Shown one piece after another: positions 1 to 57,557 of a stretch of DNA of 57,557 nucleotides. Position 1 is the stretch's first letter; the number at the start of each line of letters is the position of its first letter. Both the position numbers and the translations under genes were made by a program. The DNA is from Phycisphaerae bacterium (GTDB lineage Bacteria > Planctomycetota > Phycisphaerae > JAJVII01). The notes beneath the pieces were generated by a model that searched no databases, was not told the origin of the DNA, and was given only the letters and a program-made list of their open reading frames with translations. The stretch lies in contig JAJVII010000061.1 in the NCBI GenBank assembly GCA_022072085.1, positions 1 to 57,557 on the forward strand, read 5' to 3'.

Positions 1-959
1 AGCAGGCCCGTCTTGCCGTCCAGTATGATCTCCGGCAGCCCGCCGGTCCGCGAGGCGATCATCGGCCTGGCCATCAGCGCCGCCTCCAGCGCCACCAGCG
101 GCAGGCCCTCCTGCCATTGCGTCGTCTCGCGCGACGGCGCGAGCACCATCGTCGCGTTTTCCATCAGCGCCCACACCTCGGCCGGCGGGACCCAGCCGGC
201 GAACTCGACCGCGTCGCCGAGCCCCGCCGACTCGGCTTGCCGCCGCAGCGCCGGCCGCGCCGGGCCGTCGCCGGCGACGATCAGCCGCGCGTCGCCGCGG
301 GCCGGTCCCATCGCGGCCAAAGCGTCGATCGCCAGGTCGAATCCCTTGCCTTCGGTCAGCTTGCCGACGCAGAGCAGCCGCGGCGGCTGGACCGCGTCAG
401 CTGGTCGCGGAACGATCGGCTGCCCGTCCGGCTGCGCGGGCGGCTCCAGACCGTTGCGGATGACGCTGCTGCGCGGCCCGATCGAGGGGGCGATCGCAAC
501 GCACGCCGCCAGCGCCGCCGACGAGACGGCCGTGACCCAGCGCGATGCCGCCAGCCCCTGCGCCAGCAGCCCGGGCCCGACGGGCGGCGGGCAGTAGTGC
601 ATCGTGGTCAGCACCTGCGTCGCGCCCAGCGCCCGCGACCGCAGGCAGAACAGGGCCGACGCCCCGACATCGTGCAGGTGGACCAGGTCCGGAGACAGCT
701 CGCCGAGCAGGTCGTCGACGCGACGCTGAAGCCCGGCGATGGCCGCCACGTCCCGCTCGCCCAGGGCTCGGAAGAAAGGCAGGCGGCGGATCTCGACGCC
801 GTCGCGGACCTCGCGGTCAGGCAGGCAGGCGTCGTGATGCGACGTGACGACGGTGAAGCGATGGCCACGGGCCGCCAGCGCGGGCAGCAGTCGGCCGACC
901 AGGATTTCGCGCCCGCCGATGTGCGGCCAGTAGATGTCCAGCCAGATGAGCACCTTCAC
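1..959 (-). CDS. Glycosyltransferase family 4 (GT-B fold), 3' end beyond window
   Basis: Partial gene; the C-terminus lies off the left edge. It begins at a GTG at 959 that overlaps the stop of the upstream glycosyltransferase (GTGA overlap), so the two are translationally coupled. The protein starts VKVLIWLDIYWPHIGGREIL, the glycine-rich loop at the start of GT4 enzymes. It continues with a DLVHLHDVGA segment, LLCVGKLTEGKGFDLAI (start of the nucleotide-sugar-binding C-terminal domain), IVAGDGPARP, and near the edge MVLAPSRETQWQEGLPLVALEA, the E-x7-E donor-site motif. GT4 enzymes are retaining cytoplasmic transferases that move a sugar from a nucleotide-sugar onto a glycan or lipid. With the neighbouring GT2 gene it probably helps build a cell-surface polysaccharide. 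Sugar specificity cannot be told. Confidence 0.88.
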   Translation of the reverse strand, partial: MKVLIWLDIYWPHIGGREILVGRLLPALAARGHRFTVVTSHHDACLPDREVRDGVEIRRLPFFRALGERDVAAIAGLQRRVDDLLGELSPDLVHLHDVGASALFCLRSRALGATQVLTTMHYCPPPVGPGLLAQGLAASRWVTAVSSAALAACVAIAPSIGPRSSVIRNGLEPPAQPDGQPIVPRPADAVQPPRLLCVGKLTEGKGFDLAIDALAAMGPARGDARLIVAGDGPARPALRRQAESAGLGDAVEFAGWVPPAEVWALMENATMVLAPSRETTQWQEGLPLVALEAALMARPMIASRTGGLPEIILDGKTGL

Positions 960-1681
960 GGCGCACCCGCGGGCGGAGCCGGGTCGGGGGCGTCGGCGGC
1001 GCGGCGGCGATCGAGGCTGGCCTTGAGCACGCGGGCGAACTCGTCGATGCTGCCGGCCGGTCGGCGGCGCGTGAGGTTGGACGTATGCATGCGGTGGCGG
1101 ACCAGGACCTCGTCCATCAACTCGATGACCAGGCCGGCTTCGCGGGCGCGGATGAACCACTCGACCGCGTCGGAGAACCAGAGCCCCGGATCGAAGGGCC
1201 CCAGCCGATCCATCGCCGACCGACGGGCCAGCAGCGTCGTGGTCGCGAAGCCCGGCACGGGCTGGGCCCGCGGGTGATCGGCGTATCGCAGTCCGTCGGC
1301 GCGGACCTCCTCCTCCCAGAACGGCTGAACGTGCGTCACGCACAGGTCCAGCTCGGGCCGCTGCGCGAAGCGGGCCGCCTGGAGGGCGAGCTTGTCGGGC
1401 ATCCAGAGATCGTCGGGGTCCAGGAACGCGAGGAAGGGCCCGGCGGCATGGGCCGCCCCGAGGTTGCGCGTGGCCGCCGGTCCGGCCGTCGGCTGGGCGA
1501 CGACCCGCACGGGCGGATCCCATTGGCGGGCCAGCTCGACGGTTCCGTCGGTCGAGCCGTCGTCGGCGACGATGACCTCGATGGGCCTGTAGGTCTGAGC
1601 GAGGATGCTGGCCAGCGCCTCGGGCAGGAAGCGCCGCGCGTTGAACGTGGGGACCACCACGCTGATCAGAGGATTCTCCAC
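956..1681 (-). CDS. Glycosyltransferase family 2 (GT-A fold)
   Basis: About 241 residues from a GTG at 1681 (VENPLISVVVPTFN), the usual place for a GT2 start. An in-frame ATG at 1759 would add 26 residues lying over the zwf leader and is less likely. SVVVPTFNARRFL and the ADDGSTDGTVELA segment form the nucleotide-binding N-terminus. PAATRNLGAAHAAGPFLAFLDPDD gives the metal-binding DxD region (LDPDD). The family adds a sugar from a nucleotide-sugar to a growing glycan, in the cytoplasm or at the inner face of the membrane. No transmembrane segment is visible. It is divergent from zwf with a gap of about 48 bases, and its stop overlaps the GTG of the following GT4 gene. Acceptor and donor are unknown. 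Confidence 0.87.
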   Translation of the reverse strand: MENPLISVVVPTFNARRFLPEALASILAQTYRPIEVIVADDGSTDGTVELARQWDPPVRVVAQPTAGPAATRNLGAAHAAGPFLAFLDPDDLWMPDKLALQAARFAQRPELDLCVTHVQPFWEEEVRADGLRYADHPRAQPVPGFATTTLLARRSAMDRLGPFDPGLWFSDAVEWFIRAREAGLVIELMDEVLVRHRMHTSNLTRRRPAGSIDEFARVLKASLDRRRAADAPDPAPPAGAP

Positions 1682-1729
1682 GGCGACAGTGTATACTTTC
1701 GTCGGCTGCCCCTGGAAGGACAAAGCACG

Positions 1730-3220
1730 ATGAGCAACCCCCTGCGGGATTCCCGCCACGCCGCCCGCCGAGCCGATCCCTGCCTGCTGGTGATTTTCGG
1801 CGCGACCGGCGACCTGACCGCGCGCAAGATCGCCCCGGCGCTGTGGAGTCTGGCCACCCAGGGCCGCCTGCCGCCGGGCCTAGCCGTCGTCGGCTACGGC
1901 CGCAGCGAACTGAGCGACGACGCGTTTCGTGGACACATCGCCGGGGCCGTCAAGGCCGACCCCGCCAGCGACGGCTGGAAGGACTTCGCCGACCGGCTGT
2001 TCTACCATCGCGGCCGGTACGACGACCTGGACAGCCACCGAGCCCTGGGCCGGCGGCTGGCGGAGCTTCGCCAGGGCCGCTCGGCTGACAACACGCTGTT
2101 CTACCTCGCGACGCCCGCGTCGGCGTTTGAGCCGATCATCCGGGCTTTGGGCGATGCGGGCCTGGTCCCAGGCCAGGCCGGCTGGACGCGGATCATCGTG
2201 GAGAAGCCTTTCGGCCGCGACCTCGCGTCGGCCCGCCAGCTCAACGACACGCTGGGCGGCGTGTTCGGCGAAGCCAACTCCTTCCGCATCGACCACTACC
2301 TGGGCAAGGAGACCGTGCAGAACCTGCTGGTGCTGCGGTTCGCCAACGCGATCTTCGAGCTGATGTGGAACCGCGAGCAAGTGGACCACGTGCAGATCAC
2401 CGCCGCCGAGCAGCTCGGCGTCGAGCAGCGGGCGGGCTTCTTCGAGCAGACCGGCATCCTGCGCGACATCGCCCAGAATCACCTGATGCAACTGCTCTGC
2501 CTGACGGCGATGGAGCCGCCGGCCGCCCCCGACGCCGACGCCATCCGCGACGAGAAGGTGAAGGTCATCCGCTCGCTGCGCCGCCTGACCGCGCGCGACG
2601 TGGTGGCCGGCCAGTACGGACCCGGCGCCGTCGAGGGCCGATCCGTGCCCGGCTATCGCGAGGAGCCCGACGTGGCCGCCGACTCGTCGGCTGACACGTT
2701 CCTGGCGATGCGCGCCTACGTGGACAACTGGCGCTGGGCGGGCGTGCCGTTCTACCTGCGCTGCGGCAAGCGTCTGGCCCGCAAGGTGACCGAGATCGCC
2801 ATCCAGTTCCGCCGACCGCCGCTGAGCCTGTTCGCCCAGCTCGGCGTGGATCGGCTGGCGTCCAATCGGCTGGTCATCCGCGTGCAACCGGACGAGGGCA
2901 TCAGCCTGCTGGTCGGCAGCAAGATCCCCGGGCCCGAGGTCCGCATCCAGCCGGTGAAGATGGATTTCCGCTACGGCACCAGCTTCGGCGGACGCGTGCC
3001 CGACGCCTACGAGCGGCTGGTGCTGGACGTGATGGCCGGCGACGCGACGCTGTTCACCCGCCGCGACGAGGTCGAGCAGGCGTGGAACTACTTCGCGCCG
3101 ATCCTGGACGCGTGGGAACGCGGCGACAAGAGCGTGGTCCCCTACCCCGCCGGAAGCTGGGGACCGGCTGACGCCGACCGCCTGCTCGTCTCGCCCGAGC
3201 ACGCGTGGAGAAGACTGTAG
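1730..3220 (+). CDS. zwf: Glucose-6-phosphate 1-dehydrogenase
   Basis: 496 residues from the ATG at 1730, with an AAGGA ribosome site just upstream; in-frame upstream codons run through the divergent glycosyltransferase and are not used. It oxidises glucose 6-phosphate to 6-phosphogluconolactone with NADP+, the first step of the oxidative pentose phosphate pathway. Visible signatures are the dinucleotide loop GATGDLTARKIAPAL (from residue 24), EKPFGRDLASA in the middle of the chain, and the substrate-binding RIDHYLGKE at 186-194 with its catalytic His and Lys. Length is normal for the family. The next gene encodes an OpcA-like partner, as in cyanobacteria and actinobacteria. A TATACT at 1692-1697 could be part of its promoter, but no good -35 box accompanies it. 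Confidence 0.97.
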   Translation: MSNPLRDSRHAARRADPCLLVIFGATGDLTARKIAPALWSLATQGRLPPGLAVVGYGRSELSDDAFRGHIAGAVKADPASDGWKDFADRLFYHRGRYDDLDSHRALGRRLAELRQGRSADNTLFYLATPASAFEPIIRALGDAGLVPGQAGWTRIIVEKPFGRDLASARQLNDTLGGVFGEANSFRIDHYLGKETVQNLLVLRFANAIFELMWNREQVDHVQITAAEQLGVEQRAGFFEQTGILRDIAQNHLMQLLCLTAMEPPAAPDADAIRDEKVKVIRSLRRLTARDVVAGQYGPGAVEGRSVPGYREEPDVAADSSADTFLAMRAYVDNWRWAGVPFYLRCGKRLARKVTEIAIQFRRPPLSLFAQLGVDRLASNRLVIRVQPDEGISLLVGSKIPGPEVRIQPVKMDFRYGTSFGGRVPDAYERLVLDVMAGDATLFTRRDEVEQAWNYFAPILDAWERGDKSVVPYPAGSWGPADADRLLVSPEHAWRRL

Positions 3221-3269
3221 AAGTGCTGAGTGCTGAGTGTGGAGTGCGGAGTGTTGAGTGCGGAGACGG
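3221..3269. repeat. Degenerate heptanucleotide tandem repeat between zwf and opcA
   Basis: Directly after the zwf stop there are seven back-to-back 7-base units: AAGTGCT, GAGTGCT, GAGTGTG, GAGTGCG, GAGTGTT, GAGTGCG, GAGACGG. The consensus is GAGTGYK. The 7-base periodicity does not keep a reading frame. Similar short tandem heptamers are known from cyanobacterial intergenic regions (STRR sequences). Function is unknown. Confidence 0.85.
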
Positions 3270-3312
3270 AGAGAGCCTGCCGGCGCCCGCTTGCGATTGC
3301 GATGAGTGACGC

Positions 3313-4446
3313 ATGAGCGATGTGAACGACAACCCCACTGACGCGACGCGCCTGGCTGACCCGGTGGCGCCGGACCAGGTCGAGTCGCGGCTGAACGCGC
3401 TGTGGGAGCAACTGGCCGGGCAGTCCGACCAGAGCGTCCTGCGGGCCTGCATGAGCAACCTGGTCGTGCTCTGCCCGCCCGACGGCGACGCCGGCCGAAT
3501 CGCCGAGGCCGTCGCCGGATTGGCTGACGCCCACCCGTCACGCTGCATCGTGCTGCGCTGGACCGACGGCGGAGGCAAGGTCGAGGCGACCGTGTCGGCC
3601 CACTGCGCCGGCGGCGCCGGCCGACACGTCTGCTGCGAGCAGATCACGCTGACCGGAGGCACGGGCCGGTTGGCCGATCTCGGCAGCGCCGCCCTGCCGC
3701 TGCTGCTGCCCGACCTGCCGGTGGTCCTGTGGGCGACGAACGGGCTGACCCCGCCGGCTGACCCGTTGGCCGACCTCATGGCCCAGGTCGACCGCGTGCT
3801 CGTGGACACCCGCCGCTCGGATCGGCCGGCACAGGCCTGGTCGGTCTGCCACCGGGCCCCCGGCGGGCACACGCTGCACTGCGCGGTGAGCGACCTGAGC
3901 TGGTCGCGGCTGGCCCCGCTGCGCGACCGGTTCGCGTCGATGTTCGACCCGCCGGAACTGGCCGACCTGCTGGCTGACGCCCGCGGCGTCCGGCTCGAAT
4001 GGACCGCCCACCCCAGCGACCGCGCCGCCGGCAGGGCGTCGGCGCTGCTGACCCTCGGCTGGCTGGCTGACCGGCTGGGCTGGTCGCTCAAGGCGACGCG
4101 GCCGGGCCCCGACGCCGACGCGAGGCTGTCGCTGGAGAACCCCGCCGGCCAGCCGATCGAGACCGCGCTGGCGGCCGTCGCGCCGTCAGCCGACGTGCCG
4201 CTGGGCCGACTGGTCCGCGTGGCACTGACGACCGGGGCCGCCGCGTTCGAGCTTCGCCGGACGGCCATCAGCCGGCTCGAGCTGTCCATCGCCCGCGCGG
4301 GCTCGCCGCCGCGGGTCGAGGCGGCTGCCCACCGCCACCTGCGCACAGGCGACCTGCTGCTGGCTGAGCTGAGCGGCGCCGGCGACGAGGAATCCTTCCA
4401 GCGCGCCCTGGCTGTCGCCCTGCCGGCGGCGATCGACCTGGAGTAG
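3313..4446 (+). CDS. opcA: OpcA-like glucose-6-phosphate dehydrogenase assembly protein
   Basis: 377 residues. OpcA is an allosteric effector and assembly factor that activates or oligomerises glucose-6-phosphate dehydrogenase in cyanobacteria. The middle part carries the recognisable family pattern: LLPDLPVVLWATNGLTPPADPL followed by a DRVLVDT segment, matching the conserved 'DLPVFLWWRG...D.ViVDS' region of OpcA proteins. The N-terminus has a VESRLNALWEQL helix, also typical. It lies 92 bases after zwf in the same direction, with a heptamer repeat between them, so co-transcription is likely. No strong ribosome site precedes the ATG. The C-terminal half is less conserved and rich in Ala, Leu and Arg. 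Assignment rests on the central motif plus the position behind zwf. Confidence 0.82.
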   Translation: MSDVNDNPTDATRLADPVAPDQVESRLNALWEQLAGQSDQSVLRACMSNLVVLCPPDGDAGRIAEAVAGLADAHPSRCIVLRWTDGGGKVEATVSAHCAGGAGRHVCCEQITLTGGTGRLADLGSAALPLLLPDLPVVLWATNGLTPPADPLADLMAQVDRVLVDTRRSDRPAQAWSVCHRAPGGHTLHCAVSDLSWSRLAPLRDRFASMFDPPELADLLADARGVRLEWTAHPSDRAAGRASALLTLGWLADRLGWSLKATRPGPDADARLSLENPAGQPIETALAAVAPSADVPLGRLVRVALTTGAAAFELRRTAISRLELSIARAGSPPRVEAAAHRHLRTGDLLLAELSGAGDEESFQRALAVALPAAIDLE

Positions 4447-4487
4447 CAATCCCCGCGTCCGTCGAGACCCTGTAGAGGGGCTGGCCG

Positions 4488-4516
4488 TTGGATTCCTTCT
4501 CCGCGTGCGATAGACT
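4488..4516 (+). promoter_or_regulatory. Candidate sigma-70 promoter for trpC
   Basis: TTGGAT (4488-4493) and TAGACT (4511-4516) are separated by exactly 17 bases and lie 25 bases upstream of the trpC ATG. Each box matches four of six consensus positions. Found by eye only. Confidence 0.4.
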
Positions 4517-4540
4517 GCTGTTTCCCCTTTCGGAGGCGTC

Positions 4541-5353
4541 ATGGGCGACGTACTGGGCGAGATCATTGCGCACAAGCGGACCGAGGTGCAGGCTGCCAGA
4601 GCCACCTGCCCGCTGGCCGACATGAAGGCCCGGGCCGCCGATTCGCCGCAGCCGCGCAACTTCTACCAGGCCGTCACCGCGCCCAATCCGGCGCGCCGCA
4701 TCAACCTGATCGCCGAGATCAAGAAGGCGTCGCCGTCAGCCGGGCTGATCCGCCCGGACTTCGACCCGGCGGCGCTGGCCCGCATCTACGCCGGCGCCGG
4801 GGCCCAGGCGCTGAGCGTGCTGACTGACGCGAAGTATTTCCAGGGCCGCCTGGAGTTCCTGGCCGACGTGCGGGCAGCCGTCGATCTGCCGCTGCTGCGC
4901 AAGGACTTCATCATCGACCCGTACCAGGTCTACCAGAGCCGGGCCGCCGGGGCCGACGCGATCCTGCTGATCGCCGAGACCCTGCCGCTGGGCGAGCTGA
5001 TCGACCTGCTGATCCTCGCGACCGAGCTGCGTCTGAGCTGCCTGCTGGAGGTTCACGCCGCCGAGTCGCTGATGCGCGTCCGCTCGATTCCCGGGTTCCC
5101 GCAGGAGCACTTCGCGATCCTGGGCATCAACAATCGCGACCTGCGGACGATGACCACCGACGTCGGCCACACGCGTCGGCTGATGAGCCTGCTGGACGAG
5201 GGCACGCCGGTGGTCAGCGAGAGCGGACTGCGGACGCGCGGGGACATCGAGCGGATGATCGGGGCGGGCGTGACGGCCGTCCTGATCGGCGAGACTTTCA
5301 TGCGCAGCCCCGACGTGGGCGCCAAGGTCCGCGAGCTGATGGACGGCTGCTGA
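4541..5353 (+). CDS. trpC: Indole-3-glycerol phosphate synthase
   Basis: 270 residues, a typical stand-alone (betaalpha)8 barrel. It closes the ring of 1-(2-carboxyphenylamino)-1-deoxyribulose 5-phosphate to give indole-3-glycerol phosphate, the fourth step of tryptophan synthesis from anthranilate. Key residues can be read: AEIKKASPSAG with Glu59, Lys61 and Ser64-Ser66, the catalytic LLRKDFI with Lys121, LLEVH with Glu170, GINNRDL near 196-201 and VVSESGL near 224-230. GGAGG about ten bases upstream supports the ATG at 4541. No other tryptophan-synthesis gene lies beside it, although trpS follows two genes downstream, so this organism does not keep a compact trp operon here. Confidence 0.96.
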   Translation: MGDVLGEIIAHKRTEVQAARATCPLADMKARAADSPQPRNFYQAVTAPNPARRINLIAEIKKASPSAGLIRPDFDPAALARIYAGAGAQALSVLTDAKYFQGRLEFLADVRAAVDLPLLRKDFIIDPYQVYQSRAAGADAILLIAETLPLGELIDLLILATELRLSCLLEVHAAESLMRVRSIPGFPQEHFAILGINNRDLRTMTTDVGHTRRLMSLLDEGTPVVSESGLRTRGDIERMIGAGVTAVLIGETFMRSPDVGAKVRELMDGC

Positions 5354-5378
5354 GTTCCGCCTGCGCGACGGGCAAGGA

Positions 5379-5493
5379 TCAACACGAAGGGCCACGAATG
5401 CAAAGGGCCGAGGGCCACGAAGAGGACTTCATTCTTCGGAAGAAGCAGATGGCTTCGTGAGCCTTCTGAGGAATTGGTGGCCCTTCGTGTTGA
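5379..5493. repeat. Inverted repeat with GGGCCACGAA units between trpC and the next gene
   Basis: TCAACACGAAGGGCCAC (5379-5395) and its exact reverse complement GTGGCCCTTCGTGTTGA (5477-5493) form a 17-bp inverted repeat with an 81-base loop. GGGCCACGAA occurs at about 5390 and again at about 5412 in the left arm region. The loop has further smaller pairings. The related phrases CCTTCGTGGCCCTTTT and CCTTCGTGGTCC recur near 49467-49496, so this looks like a dispersed intergenic repeat. Only about 80 bases separate it from the downstream ATG. It may also act as a long terminator-like hairpin, but no T-run follows. Confidence 0.7.
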
Positions 5494-5570
5494 GGTCTTC
5501 TCCGTGTCTTTGGACAAGGCATAAGGCTTCCGCCTGCAAGACTCGCTGACACGCATCACGAGGCGCCGAT

Positions 5571-6575
5571 ATGGCCATTGTCGTCTGTCCGCACTGCGAG
5601 TTTGAGTTCTCGGTGGGCGATCCGCTGAACGCCGGGACCGGGCTGACGCCGGACGGCTGGGCCGACTGCCCTGCGTGCCGGCAGCGGGTCGACGTGATCC
5701 GTCAGCTCGCCGCCGCCCGTCCGGCGACGCCGGCTGAGCTGACCCGGGCGGCCCGCGGCTGGATCGCGATGGCTGTGCTGTTCACGGTCGCCGGCGACGC
5801 GGCGCTGGTCGCGCTGCTGATCCTCAGCCGATTCGCCGGCGGCGCCAGCCCGTCCGTCGGACAATGGGTGCTCGCGGGGGGGCTGATGGGCCATGCCCTG
5901 CTCAGCCTGGCTGCCGAGTATCGCCTCTGGCCGAGCCCGCGGGCGGCGATGCTTCTGCTCCGCGGCGCGGTGTTCTGCTGGCTGATCGGCGGGGGGGTCG
6001 GCCTGGCGTCGGGGGGCCTGACGCTGCCGGCGCGGATCGGCCACGATCCGACGACCGTCCTGACCGCGGCGGTGGTAGTTTTCGTGCTGCTGCTGGGCTA
6101 CCTGCGGACGCTGGAGTACCTGTCGGCGCGAGTGGGTCGGCCGGCGGCTTCGGAACCGACGCCGCCCCGGCCAATCGCTGCTGGCGTCGCGGCGGCACTA
6201 CTCGTGCTGCACGCGGCTGCGTCGATCGCGCTGGGGATCCTGGCGTGGCGGTCGTTCGATCGGGGGGCGTTCCTGGTCTCGGCGTTCCAGGCCGGCACGC
6301 TGACGGCGATCTGGATGTACCTGCTCCTGGGCAGCGGCGGGCTGCTGAACCGGACGAAGCAGCCCGCCGACGCGGCACGGGCCCTGCCCCGCGCGGCAGC
6401 CGCGCTGACCGTCGCCGCCTTGCTGGCGGTGCTGGGCCAGACGTCGGCCGACGTGATCGGGCGAATCCTCCCCGGCTGGCTGGCGGCGATGCTGTCAGCC
6501 GACGTGGCGGCGGTCTGGCTGGCCCACTGGCGTCTGACGCCGCTGCTGGGCCCCGAGGCCGGGCTGGCCAGGTGA
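5571..6575 (+). CDS. Zinc-ribbon, multi-pass membrane protein of unknown function
   Basis: 334 residues. The first 40 carry two CxxC knuckles, CPHC (6-9) and CPAC (33-36), which would bind one zinc ion. The rest is hydrophobic, with about eight probable membrane spans, for example AMAVLFTVAGDAALVALLIL, a segment around VLAGGLMGHALLSL, and ALTVAALLAVLGQTSADVI. This layout, a small cytoplasmic zinc ribbon ahead of a membrane bundle, is common among uncharacterised proteins in Planctomycetota. I do not recognise a family with a known job. It sits between trpC and trpS with gaps of 217 and 146 bases, and both gaps look like regulatory or repeat sequence, so an operon with them is not clear. Confidence 0.8.
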   Translation: MAIVVCPHCEFEFSVGDPLNAGTGLTPDGWADCPACRQRVDVIRQLAAARPATPAELTRAARGWIAMAVLFTVAGDAALVALLILSRFAGGASPSVGQWVLAGGLMGHALLSLAAEYRLWPSPRAAMLLLRGAVFCWLIGGGVGLASGGLTLPARIGHDPTTVLTAAVVVFVLLLGYLRTLEYLSARVGRPAASEPTPPRPIAAGVAAALLVLHAAASIALGILAWRSFDRGAFLVSAFQAGTLTAIWMYLLLGSGGLLNRTKQPADAARALPRAAAALTVAALLAVLGQTSADVIGRILPGWLAAMLSADVAAVWLAHWRLTPLLGPEAGLAR

Positions 6576-6652
6576 CATCCCGCGGCGGTTCGCGCCGTCG
6601 GCTTCGGCGATATCTCCCGCACATGCGGAACACTGCTTTCCCGCCGCCGGCA

Positions 6653-6680
6653 TTGATTCGGCAGGGGCATAGGGTATCAT
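6653..6680 (+). promoter_or_regulatory. Candidate sigma-70 promoter for trpS
   Basis: TTGATT (6653-6658) and TATCAT (6675-6680) are 16 bases apart, 42 bases before the trpS ATG. This is a fair match to the sigma-70 boxes in otherwise GC-rich sequence. Found by eye. Confidence 0.4.
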
Positions 6681-6721
6681 CAGCGCTCTTGCGGTTTTCG
6701 CGGGGAAACGAGGGAAGCGTC

Positions 6722-7696
6722 ATGCGCGTATTGAGCGGAATCCAGCCCAGCGGGCGGCTGCACATCGGCAACTACTTCGGGGCGATGCGCCAGCACCTGG
6801 AACTCCAGGCCGGCAACGAGAGCCTGTACTTCATCGCCAACTATCACGCCCTGACCAGCCTGACCGACGCGGACCTCGTGCGGCAATACACCCGCGACGT
6901 GGCGCTGGATTACCTGGCGCTGGGGCTGGACCCCAAGCGGACGATCTTCTTCCGCCAGTCCGACGTGCCGCAGGTGACCGAGCTGAGCTGGATTTTCGGC
7001 TGCATCACTCCGATGGGCCTGCTGGAACGCTGCGTCAGCTACAAGGACAAGATCGAGAAGGGCATCCCGGCCAACGCCGGACTGTTCACCTACCCGGTGC
7101 TCCAGGCGGCTGACATCCTGATCTACCGCAGCCAGCTCGTGCCGGTCGGCGCGGACCAGAAGCAGCACATCGAGGTGACGCGGGACGTCGCGATCAAGTT
7201 CAACAACACCTACGGCGAAATCCTCGTGCTGCCCGAGCCGCACATCCTCAAGGAGACGGCCGTCGTGCCCGGCGTGGACGGGCAGAAGATGAGCAAGAGC
7301 TACGACAACACGATCGAGATCTTCGCCGAGTCCGGCCAGATCAAGAAGAAGGTCATGCGCATCGTGACCGACTCGACGCCGGTCGAGCAGCCCAAGGATC
7401 CGGACAAGTGCAACGTGTTCGCATTGCTTCGGCTGGTGGCCGACTCGGCCGAGACCGCGCAGTGGGCCGACCGCTACCGGGCCGGCGGCATGGGCTACGG
7501 CGACGCGAAGAAGCGGCTGGCCGAGCTGCTGGCTGACTTCTTCGCCGAGGCCCGCGTGCGGCGGGCGGCGCTGGAGAAGAACCCCGACTACGTCGAGGAC
7601 GTGCTGGCCGACGGCGGCCGCCGGGCCCGCGCCATCGCCGACCCGGTGATGGAAGACGTCCGCAAAGCCACCGGCATCGTGGTGGCTCGAAAATAG
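6722..7696 (+). CDS. trpS: Tryptophanyl-tRNA synthetase
   Basis: 324 residues from the ATG at 6722 (MRVLSGIQPSGRLHIGNYFG). It charges tRNA-Trp with tryptophan using ATP, in the cytoplasm. Class I signatures are intact: the HIGH-type HIGN at 14-17 and the KMSKS loop at 189-193. The conserved FTYPVLQAADIL and VGADQKQHIEVTRD segments bind tryptophan and the adenylate. Length is typical for bacterial TrpRS. An open frame continues upstream for hundreds of bases, but it overlaps the preceding membrane-protein gene in another frame, and the family start is at 6722. GAGGGAAGCGTC precedes it as a ribosome site. A possible promoter lies at 6653-6680. Confidence 0.97.
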   Translation: MRVLSGIQPSGRLHIGNYFGAMRQHLELQAGNESLYFIANYHALTSLTDADLVRQYTRDVALDYLALGLDPKRTIFFRQSDVPQVTELSWIFGCITPMGLLERCVSYKDKIEKGIPANAGLFTYPVLQAADILIYRSQLVPVGADQKQHIEVTRDVAIKFNNTYGEILVLPEPHILKETAVVPGVDGQKMSKSYDNTIEIFAESGQIKKKVMRIVTDSTPVEQPKDPDKCNVFALLRLVADSAETAQWADRYRAGGMGYGDAKKRLAELLADFFAEARVRRAALEKNPDYVEDVLADGGRRARAIADPVMEDVRKATGIVVARK

Positions 7697-7709
7697 GGGA
7701 AGCGGCTGC

Positions 7710-7976
7710 ATGATTCGCCGCGCGGTAATGCCGGACTGGTGGGATTGGAAGCTGGAACTGATCCAGCACCTTTCGTACCGAATGACCGATCGCCGGTTTG
7801 ACGAGATCGCCGTTCGCACGATGATGGAACAGAAGGCGGGCATCAGGCCGGACGAGGATGAGCCGGGCCGGTGGATCGTCGACGCCCGTTGGGAAGGACA
7901 CGACTGGGAGATCGTCGTGGAGCCCGACCACCAGCGCCGGATTCTTGTCGTCGTCACCGCTTACAAGGTAGAATAG
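7710..7976 (+). CDS. DUF4258-like small protein
   Basis: 88 residues; a second ATG at 7728 (MPDWWDWKLELIQHL) is an equally good start. The pattern is a helix with HLSYRMTDRRFDEIAVRTMM, then a GRWIVDARWEGHDWEIVVEP strand pair ending VVVTAYKVE. It resembles the small beta-alpha proteins of the DUF4258/RelE-like fold, where HALERM-RxI and a final VITVY strand are typical. Such genes often stand next to a DUF2283 gene, as here, with only a four-base gap, and the pair has been suggested to be toxin-antitoxin-like. That role is not shown for this protein. Its base composition is less GC-rich than its neighbours, which would fit later arrival. Confidence 0.65.
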   Translation: MIRRAVMPDWWDWKLELIQHLSYRMTDRRFDEIAVRTMMEQKAGIRPDEDEPGRWIVDARWEGHDWEIVVEPDHQRRILVVVTAYKVE

Positions 7977-7980
7977 GGAT

Positions 7981-8253
7981 ATGAGTTCAGGCGTCTATCT
8001 TGAGATGACCTACCAGGGCGGCAAGCCAATGGTCGGCTATCTGTACCTGCCGCGGCGGCCGGGGGATCACGCCGAGCGGTCACGCAAGGTTGCACGGGGA
8101 TTGGTTGTCGATTTCGCGCCGGACGGCAGACCCATAGGCATCGAGATCGTCTCGCCCTCGGTGGTCACCCGCGATTCAATCAACCGGGTTCTTCGCGAAT
8201 TGTCGCGGGAGCCCCTGCCTGATGAGGAGCTGGCGCCCCTTGGCAAGGAATAG
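7981..8253 (+). CDS. DUF2283-like small protein
   Basis: 90 residues. The core YLYLPRRPG..., then RGLVVDFAPDGRPIGIEIVSPS, matches the short DUF2283 family ('D..aDa.YI.l......v.vd.d.dG.ivGIEIl.as'). It follows the DUF4258-like gene by four bases, with TAGAATAGGGAT before the ATG, so the two are likely one transcript. DUF2283 proteins beside DUF4258 or RelE-like proteins have been proposed as antitoxin partners. I infer this only from the pairing. The N-terminal 20 residues are unusual for the family. Confidence 0.7.
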   Translation: MSSGVYLEMTYQGGKPMVGYLYLPRRPGDHAERSRKVARGLVVDFAPDGRPIGIEIVSPSVVTRDSINRVLRELSREPLPDEELAPLGKE

Positions 8254-8404
8254 GCCAAGGCGAGGCGGCCGCCCTCGCCCGGGACGCGAGGTCACGCTTC
8301 AACCGGAGAATTGAAAGGCCCTGGCTGACGGGTGCCGCGCCTCGCACTCACGACGAGCCCATCCACTCGAAATCGCCTGCCGATCCTGATATAGTGCTCC
8401 CTCC

Positions 8405-8439
8405 GACTGACCCCTGACCCCCGACCCCTGACCGCTGCC
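8405..8439. repeat. Second heptanucleotide tandem repeat, just before scpA
   Basis: Five 7-base units in a row: GACTGAC, CCCTGAC, CCCCGAC, CCCTGAC, CGCTGCC (consensus CCCTGAC). The array ends four bases before the scpA ATG, so it occupies the place where a Shine-Dalgarno sequence would normally stand, and none is visible. The unit differs from the heptamer at 3221-3269 but the period is the same. Confidence 0.75.
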
Positions 8440-8443
8440 GTGC

Positions 8444-9526
8444 ATGGAAGACTATCGCGTTCAACTCGATTTCTACGACGGGCCGATGGACCTGTTGCTC
8501 TACCTCGTACGCAAGAACGAGGTCGACATCCAGGACATCCCCATCGCGGCCATCACCGAGCAATACTGCCGCTACGTCGAACTCATGCGGGCGATCGACA
8601 TCAACCTGGCCGGCGAGTTCCTGGTCATGGCCGCCTGGCTGATCGAGATCAAGACCCGCATGCTGCTGCCCAGCGAGCTGCCCCCCCCGACCGAGGGCGA
8701 GGCCGGACCGGCTGAGGCGGCCGAGGCGCTCGCGGACCCGCGGGCCGAGCTGGTCCGCCAACTGCTCGCCTACAAGCAGTTCCGCACGCTGGCCGACGAG
8801 TTGGGCGAGGCGGCGGCCGAGGCGGCGATGCGCTACCCGCGGGCCGGCATCGATTGGAAGCAGATCGCCCCGGAGCTGGCCGACGAGCCGGAGATCGACA
8901 TCGCCGACGCGGGGGTGTGGGACCTGTTCGAGGCGTTCGGGCGGCTGCTGGAGCAGACCGGGCGGCTGCGGCCGCACGAGGTGAGCTACGACGACACGCC
9001 CATCCATGTGCACGCCGACCACCTGGTGGCCCGGCTGGGTGCGGAAGGCCCGCTGGCGTTCCGGCGCATCTTCGAGGGGCGCAGCCGCAGCGAGTTCCTG
9101 GGCCTGTTCCTGGCGCTGCTGGAGCTGGTCCGGCAGAAGCGGATCCGCGTCGAGCAGGAGGGGCGATTCGGCGAGATCTTCATCCTGCCCGCGCCAGAGC
9201 CGGCCGACGCGAACGCCGCCGCACCGCCAGCCGAGGCGGCCACGCCCGAGCCGCCGCCCCCAGCCAAGCCCAAGTTTGACGCCGAGAAGATCAGGCGGCG
9301 GCGGTCGGGCGACGAGCCGCCGGCCGGCGTGACCTGGGTCGATCCCGAGGAGGGCGAGGAGAGCGATCACGCCCTGCGCGAGATCGATCAGCAACTGCGG
9401 GCGATCCGCATGCCGGCGGACCCGGACACGCTGATCGGCGGTTCGCCGGAGTCGCCGCCGGACGAGGCGGCTGCCCCCGAGCCGTCGCCGCCGCAGGCCG
9501 GGCCGCCAGCGGAATCGCAAGGGTGA
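8444..9526 (+). CDS. scpA: Segregation and condensation protein A (condensin kleisin)
   Basis: 360 residues. ScpA is the kleisin that bridges the SMC head domains with ScpB in the bacterial condensin that organises and segregates the chromosome. The N-terminus MEDYRVQLDFYDGPMDLLLYLVRKNEVDIQDIPIAAIT is the diagnostic ScpA start, followed by AGEFLVMAAWLIEIKTRMLLP. The C-terminal winged helix is recognisable in GPLAFRRIFEGRSRSEFLGLFLALLELVRQKRIRVEQEGRFGEI (about 200-245). After that comes about 110 residues of Ala/Pro/Glu-rich tail not found in most ScpA proteins. No scpB lies next to it. The gene starts immediately after a heptamer repeat, without a visible ribosome site. Confidence 0.95.
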   Translation: MEDYRVQLDFYDGPMDLLLYLVRKNEVDIQDIPIAAITEQYCRYVELMRAIDINLAGEFLVMAAWLIEIKTRMLLPSELPPPTEGEAGPAEAAEALADPRAELVRQLLAYKQFRTLADELGEAAAEAAMRYPRAGIDWKQIAPELADEPEIDIADAGVWDLFEAFGRLLEQTGRLRPHEVSYDDTPIHVHADHLVARLGAEGPLAFRRIFEGRSRSEFLGLFLALLELVRQKRIRVEQEGRFGEIFILPAPEPADANAAAPPAEAATPEPPPPAKPKFDAEKIRRRRSGDEPPAGVTWVDPEEGEESDHALREIDQQLRAIRMPADPDTLIGGSPESPPDEAAAPEPSPPQAGPPAESQG

Positions 9527-9543
9527 CCGGCGGGCCGGGCGAG

Positions 9544-9572
9544 TTGACAGGGTTGCGGGCCTTCCATAGAAT
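9544..9572 (+). promoter_or_regulatory. Strong sigma-70 type promoter for trxA
   Basis: A perfect -35 TTGACA (9544-9549) and a -10 TAGAAT (9567-9572) are spaced 17 bases apart. A second A/T-rich hexamer, TATGAT (9581-9586), follows. The leader to the trxA ATG at 9681 is about 100 bases. This is the best promoter match in the window and implies independent expression of trxA. Confidence 0.6.
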
Positions 9573-9680
9573 CCCGTTGCTATGATCCCGCGATATGGGC
9601 GACCGAAGACCCATGCGGCGCGGGCAGGCCGGGCGCCACGGAGCAGAGACGACACCGAGTCAATAGAAAGCGAGGCCGTG

Positions 9681-10010
9681 ATGGCAGGCGATCATGTGGT
9701 GACGTTCACCGACGACAACTTCGAGCAGGAAGTGATGGGCAGCGAGGCGCCGGTGCTGGTCGACTTCTGGGCCGAGTGGTGCATGCCCTGCAAGATGCTC
9801 GCTCCGACGATCGAGGAACTGGCCGAGGAATACGCCGGCAAGGTGAAGGTCGGCAAGCTGGACACCGACAACAACCGCGACGTGTCGGGCCAGTTCGGCA
9901 TCACCGCGATTCCGACGATCATCCTGTTCAAGGGCGGCGAGGTCGCCCAGAAGTTTGTCGGGCTGACCAGCAAGAAGGATTTCCAGGAAGCGCTGGACTC
10001 GGTCCTGTAG
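9681..10010 (+). CDS. trxA: Thioredoxin with WCMPC active site
   Basis: 109 residues from the ATG at 9681; the adjacent GTG at 9678 is a possible alternative. It is a small cytoplasmic dithiol-disulfide reductase for ribonucleotide reductase and other targets. The fold is complete: VLVDFWAEWCMPCKMLAP with the two redox cysteines, VGKLDTDNNRDVSGQFGITAIPTIILFKGG containing the conserved cis-Pro, and a final helix. The redox motif is WCMPC rather than the near-universal WCGPC; the residue between the cysteines tunes redox potential and partner choice. It has its own promoter upstream and a strong terminator downstream, so it is probably a single-gene unit. Confidence 0.95.
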   Translation: MAGDHVVTFTDDNFEQEVMGSEAPVLVDFWAEWCMPCKMLAPTIEELAEEYAGKVKVGKLDTDNNRDVSGQFGITAIPTIILFKGGEVAQKFVGLTSKKDFQEALDSVL

Positions 10011-10041
10011 GACCCGCCGGCAAGTGACGAAGGAACGATAT

Positions 10042-10071
10042 GGGCCGCCCGGCCGACGGGCGGCCCTTTTT
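10042..10071 (+). terminator. Rho-independent terminator of trxA
   Basis: GGGCCGCCC (10042-10050), a 7-base loop, then GGGCGGCCC (10058-10066) and TTTTT (10067-10071). The 9-bp all-GC stem and T-run are textbook. It separates trxA from the convergent esterase gene. Confidence 0.9.
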
Positions 10072-10077
10072 CATGCT

Positions 10078-11817
10078 TCACGGCGCGGCGGACGTGAAGG
10101 TCAGCGTCGTCGCCTGGCCGGGGCTGATCTTCAGCTTCTCGACGGTGACCAGGCCCCAGGCGTCGGCGACGACCTCGCCGGAATCGCCGGTCGAGCTGGT
10201 CCAGCGGAGCTTCTCGCCGGCCTTGGGTTTGAACTTCCGGCAGCGCCGCGGGGTCACGTCGACGGTCATGTCGGCCTTGGCCAGGGCGTTGGATATCTTC
10301 GCGGACCATTTGCCCGGCTCATCGACCACGTCGCTCCAGTCGAAGCCGAGGTTGATCCCGCCGACCTTGTCGCCCTCGGTCCGCTCCTTGCCCATGACCG
10401 AGTCGATCGAGCTGTGTCCGAAAGCCGGGTAGGACCGGTCCAGCGCGAACTTCTCGGATGGGTAATACTTCACGACCTCGCCCATCGACGCGGCGCCGGC
10501 GCTGCTGTGGCCCTCGTAGTTCCACGAGAAGGCGAAGCCGTGGTGGCCGGCCGTCAGCGCCGCAACCATCTCCGCGTTGTCTGTCCACGGGGCGACGGTG
10601 TCGGTCTTGCCGAAGCACCAGCCGTAGAACGGCAGGTCCTCGTGGTGCTCGCCGACCCAGCGGACGGTGTCCATCCGCTGGAAGTAGTCGGTCTTGCCGT
10701 CGTCCATCGGCGCGGGCTTGCTCCAGTTCCGCTGCTGGATGGAAGTGGGCAGACCGTCGCGGCCGATCGCCGGCAGCCAGGTCTGCTTTACGCGACCCAG
10801 CCGCGGATAAACCGCGGCGAACAGCTCGGGGTGGCGGAAGCTGAACTGCGTCGAGCCCATGCCGCCCATCGACTGGCCGGAGGAATAGACGCGGGCGGGA
10901 TCGGCCTTGTACTTCGCGGTGACCCACTTGATCATCCACTCCAGGCGGTTTTCGGTGAACGGATAGGCCCGCGGCTCGGCGTGCGCGGCGCCGACGGGCA
11001 CGCAGAAGTAACCGAACCAGCAGGTCTCGATCACACCGTTGCCCGAGGGGTTCTCGATCGCGTCGCGGGAGTACAGCCGCAGCTCGGGCGCGCCGGAGTG
11101 GGTCTCCATCACGGCGAAGATGCCCGGCAGGCCGTCGCGCCACCCCATCTGCGGCGTGCCGAAATAGAGGTAGAGGTCGCCGTTGTCGCTGGCCGCCCCG
11201 CCAGTGCCCTGGCTGCCGTGGATAATCAGGTGCAGCGGCAGGTTCTCCTTGCCGCTGATGAAGCAACTGCGGGCGTACTGGCCGCGGGTCTTGGAGTCGC
11301 CGGCCTTGATCGGCTGGATCGGGGCAACCTTCTCCTCGACGGCCTCGGCGGTCGCCGATTGGCCCGGGACGACGGCCGTCAGCGGTTTGCCCCAAGTCTC
11401 GTCGGTCGCAACGACGGCGTAGTAGCCCTTGCCGTCGGCCTCCACCGTGTGCACCGCCAGGCCCGACCACTGGGGCAGCGGCTGGCCGCCCTCCTCGATG
11501 ACAGCCGTCGGCTTGGACGCGTCCAGCCGGTCCTTCATCCAGAAGCCGTAGCCGAACTGCCGGGCCGAGTTGTTCGGCACGCCCGCGTAGCAGAGCCGGG
11601 CCTTGTCGAAGTTCTCCGCGGTGATCGGCTGGTCGGAGCGGTAGAGCGAATAGCGGTAGCCCTCGCCCTCCTTGCCCTCGGCCACGTCCTTCCAGGTCAC
11701 AAAGACCTGGCCGTTCTGATAGCGGGCCTGAATGCCCGTCACTTTCAGTTCCCCGGCCCGGACGGACGAAGCGAACGCCAGACCGGCCGCCAACAGGATT
11801 GACCACTTCATTCGCAT
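10078..11817 (-). CDS. Secreted alpha/beta hydrolase (esterase/depolymerase-like)
   Basis: 579 residues with a signal peptide (MRMKWSILLAAGLAFASSVRA). Residues 25-140 look like a fibronectin type III-like beta domain (VTWKDV..., YRYSLYRSDQPI). The catalytic part begins near 180. LHLIIHGSQG at 196-204 would form the oxyanion loop, and GQSMGG at 314-319 is the nucleophile elbow with Ser316. FGKTDTVAPW and WNYEGHSS further on are plausible sites for the acidic residue and His. The arrangement recalls the extracellular feruloyl-esterase and poly-hydroxyalkanoate depolymerase class of hydrolases, acting outside the cytoplasm on a polymer or ester. The substrate is unknown. It shares direction with the lipoprotein gene upstream, 13 bases away, so the two are probably co-transcribed. 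Confidence 0.8.
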   Translation of the reverse strand: MRMKWSILLAAGLAFASSVRAGELKVTGIQARYQNGQVFVTWKDVAEGKEGEGYRYSLYRSDQPITAENFDKARLCYAGVPNNSARQFGYGFWMKDRLDASKPTAVIEEGGQPLPQWSGLAVHTVEADGKGYYAVVATDETWGKPLTAVVPGQSATAEAVEEKVAPIQPIKAGDSKTRGQYARSCFISGKENLPLHLIIHGSQGTGGAASDNGDLYLYFGTPQMGWRDGLPGIFAVMETHSGAPELRLYSRDAIENPSGNGVIETCWFGYFCVPVGAAHAEPRAYPFTENRLEWMIKWVTAKYKADPARVYSSGQSMGGMGSTQFSFRHPELFAAVYPRLGRVKQTWLPAIGRDGLPTSIQQRNWSKPAPMDDGKTDYFQRMDTVRWVGEHHEDLPFYGWCFGKTDTVAPWTDNAEMVAALTAGHHGFAFSWNYEGHSSAGAASMGEVVKYYPSEKFALDRSYPAFGHSSIDSVMGKERTEGDKVGGINLGFDWSDVVDEPGKWSAKISNALAKADMTVDVTPRRCRKFKPKAGEKLRWTSSTGDSGEVVADAWGLVTVEKLKISPGQATTLTFTSAAP

Positions 11818-11830
11818 GGCAGTTTCCTCG

Positions 11831-12298
11831 CTACTCGGATTCCAGCACGTCCTCGATCACGTAGTTGGACCACTCGCCCGCGCGGACGGTGGCCGTCGCC
11901 CAGCTTCCGTCAGCCAGCCAGTTGTTCAGGTAGAGCCGGCCGGCAAGGTCCAGCACCAGGGTGTATTCCCCCGGCGGCAGGGCGAGGTCCGCGCGGCCCT
12001 GTGCGTCCGGCGTCACGATCCGGATCAGCGCCGGGTGGCGCGGGTCGGGCTTCTCGAAAGGTTGAACCCGGCCGCGGAAGAGGTGGACCGGGACCCGCAG
12101 GGGCTGTTCGCGCGGGACGCCGGGCTCGCCGAGTTCGTCGAACGCCCCGGCGACCTTGACGACCTTGACGTGCAGGCCCTGGGCGGCGTCGGCCTGGGCG
12201 GGCGGGCCGGCGGCCGGGGGCTTCGGACCGCACCCGGGCAGCAGGACGATCGCAGAGAAAGCCAGTGCGACGGCGACTTGCATGACGGATCGACGCAT
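11831..12298 (-). CDS. Lipoprotein with a carboxypeptidase-regulatory-like beta domain
   Basis: 155 residues from the ATG at 12298, which has GGGAGG ten bases upstream; an in-frame ATG further out lacks a ribosome site. The signal sequence ends in a lipobox LLPGC, so the Cys would be lipid-modified and the protein tethered to a membrane. The mature part contains TPDAQGRADLALPPGEYTLVLDLAGRLY, a beta-sandwich pattern seen in carboxypeptidase-regulatory-like domains (a Gly followed by '..LPPGeYtL'). Such domains usually mediate protein or carbohydrate contacts rather than catalysis. It lies just ahead of the secreted hydrolase and after the M50 protease on the same strand. Its function is otherwise unknown. 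Confidence 0.75.
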   Translation of the reverse strand: MRRSVMQVAVALAFSAIVLLPGCGPKPPAAGPPAQADAAQGLHVKVVKVAGAFDELGEPGVPREQPLRVPVHLFRGRVQPFEKPDPRHPALIRIVTPDAQGRADLALPPGEYTLVLDLAGRLYLNNWLADGSWATATVRAGEWSNYVIEDVLESE

Positions 12299-12340
12299 GA
12301 TTCGACAACCTCCCTCGGCCGCCACGGGCCGATGACGGGA

Positions 12341-12991
12341 TCAATGCTTGAACGGTCGAAACGCCTGGTAACCCTTCCACGCCAGGTCGGGCGGGATGCC
12401 GAGAACGTGAGATACCCTGAAGACGGCGTCCCAGAAGGCGTTACTGGCCGCCGGGACCGCCCAGAACAGCGCGAACAGGATCAACAGGCCCGTGGCCCCG
12501 GTCCGGGCGGCCCGGTCGCGGACCTCCGGGCTCAGCAGCGGCGAAATGATGCCGAACCCGTCCAGCGGCGGCACGGGCAGCAGGTTAAGCACGACGGCCG
12601 TCACCTGGAGCAGGCCGAAGAACGCCAGCGCTTCCCACGGCAGGCCCTGGACGTCCGGGCCGGCGACGCGGAACCAGACGCCTATCCCTATCGCCAGCAA
12701 CAGGTTAGTGGCGGGCCCGGCGGCCGACACGGCCATCTCCCACCTCTTGGAGCGCAGCCGCGAGTGGTCGATGTAAACCGCTCCGCCCGGCAGACCGATA
12801 CCGCCCATGGCCAGGAACAGCAGCGGCAGGCCGATCGACATCAGCGGATGGACGTACCTGGCCGGGTTCAGCGTGAGGTAGCCCTTGGCAGCGACGCTGG
12901 TATCCCCCCCGGCGTAGGCGACGCGGGCATGTGCGTATTCGTGCAGGCAGAGGGAGGCGACCCAGAGGATCACGATCGCGACGAATACCAT
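12341..12991 (-). CDS. M50 family site-2-type intramembrane metalloprotease
   Basis: 216 residues from the ATG at 12991, chosen for the AAAGGA seven bases upstream; an earlier ATG at 13057 is poorer. Membrane protein with HEYAH (HExxH zinc motif) in the first span after LWVASLCL, and the second ligand motif NLLPVPPLDGFGII in a later span. VSAAGPATNLLLAI matches the conserved glycine-rich segment of the family. Site-2 proteases cut transmembrane segments, often of anti-sigma factors; this short form, without PDZ or CBS domains, belongs to the group of small M50 enzymes of mostly unknown substrates. The start is divergent from kdsD, with about 135 bases between them. It precedes a lipoprotein and a secreted hydrolase on the same strand. 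Confidence 0.88.
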   Translation of the reverse strand: MVFVAIVILWVASLCLHEYAHARVAYAGGDTSVAAKGYLTLNPARYVHPLMSIGLPLLFLAMGGIGLPGGAVYIDHSRLRSKRWEMAVSAAGPATNLLLAIGIGVWFRVAGPDVQGLPWEALAFFGLLQVTAVVLNLLPVPPLDGFGIISPLLSPEVRDRAARTGATGLLILFALFWAVPAASNAFWDAVFRVSHVLGIPPDLAWKGYQAFRPFKH

Positions 12992-13125
12992 CGGTTTTCC
13001 TTTGACCGTTTCGCGAGCGAGGGTCCATAATATTCGATTGGCAACTGACGCGTCCACGAAATAACCCGGACAGTCCGCCGCCAGCGGAAGGCTGGGGTTG
13101 ATGTCGTTTCATATCGGGTGAGCCC

Positions 13126-14145
13126 TTGTCCCAAACCAAGGCTGGCAAAGCGGTTGAGGCGAGTTCCATCGCGCCGGACCTCGATTTGGCGCGGCAAGTC
13201 ATCGCCGCCGAAGCCGACGCCGTCCGCGACCTGGCCGCCCACCTGGGCGAGCCCTTCGCCCGTGCCGCCGGCCTGCTGTTCCGCTGCACCGGGACGGTCG
13301 TGACCACGGGCATCGGCAAGGCCGGCCTGGTCGCCCAGAAGATATCGGCCACCCTGGCCAGCACCGGCACGCCCAGCCACTTCCTCCACCCGGTCGAGGC
13401 CCTGCACGGCGACCTGGGCCGGCTCCGCAAACAGGACATCCTGCTGGTGCTCAGCCTCAGCGGCGAAACCGAGGAGATCGTGCGGCTGGTCAATCTGGTC
13501 CGCAAGCTGTCAGCCGGTCTGATTTCGATCACCGCGACCGACGGCTCGACGCTGGCGGCGCACAGCGACGCGGTGCTGACCATCGGCGAAGTGCCCGAGG
13601 CCTGCCCGCTGGGACTGGCGCCGACAGCCAGCACGACGGCCATGCTCGCCCTGGGCGACGCGCTGGCGATGGTCGTGCTCCAGATGCGCGACTTCACGCC
13701 CGAGCGGTTCGCGGAGTTCCACCCCGGCGGCTCGCTCGGCCGACAGCTCATGCGCGTCGAGGAGGCGATGACCTTCCGCCGCGACCGCAACCTGCCGCTG
13801 TGCGAGCAGACGCTGACGGTCCGCGAGGTGATCGCCCGGGCGTCGAAGATCCCCCGCCGCCCCGGCGCGGTGCTGCTGACCGGCGCGGACGGGAAGCTGT
13901 CGGGCATCTTCACCGACGCCGACCTCCGACGCCTGCTCAACGAGAAGAACCTGGCGATGCTGGATCAGCCGATCGAGCAGGTGATGACCCGCAACCCGAG
14001 GCGGATGCGGGCGGGCGAGCTGGCCAGCGCCGCCCTGGCGGTGTTCAACGAGCTGCGGATCGACGAACTGCCGGTGGTCGACGCCGCCGACCGCCCGATC
14101 GGCCTGATCGACGTGCAGGACATGGTCCACCTCAAGCTGCTGTGA
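13126..14145 (+). CDS. kdsD: D-arabinose 5-phosphate isomerase
   Basis: 339 residues from a TTG at 13126 with GGGTGAG just before it; no better start is in frame. It converts ribulose 5-phosphate to arabinose 5-phosphate, the first committed step toward Kdo of the LPS inner core. The N-terminal SIS domain shows GTVVTTGIGKAGLVAQKISATLASTGTPSHFLHPVEALHGDLG and LVLSLSGETEEIV; the Ser of SLSGET and the His of FLHPVEALHGD are the known functional positions. PTASTTAMLALGDALA closes the SIS part. Two CBS domains follow (about 210-339), ending in ELPVVDAADRPIGLIDVQDMV. Length equals E. coli KdsD. It heads a run with kdsC and an LptC-like gene, the same order as in E. coli. Confidence 0.95.
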   Translation: MSQTKAGKAVEASSIAPDLDLARQVIAAEADAVRDLAAHLGEPFARAAGLLFRCTGTVVTTGIGKAGLVAQKISATLASTGTPSHFLHPVEALHGDLGRLRKQDILLVLSLSGETEEIVRLVNLVRKLSAGLISITATDGSTLAAHSDAVLTIGEVPEACPLGLAPTASTTAMLALGDALAMVVLQMRDFTPERFAEFHPGGSLGRQLMRVEEAMTFRRDRNLPLCEQTLTVREVIARASKIPRRPGAVLLTGADGKLSGIFTDADLRRLLNEKNLAMLDQPIEQVMTRNPRRMRAGELASAALAVFNELRIDELPVVDAADRPIGLIDVQDMVHLKLL

Positions 14146-14190
14146 GCGGGCGGGCGGCGGGGCCCGGCCTTTGAACTGGCGGTCTGACGC

Positions 14191-14727
14191 ATGAGCGACT
14201 TACAATACAAGGCCCTGGTCCTGGACGTCGACGGGACGATGACCGACGGGGGCATCTACCTGGACGACCACGGTACGCAGATCAAGCGGTTCGACGTCGC
14301 CGACGGCAGCGGCATCAAGTATTTCCAGCGGGTCGGCGGGATCGTGGGTATACTAACCGGGCGCAGCAGTCAGGTCGTCGAGCACCGGGCCAGGGAGCTG
14401 TCCATCGGGTTTGTCGTTCAGGGGGCGCTGGAGAAAGAGCCGGCGTTCCTGGACCTCTGTCGCGGGATGAAACTGGACCCGTCGGCCGTCGCATACATGG
14501 GGGACGACCTGACCGACGTGCCGGCCATGCGCCGGGCGGGGTACGTGCTGGCGCCGGCTAACGCCGCCGGTCCCGTTCGAGGCCTGGCCGACTACGTGAC
14601 CGCCGCCGGCGGCGGACACGGCGCGGTCCGCGAAGCCGTCGAGCATCTGCTGACGCTCATGGGACTCTGGAAAGACATCCTGGCCCGCTACGGCCTGAAC
14701 CATAAGGAAGAGGACGCGACATCATGA
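14191..14727 (+). CDS. kdsC: Kdo-8-phosphate phosphatase (HAD family C0)
   Basis: 178 residues. It removes phosphate from 3-deoxy-D-manno-octulosonate 8-phosphate to give Kdo. The HAD nucleophile motif is LDVDGTMTDG, with the two Asp residues. ILTGRSSQVVEHRARELSI gives motif II and AYMGDDLTDVPAMRRAG motif IV. It is cap-less, as usual for the tetrameric KdsC group. It follows kdsD by 45 bases, and its TGA overlaps the ATG of the next gene (ATGA), so it is translationally coupled to the LPS-transport protein. A cytoplasmic enzyme. Confidence 0.94.
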   Translation: MSDLQYKALVLDVDGTMTDGGIYLDDHGTQIKRFDVADGSGIKYFQRVGGIVGILTGRSSQVVEHRARELSIGFVVQGALEKEPAFLDLCRGMKLDPSAVAYMGDDLTDVPAMRRAGYVLAPANAAGPVRGLADYVTAAGGGHGAVREAVEHLLTLMGLWKDILARYGLNHKEEDATS

Positions 14728-17700
14728 AACGCAAGCTGCTCATCTATGCCGTATCTCTCGGCGTGGTCCTGGCCGGTTTCGGCCTGGTGCTCTATAAGTT
14801 CGTTCTCCGCGACGAGAGCGGCAGCAAACGCACAGCCGACTCCGGCGTCAGCGTCTTCAACGGCGCCGACGACGTGAGCAGCGTCAAGGCCTCTCCCTTG
14901 ACCGAAAACGTCGCCATCGGACCGGGCAAGGACATCAACTGGCCCTTCTACGAGACCGACTCCAAGACCGGTCGCTCGCGCAACGTCGGCAGACTCAAGG
15001 CCACCGAGTGCAAGCCCATCCCCGACGAGCAGGGACGCTACAGCGTCACCCAGCCGCGCATCCGGCTGGAGAGCCGCAAGGGCAACCAGATCTACCTGGA
15101 AGCCGACTCGGCCGTCATCGCCGGCAACGCCGGCGCCAAGCCCGGACAGCTCAATCCCAAGCGCGGGCGGCTGCACGGCAACGTCGTCCTGAAGATCGAC
15201 CGCAACACCAGCGACAACAAGGCCCCGATGGACCAGCGGAATGACGACACCATCCGCTTCTTCTTCACCGCCGACGACAACCACGACGGCACGGACGACG
15301 CGGAAGTCGATTTCGATATCCCCGACAACCTGATCCAAAGCGCCGCCCGGTTACGGATGGAGATGAAAGAAGCCGACATGGAAGTGACCGGCATGAGCCT
15401 GCGGTGGGACCCGGTCTCCAAGGTCATCACCCGGCTGCGGCTGAACACCCAGAGCGAACTGGCGTCCGCCGACCCGCTGCCCAAGGCCTGGATGCTCGTC
15501 CGCGCCGGCATGCTCGGCCGTAACGGCGCCGGCTTCGGCCTGGCCGGCCCGCAGCCCGCGCCGGCAGCCGCCCCCGTCCAGACCGTCTCGACGACGCAGA
15601 CGCCGGCCGCCCCGGCGACGACGCCCAAGCCGGCGGCGGCGCCGCGGCCCCAGGACGTTCAAACCTACGTGGCGACCTTTCTCAAGGACGTCCACGTGAT
15701 CCAGGGCTACGACCCCAACGACAAGACCCGCGACGCGCCGGACAGCAAGCCCAGGTTCCCGATGCTCACCTCGGACCGGCAGATCCAGGTCGTGTTCGAT
15801 TTCGCCCAGACTGATGAGGAGAAGGCCGCCGACACGAAGAAGGCCGGCCCGTCCGGCTCGCAGCCGACGGCCATCGGCCAGGCCCCGACCCCGCCGGCCG
15901 CCGCCGTCGCCGCGGGCGTCGATCCCAACGCCATCCGCATCACCTGGGAAGGCATGCTCGACATGATCCCGCTGGACCGCTCGACCGAAGCCGGCCGAAT
16001 CATCACCGGCCAGCGCCGCCAGTTGATCGCCACCGGCAACAACGTCGTGCTCACCCAGCCCGACGGGCAGATGGCTCAGGCCCGCGAGGTCCGATACGAC
16101 ACCGAGACCCAGACAGCCAGGCTGATCGGCAGCGACGCGGCGCCGGCGATCCTGACCCGCGCCGACGGGCAGACGGTCAAGGCCCGCGAGATCGTCTACG
16201 ACCAGCGCAACAACCGGGCCAAGGTCCTCGGCAGCGGCGAGATGATCACCAACGCCGACCGCACCGGCGCCACGGTCAACACGGAAACGATGCCGACGGG
16301 CAATCCCCTGGTGCTCCAGAACGACAAGTCCGTGCTCATCAGTTGGAACCAGCTCGTCGAGATCGAGCTGATGGGTCCGCCGATCCGCCAGGTCGCCGGC
16401 GACGGTCCGACCACCCGTCCGGACAAGGGACCCCTGGGCACCGACCGCGACTACATCCGCATGGCCACCTTCAGCGGCAAGGTCCGCATGATGCAGTTGA
16501 AGCAGTACGAGATCGAGGCCCACAACATCACCGTCTACTTCAAGACGCCCGTCGCCGGCAGCGTCCAGCCCAACCAGATCGACTACGTCGAGGCCCAGGG
16601 CGAGCAGAGCCCGGGCAAGAAGTTCGAGTCCCAGGTCCGCATCCGGATGCTCCGCGAGACCCAGCAGAGCGACATCCTCTGCGACCGCCTGACGCTGAAC
16701 ATGAAGCTCATGCCCGACGGCACGACCGCCCCGGACAAGGCCATCGCCACCGGCAACGTGAAGGCCAACCAGAGCGGCGCGATCATCGAGGCCGAGCGCA
16801 TGGAGCTCAGCTTCGAGCGCATCGCGCCCGAGCCCGACGAGGGCAGCCGCACTGACCTGGGCAGCCAGTACCGCCCGGTCGAGGCCCGGGCCTTCGGCAA
16901 GCACGTGGTCATCCGCGACCCCAAGCGGCAACTGATGGCCACCGGCGACCACGTCTACAGCCTGGTCGGCAGCAACAAGCTGACCCTCCACGGCCAGCCG
17001 GCTGAGATCGACATGGCCGGCCGACGCCTCACCGGCGCCCTGATCGAGCTGAGCGAGGAGAACCAGTCGCTCCGCGTCGTCGGCGCCGGCACGCTGGCGT
17101 TCGTCTCGGAGCGCGACCTGACCGGCGGGCCGCTGGACAAGCCCGTGCCCGTCACCGCCGACTGGAAGCTGGGCATGAGCTACGCCGGCGACACCGCCGA
17201 GCTGCGCGGCGACGTGCGGGCCGTCTCGGGCACGTCGCGGATCGAAGCCGACATCCTCCGCATCGGGTTCCAGGACAAACCGCCGCCGGACAAGGTCCGC
17301 GGACCGGCCCCGCCGGCGACCGGCGCCGCGGCTGCCGTTTCCTCCATGGCCATGGGCGCCCCGACCACCCAGCCCGCCGACTCCGCCCCCGAGGCGCAGT
17401 TGGCCGGCCGCGTGGCTGACGACGCCTCCGGGTCCGGTCCGACCACCAGGCCCGACAATCCGGACCTTACGCCTGCTGACCGCATGGTCGCCCAGCTCTC
17501 GACCAAGCAGCTCAAGAACGTCGCCGCCGAACGCAACGTCGTCGTCGTGACTTCCCAGACCGACCCCAAGGACGGCCGGCTGCTCACCCGCATGCGGATC
17601 GAGGCCGAACAGCTCCTCTTCGACGCCGCGACCGGGCAGGTCGACGCCAACGGGCGAGGCCGACTTTCGATCGAGGACTACCGTCCGCCGGACAAGGCCC

Positions 17701-18284
17701 CCGCCGAGAAGGCCGAACCCGCTGCGGCCCCGCTGGGCGGGGACGCCCAGGCCGCCCGCCCCAGCCAGACCGTCTTCGCCTGGGCCCGGACGATGCGATT
17801 CGCCCCCGAGCAACTGCTGGCCAGCTTCGCCGGCAGCGTGGTGATGGCCTACCGCGGGCCCAAGGGCCTGAACGTGGACGAGCGTGGGGGAATCCAGGTG
17901 CTTCATGACGTGCCGGTCACGCGGCTGACCAGTGACACGCTGTTGATCGAGTTCGTCGGCCAGCCGAAGTCGGCGGACACGCCGAGCGGCGGTCTGACGG
18001 CCCAGTCCGGACGCATCCGTGATATCAAGAACGTTACCGCCAACGGGCAGGTCGGCCTGCAGGAGGGCGGGCGGTCGATGTTCGGCCAGCAGCTCGTCTT
18101 CGACCGGGTCGGCGACACGATCACCGTCAAGGGCAATCGCACCCAGCGGGCCCATCTCTACGACACCGGCGCCGCCGGGTCGGCCCTCCAGGACGTCACC
18201 GCGTCGACCATCCTGTGGAACCGCAAGACCAACGAAATCCGCACCCAAGACTCCACCTTCAGCGGATCAGGCCCCAACGGCTGA
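14724..18284 (+). CDS. Giant LptC/OstA (LptA)-like LPS-transport bridge protein
   Basis: 1186 residues with one N-terminal membrane span (about 5-27), so the rest lies in the periplasm. The first 250 residues correspond in position and style to LptC (RLKATECKPIP..., then LYLEAD-type strands). The remainder has repeated OstA/LptA-like strand pairs: LIATGNNVVLTQPDGQMAQAREVRYD, YEIEAHNITVYFKT, AIATGNVKANQSGAIIEAERMEL, LMATGDHVYSLVGSNKLTLHG, RIEADILRIGF and NVTANGQVGLQEGGRSMFGQQLVFD. Ala/Pro/Thr-rich linkers separate some blocks (around 275-310 and 860-915). LptA is normally about 185 residues and LptC about 190. In E. coli lptC and lptA are separate genes directly after kdsC; here one chain occupies that place. 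I infer a whole inner-to-outer membrane LPS bridge in one protein. lptB is not adjacent. Confidence 0.8.
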   Translation: MKRKLLIYAVSLGVVLAGFGLVLYKFVLRDESGSKRTADSGVSVFNGADDVSSVKASPLTENVAIGPGKDINWPFYETDSKTGRSRNVGRLKATECKPIPDEQGRYSVTQPRIRLESRKGNQIYLEADSAVIAGNAGAKPGQLNPKRGRLHGNVVLKIDRNTSDNKAPMDQRNDDTIRFFFTADDNHDGTDDAEVDFDIPDNLIQSAARLRMEMKEADMEVTGMSLRWDPVSKVITRLRLNTQSELASADPLPKAWMLVRAGMLGRNGAGFGLAGPQPAPAAAPVQTVSTTQTPAAPATTPKPAAAPRPQDVQTYVATFLKDVHVIQGYDPNDKTRDAPDSKPRFPMLTSDRQIQVVFDFAQTDEEKAADTKKAGPSGSQPTAIGQAPTPPAAAVAAGVDPNAIRITWEGMLDMIPLDRSTEAGRIITGQRRQLIATGNNVVLTQPDGQMAQAREVRYDTETQTARLIGSDAAPAILTRADGQTVKAREIVYDQRNNRAKVLGSGEMITNADRTGATVNTETMPTGNPLVLQNDKSVLISWNQLVEIELMGPPIRQVAGDGPTTRPDKGPLGTDRDYIRMATFSGKVRMMQLKQYEIEAHNITVYFKTPVAGSVQPNQIDYVEAQGEQSPGKKFESQVRIRMLRETQQSDILCDRLTLNMKLMPDGTTAPDKAIATGNVKANQSGAIIEAERMELSFERIAPEPDEGSRTDLGSQYRPVEARAFGKHVVIRDPKRQLMATGDHVYSLVGSNKLTLHGQPAEIDMAGRRLTGALIELSEENQSLRVVGAGTLAFVSERDLTGGPLDKPVPVTADWKLGMSYAGDTAELRGDVRAVSGTSRIEADILRIGFQDKPPPDKVRGPAPPATGAAAAVSSMAMGAPTTQPADSAPEAQLAGRVADDASGSGPTTRPDNPDLTPADRMVAQLSTKQLKNVAAERNVVVVTSQTDPKDGRLLTRMRIEAEQLLFDAATGQVDANGRGRLSIEDYRPPDKAPAEKAEPAAAPLGGDAQAARPSQTVFAWARTMRFAPEQLLASFAGSVVMAYRGPKGLNVDERGGIQVLHDVPVTRLTSDTLLIEFVGQPKSADTPSGGLTAQSGRIRDIKNVTANGQVGLQEGGRSMFGQQLVFDRVGDTITVKGNRTQRAHLYDTGAAGSALQDVTASTILWNRKTNEIRTQDSTFSGSGPNG

Positions 18285-18398
18285 TACCGATCCCTGCTTC
18301 CCTTCAAAATCTATCTGGATTGCCACGCGGGTCGCGACGGGCACGGGAATCTACATGGCAACGGTAGGAACGACGGGCGGGACGGTCGAGGCGGGGCG

Positions 18399-18800
18399 TC
18401 AGTCCGAATCAGCCCGATCGGCGATCGATTCGCGGGCCCGGGCGAGGTTGGACGCGATCAGGTCGTCGCCCGGTGCCAGCGTCAGGGCCTCTTCCCAGAT
18501 CCGGATCGCCTCCTGCTGCCGCCCGCCCAGCATGTGAGCGTAGGCCAGGTTGTTCAGCAAGTCGGCGTTGGGGCCGCAACGCTCGTTCAGCGCCGCCAGG
18601 ATGATGCAGACCTGCTCGCTCTGGCCTACCGTCAACAGCAGGGCCGCGGTGTTGACGACCTTCTCGACGATCTCGGGGCTCAGCCGGTCCGGCCGCCTCT
18701 CATCCCGCAGGCCGCGCAGCGCATCCTGAAGGTCCGACGGGCTGCCGCCCACCAGGGCCTCCAGAAGCTGGTCAAGCTTGTGGAACTCGGTGGAAGTCAT
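18399..18800 (-). CDS. Small TPR-repeat protein
   Basis: 133 residues from the ATG at 18800, with GGGGAGGAAAGG immediately upstream; the frame stays open further out but without another good start. The C-terminal half has tetratricopeptide helices: NADLLNNLAYAHMLGGRQQEAIRIWEEALTLAPGDDLIASNLARARES fits the TPR pattern of small and large residues well. The N-terminal 60 residues are helical (HKLDQLLEALVGGSPSDLQDALRGL). There is no signal peptide, so it is probably a cytoplasmic adaptor. It is convergent with the LptC/OstA gene (115-base gap), with no clear terminator between. Partner unknown. Confidence 0.82.
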   Translation of the reverse strand: MTSTEFHKLDQLLEALVGGSPSDLQDALRGLRDERRPDRLSPEIVEKVVNTAALLLTVGQSEQVCIILAALNERCGPNADLLNNLAYAHMLGGRQQEAIRIWEEALTLAPGDDLIASNLARARESIADRADSD

Positions 18801-19125
18801 CTGCCTTTCCTCCCCGCCCCTGAATGCGTCGTCGGACCAGGCCCGACGGCAATGCCGGGAGCCGCAACAGCTGCAACTGCTTAACGTGGGGAGAAGATTG
18901 CCGGAACAACCCGATACCGCATCCGAGCGGTTCCGTACAGCGGCTGGGGAGCAACACAATCAGCGGTCCCCTCCGCCGACACGGTACGGCGCGCTTCATC
19001 CATCCCGGACAACCGGGCTGCGCCTGCCCGGCCTGGCCGCCGACTGCAGCGGTTGAGTGTCGGCAGCCGACCCATCCCGTCCCGGCGCGTCCGCAACAAC
19101 CGGGACTCTCTGCATCTATTGTAGC
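18801..19125. other. Intergenic stretch with no recognisable gene
   Basis: 325 bases between the TPR gene and the double-kinase gene, both on the minus strand. No reading frame here has a family-like sequence. A short hairpin CCCGG-ACAA-CCGGG (about 19005-19018) has no T-run. It presumably holds the leader of the TPR gene. I see nothing else in it. Confidence 0.6.
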
Positions 19126-20958
19126 TCAAGGTCCAGTGTGAGGCAAACGACCCAACGCCGGGGCCTGCCCTTCGCGATCGCCCCGTGCGCGGCGGCGGTT
19201 CAGCGTCATCCGCCGAACCGCCTCCCACGACTTCTTCCAGTCCCCCTGCCCGCCCAGGTAGTTCTTGAGCACCCGCAGCCGGTCGGTCCGCGTCAGCGAC
19301 ACGACCCCCCACAACCCGTCGTTCAACCGCACCAGCGGGCGGAACAGGTCCAGGCGCCCCGGCCTCACGCCGTCCAGGTCGATGAAGACGATGCGGTTCT
19401 CCCCCGTGCGCGGATCGAGCTGGACGAGGATGTTGGGCGCCTTCATATCGCGCTGCACCCAGCCGGCCTCGTGCATGCGGGCGATGACCGACCCGATCTG
19501 CCGGGCCAGCGACTGCCGCAGCCGCGTCCGCAGCTCTTCCTCCAGCAGGGCCAGCCGCACCATCGTGAACCGCTCGAGGTGCGTCGACTCGGGGATCGCC
19601 TCGGTGATCAGGATCGACTCGATCAGCAGCCGCCCGACGCGGCGCTCCAGGCAGGCCAGCGGCAGCGCCGTCGGGATATCCCGCGCCAGCAACTGGTGGC
19701 CGAGCTTGAAGGTCCGCCGCGCGCGGCTCATGCGGAACAGGTCCGCCACCACCGCCAGCCGCCGGCGCCAGGCGTAGTGCTTGACGAACACTTCGATGCG
19801 ATGCGGGCCGACCTGGAGCAGCCGCCGCGAGACGATGCCGTTCTCGGAATACTTGACGACCTCTTCGCCCGGGCCGACGTGCGGGCTGATCAGCGCAGCC
19901 GGGTCCGACAGCGCCTTGGCCCAGTCGGCTTCGGTGAACGTCAGCCCGCTGGCCACGGACCGTTCCACCGCCCGGCGCCGCCGCAGGAATACGTGCCCCT
20001 CCCACTTGCCGGCGACCCGCAGCGGCGCGAAGTAGCGGTTGTGCCGCAGGATGGACCGGTCGCGCGATCGCAGCAGCCCGGCCGCGTGCCGGTCCGCCGC
20101 CTGGCTGACCGCGTCCAGGAACGCCGACGCCGCCTCTTCGTCGGTCGCATCGACCAGTCGGGCGCCACCCAGCTCCAGGTACATCCGAAGCATCCTGGCC
20201 AGTTGCTCGTCGCCGGCCCATCCGCGCAGTCCCGCGACCATCATCGCCAGGTTGCGGATCACCGCGCCCCGCCGGAGCCGGCGCGGGCGCATCCGCCCGG
20301 GGATCATCGCCTTGTGAAGGTCCAGCAGCCAGAGCCTGGGCTCGCCCGCCTCGTCCCCGCGACGGCAGAGCACGTTGCCCGCGTGCAGATCCTGGTGCAG
20401 CACGCCGGCCGCGTGCGTCGACACCAGCAGCCGGGCCAGCGCCGCGCCCAGGGCGCCGTTCCAGCCGGCCCGGTCCAGGTAGTCGTCCAGGTCCTCAGCC
20501 GGCAGACAGCTCTCGGTCAGCAGGTAGCTGACCCCCGGGCCCACGCCGAACGCCAGCAGCGGCGGCACCGACACGCCGGCCAGCTCCGCGTGGCGGGTGT
20601 GCTTCCATTCGGTCCGGGCAGCCGGCCCGCGCAGCAGGCGCTTCATCCGGCCCTCGGGCGTGGACTCGTTGTACGCCTTGATGAAGCACCCCGTCGGCCC
20701 GCCTTCGATCGCGGCCGTGAAGCGGTATATCTGCCTGAGCGGGTTCTCCTTGATCGGCGACACCGCCAGCTCCAGCGGACGGGCCCATTCGCGACGCGGG
20801 CTGCGCAGGACGCGAGCGCCCAGCGGCGTCGCCAGCCAGCGGACGGAATCAATCTGCAATTCGTGCAGGTCGCCGCCGGCAGGGACCGGGCCGGGCGAAG
20901 CCGGCTCAGCCGGCGCGTCACGCGTGTCAGGTTCGGTCTGGCTCAACAGGTCGCTCAC
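19126..20958 (-). CDS. Tandem WaaP/Kdo-kinase-family protein (two kinase domains)
   Basis: 610 residues, about twice the size of a single LPS kinase. Domain 1 (about 70-260) has the ATP-binding Lys94 in CFIKAY, catalytic HQDLHAGN at 188-195 and the metal-binding Asp213 in LLDLHK. Domain 2 (about 370-590) has Lys393 in VFVKHY, catalytic RDMKAPN at 503-509 and Asp527 in FIDLDG. Both sets of catalytic residues are present, so both halves may be active. Enzymes of this family (WaaP, KdkA) use ATP to phosphorylate heptose or Kdo of the LPS core on the cytoplasmic face. No membrane span. Its position near kdsD, kdsC and the LPS-bridge gene supports an LPS role, but which sugar each domain would modify is unknown. 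It is divergent from the creatininase gene. Confidence 0.85.
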   Translation of the reverse strand: MSDLLSQTEPDTRDAPAEPASPGPVPAGGDLHELQIDSVRWLATPLGARVLRSPRREWARPLELAVSPIKENPLRQIYRFTAAIEGGPTGCFIKAYNESTPEGRMKRLLRGPAARTEWKHTRHAELAGVSVPPLLAFGVGPGVSYLLTESCLPAEDLDDYLDRAGWNGALGAALARLLVSTHAAGVLHQDLHAGNVLCRRGDEAGEPRLWLLDLHKAMIPGRMRPRRLRRGAVIRNLAMMVAGLRGWAGDEQLARMLRMYLELGGARLVDATDEEAASAFLDAVSQAADRHAAGLLRSRDRSILRHNRYFAPLRVAGKWEGHVFLRRRRAVERSVASGLTFTEADWAKALSDPAALISPHVGPGEEVVKYSENGIVSRRLLQVGPHRIEVFVKHYAWRRRLAVVADLFRMSRARRTFKLGHQLLARDIPTALPLACLERRVGRLLIESILITEAIPESTHLERFTMVRLALLEEELRTRLRQSLARQIGSVIARMHEAGWVQRDMKAPNILVQLDPRTGENRIVFIDLDGVRPGRLDLFRPLVRLNDGLWGVVSLTRTDRLRVLKNYLGGQGDWKKSWEAVRRMTLNRRRARGDREGQAPALGRLPHTGP

Positions 20959-21083
20959 GGGCGGCTATTGTAACATCCTGACCTCTCGGGTGCGACCGTC
21001 GGCCGGCCGGCTCGCTGCTTGCAAACATCCCGTCCATGGGCCATCATGGAGCCGAATCCCCCCAAGCCTCGCTGGAGCCGACC

Positions 21084-21899
21084 ATGAGCCGCAACGAACC
21101 GAAGGTGCGCTGGGAAGAGCTGACGGCCCCGGAACTGGTCGAGGTCGCCCGGACCACCGGCGGGGTCTGCCTGCTGCCGATCGGCTGCCTGGAAAAGCAC
21201 GCCAACCACCTGCCGCTGGGGACCGACTCGATCATCGCCCACGAGCTGGCGATCGCCGCCGCCCGTATCGAGCCAGCCGTCGTGCTGCCGCCGCAGGACA
21301 TCATGGGCGTGGTCAACGAAATCAAGGCCCACCCGGGCAGCATCTCGCTGCCGTCGGCGCTGCTGTTCCAGATCTGGGAGGCGGTCTGCGACGAGATCAG
21401 CCGAAACGGCTTTCACAAGATCGTGATCGTCAACGGCCACGGGGGCAACCGCTTCCTGCTGGGCCAGTTCATCTGCGAGTGCATGGACCGCCGCAAGGAC
21501 TACGCGCTCTACTGGCCGCGTTCGCTGGACGACGCGAAGTTCCGCGACGCACTGATGGAGAGTGACTACGAGGCCCACGCCGGCGAGCTGGAGACGTCGA
21601 TCATGATGCATCTTCGGCCGCACGCCTGCCGGCCGGACGCGATCGGCCAGCTCGACGGCCGCCCGAAGAAGAACTTCGACCTCGGCGGCGACACCTACAC
21701 GTCCGCCGACTGGTACATCCTGCACCCCGAACACTACGCCGGCGACGCCAGAACCGCGTCAGCCGACAAGGGGCGCCGGCTTTTCGAACACCGCGCCGGC
21801 AACCTGGCGAAGGTGATCGCTAACATCCGATCGGACGCCCGCGTCGGCGAGATGCTGGCGCAGTTCTACGACCAGGCCCAGTCCTGGCGCAATCCGTAA
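21084..21899 (+). CDS. Creatininase-family metal-dependent amidohydrolase
   Basis: 271 residues from the ATG at 21084; an in-frame ATG 16 codons earlier is possible. The metal-ligand set of the family is visible: Glu37, His39 and Asp48 in IGCLEKHANHLPLGTD, His119 in IVNGHGGN, and Glu168 in HAGELETS. These bind two zinc or manganese ions. Known members hydrolyse creatinine, the pyrroloquinoline precursor in mycofactocin-type pathways (MftE) or FAPy pyrimidines (ArfB); the family is too diverse to name the substrate here. There is no signal peptide, so it is cytoplasmic. The gene stands alone between the divergent kinase gene and the glucan synthase. Confidence 0.88.
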   Translation: MSRNEPKVRWEELTAPELVEVARTTGGVCLLPIGCLEKHANHLPLGTDSIIAHELAIAAARIEPAVVLPPQDIMGVVNEIKAHPGSISLPSALLFQIWEAVCDEISRNGFHKIVIVNGHGGNRFLLGQFICECMDRRKDYALYWPRSLDDAKFRDALMESDYEAHAGELETSIMMHLRPHACRPDAIGQLDGRPKKNFDLGGDTYTSADWYILHPEHYAGDARTASADKGRRLFEHRAGNLAKVIANIRSDARVGEMLAQFYDQAQSWRNP

Positions 21900-21952
21900 G
21901 CGCGTGCAGGTCTTCATACGCGCTCCAAGGCCTCGCCGCAACCGGCCCGCGC

Positions 21953-21981
21953 GGGACATCGGCCGCCCGATGGGCTATGAT
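21953..21981 (+). promoter_or_regulatory. Candidate promoter for the glucan synthase gene
   Basis: GGGACA (21953-21958) and TATGAT (21976-21981) with 17-base spacing, about 140 bases before the glucan synthase ATG. The -10 box is good (five of six); the -35 box is weak (four of six). Confidence 0.3.
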
Positions 21982-22122
21982 TTTGCGGGTCCGCCGGGTG
22001 ACCGGCCCAGTCAGGCACATTCCGCTTTGATCGTCCGCCCGGCCCGGGCGCGGCGCCGGGACGCGGGACACTGTCGGCTGATCTCGAAACGACATCCAGA
22101 AACCGGAGATTGAGACAGTCCG

Positions 22123-25100
22123 ATGAGCGAACCGGGAATCCTCCTCTGTTTCTATGCCAACCGCGAGGACGCCGACGAGGCGATCCGCCAGTTGCGACGC
22201 AAACGATTCCGCCGGGCCGCACTGATTGGCAGCTCGGCCGACGGCAAGCTGAGCATTGACCAGATCACCGCCCGGCACGGCGCTCTGTGGGGCGTGATCG
22301 CCGGGCTGCTGATCGGCCCGGCCGTCGGCCTGGTGTGGATGGACCTGGAGCATCTTTTCCTTCACCTGATGGGCCTGCTGGTCCTGGTCCTGCCCGGCCT
22401 GGTCGGACTGATCGGCGGCTGGCTCTTCGTGCGGCTGCTCAACCCCGGCGTCTACGACTCCATCCTCCAGAAATACGCCAGGTGGCTGGTCGCCGAGGAA
22501 ACCGTCCTGATCGTGCAGGCGACCGCCGAGTCGATGGGCCAAGCCATCGCCCTGATCCGCACGATGGGCGACACGCAGCCGACCGTCTTCGCGCTGCACC
22601 CCGAACGGGTCGCCCACGACGCCGGATGGGCAGCCGCCCCGTCGCACGGCGAGCCGCTCACCCCGCCGCGTCTGCGCGAGCACGCCCGTCGGCTGGCCGA
22701 CACCCACCAGGTCGGCCCGGACATCCGCCCGTCCGAGGAGCCCCTGCTCCGCCTGCTCAACGACTGCGAGAAGACCATCGAGTCGGTGCGGCGCGAGTTG
22801 GCCGAGGCGTCGCGGCTGGAGCAGTCGATCAGCCCGTCCGCCGAGTGGATTCTCGATAACGCCTACATTGTCCAGGGCCAGATCGCCGACGTACGCAAGA
22901 ACCTGCCGCGGCGGTTCTATCACGAGCTGCCCGTTCTGTCGGCTGACCCGCACCAGGGCCACCCGCGGATCTACAGCCTGGCCAGTGAACTGATCGTGCA
23001 GACCGACGCCCGGCTGGACCGGACGAACATCACCGAGTTCCTCGAGTCCTACCAAGCCGGCGCGCCGCTGACGATGGGCGAGCTGTGGGCCGTCCCGCTG
23101 ATGCTGCGGATCGCCCTCATCGACGCCCTCCGCGGGCTGGCCGAGGAGGTCGACCGCCGCCTGCGGCAGCGCGAGTTCGCCGACTTCTGGGCCCACCGCC
23201 TGCTGGCCGCCGCCCGCCGCGACCCCAACCAGCTCCTGTTCATCCTGGCCGAGTTGGCCCGCGAGCAGTCCGCGCCCGGCGGCTACTTCGCCTTCCAGCT
23301 CACCGGCCACCTCTACGACGAGGAGGCCGCCCTGGTCCCGGTGCAGAGCTGGCTGGAGCGGAAGCTCGGCGCCCCGCTGGCGGAGATCATCAGCGACGAG
23401 CAGAGCCGCCAGGCGGCCGACCAGGTCTCCATCGCCAACGCAATCACCAGCCTTCGCAGGCTGACGCTGCTGGACTGGCGGGATATCTTCGAGAGCCAGA
23501 GCCGCGTCGAAGCCATCCTGCGCGACGACCCGCCGCGGGTCTACGCGCGAATGGACTTCGCGACGCGCGACCTCTACCGCCACGCCGTCGAGCAGATCGC
23601 CCGCGGCTCGGGCGCCGACGAGCGCGAGGTCGCCGGCGCCGCAATCGAGCTATGCCGCCACGACGCCGGCCAGGCAGACCCGCCGGGCGATCCCCGGCCG
23701 CGACACGTCGGCTACTGGCTTATCGACGAGGGCCGCCCGACGCTGGTCGCGCGCATGAGCGGCCGCGAGTCGTCGCGCCGGCGCGCCCTCCAGTGGGTCG
23801 ACCGGCATCACACGGCCATCTACCTCGGGGCGGTCGCGGTGCTGTCGGCGGCGGCGCTGTTGGCGGCCTTGCTGCTGGAGGCCGCTCAGCGGGCCTATTG
23901 GTGGAACCTGGCGTTGCTGGCGGCGGCAGGCCTGCTGCCGGCAACGGAGGTCTCCGTGCAGTTCGTCAACTACCTCATCACCCGCCTGCTGCCGCCGCGC
24001 CCGCTGCCCAAGATGGACTTCCAGGCCCGGGGCCTGCCCGACGAGTTCCGCTCGCTCGTCGTCGTGCCCATGATGCTGCTGACGCCCGACAACATCCGCG
24101 CCGAAGCCGAGAAGCTGGAAATCCGCTACCTGGCCAACCCCGACCCCAACCTGCTCTACGGGCTGCTCAGCGACTTCGCCGACGCCGACGAGCCCACGAC
24201 GCCGCGCGACGAACCGTTGCTGAAGCTGGCCCGCGAGCGGATGGAGGACCTGAACAGCCGCTACGCAACCAACCGCTTCTTCCTCTTCCACCGCCCGCGC
24301 GAGTGGGCCGAGTCGGAAAGACGCTACATCGGCTGGGAACGCAAGCGCGGCAAGCTCGAAGAACTCAACGGCCTGCTCAACGGCGAACCCGGCCGCCGAA
24401 AACGGGACGACCTGATCCACGTCGGCGAACCGAGCCTGCTGACCGACGTGCGCTTCGTTATCACCCTGGACAGCGACACGCAACTGCCGCGCGATACGGC
24501 CCGCCGCATGGTCGAGACGCTGGCCCACCCGCTGAACCAGCCGAGGCTGAGCGAAGACCGCGCCCGCGTCGTCGGCGGATACACGATCATCCAGCCGCGG
24601 GTGAGCACGTCGCTGCCCAGCGCGACGGCGACGCGGTTCAGCCGCCTGTTCACCGACCCGATCGGCACGGACCCGTACACCAAGGCCGTCTCGGACGTCT
24701 ACCAGGACCTCGCCGGTGAAGGGACCTATCACGGCAAGGGCATCTACGACCCGCGGGTGTTCCACGAGATGCTCACCGGCCGATTCCCCGAGCAGCGGCT
24801 GCTCAGCCACGACCTGATCGAAGGCGCCCACGTCCGGACCGCGCTGGCTACCGACATCGAGCTGTTCGACGACTTCCCGTCGGACTACTTCTCCTGGACG
24901 GCCCGCAATCACCGCTGGATCCGCGGCGACTGGCAGATCGCCCCCTGGGCCCTGCCGCGCGTGCCCGACGGGCGCATCGGCAGCGCCGCCAACCCGCTCA
25001 CGCCGCTCAACCGCTGGAAGGTGCTCGACAACCTCCGCCGCTCGCTGACGCCGGCGGCCATGCTGCTGTTCCTGACGCTGGCCTGGCTGCTCGCGCCGCG

Positions 25101-28100
25101 GCTGGGCGCGGTCGTCTCGCTGCTGGTCGGCGTGCTGATGCTCTTCCCGCCGCTCAGCCAGGTGGTCACCTGGCTGACCTCGCGCCCCGGATCGGTGAAG
25201 CTCTCGCCGCGCCTGCTGCTGCACAGCGTCGCGCGCTCGCTGGCCAACGTCGCGATCCTGCCGCACCAGGCCCTCGTTTCGCTGGACGCGATTATGCGCG
25301 TCTTCGTGCGTCGGCTGACCGGCCGACTGCTGCTTCAGTGGACCACGGCCCAGGTCGCCCAGTGGCAGGCCTCCAGCCGCGGGCGGCGGCGGCTGATCCA
25401 CCAGGGCCTCATCAGCCTGGCTGCGGCGCTGCTGGCCGGGGCGCTGGTCTGGCTGAACCCGGCCGCCCTCTGGGCGGCGGCGCCCTTCCTGATGCTGTGG
25501 ATGGCGGCCCCGCTGGTGAACTGGTGGCTGTACGCCGAACCGGAACCCAAGCCGGCCCGGGCGATGCTCTCGGCGTCGGAGCGGCGCACCGTCCGCCGAC
25601 TGGCCCGGCGCACCTGGCGGTACTTCGACGACTTCGTCGGCCCGGAAAGCTACTGGCTGCCGCCGGACAACTACCAGGTTTCGCACATCGACCACGTCGC
25701 CCCGCGGACCAGCCCGACCAACATCGGCCTGTGGCTGCTCTCGGCGCTGGCAGCCCGCGACATGGGCTACCTCTCGGTCGACCAGATGATCGATCGCATC
25801 GGCCAGACTTTCCGCACGCTGGACGAGCTGGAGAAGTTCGAGGGCCACCTGCTCAACTGGTACAACATCGAGACGCTCCGCCCGCTCGAGCCGCGGTACG
25901 TCAGCTTCGTCGACAGCGGCAACCTGCTGGCGGCGCTGTGGACGCTGGAAGTCGGCGTGAAGGAGTGCATCGACGGCCCGCTGCTCGGCGGCGGGGTTCT
26001 GCGCGGGCTGTCCGACACGCTCGGCGTCCTGCTCGAGGCGCTCCACCAGTCCGGCCGACCCGAGCCGCCCGGGCAGATGGTCGCCGTGCTGGAGCAGTTG
26101 TTCACCCACGTCCGCCAGCCGGGAGGCTTCGAACAGATCGTGCGGCGGATTCGCCTGGCGGCCGGTCCCGCGGAGATGCTCGCCCGCGCCCTGAAGACCG
26201 ACGCCGCCGGCGGCGTCGAGGCCGGAGCCGCGTACTGGGCGACGCAACTCGAGCGGCAGATCGGCGCCTGGGCGACGCTGATCGACCGCTACTTCGCCTG
26301 GGCCGAGCTGCTGGCTGAGGAGCCAGAGGAGACTCTGATGCTCCTGGGCGACGGCATGGTCCATGCCCGCCGTGACGCAATGGCCCACGCCCCGAGCCTG
26401 CGCCGGCTGGCCGGCGGCCACGTCCCCATCGTCGGCCGACTGCTCGAAGCCCGACAGGCGATGCGCGACCTGCCCCGCCGCATCGAGCAGTGGCTGGATC
26501 GGCTGGACAAGGCCTTCTCCCAGGCCCGCTGGCTGGCCAGCGAGATGCTCGCGCTGGCTGAAGGCGCCTTGCAGCGCAGCCACGAACTGGGGGCGGGGAT
26601 GAACCTGCGGTTCCTCTACGACCCGCAGCGTCGGTTGTTCGCGATCGGCTACAACGTCAGCGAGCACCGGCTGGACGGGTCGTATTACGACTTGCTGGCC
26701 AGCGAATCCCGGCTGGGCAGCTTCGTCGCCGTCGCCCGCGGCGAGGCGCCGACCGAGCACTGGATGGCGCTGGGCCGGCCGTATGGGTCGGCCGGCCATC
26801 GGCGCGTCCTGCTGAGCTGGAGCGGCACAATGTTCGAGTATCTCATGCCGCTGCTGCTCCAGCGGGACTACGACAACTCGCTGCTGGCGTCGGCCTGCCG
26901 GGCGGCGGTGACGATGCAGATCGACTTCGCCCGGCGGCGCGGCGTGCCGTGGGGTATCAGCGAGTCGGCTTACAGCGACCTGGACGTGAGCAACAACTAC
27001 CAGTACCAGGCGTTTGGCGTCCCCGGGCTGGGCCTGAAGCGCGGACTGGACGACGACCTCGTGGTCGCGCCGTACGCGACGGTGCTGGCCCTGTCGCTGG
27101 AGCCGCAGGCCGCGTCGCGCAACCTCCAGCGGCTGGCGCGGATGGGGCTGGGCGGCGACTACGGGCTGTTCGAGGCGATCGACTTCTCGCGGCAGCGCCG
27201 CGGCGGCCAGCAGGGCGTCATCGTCCACGCCTACATGGCCCACCACCAGGGGATGTCGCTGCTGGCGATCGACAACCTCATCAACGAGGACCCCATGCGG
27301 CGGCGGTTCCACGCCGACCCGCGCGTCCGGGCGACCGAACCGCTGCTGTTCGAACGTGTGCCGATCGCCCCGCCGATCTACCAGATTCCGACGCGCGAGC
27401 GGGCCCCCTCGCACGTGAGCGTCGCCGACACCGCCCGCGCCAGCAGCGATTTCGACACCCCGCACTCCCCGACGCCGCGGACCCACCTGCTGGGCAACGG
27501 CGACTACGCGGTCATGATCACCAGCGCCGGCGGCGGATACAGCCGCTGGGGCGACTATGACATCACCCGTTGGCGGGCCGACACCACGGCCGACCCGTGG
27601 GGGCTCTTCTGCTACCTGCGCGACGCCGACAGCGGCGAGGTCTGGTCCGCCGCCTGCCAGCCGACCGGCGTGCTCTCGCGCGACTACAGCGCCAGCTTCC
27701 ACATGGACCGCGCCGAGTTCCGCGTCAAGAGCCCCGACGCCGGCGTGGAGGCCGAGACCGAAATCTTCGTCTCGCCCGAGGACGACGCGGAGATCCGCCG
27801 CATCACGCTGATCAACCGCTCCTCCCGCCCGCGGCGGATCGAGCTGACCAGCTACGTCGAGCTGGTGCTGGCCCGGCACAACGCCGACCGCATGCACCCG
27901 GCGTTCAACAAGATGTTCATCCGGACCCAGGCCCTGCCGCGGCGCGGGGCGCTGCTGGCGACGCGCCGGCCGCGCGACCCCGGCGAGCCGCCGATCTGGG
28001 CGATGCACCTGATGGCTGTGGACCCCGCGACGGCCGGGCCCGCCGCCGCGGACCGCTCCCGCTGGGGCGAGGCGGCCGCCGGACCGGTGCAGTACGAGAC

Positions 28101-31100
28101 CGACCGGGCGCGGTTCATCGGCCGCGGGCGGGACGCCTCCCGCCCGGCCGGGCTGGCCGGCGACCTCTACAACTCCTCCGGCGCGGTGCTGGACCCGATC
28201 TTCTGCCTCCGCCGCCACATCGTCATCGAACCCGGCGGCCGCGTCCGGCTCTCGCTGGTGCTGGGCGCCGCCGATAACCGCCAGGCGGTCCTGGACATGA
28301 TTGACAAGTACAGCGACCCGCAGGCCGTCCACCGCACCGCCGACCTGGCCTGGACGCACGCCCAACTCCAGCTTCGCCACCTGCGCATCCAGCCCGACGA
28401 GGCCCGGCGGTTCCAGCAGTTGGCCAGCTACATGCTCTACCCCAGCGCGACGCACCGCCCGCCGGCCAACCGGCTCCGCGCCAATCGGCTGGGCCAGTCG
28501 CGGCTGTGGGCCTACGGCATCAGCGGCGACCTGCCGATCGCGGCCGTCACCCTCGGCGAGTCGCGCGACGTCGGCCTGGTGCGGCAGATCCTGCTGGCCC
28601 ACACGTACTGGCGGCGGCAGGGGCTCAAGGCCGACCTGCTGATCCTCAACGAGGAGTCCAGCAGCTACGAGAAACCGCTGCACGATCAGCTCACGCGGCT
28701 GATCCAGGCGCACACGATGTACACCGGCGTCGACCAACCCGGCGGCGTCTTCCTGCGCAACGTCGATCAGATTCCCGAGGAGGACCTGACGCTGATGCTG
28801 GCGACGGCGCGGGTGTCGCTGGTGGCGGCCCGCGGGCCGCTGGCCCAGCAGCTTGGTGCGCCAACCGAGGCGGCGGACCTGCCGGCGCGGTTCACGCCGA
28901 CCGGACGCTACCCCGAGGAACCGTCGGCCCCGCTGCCGTTCATGGAGCTGCCCTATTTCAACGGCCTGGGCGGGTTCACGCCGGACGGACGCGAGTATGC
29001 GATCTACCTCGGCCCGGGCGACCAGACGCCCGCGCCCTGGTGCAACGTGATGGCCAACCCCTCGTTCGGCGCCCTGGTCAGCGAGTCAGGCGGCGGCACG
29101 GTCTGGGCCGGCAACAGTCAGTCCAATCGGCTGATCCCCTGGAGCAACGACCCGGTCTGCGACCCGCCCGGCGAGGCAATCTACATCCGCGACGAGGACA
29201 CCGGCCATTTCTGGACCCCCACGCCGTCGCCGATCCGCGAGCTGGACGCTTACCGCGCCCGCCACGGCGCGGGCTACTCGGTGTTCGAACACAACAGCCA
29301 CGCCATCGAGCAGGAGCTGATCGCCTTCGTGCCGATGGACGACAACGGCGGGCTGCCGGTGCGGGTGCAGCGGCTGAAGCTGCGCAACGATTCGTCGCGC
29401 GTGCGGCGGCTGAGCGTCACTTTCTATGCCGAGTGGACCCTGGGCGACAACCGCGAGAACACGCAGATGCACGTGGTGACGGCGTTCGACACCAGGAGCC
29501 GGGCCCTGCTGGCGTTCAACCGCTATCACCCCGACTTCGGCGGGCGGGTCGCCTTCGTCCACCTCCGCCCTGGCGGCGGGAGCGGCGGACCCGACACCTA
29601 CAGCGGCGACCGGGCATCGTTTCTGGGGCGCAACGGTCGGCTGTCGCGGCCGGCGGCCATGTTCCGCCGCCGCCTCTCCGAGCGCGTCGGCGCGGGGCTG
29701 GACCCCTGCGCCGCGCTCCAGACCACCGTCGAGCTGGCGCCGGGGCAGAGCGGCGAGGTGGTCATCCTGCTCGGGCAGGCCTCCGGCGCTGAAGACGTCG
29801 CCCGCATCGTCTCGCAGTTCCGCAGCAAGGTGCAGGTGGACGACTCGCTCGCCCGCACCAGCTGCTGGTGGGACCGCGTGCTGGGGACGATCGAAGTCCG
29901 GACGCCGGCCAAGTCGGTGAACTTCCTGCTCAGCCGCTGGCTGCTCTACCAGACGCTGGCCTGCCGCATCTGGGGGCGGACCGCATTCTACCAGAGCGGC
30001 GGGGCGTTCGGCTTCCGCGACCAGCTCCAGGACGTCGCGGCCCTGGTCCACGCCGGGCCCGAGGGGCAACGGATCGCCCGCGAGCAGATTCTCGTGTCGG
30101 CGGCCCGGCAGTTCGTCGAGGGCGACGTGCTGCACTGGTGGCACCCGCCGGGCGGCGCGGGCATCCGCTCGCGATGCTGCGACGACCTGCTCTGGCTGCC
30201 CGGCGTGGTGGCCCACTACGTGCGGACGACGGGCGACGCGGGGATTCTCGACGAGCGCGTCCCCTTCATCGAGGGCCGCCAGCTCAAGGATGACGAGCAC
30301 GAGGCCTACCTGACGCCGAACGAGTCCGGCCAGTCCGACACGCTGCTGGAGCACTGCCGCCGCGCCGTCGAGCGCGGCTGCACGCAGGGCCCGCACGGGC
30401 TGCCGCTGATCGGCTCGGGCGACTGGAACGACGGGTTCAACCGCATCGGCCTGGACGGGCGCGGCGAGTCGGTCTGGATGGCGTGGTTCCTGGCCGACGT
30501 GCTCAACAGCCTGGCCGAGGTCCTGGAGGAACGCGGCGACCGGGAGCCGGCGGCGGACTACCGCAGCCGGGGACGTCGGCTGATCGAGGCGGCCGAGAAG
30601 CACGCCTGGGACGGCCAGTGGTACGTGCGGGCGTTCTTCGACGACGGTCGGCCGCTGGGGGCGTCCGCGTGCGAGGAGGCGAAGATCGACTCGATCGCCC
30701 AGTCGTGGGCGGTGATCGCCGGCGCCGACGCCACTCGGTCGGCCCGGGCACTGCGGTCGGCGCGCGAGATGCTCATCCGCCCGGACGACCAGCTCGCGAT
30801 GCTCTTCACGCCGCCGTTTGACAGCTCCTCGCCCAGCCCGGGCTACATCCAGGGCTACCCACCGGGCGTCCGCGAGAACGGCGGGCAATACACGCACGCA
30901 GCCATCTGGCTGGCGATGGCCATCGCCCGGACCGGCGACGGCGACGGCGCGGGCGAGCTGCTGCGGATGCTCAACCCCGTGGAACACGCCCGCACGCCGG
31001 CAGACGTGGACCGCTACAAGGTCGAGCCCTACGTGATGACCGCGGACGTCTACACGCTGCCCGGTCGCGTCGGCCGCGGCGGGTGGAGCTGGTACACCGG

Positions 31101-31479
31101 ATCGGCCGGCTGGATGTATCGCGTTTGGATCGAAGAGGCGCTGGGTCTGAAGCGCCGGGGGGATAGGCTGGTCATCGACCCGGTAATCTCGTCGCAGTGG
31201 GAGGGCTTCTCGGTGCGCTACCGCCACGGCGAAGCGATCTACGAGATCGAGGTGCAGAACCCCGATGGCGTCTGCCGCGGCGTCGTCGAGGCGGAGGTGG
31301 ACGGTCGCCCGCTGGAGCTGACCGACGGTCTGCCGGCGATCGCCCTGGATCGCCAGCTTGTCAAACACCGCGTGCGGATTCGCATGGGGGGCGCGTCGTC
31401 GTCGGCCCGTGGCGATCGGCCGACCGCCGGCGCCGAGCAGCAGGGCGACGACCGATCGGCCTTCACTTCCGGCAACTGA
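22123..31479 (+). CDS. ndvB: Cyclic beta-1,2-glucan synthase (GT84 + GH94), NdvB/ChvB type
   Basis: 3118 residues, the largest gene here; ChvB is about 2830. The family polymerises UDP-glucose into beta-1,2-glucan at the inner membrane, exports it and cyclises it through a phosphorylase-like domain. The N-terminal 170 residues hold membrane spans and a stress-protein-like fold (FYANREDADEAIRQLRRKRFRRAALIG) not typical of ChvB. The GT84 transferase has the DSD metal motif at 783-785 and RNHRWIRGDWQ near 927-937. More membrane spans follow to about 1150, then a glycoamylase-like region (DNYQVSHIDHVAPRTSPTNIG, about 1186-1206). Two GH94-type halves end with GSGDWNDG around 2764-2771, including the likely acid Asp2770. 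Products are periplasmic or secreted glucans used in osmotic adaptation and host contact. GGAG stands before the ATG. Its last 17 bases overlap the convergent next gene. Confidence 0.95.
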   Translation: MSEPGILLCFYANREDADEAIRQLRRKRFRRAALIGSSADGKLSIDQITARHGALWGVIAGLLIGPAVGLVWMDLEHLFLHLMGLLVLVLPGLVGLIGGWLFVRLLNPGVYDSILQKYARWLVAEETVLIVQATAESMGQAIALIRTMGDTQPTVFALHPERVAHDAGWAAAPSHGEPLTPPRLREHARRLADTHQVGPDIRPSEEPLLRLLNDCEKTIESVRRELAEASRLEQSISPSAEWILDNAYIVQGQIADVRKNLPRRFYHELPVLSADPHQGHPRIYSLASELIVQTDARLDRTNITEFLESYQAGAPLTMGELWAVPLMLRIALIDALRGLAEEVDRRLRQREFADFWAHRLLAAARRDPNQLLFILAELAREQSAPGGYFAFQLTGHLYDEEAALVPVQSWLERKLGAPLAEIISDEQSRQAADQVSIANAITSLRRLTLLDWRDIFESQSRVEAILRDDPPRVYARMDFATRDLYRHAVEQIARGSGADEREVAGAAIELCRHDAGQADPPGDPRPRHVGYWLIDEGRPTLVARMSGRESSRRRALQWVDRHHTAIYLGAVAVLSAAALLAALLLEAAQRAYWWNLALLAAAGLLPATEVSVQFVNYLITRLLPPRPLPKMDFQARGLPDEFRSLVVVPMMLLTPDNIRAEAEKLEIRYLANPDPNLLYGLLSDFADADEPTTPRDEPLLKLARERMEDLNSRYATNRFFLFHRPREWAESERRYIGWERKRGKLEELNGLLNGEPGRRKRDDLIHVGEPSLLTDVRFVITLDSDTQLPRDTARRMVETLAHPLNQPRLSEDRARVVGGYTIIQPRVSTSLPSATATRFSRLFTDPIGTDPYTKAVSDVYQDLAGEGTYHGKGIYDPRVFHEMLTGRFPEQRLLSHDLIEGAHVRTALATDIELFDDFPSDYFSWTARNHRWIRGDWQIAPWALPRVPDGRIGSAANPLTPLNRWKVLDNLRRSLTPAAMLLFLTLAWLLAPRLGAVVSLLVGVLMLFPPLSQVVTWLTSRPGSVKLSPRLLLHSVARSLANVAILPHQALVSLDAIMRVFVRRLTGRLLLQWTTAQVAQWQASSRGRRRLIHQGLISLAAALLAGALVWLNPAALWAAAPFLMLWMAAPLVNWWLYAEPEPKPARAMLSASERRTVRRLARRTWRYFDDFVGPESYWLPPDNYQVSHIDHVAPRTSPTNIGLWLLSALAARDMGYLSVDQMIDRIGQTFRTLDELEKFEGHLLNWYNIETLRPLEPRYVSFVDSGNLLAALWTLEVGVKECIDGPLLGGGVLRGLSDTLGVLLEALHQSGRPEPPGQMVAVLEQLFTHVRQPGGFEQIVRRIRLAAGPAEMLARALKTDAAGGVEAGAAYWATQLERQIGAWATLIDRYFAWAELLAEEPEETLMLLGDGMVHARRDAMAHAPSLRRLAGGHVPIVGRLLEARQAMRDLPRRIEQWLDRLDKAFSQARWLASEMLALAEGALQRSHELGAGMNLRFLYDPQRRLFAIGYNVSEHRLDGSYYDLLASESRLGSFVAVARGEAPTEHWMALGRPYGSAGHRRVLLSWSGTMFEYLMPLLLQRDYDNSLLASACRAAVTMQIDFARRRGVPWGISESAYSDLDVSNNYQYQAFGVPGLGLKRGLDDDLVVAPYATVLALSLEPQAASRNLQRLARMGLGGDYGLFEAIDFSRQRRGGQQGVIVHAYMAHHQGMSLLAIDNLINEDPMRRRFHADPRVRATEPLLFERVPIAPPIYQIPTRERAPSHVSVADTARASSDFDTPHSPTPRTHLLGNGDYAVMITSAGGGYSRWGDYDITRWRADTTADPWGLFCYLRDADSGEVWSAACQPTGVLSRDYSASFHMDRAEFRVKSPDAGVEAETEIFVSPEDDAEIRRITLINRSSRPRRIELTSYVELVLARHNADRMHPAFNKMFIRTQALPRRGALLATRRPRDPGEPPIWAMHLMAVDPATAGPAAADRSRWGEAAAGPVQYETDRARFIGRGRDASRPAGLAGDLYNSSGAVLDPIFCLRRHIVIEPGGRVRLSLVLGAADNRQAVLDMIDKYSDPQAVHRTADLAWTHAQLQLRHLRIQPDEARRFQQLASYMLYPSATHRPPANRLRANRLGQSRLWAYGISGDLPIAAVTLGESRDVGLVRQILLAHTYWRRQGLKADLLILNEESSSYEKPLHDQLTRLIQAHTMYTGVDQPGGVFLRNVDQIPEEDLTLMLATARVSLVAARGPLAQQLGAPTEAADLPARFTPTGRYPEEPSAPLPFMELPYFNGLGGFTPDGREYAIYLGPGDQTPAPWCNVMANPSFGALVSESGGGTVWAGNSQSNRLIPWSNDPVCDPPGEAIYIRDEDTGHFWTPTPSPIRELDAYRARHGAGYSVFEHNSHAIEQELIAFVPMDDNGGLPVRVQRLKLRNDSSRVRRLSVTFYAEWTLGDNRENTQMHVVTAFDTRSRALLAFNRYHPDFGGRVAFVHLRPGGGSGGPDTYSGDRASFLGRNGRLSRPAAMFRRRLSERVGAGLDPCAALQTTVELAPGQSGEVVILLGQASGAEDVARIVSQFRSKVQVDDSLARTSCWWDRVLGTIEVRTPAKSVNFLLSRWLLYQTLACRIWGRTAFYQSGGAFGFRDQLQDVAALVHAGPEGQRIAREQILVSAARQFVEGDVLHWWHPPGGAGIRSRCCDDLLWLPGVVAHYVRTTGDAGILDERVPFIEGRQLKDDEHEAYLTPNESGQSDTLLEHCRRAVERGCTQGPHGLPLIGSGDWNDGFNRIGLDGRGESVWMAWFLADVLNSLAEVLEERGDREPAADYRSRGRRLIEAAEKHAWDGQWYVRAFFDDGRPLGASACEEAKIDSIAQSWAVIAGADATRSARALRSAREMLIRPDDQLAMLFTPPFDSSSPSPGYIQGYPPGVRENGGQYTHAAIWLAMAIARTGDGDGAGELLRMLNPVEHARTPADVDRYKVEPYVMTADVYTLPGRVGRGGWSWYTGSAGWMYRVWIEEALGLKRRGDRLVIDPVISSQWEGFSVRYRHGEAIYEIEVQNPDGVCRGVVEAEVDGRPLELTDGLPAIALDRQLVKHRVRIRMGGASSSARGDRPTAGAEQQGDDRSAFTSGN

Positions 31480-33022
31480 GCGTCAGGTGGCGCATCCGCG
31501 GGATCTCCTTCTCCTTCACCTCGATGGCGAAGGTGAAGGGCGAGGTGTCGACGACCCGCCGCTCGGTCCGCGTGCGGCCCTGCTCGTCCCAAGCCAACTC
31601 GACCGCCAGCTTCGCCGCCTTGAGGTCCTCAGCGTCGGCGACGGCGACGGTCACCTTGTTGTCGCCGGGCATCAGTTGCGGCTGGGCATACATGTTGTGC
31701 TGGAAGATGAGATGGCAGCGCAGCATTTCCGGCAACCCGACTGACAGTTGCACGCGGAAAGTGCAGGTGCGAGCGCCCTTGGCTTTGGCCAGCGGTTCAC
31801 GGAGATCGATGCGGTGGGTATAGTCGCCTACGTTGATCTTGAGCGGGACACACTCCCCTTTGGCCGAGGTGCGGACCCATGCCCCGGCGATGTCACTGCC
31901 GGCCACACCCAGCGAGCCGCCGACCAGCATGTAGGGGCAGTGCGTCGTCCACTCGAGCACGACGGGCTTGGACGGATCAATGGGCGCCAGTTTGCCGCCG
32001 ACGGCCTTGATGTTTTCCGCCCGGTCGAGCCACTTGAGCAGGTCAGCATCGCCCAGGGGCAGGTTCCAAGTGAGCGTGCCGTTGGCCCAATATCGGCCGG
32101 TCTTCACGGTGACTTGCTTGCCGCTCTTGGGGTCGAAACTGGTGATCTCGCGGACGTAGGGCTTGAAGTAAGGCCAATTGACCGTGTCGCGCATCTCGGC
32201 ATCGACGCCGCAGAAATGGTGCGGCGGGGCGAACTTCTCGCCGACCTTCATCAGGATGTACATGCCGGGTTCGTTGTCCCAGTTGCGCACGAAGGTCTCG
32301 CCGGGCCGAAGCGTGATGCCCGACGTCGTCTCGCTCTTCCAGTAGCTGTCGATGCGCTTGTCCGGCTTGAGGGAGGCCCGCCGGGCCCAGTCGGCGTCGT
32401 CGGGGCTGCACTCCTTGTGATACTTCTCGTTGTCGGGCTCGAATCGCAGCGAGTCGGCGTAAAGTTCATCGACGCAGGGCAGCAGCGGCACGGGACCGGG
32501 GTTGTCACGCGTCAGCAGCGTCGGATCGGCTGCCACCTCTTCCACGGTCGCGATGTCCGTGCGGTCCCTGTTCCAGACGGCCAGCCCGAGGAAGGCGTCC
32601 ATCCAGTGCCAGCGGCCATCCCACTTGACCACGACGCTGCCGTGGCCGGGCAGGCCGAGGATCTTCGCCTCCAGCCCGGCGGCCCTGCACAGCTCGACCT
32701 GGGCGCCGGCGGTCGGCGTGCAGAGGCAGTAGCCGACGCCACCGATCAGCTCCATCGCCCCGCCACCTCCGACTTCGGTGAGGTGGCGGTAGTGGAACAT
32801 CGTCCGCCGGACGTAGTTGAAGATGGCCAGCGCCTTGTCGCGGTCGCTCATGCCCGGCGTGACGAGGCTGTCGACCATCGCCTGCACGCTCGACGCGTCC
32901 ACGCTGCGGTCGGTGCGGACGAGGGGGTTAACGACAACACCGCCCGACGACGGTCCGTCGGCTGACGCACAGCCCGCCAACCCAAGCCAGAGAACCACCA
33001 GCACGAACAGCACTCTGATCAT
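31463..33022 (-). CDS. Lipoprotein with transglutaminase-like fold
   Basis: 519 residues from the ATG at 33022, set by AAGGAGG six bases upstream. The signal ends in the lipobox LAGC (Cys18), so it is a lipid-anchored envelope protein. The transglutaminase-like core is at about 60-150: MSDRDKALAIFNYVRRTMFHYR, the presumed catalytic Cys in GGVGYCLCT (99 or 101), His128 in LPGHGSVVV and Asp142 in RWHWMDAFLG, giving a Cys-His-Asp triad. The second half is beta-rich. Proteins of this fold act as proteases, amidases or peptide cross-linkers, and the target is unknown. The stop lies inside the 3' end of the convergent glucan synthase gene. It is divergent from mntR. Confidence 0.82.
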   Translation of the reverse strand: MIRVLFVLVVLWLGLAGCASADGPSSGGVVVNPLVRTDRSVDASSVQAMVDSLVTPGMSDRDKALAIFNYVRRTMFHYRHLTEVGGGGAMELIGGVGYCLCTPTAGAQVELCRAAGLEAKILGLPGHGSVVVKWDGRWHWMDAFLGLAVWNRDRTDIATVEEVAADPTLLTRDNPGPVPLLPCVDELYADSLRFEPDNEKYHKECSPDDADWARRASLKPDKRIDSYWKSETTSGITLRPGETFVRNWDNEPGMYILMKVGEKFAPPHHFCGVDAEMRDTVNWPYFKPYVREITSFDPKSGKQVTVKTGRYWANGTLTWNLPLGDADLLKWLDRAENIKAVGGKLAPIDPSKPVVLEWTTHCPYMLVGGSLGVAGSDIAGAWVRTSAKGECVPLKINVGDYTHRIDLREPLAKAKGARTCTFRVQLSVGLPEMLRCHLIFQHNMYAQPQLMPGDNKVTVAVADAEDLKAAKLAVELAWDEQGRTRTERRVVDTSPFTFAIEVKEKEIPRMRHLTLSCRK

Positions 33023-33122
33023 CGCATCCTCCTTATCCGGCCCCACACCTTACCCCCCGCCCCGCCGGCCGTGCAACGGTCAACCCGCCCGGCTTGACTC
33101 CGGCGTCCTGCCGGCCATAATC

Positions 33123-33150
33123 AGCCTGGGGCAATTAGCCTGGGGTAATT
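33123..33150 (+). promoter_or_regulatory. Candidate MntR/DtxR operator: tandem 14-bp repeat with a dyad
   Basis: AGCCTGGGGCAATT (33123-33136) is followed without gap by AGCCTGGGGTAATT (33137-33150), one mismatch. Across the junction, AATTAGCCTGGGGTAATT (33133-33150) is an imperfect palindrome (AATTA...TAATT) of the size of DtxR/MntR boxes such as TTAGGNTAGCCTAA. It lies 18 bases before the regulator's ATG, where a repressor site would be expected. I infer autoregulation by the regulator and metal control. Confidence 0.5.
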
Positions 33151-33167
33151 GGCCGCAGGAACGAATA

Positions 33168-33644
33168 ATGAGAAGGCTCAGCCCGTCACAGCAAGACTAC
33201 CTGGAGGTCATCTGGCTGCTTGGCGACGAAGGCCGCCAGCCGGTGTCGGCCAGCCAGATTGTCCGGCGGCTGCGCGTCAAGCCGCCCACCGTCACCCGGA
33301 TGGTGCAGGCGCTGGCCCGGGGGGGCTATCTGCGGCATCAGCCGCGGGGGCTGGTCGCCCTGACGCCCACCGGGCAGGCCCAGGCGCGGATGATTCGTCA
33401 CATCCACCAGGACCTGATCCAGTTCCTGACCGAGCTGCTGGGCGTGTCGCGGAGGACGGCTGAGAACGACGCCGCCCAGATCGAGCATTGCCTGAGCCCC
33501 GCGACGGCCAGGCGGCTGCATCACTGGCTGGAGATGATCGAGAAGATGGACCCGGCCGATCGGCCCGTGCTGGGCGAAGCGAAGCTGGACAGACGGATAT
33601 TCGACGGTCTGCCCGAGACCCCCGGCGCCGGCTGGCGGGCATAG
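33168..33644 (+). CDS. mntR: MntR/DtxR-family metal-dependent transcription regulator
   Basis: 158 residues from the ATG at 33168 (AGGAACGAATA upstream). The N-terminus is a winged helix: SPSQQDYLEVIWLLGDEGRQPVSASQIVRRLRVKPPTVTRMVQALARGGYLRHQPRGLVALTPTG is the DtxR/MntR signature. The dimerisation part has the metal-site-like pattern of acidic and His residues (HIHQDLIQFLTELLGVSRRTAENDAAQIEHCLSP). There is no C-terminal SH3-like domain, so it is MntR-like rather than DtxR-like. Such proteins bind Mn2+ or Fe2+ and then repress uptake genes. The Nramp transporter follows 55 bases downstream, and the candidate operator lies just upstream. The assignment to manganese is inferred from the neighbour. 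Confidence 0.9.
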   Translation: MRRLSPSQQDYLEVIWLLGDEGRQPVSASQIVRRLRVKPPTVTRMVQALARGGYLRHQPRGLVALTPTGQAQARMIRHIHQDLIQFLTELLGVSRRTAENDAAQIEHCLSPATARRLHHWLEMIEKMDPADRPVLGEAKLDRRIFDGLPETPGAGWRA

Positions 33645-33699
33645 CCGGGCGCCCTTTCACGCGCGACGGCCGGCGGCTGTCGCTGGAGAACGCATCACG

Positions 33700-35586
33700 A
33701 TGTCGACGACCACACCGCCCAGTCCGCGTTCGCTGTCCGAAGTTCACAGCAGCGTGCCGACCTCGTCGCGGCGCGGCTGGTTCAGACGGATGTTCGCGTT
33801 CGCCGGTCCGGCCTACCTGGTCAGCGTTGGCTACATGGACCCGGGCAACTGGGCGACGGACCTCGAGGGCGGGGCCCGGTTCGGCTACGCCCTGATCTGG
33901 GTCCTGCTGATGAGCAACCTGATGGCCGTGCTGCTCCAGACGCTGTCGGCCAGGCTGGGCGTGGTGACAGGGCGCGACCTGGCGCAGGCCTGCCGCGACA
34001 ACTACAACCGCGCCGTCAGCTTTGTGCTGTGGATATTCTGCGAGGTGGCTATCGCCGCCTGCGACCTGGCGGAACTGCTGGGCACGACCATCGGTCTGCA
34101 CCTGCTGTTCGGCATCCCGCTGGAAGCAGGCGTGTTCATCACGGCGTTCGACACGCTGCTGCTGCTGGCGCTTCAGCGGCTGGGCATCCGCAAGGTCGAG
34201 GCGTTCATTCTTGGGCTGGTCAGCATCATCGGACTCTGCTTCCTCTACGAGGTGTTCCTGGCCAAACCGGATATGGGCCAACTGGCCGGGGGCTTCATTC
34301 CGTCCATCACGGACTTGCACGCGCTCTACATCGCCATTGGCATCCTGGGCGCAACGGTCATGCCGCACAACCTCTACCTGCACTCAGCGCTGGTGCAGAC
34401 GCGCGAATACGGCGTGGACCACGGCGGCAAACGGGCGGCCTGCCGGTTCAACTTCTTCGATTCGGTCGTCGCGCTCAACGCGGCCTTCTTCGTCAACGCC
34501 GCCATCCTGGTCGTGGCGGCAGCGGTCTTCTGGCGCAACGGCATCATGGTCACCGAGATTCAGCAGGCCCACCAGATGCTGGCGCCGCTGCTGGGCAGCC
34601 GGGGGGCATCCATCGCGTTCGGCGTCGCGCTGCTGGCGGCCGGGCAGGCCTCGACTCTCACCGGAACCATGGCCGGGCAGGTCGTCATGGAAGGCTTCCT
34701 CCACATCCGCCTGCGACCGTGGATTCGCCGCCTGACCACCCGGGCCGTCGCCATCGTCCCGGCGGCCATCGTCATCTGGGTCCGCGGCAGCGAGGGCACC
34801 ACCGACCTGCTCATCTTCAGCCAGGTCGTGCTCAGCTTCCAGTTGCCCTTCGCCATCGTCCCGCTGCTGCATTTCACCTCCAGCCGTCGAGCGATGGGCT
34901 TCTTCGCCAATCGCTGGTGGGTCAAGGTGCTGGCCTGGGCCGTGGCGACCGTCATCATCGCGCTGAACGGCTGGCTGGCCTGGAGTGAGGTGGCCGGCTG
35001 GCTGGCTGGGCCGCACGGCATGGTCATCGGCCTGTTCGTGCTGCCGCTGGTCGGCGGCGTGGTTGTGCTGCTGGGCTGGCTGATGCTGGCGCCGCTGGTG
35101 AAACGCTGGCGGGTGCGGCCTGCCCCGCAGGCCGCCCGCATGGACGCCGACCGGGCCCTGGGCGGCCGACTGCCGGCGTACGGCCGGATCGCGGTAGCAT
35201 TGAACAACGGCGAAGTCGACCGCAAGATCATCGGCCACGCGCTGCCGCTGGTCCGCGCCCACCATGCCGACATCCTGCTGGTCCACGTCGTCGAAGGTCC
35301 GACCTCCGACCTCTATGGCGACCTGTCCCACTCGGCCGAGGCCCGCCGCGACCAGGACTACCTCGACGAGCTGGCTGACCGGCTGCGGGCCGAGGGGCTC
35401 ACCGTCCACGTCCTGCTCGGGCACGGCAAGCCGAGCGAGCAGATCATCGACCTGCTCTCGGAGAACCGCGCCGACCTGCTGGTGATGGGCACGCACGGGC
35501 ACAAGCGGCTGATGGACCTGCTGTTCGGCCAGACGATCGACCGCGTCCGCCACGGCCTGGACATCCCGGTCTTCACCGTGCGGTGA
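33700..35586 (+). CDS. mntH: Nramp (MntH) divalent metal transporter fused to a universal stress domain
   Basis: 628 residues; an ordinary MntH is about 410-440. Residues 30-470 are the proton-coupled Mn2+/Fe2+ transporter in the inner membrane. All four residues that coordinate metal in Nramp structures are present: Asp47 and Asn50 in DPGN, and Ala218 and Met221 in GATVMPHNLYLH. GQASTLTGT (315-323) is another conserved segment. After TM11 a linker leads to a UspA domain (about 494-628), recognisable by VMGTHGHKRLMDLLFGQT with the G-2x-G-9x-G pattern at 597, 600 and 610, the ATP-binding loop of nucleotide-binding Usp proteins. The fused Usp would lie in the cytoplasm and may sense ATP or stress. 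It is probably co-transcribed with mntR. Its stop is three bases from the convergent UroD-like gene. Confidence 0.93.
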   Translation: MSTTTPPSPRSLSEVHSSVPTSSRRGWFRRMFAFAGPAYLVSVGYMDPGNWATDLEGGARFGYALIWVLLMSNLMAVLLQTLSARLGVVTGRDLAQACRDNYNRAVSFVLWIFCEVAIAACDLAELLGTTIGLHLLFGIPLEAGVFITAFDTLLLLALQRLGIRKVEAFILGLVSIIGLCFLYEVFLAKPDMGQLAGGFIPSITDLHALYIAIGILGATVMPHNLYLHSALVQTREYGVDHGGKRAACRFNFFDSVVALNAAFFVNAAILVVAAAVFWRNGIMVTEIQQAHQMLAPLLGSRGASIAFGVALLAAGQASTLTGTMAGQVVMEGFLHIRLRPWIRRLTTRAVAIVPAAIVIWVRGSEGTTDLLIFSQVVLSFQLPFAIVPLLHFTSSRRAMGFFANRWWVKVLAWAVATVIIALNGWLAWSEVAGWLAGPHGMVIGLFVLPLVGGVVVLLGWLMLAPLVKRWRVRPAPQAARMDADRALGGRLPAYGRIAVALNNGEVDRKIIGHALPLVRAHHADILLVHVVEGPTSDLYGDLSHSAEARRDQDYLDELADRLRAEGLTVHVLLGHGKPSEQIIDLLSENRADLLVMGTHGHKRLMDLLFGQTIDRVRHGLDIPVFTVR

Positions 35587-35589
35587 CCG

Positions 35590-36774
35590 TCACGCCGGGG
35601 CGGCGACCTCGAACTGCTGCGCCGTCTTTACCATCGCCAGGTAGTTGGCCGTCGGCGTGCCGGGCATGACGAGGTTGGACGCGCTGACCACGTGCCGCAG
35701 GCCGCCGGTCGCTTCCAGGCCTTCCTGCGTCTGGCGTCGGACGTCGTCGGTCGAACCGGCCACCAGCACCCCGGCGCAGTCCACGTTGCCCACCAGCGTC
35801 AAGTGCGGCATCTTAGCGCGCATTTCGGCCAGACGCATCCCCGCCTGGTAGTCGATCTCCCCTGCCCCGTCGGCGCCGCTGCGAACAAACAGCAGGTCGG
35901 CGATCGGCCAGGTGTTGCCGTCGGTGCGATAGACGTAGTAGAGGCCCACCCGGTGGGCGGCCGCGGTCACCCGCTGGAGCGAGGGCAGCACCTGTCGCTC
36001 GAACAGTCGCGGCGAGTAGGCCGGTCCGCCGTTGTAGCAGATGTCCAGCCCGGCGTTGAGCACCTGCACGCCCATTGCGGCGATCGCCGGCAGATCGGCG
36101 ATCGCCTGGTCGGCGGCGCGGGCGACGTGTCGGCCGACCAGGTCGGGCTCGTAGAGCATCGCGGTCAGCCAGGCCTGTTCGTACATCGGAATGCCCAGCC
36201 CTCCCGTGCTATCGGCGACCGCCAGCCGCCCGTCGGCCTCGGCGATCAGGGCGGCCAGGTCCGCGAACGCCGCCGGTCCGTGCGCGATCGGCCCGCGATA
36301 GGCCGCCTCCTGCTCGCGCAGCCAGGCGATCAGCCGATCAGCGCCGTCGTCGCCTGCCATCCAGTCTTCCATCGCGTCCACGGTGCCCGACTCGGGCGCG
36401 AAGACGATCCGTCCGAATCGCTTGCCGTCGTCGCTGCGCCAGTGGACCTCGTTGTCGCCGACACGCCGGGCGTTGGGCGGGGCAGACATGAACCAGTTCA
36501 GCCGCACCATGTCCTCGCCGACAGCCAGGGCAAATTCGACTGCATCGCGGCAGTAATCGCGAAAGAACGCCGCCCGGGCCTGCGGGCCTTCCATGTCAGC
36601 CAGCAGCGATGCCCAGCGCGATTCGCCGCCGGCGGCCTCGCAGGGCCGGCCGAGCACGTCGCTGACGACGGAGCGATGGATGGCTTGGTTGAACACCGGG
36701 ACGCGGTCGGGCCGCCTCCCGGCAAAGGCATCGTCGATCCGTCGGGCGGCGGAGCCGGCCATGTCTGCATCCAT
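35590..36774 (-). CDS. Uroporphyrinogen decarboxylase-fold protein (MtaA/CmuA-like)
   Basis: 394 residues. The N-terminus DDAFAGRRPDRVPVFNQAIHRSVVSDVLG fits the UroD-like superfamily (R..D.VP). HGPAAFADL, LNAGLDICYNGGPAYSPRLFERQVLPSLQRVTAAAHRVG and LVGNVDCAGVLVAGSTDDVRRQTQEGLEATGGLRHVVSASN match the barrel of methyltransferases such as MtaA and CmuA. The final HVVSASN segment corresponds to the zinc-binding 'GCSI-HP' part of methylcobamide:CoM methyltransferases, but here with Cys replaced by Ser, so classical zinc binding there is doubtful. True HemE activity is unlikely. It may use a corrinoid or folate methyl donor, or another substrate. It lies downstream of ExbD with a 60-base gap. Confidence 0.78.
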   Translation of the reverse strand: MDADMAGSAARRIDDAFAGRRPDRVPVFNQAIHRSVVSDVLGRPCEAAGGESRWASLLADMEGPQARAAFFRDYCRDAVEFALAVGEDMVRLNWFMSAPPNARRVGDNEVHWRSDDGKRFGRIVFAPESGTVDAMEDWMAGDDGADRLIAWLREQEAAYRGPIAHGPAAFADLAALIAEADGRLAVADSTGGLGIPMYEQAWLTAMLYEPDLVGRHVARAADQAIADLPAIAAMGVQVLNAGLDICYNGGPAYSPRLFERQVLPSLQRVTAAAHRVGLYYVYRTDGNTWPIADLLFVRSGADGAGEIDYQAGMRLAEMRAKMPHLTLVGNVDCAGVLVAGSTDDVRRQTQEGLEATGGLRHVVSASNLVMPGTPTANYLAMVKTAQQFEVAAPA

Positions 36775-36834
36775 TTCAAACGCCTTTCGGAATGGCCCGT
36801 CGCACCGTGGGGTCTCGCCCGTTCTCGGGAGCGC

Positions 36835-37305
36835 TCAACGATTCTGGGCAACCGGCGGCATGGTCAGGCGGTCGACGCCCATGCGGCGGCAGCGGTCCCA
36901 GATGTCCACCACCTGCTCGAAGGGCACGCCCGCGCCCGTTCCCACCGCCACGGAGAACCGGCTGGGCCCGTTCTCGGCCCCGAGCAGCCGGGCATGAATC
37001 AGGTCGGCCAGTTCGTCGAGCGTGCCGACGGCGGCCTGGTCGTTGAGCTGGTAGCGGAACCGGCCTTCGCCCGCGGGCTCGACCTGCACCCAGAGGGCGT
37101 GCGACGTGTCGGGGTCTGGCGCCGCCGACGGGCCGCCCATCTGGACGGCGATCAGCCCTTCGCTGACGGGGAACTGGCCCAGCAGCAGGAAGATGAGCAG
37201 GAGGAAGACCACGTCGATCATGCTCAACGGCACGCCGCCCAACCCGCCCGGGCCGGTGCGGGCGTCCCCGAAGACGGGATGGCGGAACAGCGACGGGGCG
37301 CTCAT
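36835..37305 (-). CDS. ExbD/TolR-family biopolymer transport protein (second copy)
   Basis: 156 residues with one N-terminal membrane span (GGVPLSMIDVVFLLLIFLLLGQ). In the ExbD family a conserved Asp in this span carries the proton, here MIDVVF. The periplasmic part ends with VPFEQVVDIWDRCRRMGVDRLTM, the typical C-terminal helix-strand. ExbB/ExbD use the proton motive force to energise TonB or Tol-type work at the outer membrane. It overlaps the upstream ExbD by four bases, so the two are translationally coupled and may make a heteromeric stator. No TonB or TonB-dependent receptor lies nearby. Confidence 0.9.
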   Translation of the reverse strand: MSAPSLFRHPVFGDARTGPGGLGGVPLSMIDVVFLLLIFLLLGQFPVSEGLIAVQMGGPSAAPDPDTSHALWVQVEPAGEGRFRYQLNDQAAVGTLDELADLIHARLLGAENGPSRFSVAVGTGAGVPFEQVVDIWDRCRRMGVDRLTMPPVAQNR

Positions 37306-37745
37306 GTGCCGCCTCCGCCCGCGGCGACACGGTGCGCGAAACTCACCGCCCCGGCGCCGTGCAGGCGGCAGAGGCGGGCGACGCGGTTGGCAAGCTCGGC
37401 GTCGGCTTTGCGATCGACGCGCAGCACGACGTCACGCCCGTCCAGTTCCAGGGGCTGTTCGGTGAAGTGCGCGTTGAACGTGTCCAGCGACCACGATCGG
37501 CCGTTGTACCAGATCGCGTCCTTGTCCGAGGCGACCAGGTCGACCAGCAGCGGCTTGCCGACGCCGGCGGCGCGGTTGCCGGCGGCCTGGGCGAGGCTGA
37601 TCTGGTGCTGCGGCTGCTCCTGGGCGATGGACGCGACGACCAGCCAGAAGATGATCAACAGGAAGGTGACGTCGATCATGGAGGTCAGGTCGATGCCGGC
37701 CGACCCGTCGGCGTCGTCGTTCGCGTCGAACGGCAGGTCGCTCAT
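37302..37745 (-). CDS. ExbD/TolR-family biopolymer transport protein (first copy)
   Basis: 147 residues. GIDLTSMIDVTFLLIIFWLVVASI is the canonical ExbD start with Asp in the membrane span. The periplasmic part has LVDLVASDKDAIWYNGR... and VVLRVDRKADAELANRVARLCRLHG, matching the usual 'i.aD..v.y..v..v...l..aG' helix. It overlaps both the upstream ExbB and the downstream ExbD by four bases each. With the second copy it makes a three-gene proton-driven stator. Confidence 0.93.
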   Translation of the reverse strand: MSDLPFDANDDADGSAGIDLTSMIDVTFLLIIFWLVVASIAQEQPQHQISLAQAAGNRAAGVGKPLLVDLVASDKDAIWYNGRSWSLDTFNAHFTEQPLELDGRDVVLRVDRKADAELANRVARLCRLHGAGAVSFAHRVAAGGGGT

Positions 37746-38473
37746 GGCGAGCTCCGCGTGGCAGCATGCGTCGGGGGCGGCTTGACCAGGCGATCGAGTT
37801 CGGCCTTCTCGCGTCGGCTCAGGCGGAAGTTGGCCAGCAGGGCGTCACATCGGCTGGAGGCTTCGAGCATGATCAGCCCCAGGCGATGGCGCAGGATCGC
37901 GTGGACCAGCAGCGTGGGAATGGCGATGACCAGGCCCATCAGGGTGGTGATCAGGGCCTTGCTGATGGCGGCGGCCAGGGCGCCCTGCTGGCTGCTCCAG
38001 TCGCCGATGCCGCGGCTGGCGAAAGCCTCGACCATGCCGATGACGGTCCCCAGCAGGCCGAGCATCGGGGCGATGGCGGCGGCGACGGCGAGATAGCCGA
38101 TGCGCCAGTTCCAGCGGGCATAGGCGTCGGCGCCGGCCTTGGCGACGGCGGTCTCGACGCGGTCAGGCGGCTCGTCGTTCAACTCGGCGGCCAGGCCCGC
38201 GTCGGCCAGTCGGGCCAGGACCGAGGGCTCCTCGGCCAGCGCCCGGCGGGCAGTGATGGCGTCGCCGCGCTGGAGGCGGTCGGCCAATGCGTGGTAAAGC
38301 TCCGGCGGGCAGAGCGTGCGGCGGCGGCAGGCGAACAGAAGGATACAGGTCCAGGCGGTGACCGCGACCGAGAGCAGCAGGAGGATCCAACCGGTGGTTC
38401 CGCTCTGACGGAAGACCTGGTCGAAGTAGTTGACCTGGGCGATGAGGCCCGCGGCTGGCGGAAGCGTGATCAC
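37742..38473 (-). CDS. ExbB/TolQ/MotA-family proton channel
   Basis: 243 residues from a GTG at 38473 with AGGGA seven bases upstream. An ATG at 38518 would give 258 residues, but it sits inside the loop of a terminator hairpin, so the GTG is preferred. One N-terminal span near TTGWILLLLSVAVTAWTCILLFACRRR, then a cytoplasmic domain, and two later spans. LAVAAAIAPMLGLLGTVIGMVEAFAS is the family signature of the pore helix, followed by AAAISKALITTLMGLVIAIPTLLVHAIL. It couples proton flow to the ExbD partners encoded next. The stop overlaps the ExbD start. Confidence 0.9.
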   Translation of the reverse strand: MITLPPAAGLIAQVNYFDQVFRQSGTTGWILLLLSVAVTAWTCILLFACRRRTLCPPELYHALADRLQRGDAITARRALAEEPSVLARLADAGLAAELNDEPPDRVETAVAKAGADAYARWNWRIGYLAVAAAIAPMLGLLGTVIGMVEAFASRGIGDWSSQQGALAAAISKALITTLMGLVIAIPTLLVHAILRHRLGLIMLEASSRCDALLANFRLSRREKAELDRLVKPPPTHAATRSSP

Positions 38474-38505
38474 GAGGGTGTCCCTGCCAGTGTGGGTAAA
38501 GGAAA

Positions 38506-38531
38506 GAGCCGCCCCCATCGGGGGGCGGCTC
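38506..38531 (-). terminator. Terminator hairpin between the secretin gene and exbB
   Basis: GAGCCGCCCCC (38506-38516) pairs with GGGGGCGGCTC (38521-38531), an 11-bp stem with a 4-base loop. On the minus strand the stem is followed by TTTCCTTT, a modest T-tract. It lies 37 bases after the secretin stop. The first ATG of the exbB frame is in its loop. Confidence 0.7.
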
Positions 38532-38567
38532 GGTGTCCGACGCGGGTTGAAGCGTTCGCCCCCGGGC

Positions 38568-41126
38568 TTACGGTTCCATTTCCTCGGGGATCATGATCTG
38601 GGGCCGGATCAGGATCAGCAGCGAGCGCTCCTGCTTGACGTAAGTGCGGTTGGTGAAGAAGCGCTTGATGCCCGGGATCTTGCTGAGGATCGGAACGCCC
38701 TGCTCGACCTCGACCTCGTTGGCGATCCGCTGCCCGCCCAGCAGCAGCGTGCCCTTGTCGGGGACCATGACGGTGGTGCGGACTTCCTGTACCGAGGCGG
38801 CCCGCAACTGGACCGACACGGTGGTGGCGTTGGTCAGGATCGGGTCGCCGTTGGCGTCCAGCACGGGCAGGCCGGTGGCCGGGTCGATCACCGGGGTGCC
38901 GCCGCTCTGGATCGTGAACGGCGAATTGGCCGCCAGAGCGTCGTCGCGCAGCGTCGGGTAGACCGTCATGATGACGTAGCGGCGGTCGGCGGTGATCGTC
39001 GCCCGCACGCCGAAGCTGATGCCCTTGATCAACTGACTGGTCTGGGGCTGGTAGGCGGTCGCGCCCGTGGCCACCGACGGGTTCAAGTCGCTGACGTAGT
39101 CGGTCTGCGTCTCGACCAGCACATAGGCCTCGTGGCCGTTCATCAGGGTGACGCGGAGCGAGTTGAGGTTGCTGGTCTGGGTGTGGGCCTGGGTCGCCCG
39201 CAGGAAGAAGTCGACCTGCACGTCGTCGAAGAAGCTGCCGGCCAGCACGAAGCTGGAACGCGGCAGGCTGAAGATGTCCGCGGCGCCGATCGCCTGAAGC
39301 GTGGTCACCGGCGGCGTCGAGGAATCCAGGAACGTGCCGGAGCTGTTGAGGATGCCGTGGGTGAAGGTCGACTGGTCCAGCGGGACGGTCGTCGCTCCGC
39401 CGGGCTTGGCGTTGTGCTTGTTCTGGAAGGTGAAGTCCAGATCGACGCCGATGTCCTCGAGGAACTTGCTCTCGATGGTCAGGAACCGGACCTCGATGCA
39501 GATCTGCATGCGGGAGTGCTCGCGGAGCTGATCCAGCAGCTTGGCCAGGTCGCGGTGGCCCTCGGCCGTCTGCTTGACGATCAGCAGGCCGTCCACCTCT
39601 TCCATGTTCGCGTCGCCGGTGGGGGCCCAACTGTCGGGCAGCACGGTGGCCCGCATGAGCCGCTTGAACTCCTCGACCTTCTGGGCCCGGGTCTCCTCGG
39701 TCGGGTTGGACTCGCTGGAGCTGTCGTCATCGTCGTCGGCGAACAGCCCGCCGCCGCCGGCGTTGCCGCCACCACCGGCGTTGCCCACGCCGCCCACGTT
39801 GTTGTTGTTGTTATTGCTGGTAATGTCGCGGCTGGTCTTGGGAACCTTGAAGTCGGTCAGCGGGTGAACCAGATCGCGGACGTCGTAGACCAGGATGTAC
39901 TTGATGGTCTGAAGGTCGTCGCGGGTGGAAATCTTGATCACGCCGTCGCGGATCATGAAGTCCAGCACGTCCTCGCGGCCGGCGGCGGCTGAGAGCAACT
40001 CGCGCAGGGCCGTCTCGACCGTCACGTCGCGCAGACGCAGGGTGACCTCGGGGTTGGTCTTGGTGATGCCGATCGCGCCCAAGGCGCCCCAGTTGACGTT
40101 CATGTTCACGCCGGCGACGTCGCGCATCCAGTCCAGGGCGTCGCCGAACGGAATCGGCTTGTGGAAGTCCAGGTCGGTGATCGACTTCTGGAGCCGCTCG
40201 CGGATGCGGACGTTGGCCGGGGGCTCCGGCGGCAGGCCTGCGGCCCAGCGCTTGCGCTGCTCGGTCAGGGCGTGCCAGATGTCCGGCGAGGGGTAGACCA
40301 TCGGGTCGTCATAAGGGGTCAGGGCCTCGCGGACGTGCAGCAGGGCGCCGCGGGTTTCCAGGTCCTTGCGTGTGTCGGTCATGTGCTGGTCGTGCAGCAC
40401 CTTGGTGTCCTGGGTGTCGGTGTTCAGCCAGCGGGCCTCGTTGTTGGTCGGGTCCAGCGCCAGCACCTGGGTCAGCAGTTGCAGGGCCGTGGGATAGTCC
40501 TTCTCGCGGCGGGCCGACCGCACCTGGTCCATCAGTTCGGCGATGCGGCGGGTGCGGCGCTCGGTGGCGTCACGGAGGTCCTGCTCCTGCTTCTTGCGGG
40601 CGGCCTCCTGCCCGATGCTGACCTGCTCGGCGTTCCAGCGTTCCTGCTTCTGGTCGATGAAAGTCTGAAGGCCGGTCAGTTCGTTCTGCGTGGCCTGGAA
40701 CTCCGACGGGATGGCCACGTCCTCGTTGCTCTTGAGGGTGTTCTGGGCCTGCGTGGTGATCTGGCGGGCCTGGGTGAAGTTGTCGATGGAGAGCTTCGGA
40801 GCGTTGAGCTGCTCGCGAGCCTGGCGGACCATCTCGGCGACGGCGGCCTTGGTCCGCTCCCAGCGGATGCGGTTGAGCTGAATCTGCGAGCGGAGCATCT
40901 GCTCGCTCTTGGAGTCGACGGCGGCCACGGGGGCCTTGTCGTCAGTGGCGGTCTCGACGACGGCAGCCGGCGGACGGATCACCGACGCGCCGACCGACTC
41001 GACAGCGTCGCCGGGCTTGACCTCGTCGGCGGCCATCAGGGACAGCGGCGCCAGCAACAGGGCGGCGGCCGCGACGACCATGAACATCCGACCGATTCCT
41101 ACGCGAGGGGCTGTCGTTGTAGTCAA
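38568..41126 (-). CDS. pilQ: Secretin (PilQ/GspD family) with TPR-like N-terminal region
   Basis: 852 residues from a TTG at 41126 with AGGAGGAATT just upstream. Signal peptide to about residue 33. A long helical region (about 70-230) contains a TPR-like unit, VRSARREKDYPTALQLLTQVLALDPTNNEARW. N-domains of the secretin kind run about 280-400 (ITDLDFHKPIPFGDALDWMRDVAGVNMNVNWG). A low-complexity linker follows, with six Asn, Gly-rich repeats and a DDDDDSSSES acidic run. The C-terminal secretin barrel carries MVPDKGTLLLGGQ and GVPILSKIPGIKRFFTNR, the diagnostic end motifs. Secretins form the outer-membrane gate of type IV pili and type II secretion. Gene order (PilMN-like, two membrane proteins, secretin) favours a pilus-type machine. 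Confidence 0.92.
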   Translation of the reverse strand: MTTTTAPRVGIGRMFMVVAAAALLLAPLSLMAADEVKPGDAVESVGASVIRPPAAVVETATDDKAPVAAVDSKSEQMLRSQIQLNRIRWERTKAAVAEMVRQAREQLNAPKLSIDNFTQARQITTQAQNTLKSNEDVAIPSEFQATQNELTGLQTFIDQKQERWNAEQVSIGQEAARKKQEQDLRDATERRTRRIAELMDQVRSARREKDYPTALQLLTQVLALDPTNNEARWLNTDTQDTKVLHDQHMTDTRKDLETRGALLHVREALTPYDDPMVYPSPDIWHALTEQRKRWAAGLPPEPPANVRIRERLQKSITDLDFHKPIPFGDALDWMRDVAGVNMNVNWGALGAIGITKTNPEVTLRLRDVTVETALRELLSAAAGREDVLDFMIRDGVIKISTRDDLQTIKYILVYDVRDLVHPLTDFKVPKTSRDITSNNNNNNVGGVGNAGGGGNAGGGGLFADDDDDSSSESNPTEETRAQKVEEFKRLMRATVLPDSWAPTGDANMEEVDGLLIVKQTAEGHRDLAKLLDQLREHSRMQICIEVRFLTIESKFLEDIGVDLDFTFQNKHNAKPGGATTVPLDQSTFTHGILNSSGTFLDSSTPPVTTLQAIGAADIFSLPRSSFVLAGSFFDDVQVDFFLRATQAHTQTSNLNSLRVTLMNGHEAYVLVETQTDYVSDLNPSVATGATAYQPQTSQLIKGISFGVRATITADRRYVIMTVYPTLRDDALAANSPFTIQSGGTPVIDPATGLPVLDANGDPILTNATTVSVQLRAASVQEVRTTVMVPDKGTLLLGGQRIANEVEVEQGVPILSKIPGIKRFFTNRTYVKQERSLLILIRPQIMIPEEMEP

Positions 41127-41306
41127 GGGGAATTCCTCCTGCCTGCTTCGTCACCCGCGACCGTCCGGCAGCGAACCGGTCGGCCACTTCTCCGTCGCCC
41201 GCGGCACATCCTGTGCGGCTGCGCCAACCGCCGGGCAACTCATCCGCGCAAAGAATGAATCTATGAGTGCAGGCCGGGCGGACTCCGTCCGCTTCGGCAA
41301 TCTTTT

Positions 41307-41335
41307 AACTTATCGGCACCTGCATCGCTTTGCAA
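41307..41335 (-). promoter_or_regulatory. Candidate promoter for the secretin gene
   Basis: On the minus strand TTGCAA (41335-41330) and TAAGTT (41312-41307) are separated by 17 bases, in a local AT-rich patch within the 257-base gap. It would give a leader of about 175 bases. Confidence 0.33.
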
Positions 41336-41383
41336 GGGCGAAAACGCCCGTCAGGGCCGATTTCGATACTGGCAACCCCGATC

Positions 41384-43243
41384 TTACGGGGTCGGATTGT
41401 TGATCCAATCCGGGCCCTTCGGCTGCGTCGGTTGTTCCGGACCGGGACCGGGCGGCATCTCGCCGGGACCCGGCTGCGGTGGCACGACGCCGGGGCCCGG
41501 TGCGGGCTCGACCGCCGCGGGGGCCTCTTCCCTGGGCGGCTGCTTCTGGGCCTCGTAACGGGCGTCAAGCTGGGCCACCTTCGGATCGCGCTCGTCGGCT
41601 GACAGCAGGCGGCGGACCAGGCGGCCCTGCGGGTCCAGGAACAGGACCTGGTAGTCCTCGCGCCCGACGCTGCCGCCGTCCAGCTTACGGACCTCCACCG
41701 GGATCAGCCCGGTCGCGTAGTCGATTTCCGCCTTGCGGGCGACTTCGCCGGTCTTGGGGTCGAAAATCGGCGACAGCCGCTTGTCGCCCACCGGCTCGCC
41801 GGGGGAGACGTTGCCGAAGGATTCGCGATTGAGCTGGCCCTGCTCGTACTTGTAGACGGTCATCTGGACCGGGTTGCTCAGGCTGGTGCTTCGGCTAAGG
41901 AAGATGTAGACGTCGCGTTCGATCCAGACCGGCGCGGACCAGGCCGACCAGGGCATCGGGATTTCGACCTGGTGGTCCTGGTCGCCCTTGGCCATCTGGA
42001 TGTTCAGCAGCGGATTGAGCAGCACGACCTGGATGCGATAGACGTAGGCGCGCCCGGGCCGGGCCGTCTCGTCGAAGGCGTGGATCCAGATGTGGTTGTC
42101 CTTGCTCGGGTCAGCCGGCGGCGGCGGATCGCCGGGCTTGGGAATGACCACGGGGACGCCGGGGCCCGGCACGGGAACGGCCCCGGGCACCGGATTCGGC
42201 TGGGGCCCCTGGGCCGGCGCGCCGCCCCCGTCCATGATGTCCGGGGGCCTGTTGGCGTCCGGCGGCTTGTTGCCGTCCGGCGTCGGCGGCGGCGGGTTAT
42301 TCGGGTTGAGTTCCGGGCCGTTGCCGCTGTTGGCTTCGGGGTGCTCCCTGATCAGACGCGCGATGGTCTCTTCCCACTCCTGCTTGATCCGGCGTTCGTC
42401 GGCCAGGGGCTTGGGCAGATCGAAGTAGAACTTCGGACGCCTGATCCACCCCTGGAAGCCGGGCTCGCCGATGCGGGCCAGCCGCTCCTTGAGCGTCTGG
42501 CTCCACTCGGTGAGCTTGGCCTGGTCGGCGTCGCCGGGGTAAGCCGGCAGCGGGAACAGGAGGTTGTTGCCGAAGGCGGCGACGTTGACGGGGGCGCTGA
42601 CGGGATTGCCGTTGGGGTCCACTTCCATCCGCTGGAGGCGGACGAGCAGGACGCTGGGCACCTGGTCGGCCAGGAACCGGGCCTCCTGGGCGACGAGGTT
42701 GTCGCGGAAGGCGCGGATCGAGTCATAGGGAACGCGGGCGCTGACGGCCACCCAGACGACGTCCTTGCCGTTCGCGTTCAGGTTGCGGCCCTGGTCGGTC
42801 AGCGGTCCGCTGCCCGGCGCCGGACCGCGGGGGGCGCCCAGCAGGGGGGCGGCTTTGCTCAGGTCAATGATCGTGGGGGTGTACACCTTGCCTTCAGCGA
42901 CGGCGATCGTCGGAGGGAGGGGGGCGCCGAGGTCGCCGCGGGCCAGCAGCGTCTGCACGCTCTGGGACGGACGACCGGGGTCGAAGTCGGCCAGCCCCGG
43001 CTTGGTGTCGATCACGTCGCCGACGGGCGGGGCGCCTTCCTTGATGCCCTCGGCCAGACGACCGGAGCGGGCCTTGAGGTCCTGCTCGATCTTGGCCGGG
43101 GTCGCGGACTGTCCCTGGACATCGACGGTGACCGAGTCGCCGAAGGCGTAGATCCAGCACAGGACCGCGGCGATGATGCACACCAGGGCCAGGAACAGCT
43201 TGCCGGCGTGCTGCTCGAAGAAGTTCATGGACTGAACGGCCAT
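41384..43243 (-). CDS. Inner-membrane protein with proline-rich linker (PilP-position protein of the secretin cluster)
   Basis: 619 residues from the ATG at 43243, set by AGGAGG upstream. One N-terminal span (LFLALVCIIAAVLCWIYAFG) with the rest periplasmic. After about 300 residues, partly helical (about 75-95), comes a proline/glycine-rich linker of about 75 residues (NNPPPPTPDGNKPPDANRPP... PVPGAVPVPGPGVPVVIPKPG). A beta domain follows, with RAYVYRIQVVLLNP, PVWIERDVYIFLS and REDYQVLFLDPQGRLVRR, and a second Pro-rich tail. It sits where PilP would be in a pilMNOPQ cluster, and PilP reaches the secretin through a flexible linker and a small beta domain; size and layout fit, but I see no clear homology. 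Product function is inferred from position. Confidence 0.7.
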   Translation of the reverse strand: MAVQSMNFFEQHAGKLFLALVCIIAAVLCWIYAFGDSVTVDVQGQSATPAKIEQDLKARSGRLAEGIKEGAPPVGDVIDTKPGLADFDPGRPSQSVQTLLARGDLGAPLPPTIAVAEGKVYTPTIIDLSKAAPLLGAPRGPAPGSGPLTDQGRNLNANGKDVVWVAVSARVPYDSIRAFRDNLVAQEARFLADQVPSVLLVRLQRMEVDPNGNPVSAPVNVAAFGNNLLFPLPAYPGDADQAKLTEWSQTLKERLARIGEPGFQGWIRRPKFYFDLPKPLADERRIKQEWEETIARLIREHPEANSGNGPELNPNNPPPPTPDGNKPPDANRPPDIMDGGGAPAQGPQPNPVPGAVPVPGPGVPVVIPKPGDPPPPADPSKDNHIWIHAFDETARPGRAYVYRIQVVLLNPLLNIQMAKGDQDHQVEIPMPWSAWSAPVWIERDVYIFLSRSTSLSNPVQMTVYKYEQGQLNRESFGNVSPGEPVGDKRLSPIFDPKTGEVARKAEIDYATGLIPVEVRKLDGGSVGREDYQVLFLDPQGRLVRRLLSADERDPKVAQLDARYEAQKQPPREEAPAAVEPAPGPGVVPPQPGPGEMPPGPGPEQPTQPKGPDWINNPTP

Positions 43244-43330
43244 CGGATCCTCCTGTTGGCTGCGCCGCGGGGTCTGCCTGCGGGTCGGTCGCCGACGTCG
43301 CTGCCCGGACAAAGAAGCTGCTTCAAGGCC

Positions 43331-44833
43331 TTAGATGCCGCCGGAACTGTTGCCGGCGGACGAAACCAGTCCGGGCCGGGTCGCCCTGATGCCCGGAGGA
43401 ATCAGGTCCTCGTAAAGCCCGATGACGGAAACATCGCTCGTCTGCTTGGACTCCAGTTTCCTGGTCTCGGCGTCCAGCAGCTTGGCGACGGCCTGATCGC
43501 GTTGCGAACCGGGGTCGCCGAGGTCAAGGTCCTTGCCGTCCTGGAGGACGCGCAACGCCAGAGCGGGGTGCTTGGTGAAGAAGCGAAGCCGTTTGATCTT
43601 GGCTTCCCGCTGCTTGTCGGGGCTGGAGCTGTCGCGCCAACTGGCAGGGCTCTTCATGAACAGGGCCTCGCACCGGCAGGTGACGGCCATCACCGGCGCG
43701 TCGCCGTAGTTGTAGACCATGGGCTGTCCGGGCGCAGCCGCCGGACCGGCGGCCGGGGGCCCAGAGGCGGCAGCGCCGCCGGCGACGATGGGCCCCTTGC
43801 GGCTGGGCAGATCCATGCGGATGTTCAGGATCGTGTGGAAGTTCTGCTGGCTGAGGCAACTCACCAGCAGCGCCAGCTTGCGGACGTCCATGACCACCTG
43901 GAAGCTGTAGTGAACGACGTCGACGCGGTTGTCGCTGACGTGGCCGGTCAGGACGGGCGTGACCGGCCCGCTGCCGCCGGTCTTGTCGGTCGCCGGGAAG
44001 TAGTCCCTCTCCACCGACGTCCAGACCAGTTCCTTGATCGGGGCGGCGGGGATGCGCAGCAGGCCATAGGTGCGCGGGTCGGAGTTGGCTTCGCGGATGG
44101 CGTCGATGAGGTCCTGCTGGATCCAGAGGTTGAGCTGGGCCTGCCACATCTGTTCGGGGGTCAGGCTCTGCAACGGATCGCCGACCTTCCAGTACATGTC
44201 GAAGCTGGTATCGCCGATGTACAGCGAATGCGTGCCGGCGAACTCGCTGACCTTGTTCTGGATGATCTGGTCCCTGCGCTTGTCCTCCTCCGCCTGGTCG
44301 GGCGGGGCGCCGGCGCCGCGCCGGTCCTTCAACTGCTGGATGGCCTGGGCGACCTGGTCCTGCCATTCCTTCGGGCCGGGCGGCGTGGTCGCGTTGACTG
44401 AGGTCTTGAGCTCGTCAATGGCCTTGATGTAGACGTCGCGCGGGGCGAACAGGTTGCTGGGGACGGGGAACTGGACCTCTCCCTTGCGGCCGGGAGCGGT
44501 CGGGATGCGGAAGGCGTCGCGCGGGACGTCGACGAACTTGCTGGCGTCGGGACTGTAGAGGCGCTTTTGCTGGGCGAAGTCCAGAGAGGTCTCGATGACC
44601 TGCTCCTGGGCGGCCTTGAACTTGTCCAGACCCACCCGGCTCCGCTCGATCCAGACCGGCGACTGGTAGTTGCGCAGGGCCCCGTCGACCTGACCCAGCA
44701 GGCTCTGCATCTGGAGCGTCTTGGCGCGGGCGTCGCTGTTGGCCGTCCAGGGATATGCAATCCCGCACAGCAACAGCACGACGACGGCGACGCAGACCAC
44801 GATGAAGAGGTTGTCCTGGATGAACTGCTTCAT
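43331..44833 (-). CDS. Inner-membrane protein in PilO position of the secretin cluster
   Basis: 500 residues from the ATG at 44833, which has AGGAG six bases upstream; the ATG at 44839 abuts that site and is less likely. One N-terminal span (NLFIVVCVAVVVLLLCGIAYPW) is followed by a helical, probably coiled-coil stretch (AKTLQMQSLLGQVDGALRNYQ..., FKAAQEQVIETSLDFAQQKRL). Further on come PEQMWQAQLNLWIQQDLIDAIREAN and a ferredoxin-like region (YSFQVVMDVRKLALLVSCL). One span, coiled coil and ferredoxin-like domain is the build of PilO. It is more than twice PilO's usual length. Located between PilMN and the PilP-position gene. Function inferred from build and order. Confidence 0.72.
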   Translation of the reverse strand: MKQFIQDNLFIVVCVAVVVLLLCGIAYPWTANSDARAKTLQMQSLLGQVDGALRNYQSPVWIERSRVGLDKFKAAQEQVIETSLDFAQQKRLYSPDASKFVDVPRDAFRIPTAPGRKGEVQFPVPSNLFAPRDVYIKAIDELKTSVNATTPPGPKEWQDQVAQAIQQLKDRRGAGAPPDQAEEDKRRDQIIQNKVSEFAGTHSLYIGDTSFDMYWKVGDPLQSLTPEQMWQAQLNLWIQQDLIDAIREANSDPRTYGLLRIPAAPIKELVWTSVERDYFPATDKTGGSGPVTPVLTGHVSDNRVDVVHYSFQVVMDVRKLALLVSCLSQQNFHTILNIRMDLPSRKGPIVAGGAAASGPPAAGPAAAPGQPMVYNYGDAPVMAVTCRCEALFMKSPASWRDSSSPDKQREAKIKRLRFFTKHPALALRVLQDGKDLDLGDPGSQRDQAVAKLLDAETRKLESKQTSDVSVIGLYEDLIPPGIRATRPGLVSSAGNSSGGI

Positions 44834-44869
44834 GAGCATCTCCTATGTCGCGCCGCGACGGCGGCTCTT

Positions 44870-44897
44870 AGAGCGTGTATGAAAACCTACACGCTCT
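44870..44897. repeat. Perfect hairpin at the end of the pilM gene
   Basis: AGAGCGTGTA (44870-44879) and TACACGCTCT (44888-44897) form a 10-bp perfect stem with an 8-base loop; the right arm includes the first base of the stop triplet TAA (44897-44899). The centre TGAAAACCTACAC resembles the ends of the foldback element at 49766-50049 (TCAAAACCTACGC). No T-run follows in the direction of transcription, so it looks like an inserted remnant or mRNA-processing hairpin rather than a terminator. Confidence 0.6.
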
Positions 44898-47017
44898 TAG
44901 CGGACGTTCGGCTTGGCGGCGCCTTCTGACTCGTTAGCGGGCCGCTTGCTGCCCGGAGCGCGGACCTTCAGGTCGAAGGCCACATGAAATCGCGTGTCCT
45001 TGTAGTTGGGCAGCCCGAGCACGTCTGTGGACCCGCCGGGCGCCGCCGGCTGGGCGGACGGAATGCCGGCCGGCGCGGGCCCGCCGCCGACGCCGGGCTC
45101 AGCCGGCTTGGGCCACTGCTCCTCGGGGAGCACGTAGTCGACCTTATCGACCACCCAGCGGTCGGTGGCCTTGTCCACCAGCGTGTAATCGTCCAGCAGC
45201 GGATCGTGGTCCTTGCCGGCCGGGTCGAACGCCGCGACGATCGCGCTGAGGAAGCCCTTCTTGAGTTCCTCGGGGGCCATGTTCTTGTTCTTGACATTCA
45301 TCGTTCCGGTGATGTTGACCCGCAGGTAGAACACCGGCTCGGTCCCCGGGGCAGCCGTGGGAACGGGCGTCGGGGTCGGCGTCACCGCCCTGGGCGACGA
45401 CGCGCCCTGGGAGCCGACCGTGGGCGGCGGCATGGGCGCCGGCGAATACTCCACGTCGACGTGCTCGAGCTGGAAGAAGGGGATCAGGGCCCGGTTGCTT
45501 TCCTGCCTCAGCCACGGTAGCAGATCCCTGCGCCAGTCCAGTTGGCGGGCCGCATTCTCCATCGCCATCGTGTCGCCGGGGTTGATCCCCTTGGACTGCG
45601 CGACCTGGCGGCGGAGCACGCCCTCCCAGTCCCGGGGCGCCGCCTTCTGGACGGCCGAGTAAACCAGCAGCATCGTCGGCCGATAGGCGATGATCTTCTT
45701 GATGTCGTTGATCTCGTCTTCCTCGTTGCCCTGAGCCCGTTTCAGTTCGCCGACCTGGGCTTGAATCTTCTTGTTGGCGGCCAGCACGCGCTGGGCGGTT
45801 TGATACGCCCCGTTCTGGTCTTCCAGGCTCTGGTTGATCTTGCGGTTGGCGCTGGCGGCCGAGTAGCTGGCGACGCCCAGACCCAGGGCCATCACCGCCG
45901 CAGACGCCGCGAACCAGGGCCGCTTGGCCCGCCAGTTGCGCTGCCGCACGATGGTGAACGGGAGCAGGTTGCTCTGGATAGGCGCCTGGCCCAGGCCCTG
46001 GAGCCCCAGCCCGTAGGCCACCCCGAAGCTCAGCACGTTCTCGGTGAACGCCGGGGCGTTGATCGTATCGGTCGGCTTGAGCCGATTGAACGCGTTCAGC
46101 CGCACCGTTTCGGTGTTCAGGTTCTGCTCGAGGTACTTCTGAAGCCCGGGCAGGCGGAACGCGTTGCCCAGACAGAGCACGCGGGTGATCTCCGCGTCGC
46201 GGTTGAGGCTGGTGTAGAAGCCGATCGACCGCTGCACCTCGCTGACCAGGTCGCCGAAGACCGGGCGCATGGCCACGAATATCTGCCGGGCGTACTTGCT
46301 GGTGGCGGCGGTGCGCTTGAGGTTCTCGGCCTTGGAGAAGCTCAGCTTGAAGGCCTTGACCAGCGATTCGGTGAAGTTGTTTCCGCCGGTCGGGATCGAA
46401 CGCAGCCAGATGCGGTCGCCGTCGCTGATGACCAGGTCGGTGTTTTCGGCGCCGACGTCGATGAGGATCGTCGCGCCCTTGTTGGCGACCTGCTGGTCGT
46501 AGGCCATCATGTTATACAGGGCCAGCGGGGCAAGCTGGACGATCTCGGCCTCGATGCCCTGCATGGTGAAGTTGGCCAGGTGCTGGAGCACCAGTTCCTT
46601 GCGCATCGCGAAGATGCCGACCTCCAGGTCCGGGCTGGTGGGGGACTCGAAGATCTGGTAGTCCCACTCCACCTCCTCGATGTCGAAGGGGATCTGCTGG
46701 ACGGCCTCGAACTGGACGATCTCGGGGACCCGCTTGCGCTCGACGGGGGGCAGCTTGATGAAGCGGGCGAAACTGGACTGGCCTGGGACCGAGAGGGCGA
46801 CCTTGCAGCCGGTGATGTCGTTGCGGGAGAGGAACTTGTCCAGGGCGTTGCGGACGAGCTGGTCGGCGTCGGCGTCGGGCTGGCTGAGAATCTTCGGGTG
46901 CTCGATGATGTCGAAGTGCGTGACCTCGACGTTGCCTTCCGGGCTGAGTTGGACCCTCAGGGCCTTGAGGGCACATTGTCCGACGTCGATCCCCCAGACC
47001 GCGCTGGTGCTTGCCAT
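44897..47017 (-). CDS. pilM: PilM-PilN fusion protein of a type IV pilus-like system
   Basis: 706 residues from the ATG at 47017 (GGGAG upstream); a TTG two codons earlier is less likely. Residues 1-350 are an actin-like PilM: AVWGIDVGQCALKALRV, LPPVERKRVPEIVQFEAVQQIPFDIEEVEWDY, ILIDVGAENTDLVISDG, and SIPTGGNNFTESL. Near 360-385 a membrane span follows (RPWFAASAAVMALGLGVASYSA) with the coiled-coil KINQSLEDQNGAYQTAQRVLAANKKIQAQVGELKRAQ, the layout of PilN. The last 200 residues are Pro-rich with a PilN/O-like beta-alpha part (VFYLRVNITGTMNV). PilM binds PilN's cytoplasmic tail in other bacteria; here the two are joined. The gene heads the operon leading to the secretin. Confidence 0.9.
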   Translation of the reverse strand: MASTSAVWGIDVGQCALKALRVQLSPEGNVEVTHFDIIEHPKILSQPDADADQLVRNALDKFLSRNDITGCKVALSVPGQSSFARFIKLPPVERKRVPEIVQFEAVQQIPFDIEEVEWDYQIFESPTSPDLEVGIFAMRKELVLQHLANFTMQGIEAEIVQLAPLALYNMMAYDQQVANKGATILIDVGAENTDLVISDGDRIWLRSIPTGGNNFTESLVKAFKLSFSKAENLKRTAATSKYARQIFVAMRPVFGDLVSEVQRSIGFYTSLNRDAEITRVLCLGNAFRLPGLQKYLEQNLNTETVRLNAFNRLKPTDTINAPAFTENVLSFGVAYGLGLQGLGQAPIQSNLLPFTIVRQRNWRAKRPWFAASAAVMALGLGVASYSAASANRKINQSLEDQNGAYQTAQRVLAANKKIQAQVGELKRAQGNEEDEINDIKKIIAYRPTMLLVYSAVQKAAPRDWEGVLRRQVAQSKGINPGDTMAMENAARQLDWRRDLLPWLRQESNRALIPFFQLEHVDVEYSPAPMPPPTVGSQGASSPRAVTPTPTPVPTAAPGTEPVFYLRVNITGTMNVKNKNMAPEELKKGFLSAIVAAFDPAGKDHDPLLDDYTLVDKATDRWVVDKVDYVLPEEQWPKPAEPGVGGGPAPAGIPSAQPAAPGGSTDVLGLPNYKDTRFHVAFDLKVRAPGSKRPANESEGAAKPNVR

Positions 47018-47383
47018 ATTCAACTCCCGTTGTCAAAGCCGCGCGGGCGCGACGCAACTCATAGTGCCGCGCCCCACTTGCCGCCGGTCTGCCGTATTCT
47101 AACGATCCCCATGCCCTGGCCGCAAGAACGCCATCGCCCTGTTGAGGCGACGGTTTCCCGGGCAACGGGACCGCTGTCGCCGTTTCCCTGAACTCGCCGA
47201 AGCGGGGCTGGGCCTTCGCGAGAATGATGAATGGATAAGGACGTCGGACATTTCAGGTCACGGCCAGCGCCCCGCAACCTACTCTGCCTTCAATATCGTC
47301 GGGGATCGCGGGCCGGTCAAGGCCAATTTGTGTGCGCAACTCCTGTTGCGGCAACGAACGGTCAGCCGATAAACTGCCACAGG
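47018..47383. other. Divergent intergenic region between the pilus-type operon and a lipoprotein gene
   Basis: 366 bases with no credible gene. It carries the candidate pilM promoter (47096-47125) and the leader of the lipoprotein gene. A GGTTTCCCGGGCAACGGGACC stretch near 47150 is locally self-complementary. I recognise nothing more. Confidence 0.6.
47096..47125 (-). promoter_or_regulatory. Candidate promoter for the pilM operon
   Basis: On the minus strand TTGCGG (47125-47120), an 18-base spacer, then TAGAAT (47101-47096), about 80 bases before the pilM ATG. The -10 box is a near-consensus match; the -35 box matches four of six. Confidence 0.4.
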
Positions 47384-47845
47384 ATGAGACCCGCGCTGAC
47401 CATGATCCTGGCGCCGCTGGCGGCGCTGTCGCTGCTGCTCCTCGGCGGCTGTGGCCCGTTCTCCTCGCGCAGTCAGGCCATTCCCCTGCCCGACGCCAAC
47501 ATCACCGACACCGGCGAGGCCGGCGTGCACAGCCTCACCCTCAAGTACGCCCTGCCCAAGACCGACGGCGAGCCGGTCATCGTCGCCTGGCAGCGGATCA
47601 CCATCGAGGACGAGCAGGGACGCTTCTGCCCGGTCCGCAGCATCAACTACGGCAAGGGCGACAGCGGCTACTGGACCAGCATCACCTTCATGTTCCCCCC
47701 CGACGCCAGGCGGATCGGCGCCAGCCTCGTCCTGCGCGTCGACGCCCGCGACTACCCCCTGGACGCCCTGCTGACGCGCATCGCCCCGACGCAATGGCAG
47801 ATCGACTACGGCGTCAAGCTCCCCCCGCCCAAGGAACAGAAATAG
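47384..47845 (+). CDS. Small lipoprotein of unknown function
   Basis: 153 residues from the ATG at 47384; another ATG six codons in (47402) could also serve, and neither has a clear ribosome site. The signal ILAPLAALSLLLLGGC ends in the lipobox LGGC, so the protein should be lipid-anchored. The mature part is beta-rich: GVHSLTLKYALPKTDGEPVIVAWQRITIEDEQGRF, and a YWTSITFMFPPDARRIGASLVLRVDAR segment. I do not recognise a family. It is divergent from the pilM operon and convergent with the EAL gene, with about 110 bases between. Confidence 0.75.
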   Translation: MRPALTMILAPLAALSLLLLGGCGPFSSRSQAIPLPDANITDTGEAGVHSLTLKYALPKTDGEPVIVAWQRITIEDEQGRFCPVRSINYGKGDSGYWTSITFMFPPDARRIGASLVLRVDARDYPLDALLTRIAPTQWQIDYGVKLPPPKEQK

Positions 47846-47953
47846 CAGGCCCGTCCTCGCCACGAAGACAAAGCCTTCCTCAAGATTCAGTTCGCCGCTG
47901 AGGCGCGGAGGGAAGGGACTTGGATAAGAATCTGCGGGAGAAACGGCGCCGCG

Positions 47954-49171
47954 CTACCCCTGCCGTTTCGTTGCCGGGGGCCTGCTGACGCCAGCCAGAT
48001 GCGTCGCCGACGGTCCGACCGCCGCCAACTGCGCGATCCGCGCCAGCCACGGACGCTGCGCCCGACGCGGCGGCAGCACCGGCGAAGGCTCCGCCAGCAG
48101 CCGCCCCTGCACCAGCCCGATGCCGGCCGACCGGCAGAACAGCAGTTGCTGGGGGCTCTCCACCCTCTCGGCGATCACGGTCATGTTCCGGTCGCCGGCC
48201 AGTTGCAGCAGGTTGTCCACGAGTTGCCCGCCCTCCAGCCGCGAGGAGTGGCCCTGCCCGATCAACTCCAGGTCGAGCTTGAGGTAGTCGGCCTCCAGGT
48301 TGGCCACCCGCAGCAGGCCCGCGGGCCCGCCGCCCAGGTCGTCGATGCAGACCCCCGCCCCCTGGCTGCGGACGTAGTCCAGCACCCAGCGAAGATGCCC
48401 CTCGTCGGCTGCCTGCCAGGGCCCGTGTCGCCCGGCCGTCTCGGCCCCGCTGACCTCCAGCACCAGCCGGTCCGCCGGCACGCCGGCCGCCTGGGCGGCC
48501 TCGAACATCGGACCCAGGCAGTGCGGCGGATCGTACACCGTCTCGGGCAGGAAGTTCACGAACAGCCGCGCCGACGCCGGCAGCTCGCCGCCCGGCAGCG
48601 ACCCCACCGCCGCCAGCCGCGCCCGCCGGTCCAGTTCGTCCAGCAGCGCCATCCGCCGGGCCGCCGCCAGCATCGTCACCGGGCCGATCGTCCGCCCGTC
48701 GCGGTCCTCGCCGCGGACCAGCGCCTCGTACCCGAACGCCCGGGCCGTCTGCAACTCGACGATCGGCTGATAGTGGAAGCCCAGCCTGCCGACCTGGAGC
48801 AGGTCGGCCAGCCACGGCTCGCGATGGCGCGCCAGCACCGCCGCCAGCGAGTCGGCCGAGAAGCAGCGGCTGACCAGTTCCCAGTCCAGCCCCTGACTGC
48901 ATCGGCGGCGGTCGGCCTGGTCCAGCAGCAGGACGCGGCAGTCGCGGGCCTCGAGGCTGCTCAGGGCGTCAGCCGCCCGCGCCAGACGCGGCATCAGCGA
49001 GTCGTCGTCCAGGGCCTCGACCCAGATCAGTTGCCGCCCGCTGTCGCGTCCCCAGGGCCCCAGCTGCGCCCGCAGCCGGAGGGTCACGTGCTCAGCCGGA
49101 CACCAGATCAGGGCGGCCTGTGGTGAATTCCATTCGGGGGGTCGGACCGGCGGCGGGCACTCAGCGGCCAT
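47954..49171 (-). CDS. EAL-domain protein (c-di-GMP phosphodiesterase candidate)
   Basis: 405 residues from the ATG at 49171 (GGAGAGAATT before it). The N-terminal 130 residues are unrecognised, without membrane spans. The EAL domain spans about 145-380. Catalytic and metal residues can be followed: Glu in GYEALVRG, Asn in FVNFLPETVYD, Glu in LVLEVSGAE, the Asp pair in IDDLGGG, Lys in YLKLDLEL and Glu in VIAERVES, then VQGRLLAEP. The loop 6 DDFGTG motif is DDLGGG, a change that lowers but need not abolish activity. EAL enzymes break c-di-GMP to pGpG, controlling attachment and pili. No GGDEF domain is present. It lies about 1 kb from the pilus-type cluster. Confidence 0.88.
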   Translation of the reverse strand: MAAECPPPVRPPEWNSPQAALIWCPAEHVTLRLRAQLGPWGRDSGRQLIWVEALDDDSLMPRLARAADALSSLEARDCRVLLLDQADRRRCSQGLDWELVSRCFSADSLAAVLARHREPWLADLLQVGRLGFHYQPIVELQTARAFGYEALVRGEDRDGRTIGPVTMLAAARRMALLDELDRRARLAAVGSLPGGELPASARLFVNFLPETVYDPPHCLGPMFEAAQAAGVPADRLVLEVSGAETAGRHGPWQAADEGHLRWVLDYVRSQGAGVCIDDLGGGPAGLLRVANLEADYLKLDLELIGQGHSSRLEGGQLVDNLLQLAGDRNMTVIAERVESPQQLLFCRSAGIGLVQGRLLAEPSPVLPPRRAQRPWLARIAQLAAVGPSATHLAGVSRPPATKRQG

Positions 49172-49285
49172 AATTCTCTCCACGACGTCTGGACATCCCT
49201 TGCATCGGCAGCAACCCTCGCCGACTTGCGTTAGTCCCCTCTCCCCGCAGTGCCGAGTGCCAAGTTCCAAGTGCGAATCGCGTAC

Positions 49286-49453
49286 GGGGCCCGGTCCGTT
49301 CCTCGCCTCTTAGGGGACTGGTCCGCTTTTCGCGTCTTAGTCTTAGGGGACTGGTCCGCTTTTTCGCTTCTTAGCGAAAAAGGGGACCGGTCCCCCTCTC
49401 CCCCTCCGCGGCGCGCCGGCCACGCCATCCCAGCAAGAAAAGGGACCGGTCCC
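49286..49453. repeat. Cluster of GGGACYGGTCC units
   Basis: Five related copies: GGGGCCCGGTCCG (49286), GGGGACTGGTCCGCTTTT (49313), GGGGACTGGTCCGCTTTTT (49346), GGGGACCGGTCCCC (49382) and GGGACCGGTCCC (49442). Copies 2 and 3 share CTTAGGGGACTGGTCCGC. The last two are perfect palindromes. T- or A-rich stretches flank them (CGCTTTTTCGC, GCGAAAAAGG). Dispersed-repeat character; function unknown. Confidence 0.75.
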
Positions 49454-49704
49454 TTTCTCCGTCTCCTTCGTGGCCCTTTTCCCCCCTTCGTGGTCCTCCC
49501 GGCTACGGCACGGCCTGCGCCGTGACGAGTCGTGTTGACCCGCCTGCGAAAATCCCCCCAAAATTCCGAGAATTTTTCGCCGGGCCAACCGCCGGCCGGG
49601 CCGACACCTGGGCCGCCGGCCGGAATCGGCCCGATTTACAGGCCTTTCGTAAGTCCCCTTTTCCCCCGGCCGCGACCGTATATACGGAGGGCGCAATTTC
49701 TTCC

Positions 49705-49732
49705 CCCTCTCCCTCGTCTTCGAGGGAGAGGG
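49705..49732. repeat. Short perfect hairpin, REP-like
   Basis: CCCTCTCCCTCG (49705-49716) and CGAGGGAGAGGG (49721-49732) pair perfectly with a 4-base loop, followed by TTGGGGTGAGGG. This type of CCCTCTCCC...GGGAGAGGG hairpin is a common dispersed intergenic sequence in many environmental bacteria. Confidence 0.75.
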
Positions 49733-49765
49733 TTGGGGTGAGGGTTCTTGGCCAGAGGTCAGGGG

Positions 49766-50049
49766 CTAGAAGCTGTTTCAAAACCTACGCGGGTCGCGAC
49801 GACGGGTATTGCGGTCGCGGCCAAGGAGTCGAGGAGGAGTCGATACGAAATGAAGTATCGTCGCCGACGAGCGACGCCGGCCGCGACCGCAAGACCCGCC
49901 GTCCCGGCGGGTTGGGCCGCAAAGGGCCCGTCTGCGGCGTCGCCGCTCCTGGACGATACTCAGTTTCGTATCGACTGCGTCGCGGCTTCTTGCATCCGGG
50001 CCCTTTGCGACCCAACGCGATCCCGTGTAGGTTCTGAAACAGCTTCTAG
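49766..50049. mobile_element. 284-bp foldback/MITE-like element with ~30-bp inverted ends and CTAG flanks
   Basis: CTAGAAGCTGTTTCA (49766-49780) is the exact reverse complement of TGAAACAGCTTCTAG (50035-50049). The inverted match continues inward through A(A/G)AACCTAC(G/A)CGGG and TCGCG with a few changes, to about 30 bp. Further in, GTCGATACGAAA...GTATCGTC (about 49838) mirrors GACGATACT...TTTCGTATCGAC (about 49953), so nearly the whole element is an imperfect palindrome. CTAG at each end may be a 4-bp target duplication, matching the YTAR target of IS5-type transposases. No transposase frame is present, so it would be non-autonomous. Confidence 0.75.
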
Positions 50050-50212
50050 GAACCAGAAAACGCGTCCCCGCCCGCTCGCCAGCGGCGAGCAGTCGAACCG
50101 GCAGCCGCCGGGAGAATCGCCCCCGCCGGGGCAGGCAATGAATGGGGTGGCGTGCGGCAGGCCTTTTCTGATCCTGGCGATGAGGGGACCATGAAGTCAT
50201 CGGTGAAGGAAG

Positions 50213-52996
50213 TCATTCCCCGGCCTGGCGTCGGCGGGGCTTCTTCCGCGTCGCCGTCAAAGGGGCGGTCAGTTTCTCGTAGAGGGCGAAGAGGAACTCG
50301 ACGCGCTGGCGTTCGCTGGTGAAGGGCTGGGCGCGGTAGCAGGCATCGACGGCCCGATCCAGGACCGCGTGGGCCTTGACCAGGTCCGGGGGCATGGCCA
50401 GCGGGTCGTAGAGGTCCGCCAGCGTGGATTCGGGGAACTGCTTGCGGGCGTCCAGAACCCCCTGGGCCGCCTGCTCGACCCGGGCCTTCTGTTTGTCGGT
50501 CACCTCCCCCGGCCAGGGGAAGTTGTTGTAGACGAGCTTGTTGGAATAGCGGTAGCGGGATTCCAGCCGCCCGCAGACCTGCCGCACCCAGGCCATGTGC
50601 ATTTCGGACGACAGGACGCCGAAATGGTAGAGGCCAGCGTCGGGAAGCACGAACACCAGATCGCTGACCAGCGTCCTGGGGTCCATGAATCCAATTGGGA
50701 TGTACCTTCGACGCTCGGAGGATACTTTGGGAATCACCAGGAACGTATTGCCCGGCATATTCTCAACGTGAAATCGTGTCGGAAACTCGGCCAGTTTGCG
50801 TGTGGGCTCGCTGTCCCGTTTGAGTCTGAAATCTCTGACGGCCTCGACACGCTTCAGGCATTCCGGCATCTGGCGCAATCGCGAGGGGCCGCATTCGCCC
50901 AGCCAGAGACACCAACGCTGCCCGCCATTGAGAAACTCCTGCGAACCTATCCACGGGCGGAAGAAGACCTTTGCCTCTGGTTCTTTCGCGAGGAAGGTGT
51001 CGCGTTCCTGCGGTGTAAAAAGGTAGTTCCCCCCATCAATAGGCTTATTGCCGATTCCAATGGCAGGCGAGTCACACAGGGGCTTGGAGCGGTTGGTGAT
51101 TGCCCGGTTTTCGCCTTCAATGAGATAGGGACTGATGTTGCGAACGGTACTCACTGTCGCGTGTTGCGGATCCGTCTCGTAGTCGTAGATACGCTTGTCA
51201 GAGCAGTCGCCCAGTCCCCACCCGACTATCACGACATGCACATGTGCCTTGCGGCGGGCTTCGCTCGTCCATGCAAAAGTCCGGTGAGCGAAATGAATCT
51301 TCACTCCGCGCCGGAACAGTTCGGACCAGAGAACACCAACCTGTTCGCCCTGCGTGACGGAGTTGGTGGAAACAAAAGCCACCCGGACACCCGTGCCAAC
51401 GATGTATTCGGCCGCCTTGAAATACCAGCCCGTCACGTAGTCAAGCAGGCCGCGTCCCCGAACGCCCTGTGCAACAGCATCCATGTCCTCCTTCTGCTTG
51501 TCCGTCTGGAACTTGGCGCCCACGAACGGCGGGTTGCCCAGGACGTAGGAGCACTCGGCGGCCGGGAGCAGGTCGTTCCAGTCGATGCGCAGGGCATTCC
51601 CCGGGCGGATGTGCGGGGAACTGGTCAGCGGGACGCTGGGGCGGACCTGGCTGAAACGCTTGAACAACTCCTGGTTCATCTGGTGGTCCATCAGCCACAG
51701 GGCCACCTCGGCGATACGGACCGCCCATTCCTCGATCTCGATGCCGTAGAACTGCGAAACGGTGATGCGGCACTCGGCCCGGACGTCGCCCTCGTTGATC
51801 TTCGCCCCGAACCGGGCGTCCAGCACGTCCATCTCCAGCCGCCGTAACTCGCGGTAGCTGATGACCAGGAAGTTGCCGCAGCCGCAGGCGGGGTCGAGGA
51901 ACCGCAGGCCGCCGAGCCTGCGGTGGAAGGTTTCGAGCTTTCGCTTGTCGTTCCTGACGGACTCGAACTCGGCCCGCAGGTCGTCCAGGAACAGCGAGCG
52001 GATGAGCTTGAGGATGTCCCGCTCGCTGGTGTAGTGGGCCCCGATCTGGCGGCGCTGCCGCGGCTGCATGATCGACTGGAACAGCGAGCCGAAGATGGCC
52101 GGCGATATCCGCTCCCAGTGGAAGGAGCAGCAGGTGGTCAGGGCGGTCCGCATGGGGGTGTCGAACTGGGGGAAGGCCAGCCCCTCGGCGAACAGGTCGC
52201 CGTTGACGTAAGGCAGGTGGGAGAGGTCCTCGTCCAGGTTCGTCGGGCGGGCGTCCTCGGGCGTGTTGAGGATGGCGAAGAACCGGGCCAACTGCGCGCC
52301 GAGGTCCGAGCCGTCCGGCCGGGTCTGCCGCTCGACGAACAGGCGGAAGGTGTCCGGCTCGAAGATGCCGGTGTCGTCGGCGAACAGGCAGAACAGGATG
52401 CGGACCATGAACCGCTGGAGGTCGTGCCCGACGTAGCCGACCTCTTCGAGGCGGTCGTGGACGTTGGCCAGCAGTTCGGCCGCCTTGATGTTGGCCGGGT
52501 CTTCGGGATCAAGCTGGCGCGTCTCGTAGCCGGCGATGAAAGCGAAATGGCGAACGTGCCTGGGGAAATCGGCCAGGTTGAACTGGACGGTGGCGCGGGC
52601 GGGGTCTTCCGGCTCCAGGTCGTGCAGGGCGATGCGGGCAAAATCGGAAACCAGGATATAACGGGGGGCCTCTTCTTCGCGCCCCTCATTGATCAGCTCC
52701 TGGATGTACCCGATGGCCTGCGTGTGCGCCTGGGCAAGGTCTTTGCCGAGGGACTTGTGCTCGGCAATGAGCCGGCCTTTCCAGAACAGGTCGATGAAAT
52801 CGGTGTCGCCCTTGAGATTCTTTACGGGCTCCTCGAACGTGGCCACGGTCCGACGGCGAATGCCGAAGACTTCAAAGAACTCGTTCCAGAAAGTCTGGGC
52901 CTCGGCCCGCTCGCGCGCGGCGCCGGCCCACCCCTTTGAGAAGTTGATTGCACGCGTACGGATTTCAGTCCAGGCGAGCGGCATATAGGGCTTCAT
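50213..52996 (-). CDS. MmeI-like (type IIL) restriction-modification enzyme
   Basis: 927 residues from the ATG at 52996 (MKPYMPLAWTEIRTRAINFSKGW); MmeI is 919. One protein both cuts and methylates DNA. The N-terminal nuclease shows the exact D-x9-ExK spacing of MmeI: Asp69, then Glu79-His-Lys81 (FIDLFWKGRLIAEHKS). A helical spacer follows. The N6-adenine methyltransferase carries motif I LDPACGCGNFL (about 365) and motif IV GNPPFVGAKF (about 485). The target-recognition region lies about 600-850, ending in RYRYSNKLVYNNFPWP, a conserved C-terminal segment. No partner gene is adjacent. The target-recognition part (about 50690-51450) is visibly richer in A/T than its surroundings, suggesting exchange or recent acquisition. 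A repeat-rich zone lies downstream. Confidence 0.9.
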   Translation of the reverse strand: MKPYMPLAWTEIRTRAINFSKGWAGAARERAEAQTFWNEFFEVFGIRRRTVATFEEPVKNLKGDTDFIDLFWKGRLIAEHKSLGKDLAQAHTQAIGYIQELINEGREEEAPRYILVSDFARIALHDLEPEDPARATVQFNLADFPRHVRHFAFIAGYETRQLDPEDPANIKAAELLANVHDRLEEVGYVGHDLQRFMVRILFCLFADDTGIFEPDTFRLFVERQTRPDGSDLGAQLARFFAILNTPEDARPTNLDEDLSHLPYVNGDLFAEGLAFPQFDTPMRTALTTCCSFHWERISPAIFGSLFQSIMQPRQRRQIGAHYTSERDILKLIRSLFLDDLRAEFESVRNDKRKLETFHRRLGGLRFLDPACGCGNFLVISYRELRRLEMDVLDARFGAKINEGDVRAECRITVSQFYGIEIEEWAVRIAEVALWLMDHQMNQELFKRFSQVRPSVPLTSSPHIRPGNALRIDWNDLLPAAECSYVLGNPPFVGAKFQTDKQKEDMDAVAQGVRGRGLLDYVTGWYFKAAEYIVGTGVRVAFVSTNSVTQGEQVGVLWSELFRRGVKIHFAHRTFAWTSEARRKAHVHVVIVGWGLGDCSDKRIYDYETDPQHATVSTVRNISPYLIEGENRAITNRSKPLCDSPAIGIGNKPIDGGNYLFTPQERDTFLAKEPEAKVFFRPWIGSQEFLNGGQRWCLWLGECGPSRLRQMPECLKRVEAVRDFRLKRDSEPTRKLAEFPTRFHVENMPGNTFLVIPKVSSERRRYIPIGFMDPRTLVSDLVFVLPDAGLYHFGVLSSEMHMAWVRQVCGRLESRYRYSNKLVYNNFPWPGEVTDKQKARVEQAAQGVLDARKQFPESTLADLYDPLAMPPDLVKAHAVLDRAVDACYRAQPFTSERQRVEFLFALYEKLTAPLTATRKKPRRRQAGE

Positions 52997-53095
52997 TCTA
53001 ATTGCCCGGGATAAGGGCAACAAGCCGCGCGTCGGAACAGGAAAGGGGCAGGCTGCGTTCCTGGAAGCAGCCTCTCGCCTCTCCTGCACACGAGA

Positions 53096-53125
53096 AAAGC
53101 CCACGGCCGGGCGGCCGTGGGCTTT
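53096..53125 (-). terminator. Terminator of the secreted DUF4139 gene
   Basis: AAAGCCCACGGCC (53096-53108) and GGCCGTGGGCTTT (53113-53125) make a 13-bp perfect stem with a 4-base loop, followed on the minus strand by TTTTCTC. It lies 29 bases past the stop of the DUF4139 gene. Confidence 0.88.
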
Positions 53126-53153
53126 GGAACGGACCTGTCGGGCGAACGACCGG

Positions 53154-54590
53154 TCAGTAAGTGTAGAACAGCGTGTAGGCCAGCTTGCTCTTGGCGTTGG
53201 CCTTGACCGGGACGAGGTACTTCAGCGTGAATGCGTCCTTGTTGGTGTGCTCAGCCGGCTTGCCGTCGAGGGCCTCGGCCTCGACGCGGCAGTTGGCGCC
53301 GACGCGGACCATCACGCGGACCTCGATGTCCACGTCCTTGTGGTTGCGCAGCTCGACCTCGAAGCCCTGGCGGCTCCAGCGCTGGCCGCTCTCGGCCTTG
53401 ACCTGCTTGGTCTCCGCGACGATGTCGAACGCGTCGCCGATGTAGAGGGTGATCTTCTCATCCTTGGGCGTGTGGTCGATCTGGTCCTCGCCCACGAACT
53501 CGAGGCTGCCGTCGGCGTCGTCCTTCTTGAACACCCGCACCTTGCCCTTGGGCAGGGCGATGCCCAGGCCGTTCTCCTTCTTGTTGTCAAACTCGACCTT
53601 CACGTTCACCTTGGTCGCGCCCTGGTAAGGCGTGTGCTCGTAGAACTTGGTCACCGGCACGCCCAGCACCGGCTCGATCAGCTCGATCTGCTTGACCTGG
53701 TTGTCGTTGATCGTGGTCGGGCGCGGCAGGGTGTACATGTGATACTCGGCGAAGCTCTTCTCCTCGAAGCCGCCCGGCGCGGCCGCCGCCGCCTTGCGGG
53801 CGTATTCGCGGCGCTCGTAGACCGGCTGGGGGGTCACGCGGCGCACGTCGCCGGCGATCAGCTTGAGCTGGGCGTTCTCGTACCGCGCCCCGCTGTTGTT
53901 GCTGATCGTCACCCAGCCGTTGGCGTCGACCTTCGTGTCGTCGCCGTTGAGGACGGCCGTGTAGTCGGCCTGCCAGCCCAGGCTGTTGGCCATGTAGGCC
54001 ACCTTCACGAGCTGCTTGCCGCCGTTGTCGGACAGCGTCTTCCAGACCAGCGTCGGGCGCGTCAGCAGCCCGCCGGGCAGGGCCCCGAGCTGGAGGTCCT
54101 GGATGCTCCCGCGATCGACCAGCCGCACGTTGCCGTCGATCAGCAGCGTGAGCATGTTACCCTGGTAACTCTGGAGCACGCCCTTGACGGTCGTCGCCTT
54201 GTCGGTGCCGCTGCCCTTGACGACCAGCGTGATTTCCTTGTCGAGGTACTTCTCCAGGATCTTCTCCGGGCTGACCAGGTCATACTCGTAGTTCTGGTCG
54301 AGCACCTGCACGCCCTTGGGGTCGGTCAGGCTGGTGAAGTGAACGCTCGTCGGATCGATGGTCTTGGCGACGCCGACGAACTTCACCTCGCCCATGCCCT
54401 TGGGCAGGTCCATCACCCGCCGCTCCTTGATCACCGCGAACCCGCCGCTGTAGACCGTCAGGCCCACGCCGGCCCCCAGGTCTTTCTCGGGCATCGGCTT
54501 GGGGTTCTCCGTCGCCGGCTGGGCCCACACGGGGCCGGCCGCCAGCACGACCGCGACCGTTGCGATCAGCATCATCTTGGCCAGTCTCAT
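53154..54590 (-). CDS. Secreted DUF4139-domain protein
   Basis: 478 residues with a signal peptide (MRLAKMMLIATVAVVLAAGPVWAQ), so periplasmic or secreted. The body is a DUF4139-type beta protein: SGARYENAQLKLIAGDVRRV, TLPRPTTINDNQVKQIE, SLEFVGEDQIDHTPKDE and YIGDAFDIVAETKQ. The domain is also found in the mucoidy-inhibitor MuiA group; its biochemical role is not established. It is a close paralogue of the C-terminal two-thirds of the upstream protein, sharing VAKTIDPTSVHF and QNYEYDLV as well. The upstream gene is a FecR-DUF4139 fusion ahead of which stands an ECF sigma gene; spacing is 79 bases. A strong terminator follows, so this is the last gene of the unit. Confidence 0.88.
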   Translation of the reverse strand: MRLAKMMLIATVAVVLAAGPVWAQPATENPKPMPEKDLGAGVGLTVYSGGFAVIKERRVMDLPKGMGEVKFVGVAKTIDPTSVHFTSLTDPKGVQVLDQNYEYDLVSPEKILEKYLDKEITLVVKGSGTDKATTVKGVLQSYQGNMLTLLIDGNVRLVDRGSIQDLQLGALPGGLLTRPTLVWKTLSDNGGKQLVKVAYMANSLGWQADYTAVLNGDDTKVDANGWVTISNNSGARYENAQLKLIAGDVRRVTPQPVYERREYARKAAAAAPGGFEEKSFAEYHMYTLPRPTTINDNQVKQIELIEPVLGVPVTKFYEHTPYQGATKVNVKVEFDNKKENGLGIALPKGKVRVFKKDDADGSLEFVGEDQIDHTPKDEKITLYIGDAFDIVAETKQVKAESGQRWSRQGFEVELRNHKDVDIEVRVMVRVGANCRVEAEALDGKPAEHTNKDAFTLKYLVPVKANAKSKLAYTLFYTY

Positions 54591-54669
54591 CGTCTTCTCC
54601 TCGGTTAGGGGTCTGGGTATTTCCGGCTTGTCCCTGTCAACATCCCACGGCCGTCGCCGGCCGGGCGTC

Positions 54670-56700
54670 TTACCACGTCTGATAGATCGTCCAGGCCAGC
54701 GTCGCTTTGCCGTCGGCCTTCACCGGGACGCGATACTCCAGCGTGAACGCGTCCTTGGCCGTGTGCGTCGCCGCCGCGCCGTCAACGGTCTCGGCCTCGA
54801 CCGTGAAGTTGGCCGGCACGCGGACCAGCACGCGGACCTCGATGTCCGCGTCCTTGTGGTTGCGCAGCTCGGCCTGGTAACTGTTGCGGGCCCAGCGCTG
54901 GCCGCTGCTGGCCTTGGTCTGCTTCGTCTCGGCGGCGATGTCGAACGCGTCGCCGATGTAAAGCTCCAGCCGCTCGTCCCTGGGCGTGTGGTCGATGTCG
55001 TCCTCGCCGATGAACTCGAGCGAGCCGTCGGCCGGATCGCTCTTGAACATCCGCACCGTCCCCTTGGGCAGCGGCATGCCCAGGCCGATCCGCTTCTCGT
55101 TCTTGAACTCGACCTTCACGTTCACCTTGTCGGCGCCGGGGCCGGCGGGATACTCGTAGAACCGGGTCACCGGCACGGCCGCGACCGGCTCGAACATCTC
55201 GATCTGCTTGACCTGGTTGTCGTTGATCGTCGTCGGCCGGGGGAGCGTGTACATGTGATACTCGCCGAAGCTCTTCTCGACGAAGCCCTGCGCGCCGTTC
55301 GCCTTGTCCTCCTTGAGCTTCTCCGCCGCGGCCAGTTCCGGCACGGGCACGTAGGGGACGATCCGCCGCACGTCGCCGGCGATCAGCTTCAGTTGCGCGT
55401 TCTCGTACCGCGCCCCCGACTCGTTGCTCACCGTCACCCAGGCGGCCAGGTCGAGCTTCGTGTCGTCGCCGTTCAGCGTCGCGATGTAGTTGGCCCGCCA
55501 GCTCAGGGCGTCGGCCATGTAGCTCATCTTCACCAGGTGCTTGCCGGCCCGCTCGCTATGCGTCCGCCAGCGGAGCGTCGGGCGGGTGACCAGGCCTTCG
55601 GGCAGCGCGCCCAGCCGCAGGTCGCGGATGTCGGCGGCCGAGACGATCCGCGTCGCCCCCTCCACCTCCAGCGTCAGGGCCTCGGCGTCGGCGCTCTTGA
55701 GCACGCCGGCGACTTCCGTCGCCCCGTCGGCCCCGCCGCCGGCCAGGGCAACCGTGATCGACCGGTCGATGAATTTCTCGATCACCTTGGCGGCGTCCAC
55801 CAGGTCGTATTCGTAGTTCTGCTCCAGCACCTGCACGCCCGCGGGGTCCGAGAGCGACACGAAGTGCACGCTGGTCGGGTCGATGGTCTTGGCGACGCCG
55901 GTGAACTGCGTCACCGACTCGCCGGCCGCCAGGTCCAGCACCCGCCGCTCCTTCACCGTCGCGAAGCTGTCGTAGATGGTCACGCCGACGCCGGGGCCCT
56001 GGTCCTTTTCCAGCAGCGTCGGGGCCGACTTGGCCTCAGCCAGCGCCACCGCGCCGCCGGCCACGTCCAGGCGGCCCTGCGGGTTGCTCACCTGCACCGC
56101 CCCCTCGAAGACCGCGACGACCACCGCGTCGGACGCCGTGGCGAAGATGCTCTCCCGCTGACCGGGGCGGCGGTCGAAGACCGACGCGTCGACCATGAAG
56201 CTCGTGCCCACCGCCCGAACGTCGCAGTTGGGCGTGCGGACGACGAAGGGCAGGTCCGACTTGGCCACATCGAAACTCGCCCGCCCGCTGATCACCTGCA
56301 CCGCCGCCGAACCGGCGGCCCGGCGGGCCAGGCGGTAGCGCGTCCCGGCCGACAGGGTCATCCGCGACCCGTCGGCCAGCGCGACCGGGCCGGCCGCAGC
56401 CGCCGTCCGCTCGCTGCCGTCGCCCAGGACGATCGCCGTCGCCGTCGTGGGCGTCACGCCCGCGGGCCGATGGGCCATCCACCACACACCCGCGGCGATC
56501 AGCACCGCTGCAGCCGCCGCCAGTCCCGCCAGCCGCAACCGCCACAGCCGGCCGGCCGGGCTCGCCGACGCCTGCCGGGCCGAGTCGATGATCGCCCGGG
56601 CGCCCGCCGGGTCGGCCTGCTCGTTCAGCCACTGCCGCACCAGCCGCTCGGCGGCGTCCTGCTGTCGGGATGTGGGCTTGTTGTCCATTTCGCTATTCAC
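54670..56700 (-). CDS. FecR-like anti-sigma regulator fused to DUF4139
   Basis: 676 residues. The GTG at 56700 lies within the last codons of the sigma gene; an ATG at 56688 (MDNKPTSRQQ) with AAGGTG before it is the alternative. Residues 1-50 are a helical cytoplasmic part (RLVRQWLNEQADPAGARAIID), where anti-sigma contacts would be. One membrane span lies at about 55-76 (LRLAGLAAAAAVLIAAGVWWM). A FecR domain follows (about 90-225): LADGSRMTLSAGTRYRL, a GRASFDVAKSDLPFVVRTPNCDVRAVGTSFMVDA block, and VFEGAVQVSNPQGRL. From about 235 onward it is a DUF4139 domain near-identical in many blocks to the next gene's product. FecR proteins pass outside signals to an ECF sigma factor. The DUF4139 extension is unusual and probably the sensor. 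Co-transcribed with the sigma gene. Confidence 0.88.
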   Translation of the reverse strand: MNSEMDNKPTSRQQDAAERLVRQWLNEQADPAGARAIIDSARQASASPAGRLWRLRLAGLAAAAAVLIAAGVWWMAHRPAGVTPTTATAIVLGDGSERTAAAAGPVALADGSRMTLSAGTRYRLARRAAGSAAVQVISGRASFDVAKSDLPFVVRTPNCDVRAVGTSFMVDASVFDRRPGQRESIFATASDAVVVAVFEGAVQVSNPQGRLDVAGGAVALAEAKSAPTLLEKDQGPGVGVTIYDSFATVKERRVLDLAAGESVTQFTGVAKTIDPTSVHFVSLSDPAGVQVLEQNYEYDLVDAAKVIEKFIDRSITVALAGGGADGATEVAGVLKSADAEALTLEVEGATRIVSAADIRDLRLGALPEGLVTRPTLRWRTHSERAGKHLVKMSYMADALSWRANYIATLNGDDTKLDLAAWVTVSNESGARYENAQLKLIAGDVRRIVPYVPVPELAAAEKLKEDKANGAQGFVEKSFGEYHMYTLPRPTTINDNQVKQIEMFEPVAAVPVTRFYEYPAGPGADKVNVKVEFKNEKRIGLGMPLPKGTVRMFKSDPADGSLEFIGEDDIDHTPRDERLELYIGDAFDIAAETKQTKASSGQRWARNSYQAELRNHKDADIEVRVLVRVPANFTVEAETVDGAAATHTAKDAFTLEYRVPVKADGKATLAWTIYQTW

Positions 56701-57277
56701 CTTGACCCTCGCTCAGGTCGTCAGCGAGCATCTCAGCCAGCCGGGCCCGGGCCCGGTGGGTCAGCACCGCCACGTGGGCGGGGGTCAGGTCCAGGGCGTC
56801 GGCCACCTCGACCGCCGTCTGGCCCAGCCCCCGCAGCGCCATCACCGCCCGCTGAAGCGCGGGCAGGCGGGCCATCGCCCCGGCGACGCGGGCCGCCAGT
56901 TCCGCCGACATCGCCCGCCGCTCGGGCTCGTCGGCCGCGTCGCCGGCGATCGTGTCGGCCAGGGCGACGTTCGTGCCGGGCAGCTCGCCGTTGAGGCTGG
57001 CCAGCTCCCGCCGACGCGTGCGGGCGTTGATGCAGCCGTTGCCGACGGCCCGGAACAGCAGCTTGCGCCCGTCAGCCGCCAGGTCGTAGCCGCTCGCGGG
57101 CAGCCGAGCCCGCGTCAGCAACCGGACCAGGGCGTCGTGAACGACGTCCTCGGGGTCCGGCCCGCCGCGCGCCCCCGCCAGCAGGGCCCGCGCGTAGCCC
57201 AGCGCCGGCGGCACGGCGTCAGCCATCCATCCGCCGGGGGCCTTGGTTTCGCTCCTGACTGTCGCGTCCTGACCCAC
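56693..57277 (-). CDS. ECF-type RNA polymerase sigma factor
   Basis: 194 residues from a GTG at 57277, which has GGAGG five bases upstream; an in-frame ATG at 57226 (MADAVPPALG) is possible, while a start at 57415 lacks a ribosome site and would pass through repeat-like DNA. Region 2 is visible in DPEDVVHDALVRLLTRARLP and LFRAVGNGCINARTRRRE. Region 4 is the C-terminal helix-turn-helix: LPALQRAVMALRGLGQTAVEVADALDLTPAHVAVLTHRARARLAEML. It directs polymerase to a small set of promoters when freed from its anti-sigma partner. The next gene, overlapping by eight bases, encodes the FecR-type membrane protein, so the pair is almost certainly functional. Confidence 0.9.
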   Translation of the reverse strand: MGQDATVRSETKAPGGWMADAVPPALGYARALLAGARGGPDPEDVVHDALVRLLTRARLPASGYDLAADGRKLLFRAVGNGCINARTRRRELASLNGELPGTNVALADTIAGDAADEPERRAMSAELAARVAGAMARLPALQRAVMALRGLGQTAVEVADALDLTPAHVAVLTHRARARLAEMLADDLSEGQGE

Positions 57278-57428
57278 TCTTACCTCCAACAACCCGCCCG
57301 CCGCCGGAGCATTACAGCCGATTTCAAGAGACGGAAGAACCGCCGAGTTGGAGCCGTCTGATTCCTTCTGTAGCGATCCGCGCTCCCTGACGCTCGCGGG
57401 TATTGAAACCTGCAAGAGAAGTCTTCAT

Positions 57429-57456
57429 TAACCACAGAGACACAGGGTTTTTCATA
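57429..57456. repeat. Dispersed-repeat fragment TTAACCACAGAGACACAGG
   Basis: TTAACCACAGAGACACAGGGTTTTTC lies in the gap between the divergent sigma gene and the gene at 57536. This phrase is familiar from intergenic DNA of many environmental bacteria. A related inverted fragment, CTCCGTGTCTTTG, is at about 5500-5513. No function can be given. Confidence 0.5.
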
Positions 57457-57535
57457 ATTGCCGAGCCGGGTACAAGAACAGCCGGCCGTTTAGGTTAAGC
57501 TCTTTTCTGGTAACCAAACCGAAAGGAGCTATGCC

Positions 57536-57557
57536 ATGGACGGCAGGCTGTGGGATC
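57536..57557 (+). CDS. Start of a gene cut by the window end
   Basis: ATGGACGGCAGGCTGTGGGA begins at 57536 with AAAGGAG seven bases upstream (57522-57528), ideal spacing. An overlapping ATG at 57531 is too close to the ribosome site. Only seven codons (MDGRLWD) are visible, so the product cannot be told. It is divergent from the sigma gene. Confidence 0.6.

What the first reader, a model, noticed from the sequence alone, without database searches (positions are those of the whole stretch)
53154..57277. ECF sigma, FecR-DUF4139 fusion and free DUF4139 paralogue: a possible new cell-surface signalling module
Seen: an ECF sigma gene overlaps a gene whose product has an anti-sigma-like cytoplasmic part, one membrane span, a FecR domain and a C-terminal DUF4139 domain. 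The next gene encodes a secreted protein of DUF4139 alone, sharing long identical blocks (for example TLPRPTTINDNQVKQIE). Known: FecR proteins usually sense a TonB-dependent receptor, and none is here. Inferred: the fused DUF4139 is the sensor, and the free paralogue competes with it, binds it or shares its ligand, so that one protein is both part of the signal and made under its control. DUF4139 occurs in MuiA-type mucoidy inhibitors, suggesting a link to surface polysaccharide.
Basis: partly seen in the sequence, partly recalled or inferred. Interest (0 to 1): 0.78.

Follow-up and report, generated by a model that had tools for sequence, protein, structure and literature searches.

The report
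Anti-sigma factor wearing its effector's domain
A three-gene bacterial signalling unit, in which the membrane inhibitor of a gene-switching sigma factor carries outside the cell a copy of the very secreted protein encoded next to it, recurs across Planctomycetota and seems to have been assembled at least twice, which suggests that the secreted protein, or whatever it binds, is the signal.

Summary
An ECF sigma gene (57277-56693) overlaps a gene for a cytoplasmic part, one membrane span, FecR and DUF4140-DUF4139 (56700-54670). A secreted stand-alone paralogue follows (54590-53154; 62% identical).

The FecR version was seen only here, but the arrangement is not rare. About 20 loci in seven other families, four of them outside the class, have ECF sigma, membrane anti-sigma-DUF4139 fusion, free DUF4139. 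Most use a zinc-finger (zf-HC2) inhibitor domain. Every fusion has an ECF gene upstream; 0 of 143 unfused relatives do. All 16 fusions with enough downstream sequence are followed by a free copy.

The window's fused copy is sister to its own free copy, and a single origin of all fusions is rejected (AU p=1.7e-4), so the window looks like an independent assembly. In the zinc-finger modules a specific ECF-type promoter stands before the sigma gene and almost nowhere else, so the operon is probably its own main target.

The genome has no TonB-receptor plug domain. Both copies hold an Sm/Hfq-like domain, a possible contact. Signal, ligand and binding are untested. The MuiA link is not supported.

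The parts
56693..57277 (-). ECF sigma factor gene (194 aa, GTG start)
   Evidence: Sigma70_r4_2 and TIGR02937 above cut-offs; GGAGG at 57287-57283
54670..56700 (-). membrane anti-sigma-like fusion: cytoplasmic helices, membrane span, FecR, DUF4140, Sm-like domain, DUF4139 (676 aa)
   Evidence: Pfam, AlphaFold2 model, overlap with sigma gene
56476..56700 (-). putative anti-sigma part: helices 11-27, 31-44, 48-76, the last including the membrane span 57-75
   Evidence: model, hydropathy; sigma binding inferred
56092..56388 (-). FecR domain, with Gly165-Thr166 kept at 56208-56203
   Evidence: Pfam FecR E=8e-12; motif aligned with the solved structure 4m0n; position of GT
55816..55983 (-). DUF4140 part of the fusion (residues 240-295, below Pfam cut-off)
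55591..55809 (-). Sm/Hfq-like domain between DUF4140 and DUF4139 (residues 298-370)
   Evidence: Z 10.9, 1.4 A over 66 residues to Hfq; LSM matched by 21 of 60 family members
54694..55533 (-). DUF4139 domain of the fusion
53154..54590 (-). free secreted DUF4140-Sm-DUF4139 protein (478 aa, signal peptide about residues 1-23)
   Evidence: Pfam; 62% identical to the fused body

Best explanation
It is a self-contained ECF sigma / membrane anti-sigma operon in which the anti-sigma senses through a tethered copy of the operon's own secreted effector. At rest the cytoplasmic part of the fusion holds the sigma factor. Outside the membrane the fused DUF4140-Sm-DUF4139 meets the same ligand or assembly surface as the free protein. 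The change of state passes through FecR and the membrane span and frees the sigma, most likely by stepwise proteolysis as in other FecR- and RsgI-type inhibitors. The sigma then transcribes mainly its own operon, making more inhibitor and more free protein, and the free protein takes up the ligand or joins the tethered copy, closing a feedback loop. Shown: domain order, conserved linkage, absence of a TonB plug domain, separate ancestry of the window's fusion, promoter conservation in relatives. Inferred: sigma binding, proteolysis, ligand sharing or co-assembly, and autoregulation in the window itself.
For: Linkage: 18 of 19 listed fusions have an ECF gene directly upstream by HMM, the nineteenth (L159) has the sigma C-terminus in a broken contig, and L273 is a twentieth fusion with sigma; 0 of 143 unfused relatives have one. 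A free copy follows in 16 of 16 fusions with enough sequence. The inhibitor domain is exchangeable and the same order was built separately in the window. A promoter RATC[CT]-N14/15-GCGTCTAA precedes the module sigma genes; of 12 genome-wide core matches 10 stand before a module sigma gene, and 6 genomes of the same family without a detected module have none. No TonB Plug domain in the genome. Precedent: RsgI anti-sigma factors carry carbohydrate-binding or enzyme-like outer domains and SigI factors autoregulate (PMC4711584).
Against: No binding, proteolysis or regulation has been measured. The window's own promoter was not found and its upstream region ends after 280 nt. DUF4139 has no known ligand. 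The window's cytoplasmic part has no Pfam anti-sigma match.
Confidence: 0.6

Rival explanations
1. The free protein is itself the signal. It binds the fused copy directly, perhaps through the Sm-like or DUF4139 surface, so the system gauges how much effector is present or properly assembled rather than an outside ligand.
For: A free copy always sits next to the fusion; both copies hold an Sm-like domain, a fold known for ring assembly.
Against: No interface was predicted or measured. In the other modules the two copies are only 36-48% identical, so simple mixed assembly is not assured.
Confidence: 0.2
2. The free copy is a plain downstream effector and the fused copy senses something unrelated, such as envelope stress; the shared domain reflects a duplication without direct functional coupling.
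For: Tandem duplication easily makes such neighbours; tandem DUF4139 genes without sigma genes also exist (L171, L154).
Against: The arrangement recurs with different inhibitor domains and appears to have arisen separately.
Confidence: 0.15
3. The window's module is not a separate assembly: it descends from the common zinc-finger module, with FecR and sigma replaced and the two DUF4139 copies made alike by gene conversion.
For: Conversion makes paralogues of one genome look like sisters; gene order is the same as in the other modules.
Against: Identity varies along the whole body (23-87% in 30-codon windows) with no near-identical tract; the sigma lies apart from the main module sigmas.
Confidence: 0.15

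Closest known systems
SigI/RsgI biomass-sensing systems of Clostridium thermocellum (PMC4711584)
   Same: One-span anti-sigma factor with an outer domain of the kind found in the secreted proteins it controls; sigma and anti-sigma genes adjacent; autoregulation.
   Different: SigI is not an ECF factor; the outer domains bind polysaccharide or are enzyme-like; the output proteins are encoded elsewhere rather than in the same operon.
FecI/FecR/FecA surface signalling (PMC9249621)
   Same: ECF sigma next to a one-span inhibitor with a FecR domain, Gly-Thr bond kept.
   Different: No TonB Plug domain in the genome; an extra C-terminal sensor domain; the next gene is a secreted DUF4139 protein, not a receptor.
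Class I anti-sigma factors with zinc motif Hx3Cx2C (PMC7406223)
   Same: The related modules in other genomes begin with such a domain.
   Different: The window's cytoplasmic part lacks the motif and is FecR-type; the DUF4139 outer domain was not found described.
MuiA family mucoidy inhibitor (TIGR02231)
   Same: Contains DUF4140 and DUF4139.
   Different: 15.2 bits against a cut-off of 112.6; here an Sm-like domain lies between the two DUFs, where MuiA has, from memory, a coiled coil.
RsiV receptor for lysozyme controlling SigV (PMC4183432)
   Same: An ECF anti-sigma factor whose outer domain directly binds its signal protein.
   Different: There the ligand is a host enzyme; here the candidate partner is a paralogue in the same operon and binding is untested.

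Membership tests
ECF sigma factors | match to the ECF model TIGR02937 above its cut-off | tested here: met
   49.5 bits against 42.9; Sigma70_r4_2 28.5 against 25.7
ECF sigma factors | directs transcription from a -35/-10 promoter, usually its own | tested here: inconclusive
   conserved promoter in related modules, none recognised in the window
Membrane anti-sigma factors | gene adjacent to the sigma gene, N-terminal helical cytoplasmic part, one membrane span | tested here: met
   8-nt overlap, helices and span
Membrane anti-sigma factors | binds and inhibits the sigma factor | not testable with these tools
   needs experiment or complex prediction
FecIRA surface signalling | FecR domain in the inhibitor | tested here: met
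   Pfam FecR E=8e-12
FecIRA surface signalling | partner TonB-dependent receptor | tested here: not met
   no Plug domain in the 97% complete genome; the same search rings in E. coli, Caulobacter and Bacteroides controls
MuiA (TIGR02231) | match to the family model above cut-off | tested here: not met
   15.2 (fusion) and 13.8 (free) bits against 112.6
ECF / anti-sigma-DUF4139 / free DUF4139 module as seen in related genomes | three genes in this order on one strand, DUF4139 in both the fusion and the following secreted protein | tested here: met
ECF / anti-sigma-DUF4139 / free DUF4139 module as seen in related genomes | common descent of the fused DUF4139 | tested here: not met
   one clade rejected, p-AU 1.65e-4
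Sm/LSM/Hfq fold | Sm-like barrel with N-terminal helix | tested here: met
   Z 10.9, 1.4 A over 66 residues to Hfq; Pfam LSM in 21 of 60 members, best 1.3e-5; ring formation and RNA binding not tested

The most novel reading that the evidence does not exclude
A new kind of effector gauge: an anti-sigma factor that co-assembles, through a secreted Sm/Hfq-like domain and DUF4139, with the effector encoded beside it, so that the sigma factor reads the amount or assembly state of its own product; an arrangement evolved more than once.
Probability: 0.2. Interest if true: 0.85.

Novelty: new variant of a known kind. Interest (0 to 1): 0.62.

Why it matters
Few anti-sigma factors have a known signal. 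Here the operon itself names the candidate: the secreted twin of the sensor, or its ligand. The same order appears to have been built at least twice with unrelated inhibitor domains, which argues that pairing a sensor with an effector of the same family is selected for. It offers a first testable role for DUF4140-DUF4139 proteins, which occur as stand-alone secreted proteins in many phyla without known function, and it places an Sm-like fold in a secreted protein, where that fold is rarely considered.

Tried and rejected
Fusion as assembly artefact: rejected, the arrangement recurs in many contigs and genomes.

FecR-DUF4139 as a widespread fusion: not found. Of 571 relatives in species genomes the best 80 align only from about residue 165 or later, and FecR-part relatives in the class carry no DUF4139.

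Promoter like that of the relatives upstream of the window sigma: not found; comparison with the sigma of the same-family genome G001, whose contig ends inside the gene, gave nothing.

Gene conversion as source of the sister relation: no near-identical tract; an old complete conversion is not excluded.

Solved relative of the DUF4139 body: none by sequence. Foldseek's first hits, oligosaccharyltransferase Ost1/ribophorin I and GPI transamidase, have E about 1e-4 but TM 0.10-0.17 and were not used.

Literature: no held paper names DUF4139 together with a sigma factor. The NAR ECF reclassification paper and the 2012 Planctomycetes signalling survey are not held, so an earlier listing of this gene context cannot be excluded.

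hhalign of the Sm region against Hfq gave no output and was dropped. Neighbours of orphan free genes show only synteny within lineages.

Full report
What is there. The sigma gene (57277-56693) matches Sigma70_r4_2 and the ECF superfamily model above their cut-offs. It overlaps by 8 nt a gene for a 676-residue protein (56700-54670) with about 56 cytoplasmic residues, one membrane span (57-75), FecR (106-203), a weak DUF4140 match (240-295) and DUF4139 (390-669). Some 80 nt further lies a 478-residue protein with a signal peptide and the same DUF4140-DUF4139 body (54590-53154). The two bodies are 62% identical and are the only DUF4139 genes found in this 5.49 Mb genome. The window is an entire contig.

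How common it is. The free form is a large family: 571 encoding stretches in species-level genomes, almost all stand-alone proteins of about 450-500 residues from many phyla. Among them, L100 and L060 showed an ECF gene, a zf-HC2-membrane-DUF4139 fusion and a free DUF4139 gene in a row. I then searched 397 genomes of the class and 392 of the phylum and fetched about 80 regions. The same order, or its sigma-fusion part where contigs end, appeared in genomes of seven families besides the window's, four of them outside its class.

Linkage. Of 19 listed fusions, 18 have an ECF gene directly upstream by HMM; the other (L159) shows the sigma C-terminus in a broken contig. The one apparent exception among unfused genes, L273, is itself a zinc-finger fusion behind a sigma gene. 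Of the remaining unfused relatives with at least 600 nt upstream, 0 of 143 have an ECF gene within 1 kb; that number includes the free copies inside modules, which lie behind their fusion. All 16 fusions with enough downstream sequence are followed by a free copy. The selection of regions favoured tandem loci, so these numbers describe linkage, not frequency.

The inhibitor half is exchangeable. Most fusions begin with a short domain bearing Hx3Cx2C, predicted as a confident helical bundle (L144 model), then a membrane span and the DUF4139 body. L146, L163 and L151 lack the zinc motif. Only the window has FecR between membrane and DUF4139 (alignment). FecR-like relatives in the class are not fused to DUF4139.

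Separate assembly. In trees of the DUF4139 body the window's fused and free copies are sisters with full support, while 14 other fused copies lie elsewhere. Holding all fused copies together costs 94.9 log-likelihood units (p-AU 1.65e-4). The window sigma groups with ECFs of other contexts rather than with the main module sigmas; that comparison set was chosen by similarity to it, so this weighs less. No near-identical tract suggests recent gene conversion. I therefore read the window as a second construction of the same arrangement.

Autoregulation in relatives. Upstream of the sigma gene in the zinc-finger modules stands a bipartite element, RATC[CT]-N14/15-GCGTCTAA, of ECF promoter type. 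Its core occurs 12 times in 11 module-bearing genomes of one family; ten sites stand before a module sigma gene (one at a contig edge), one before a secreted protein in G158 (L272), and one has no clear gene (L261). Six genomes of the same family without a detected module have none; the reversed control pattern gave 2 matches in all 17 genomes. The sigma thus appears to serve mainly its own operon. The window's sigma is of another lineage and its promoter could not be identified.

Structure. The AlphaFold2 model of the window fusion (mean pLDDT 80.5, DUF4139 body mostly over 90) shows N-terminal helices, a FecR beta domain of moderate confidence and the DUF4140-DUF4139 body. Between DUF4140 and DUF4139 is an Sm-like domain (residues 298-370; Z 10.9, 1.4 A over 66 residues to Hfq). 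Sequence agrees: Pfam LSM is matched by 21 of 60 family members, best 1.3e-5, and the profile weakly hits an archaeal Lsm protein. A shared fold shows no function, but it is a candidate contact between the two copies. The FecR domain keeps Gly165-Thr166 in its conserved motif; FecR and FoxR cleave themselves at a Gly-Thr bond (PMC9249621). That the bonds correspond is my inference.

What it works like. The nearest precedent is SigI/RsgI, where the anti-sigma's outer domain is of the kind found in the enzymes controlled (PMC4711584). It is not a FecIRA system, because no TonB plug domain was found in the genome, and not MuiA. The mechanism I favour is a tethered effector-type sensor that shares ligand or assembly surface with the free protein and releases the sigma by proteolysis. 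Binding, proteolysis and ligand are inferred. No held paper links DUF4139 with a sigma factor, but two key ECF surveys are not held.

Noticed in passing
55809-55591 (fusion) and the matching part of 54590-53154: An Sm/Hfq-like domain embedded in a secreted protein family; LSM matched by 21 of 60 relatives from several phyla. Ring formation and ligand unknown.
   Followed up: partly
L272 (G158 contig C163, about 3393): The module-type promoter stands before a gene for another secreted protein (MRRITGLLLACVIVFGISPLRA...), the one extra candidate member of the regulon.
   Followed up: no
L096/L173 (sigma L096:7760-8353) and L306 (5929-6477): Unfused DUF4139 genes with an ECF gene downstream instead of upstream; the L096 sigma has GGAAC-N16-GCGTCTAA before it.
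   Followed up: partly
L314 (own genome, contig C52): A second ECF gene followed by a FecR-type one-span protein without DUF4139, in the same genome that has no TonB plug domain: a possible source of the window's inhibitor half.
   Followed up: partly
L146 and L151: The fusion is followed by two different free DUF4139 genes, which fall in two separate tree branches shared between families f6 and f12.
   Followed up: partly
model m5f5859182a3f, DUF4140-DUF4139 body: Foldseek's first hits are eukaryotic oligosaccharyltransferase Ost1/ribophorin I and GPI transamidase (E about 1e-4, TM only 0.10-0.17); unresolved.
   Followed up: no
50213-53104: MmeI-type restriction-modification protein, all five MmeI domains present.
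   Followed up: partly
38568-49270: Run of genes on the - strand with a secretin, a PilM-like protein and an EAL domain protein: a probable type II secretion or type IV pilus cluster.
   Followed up: no
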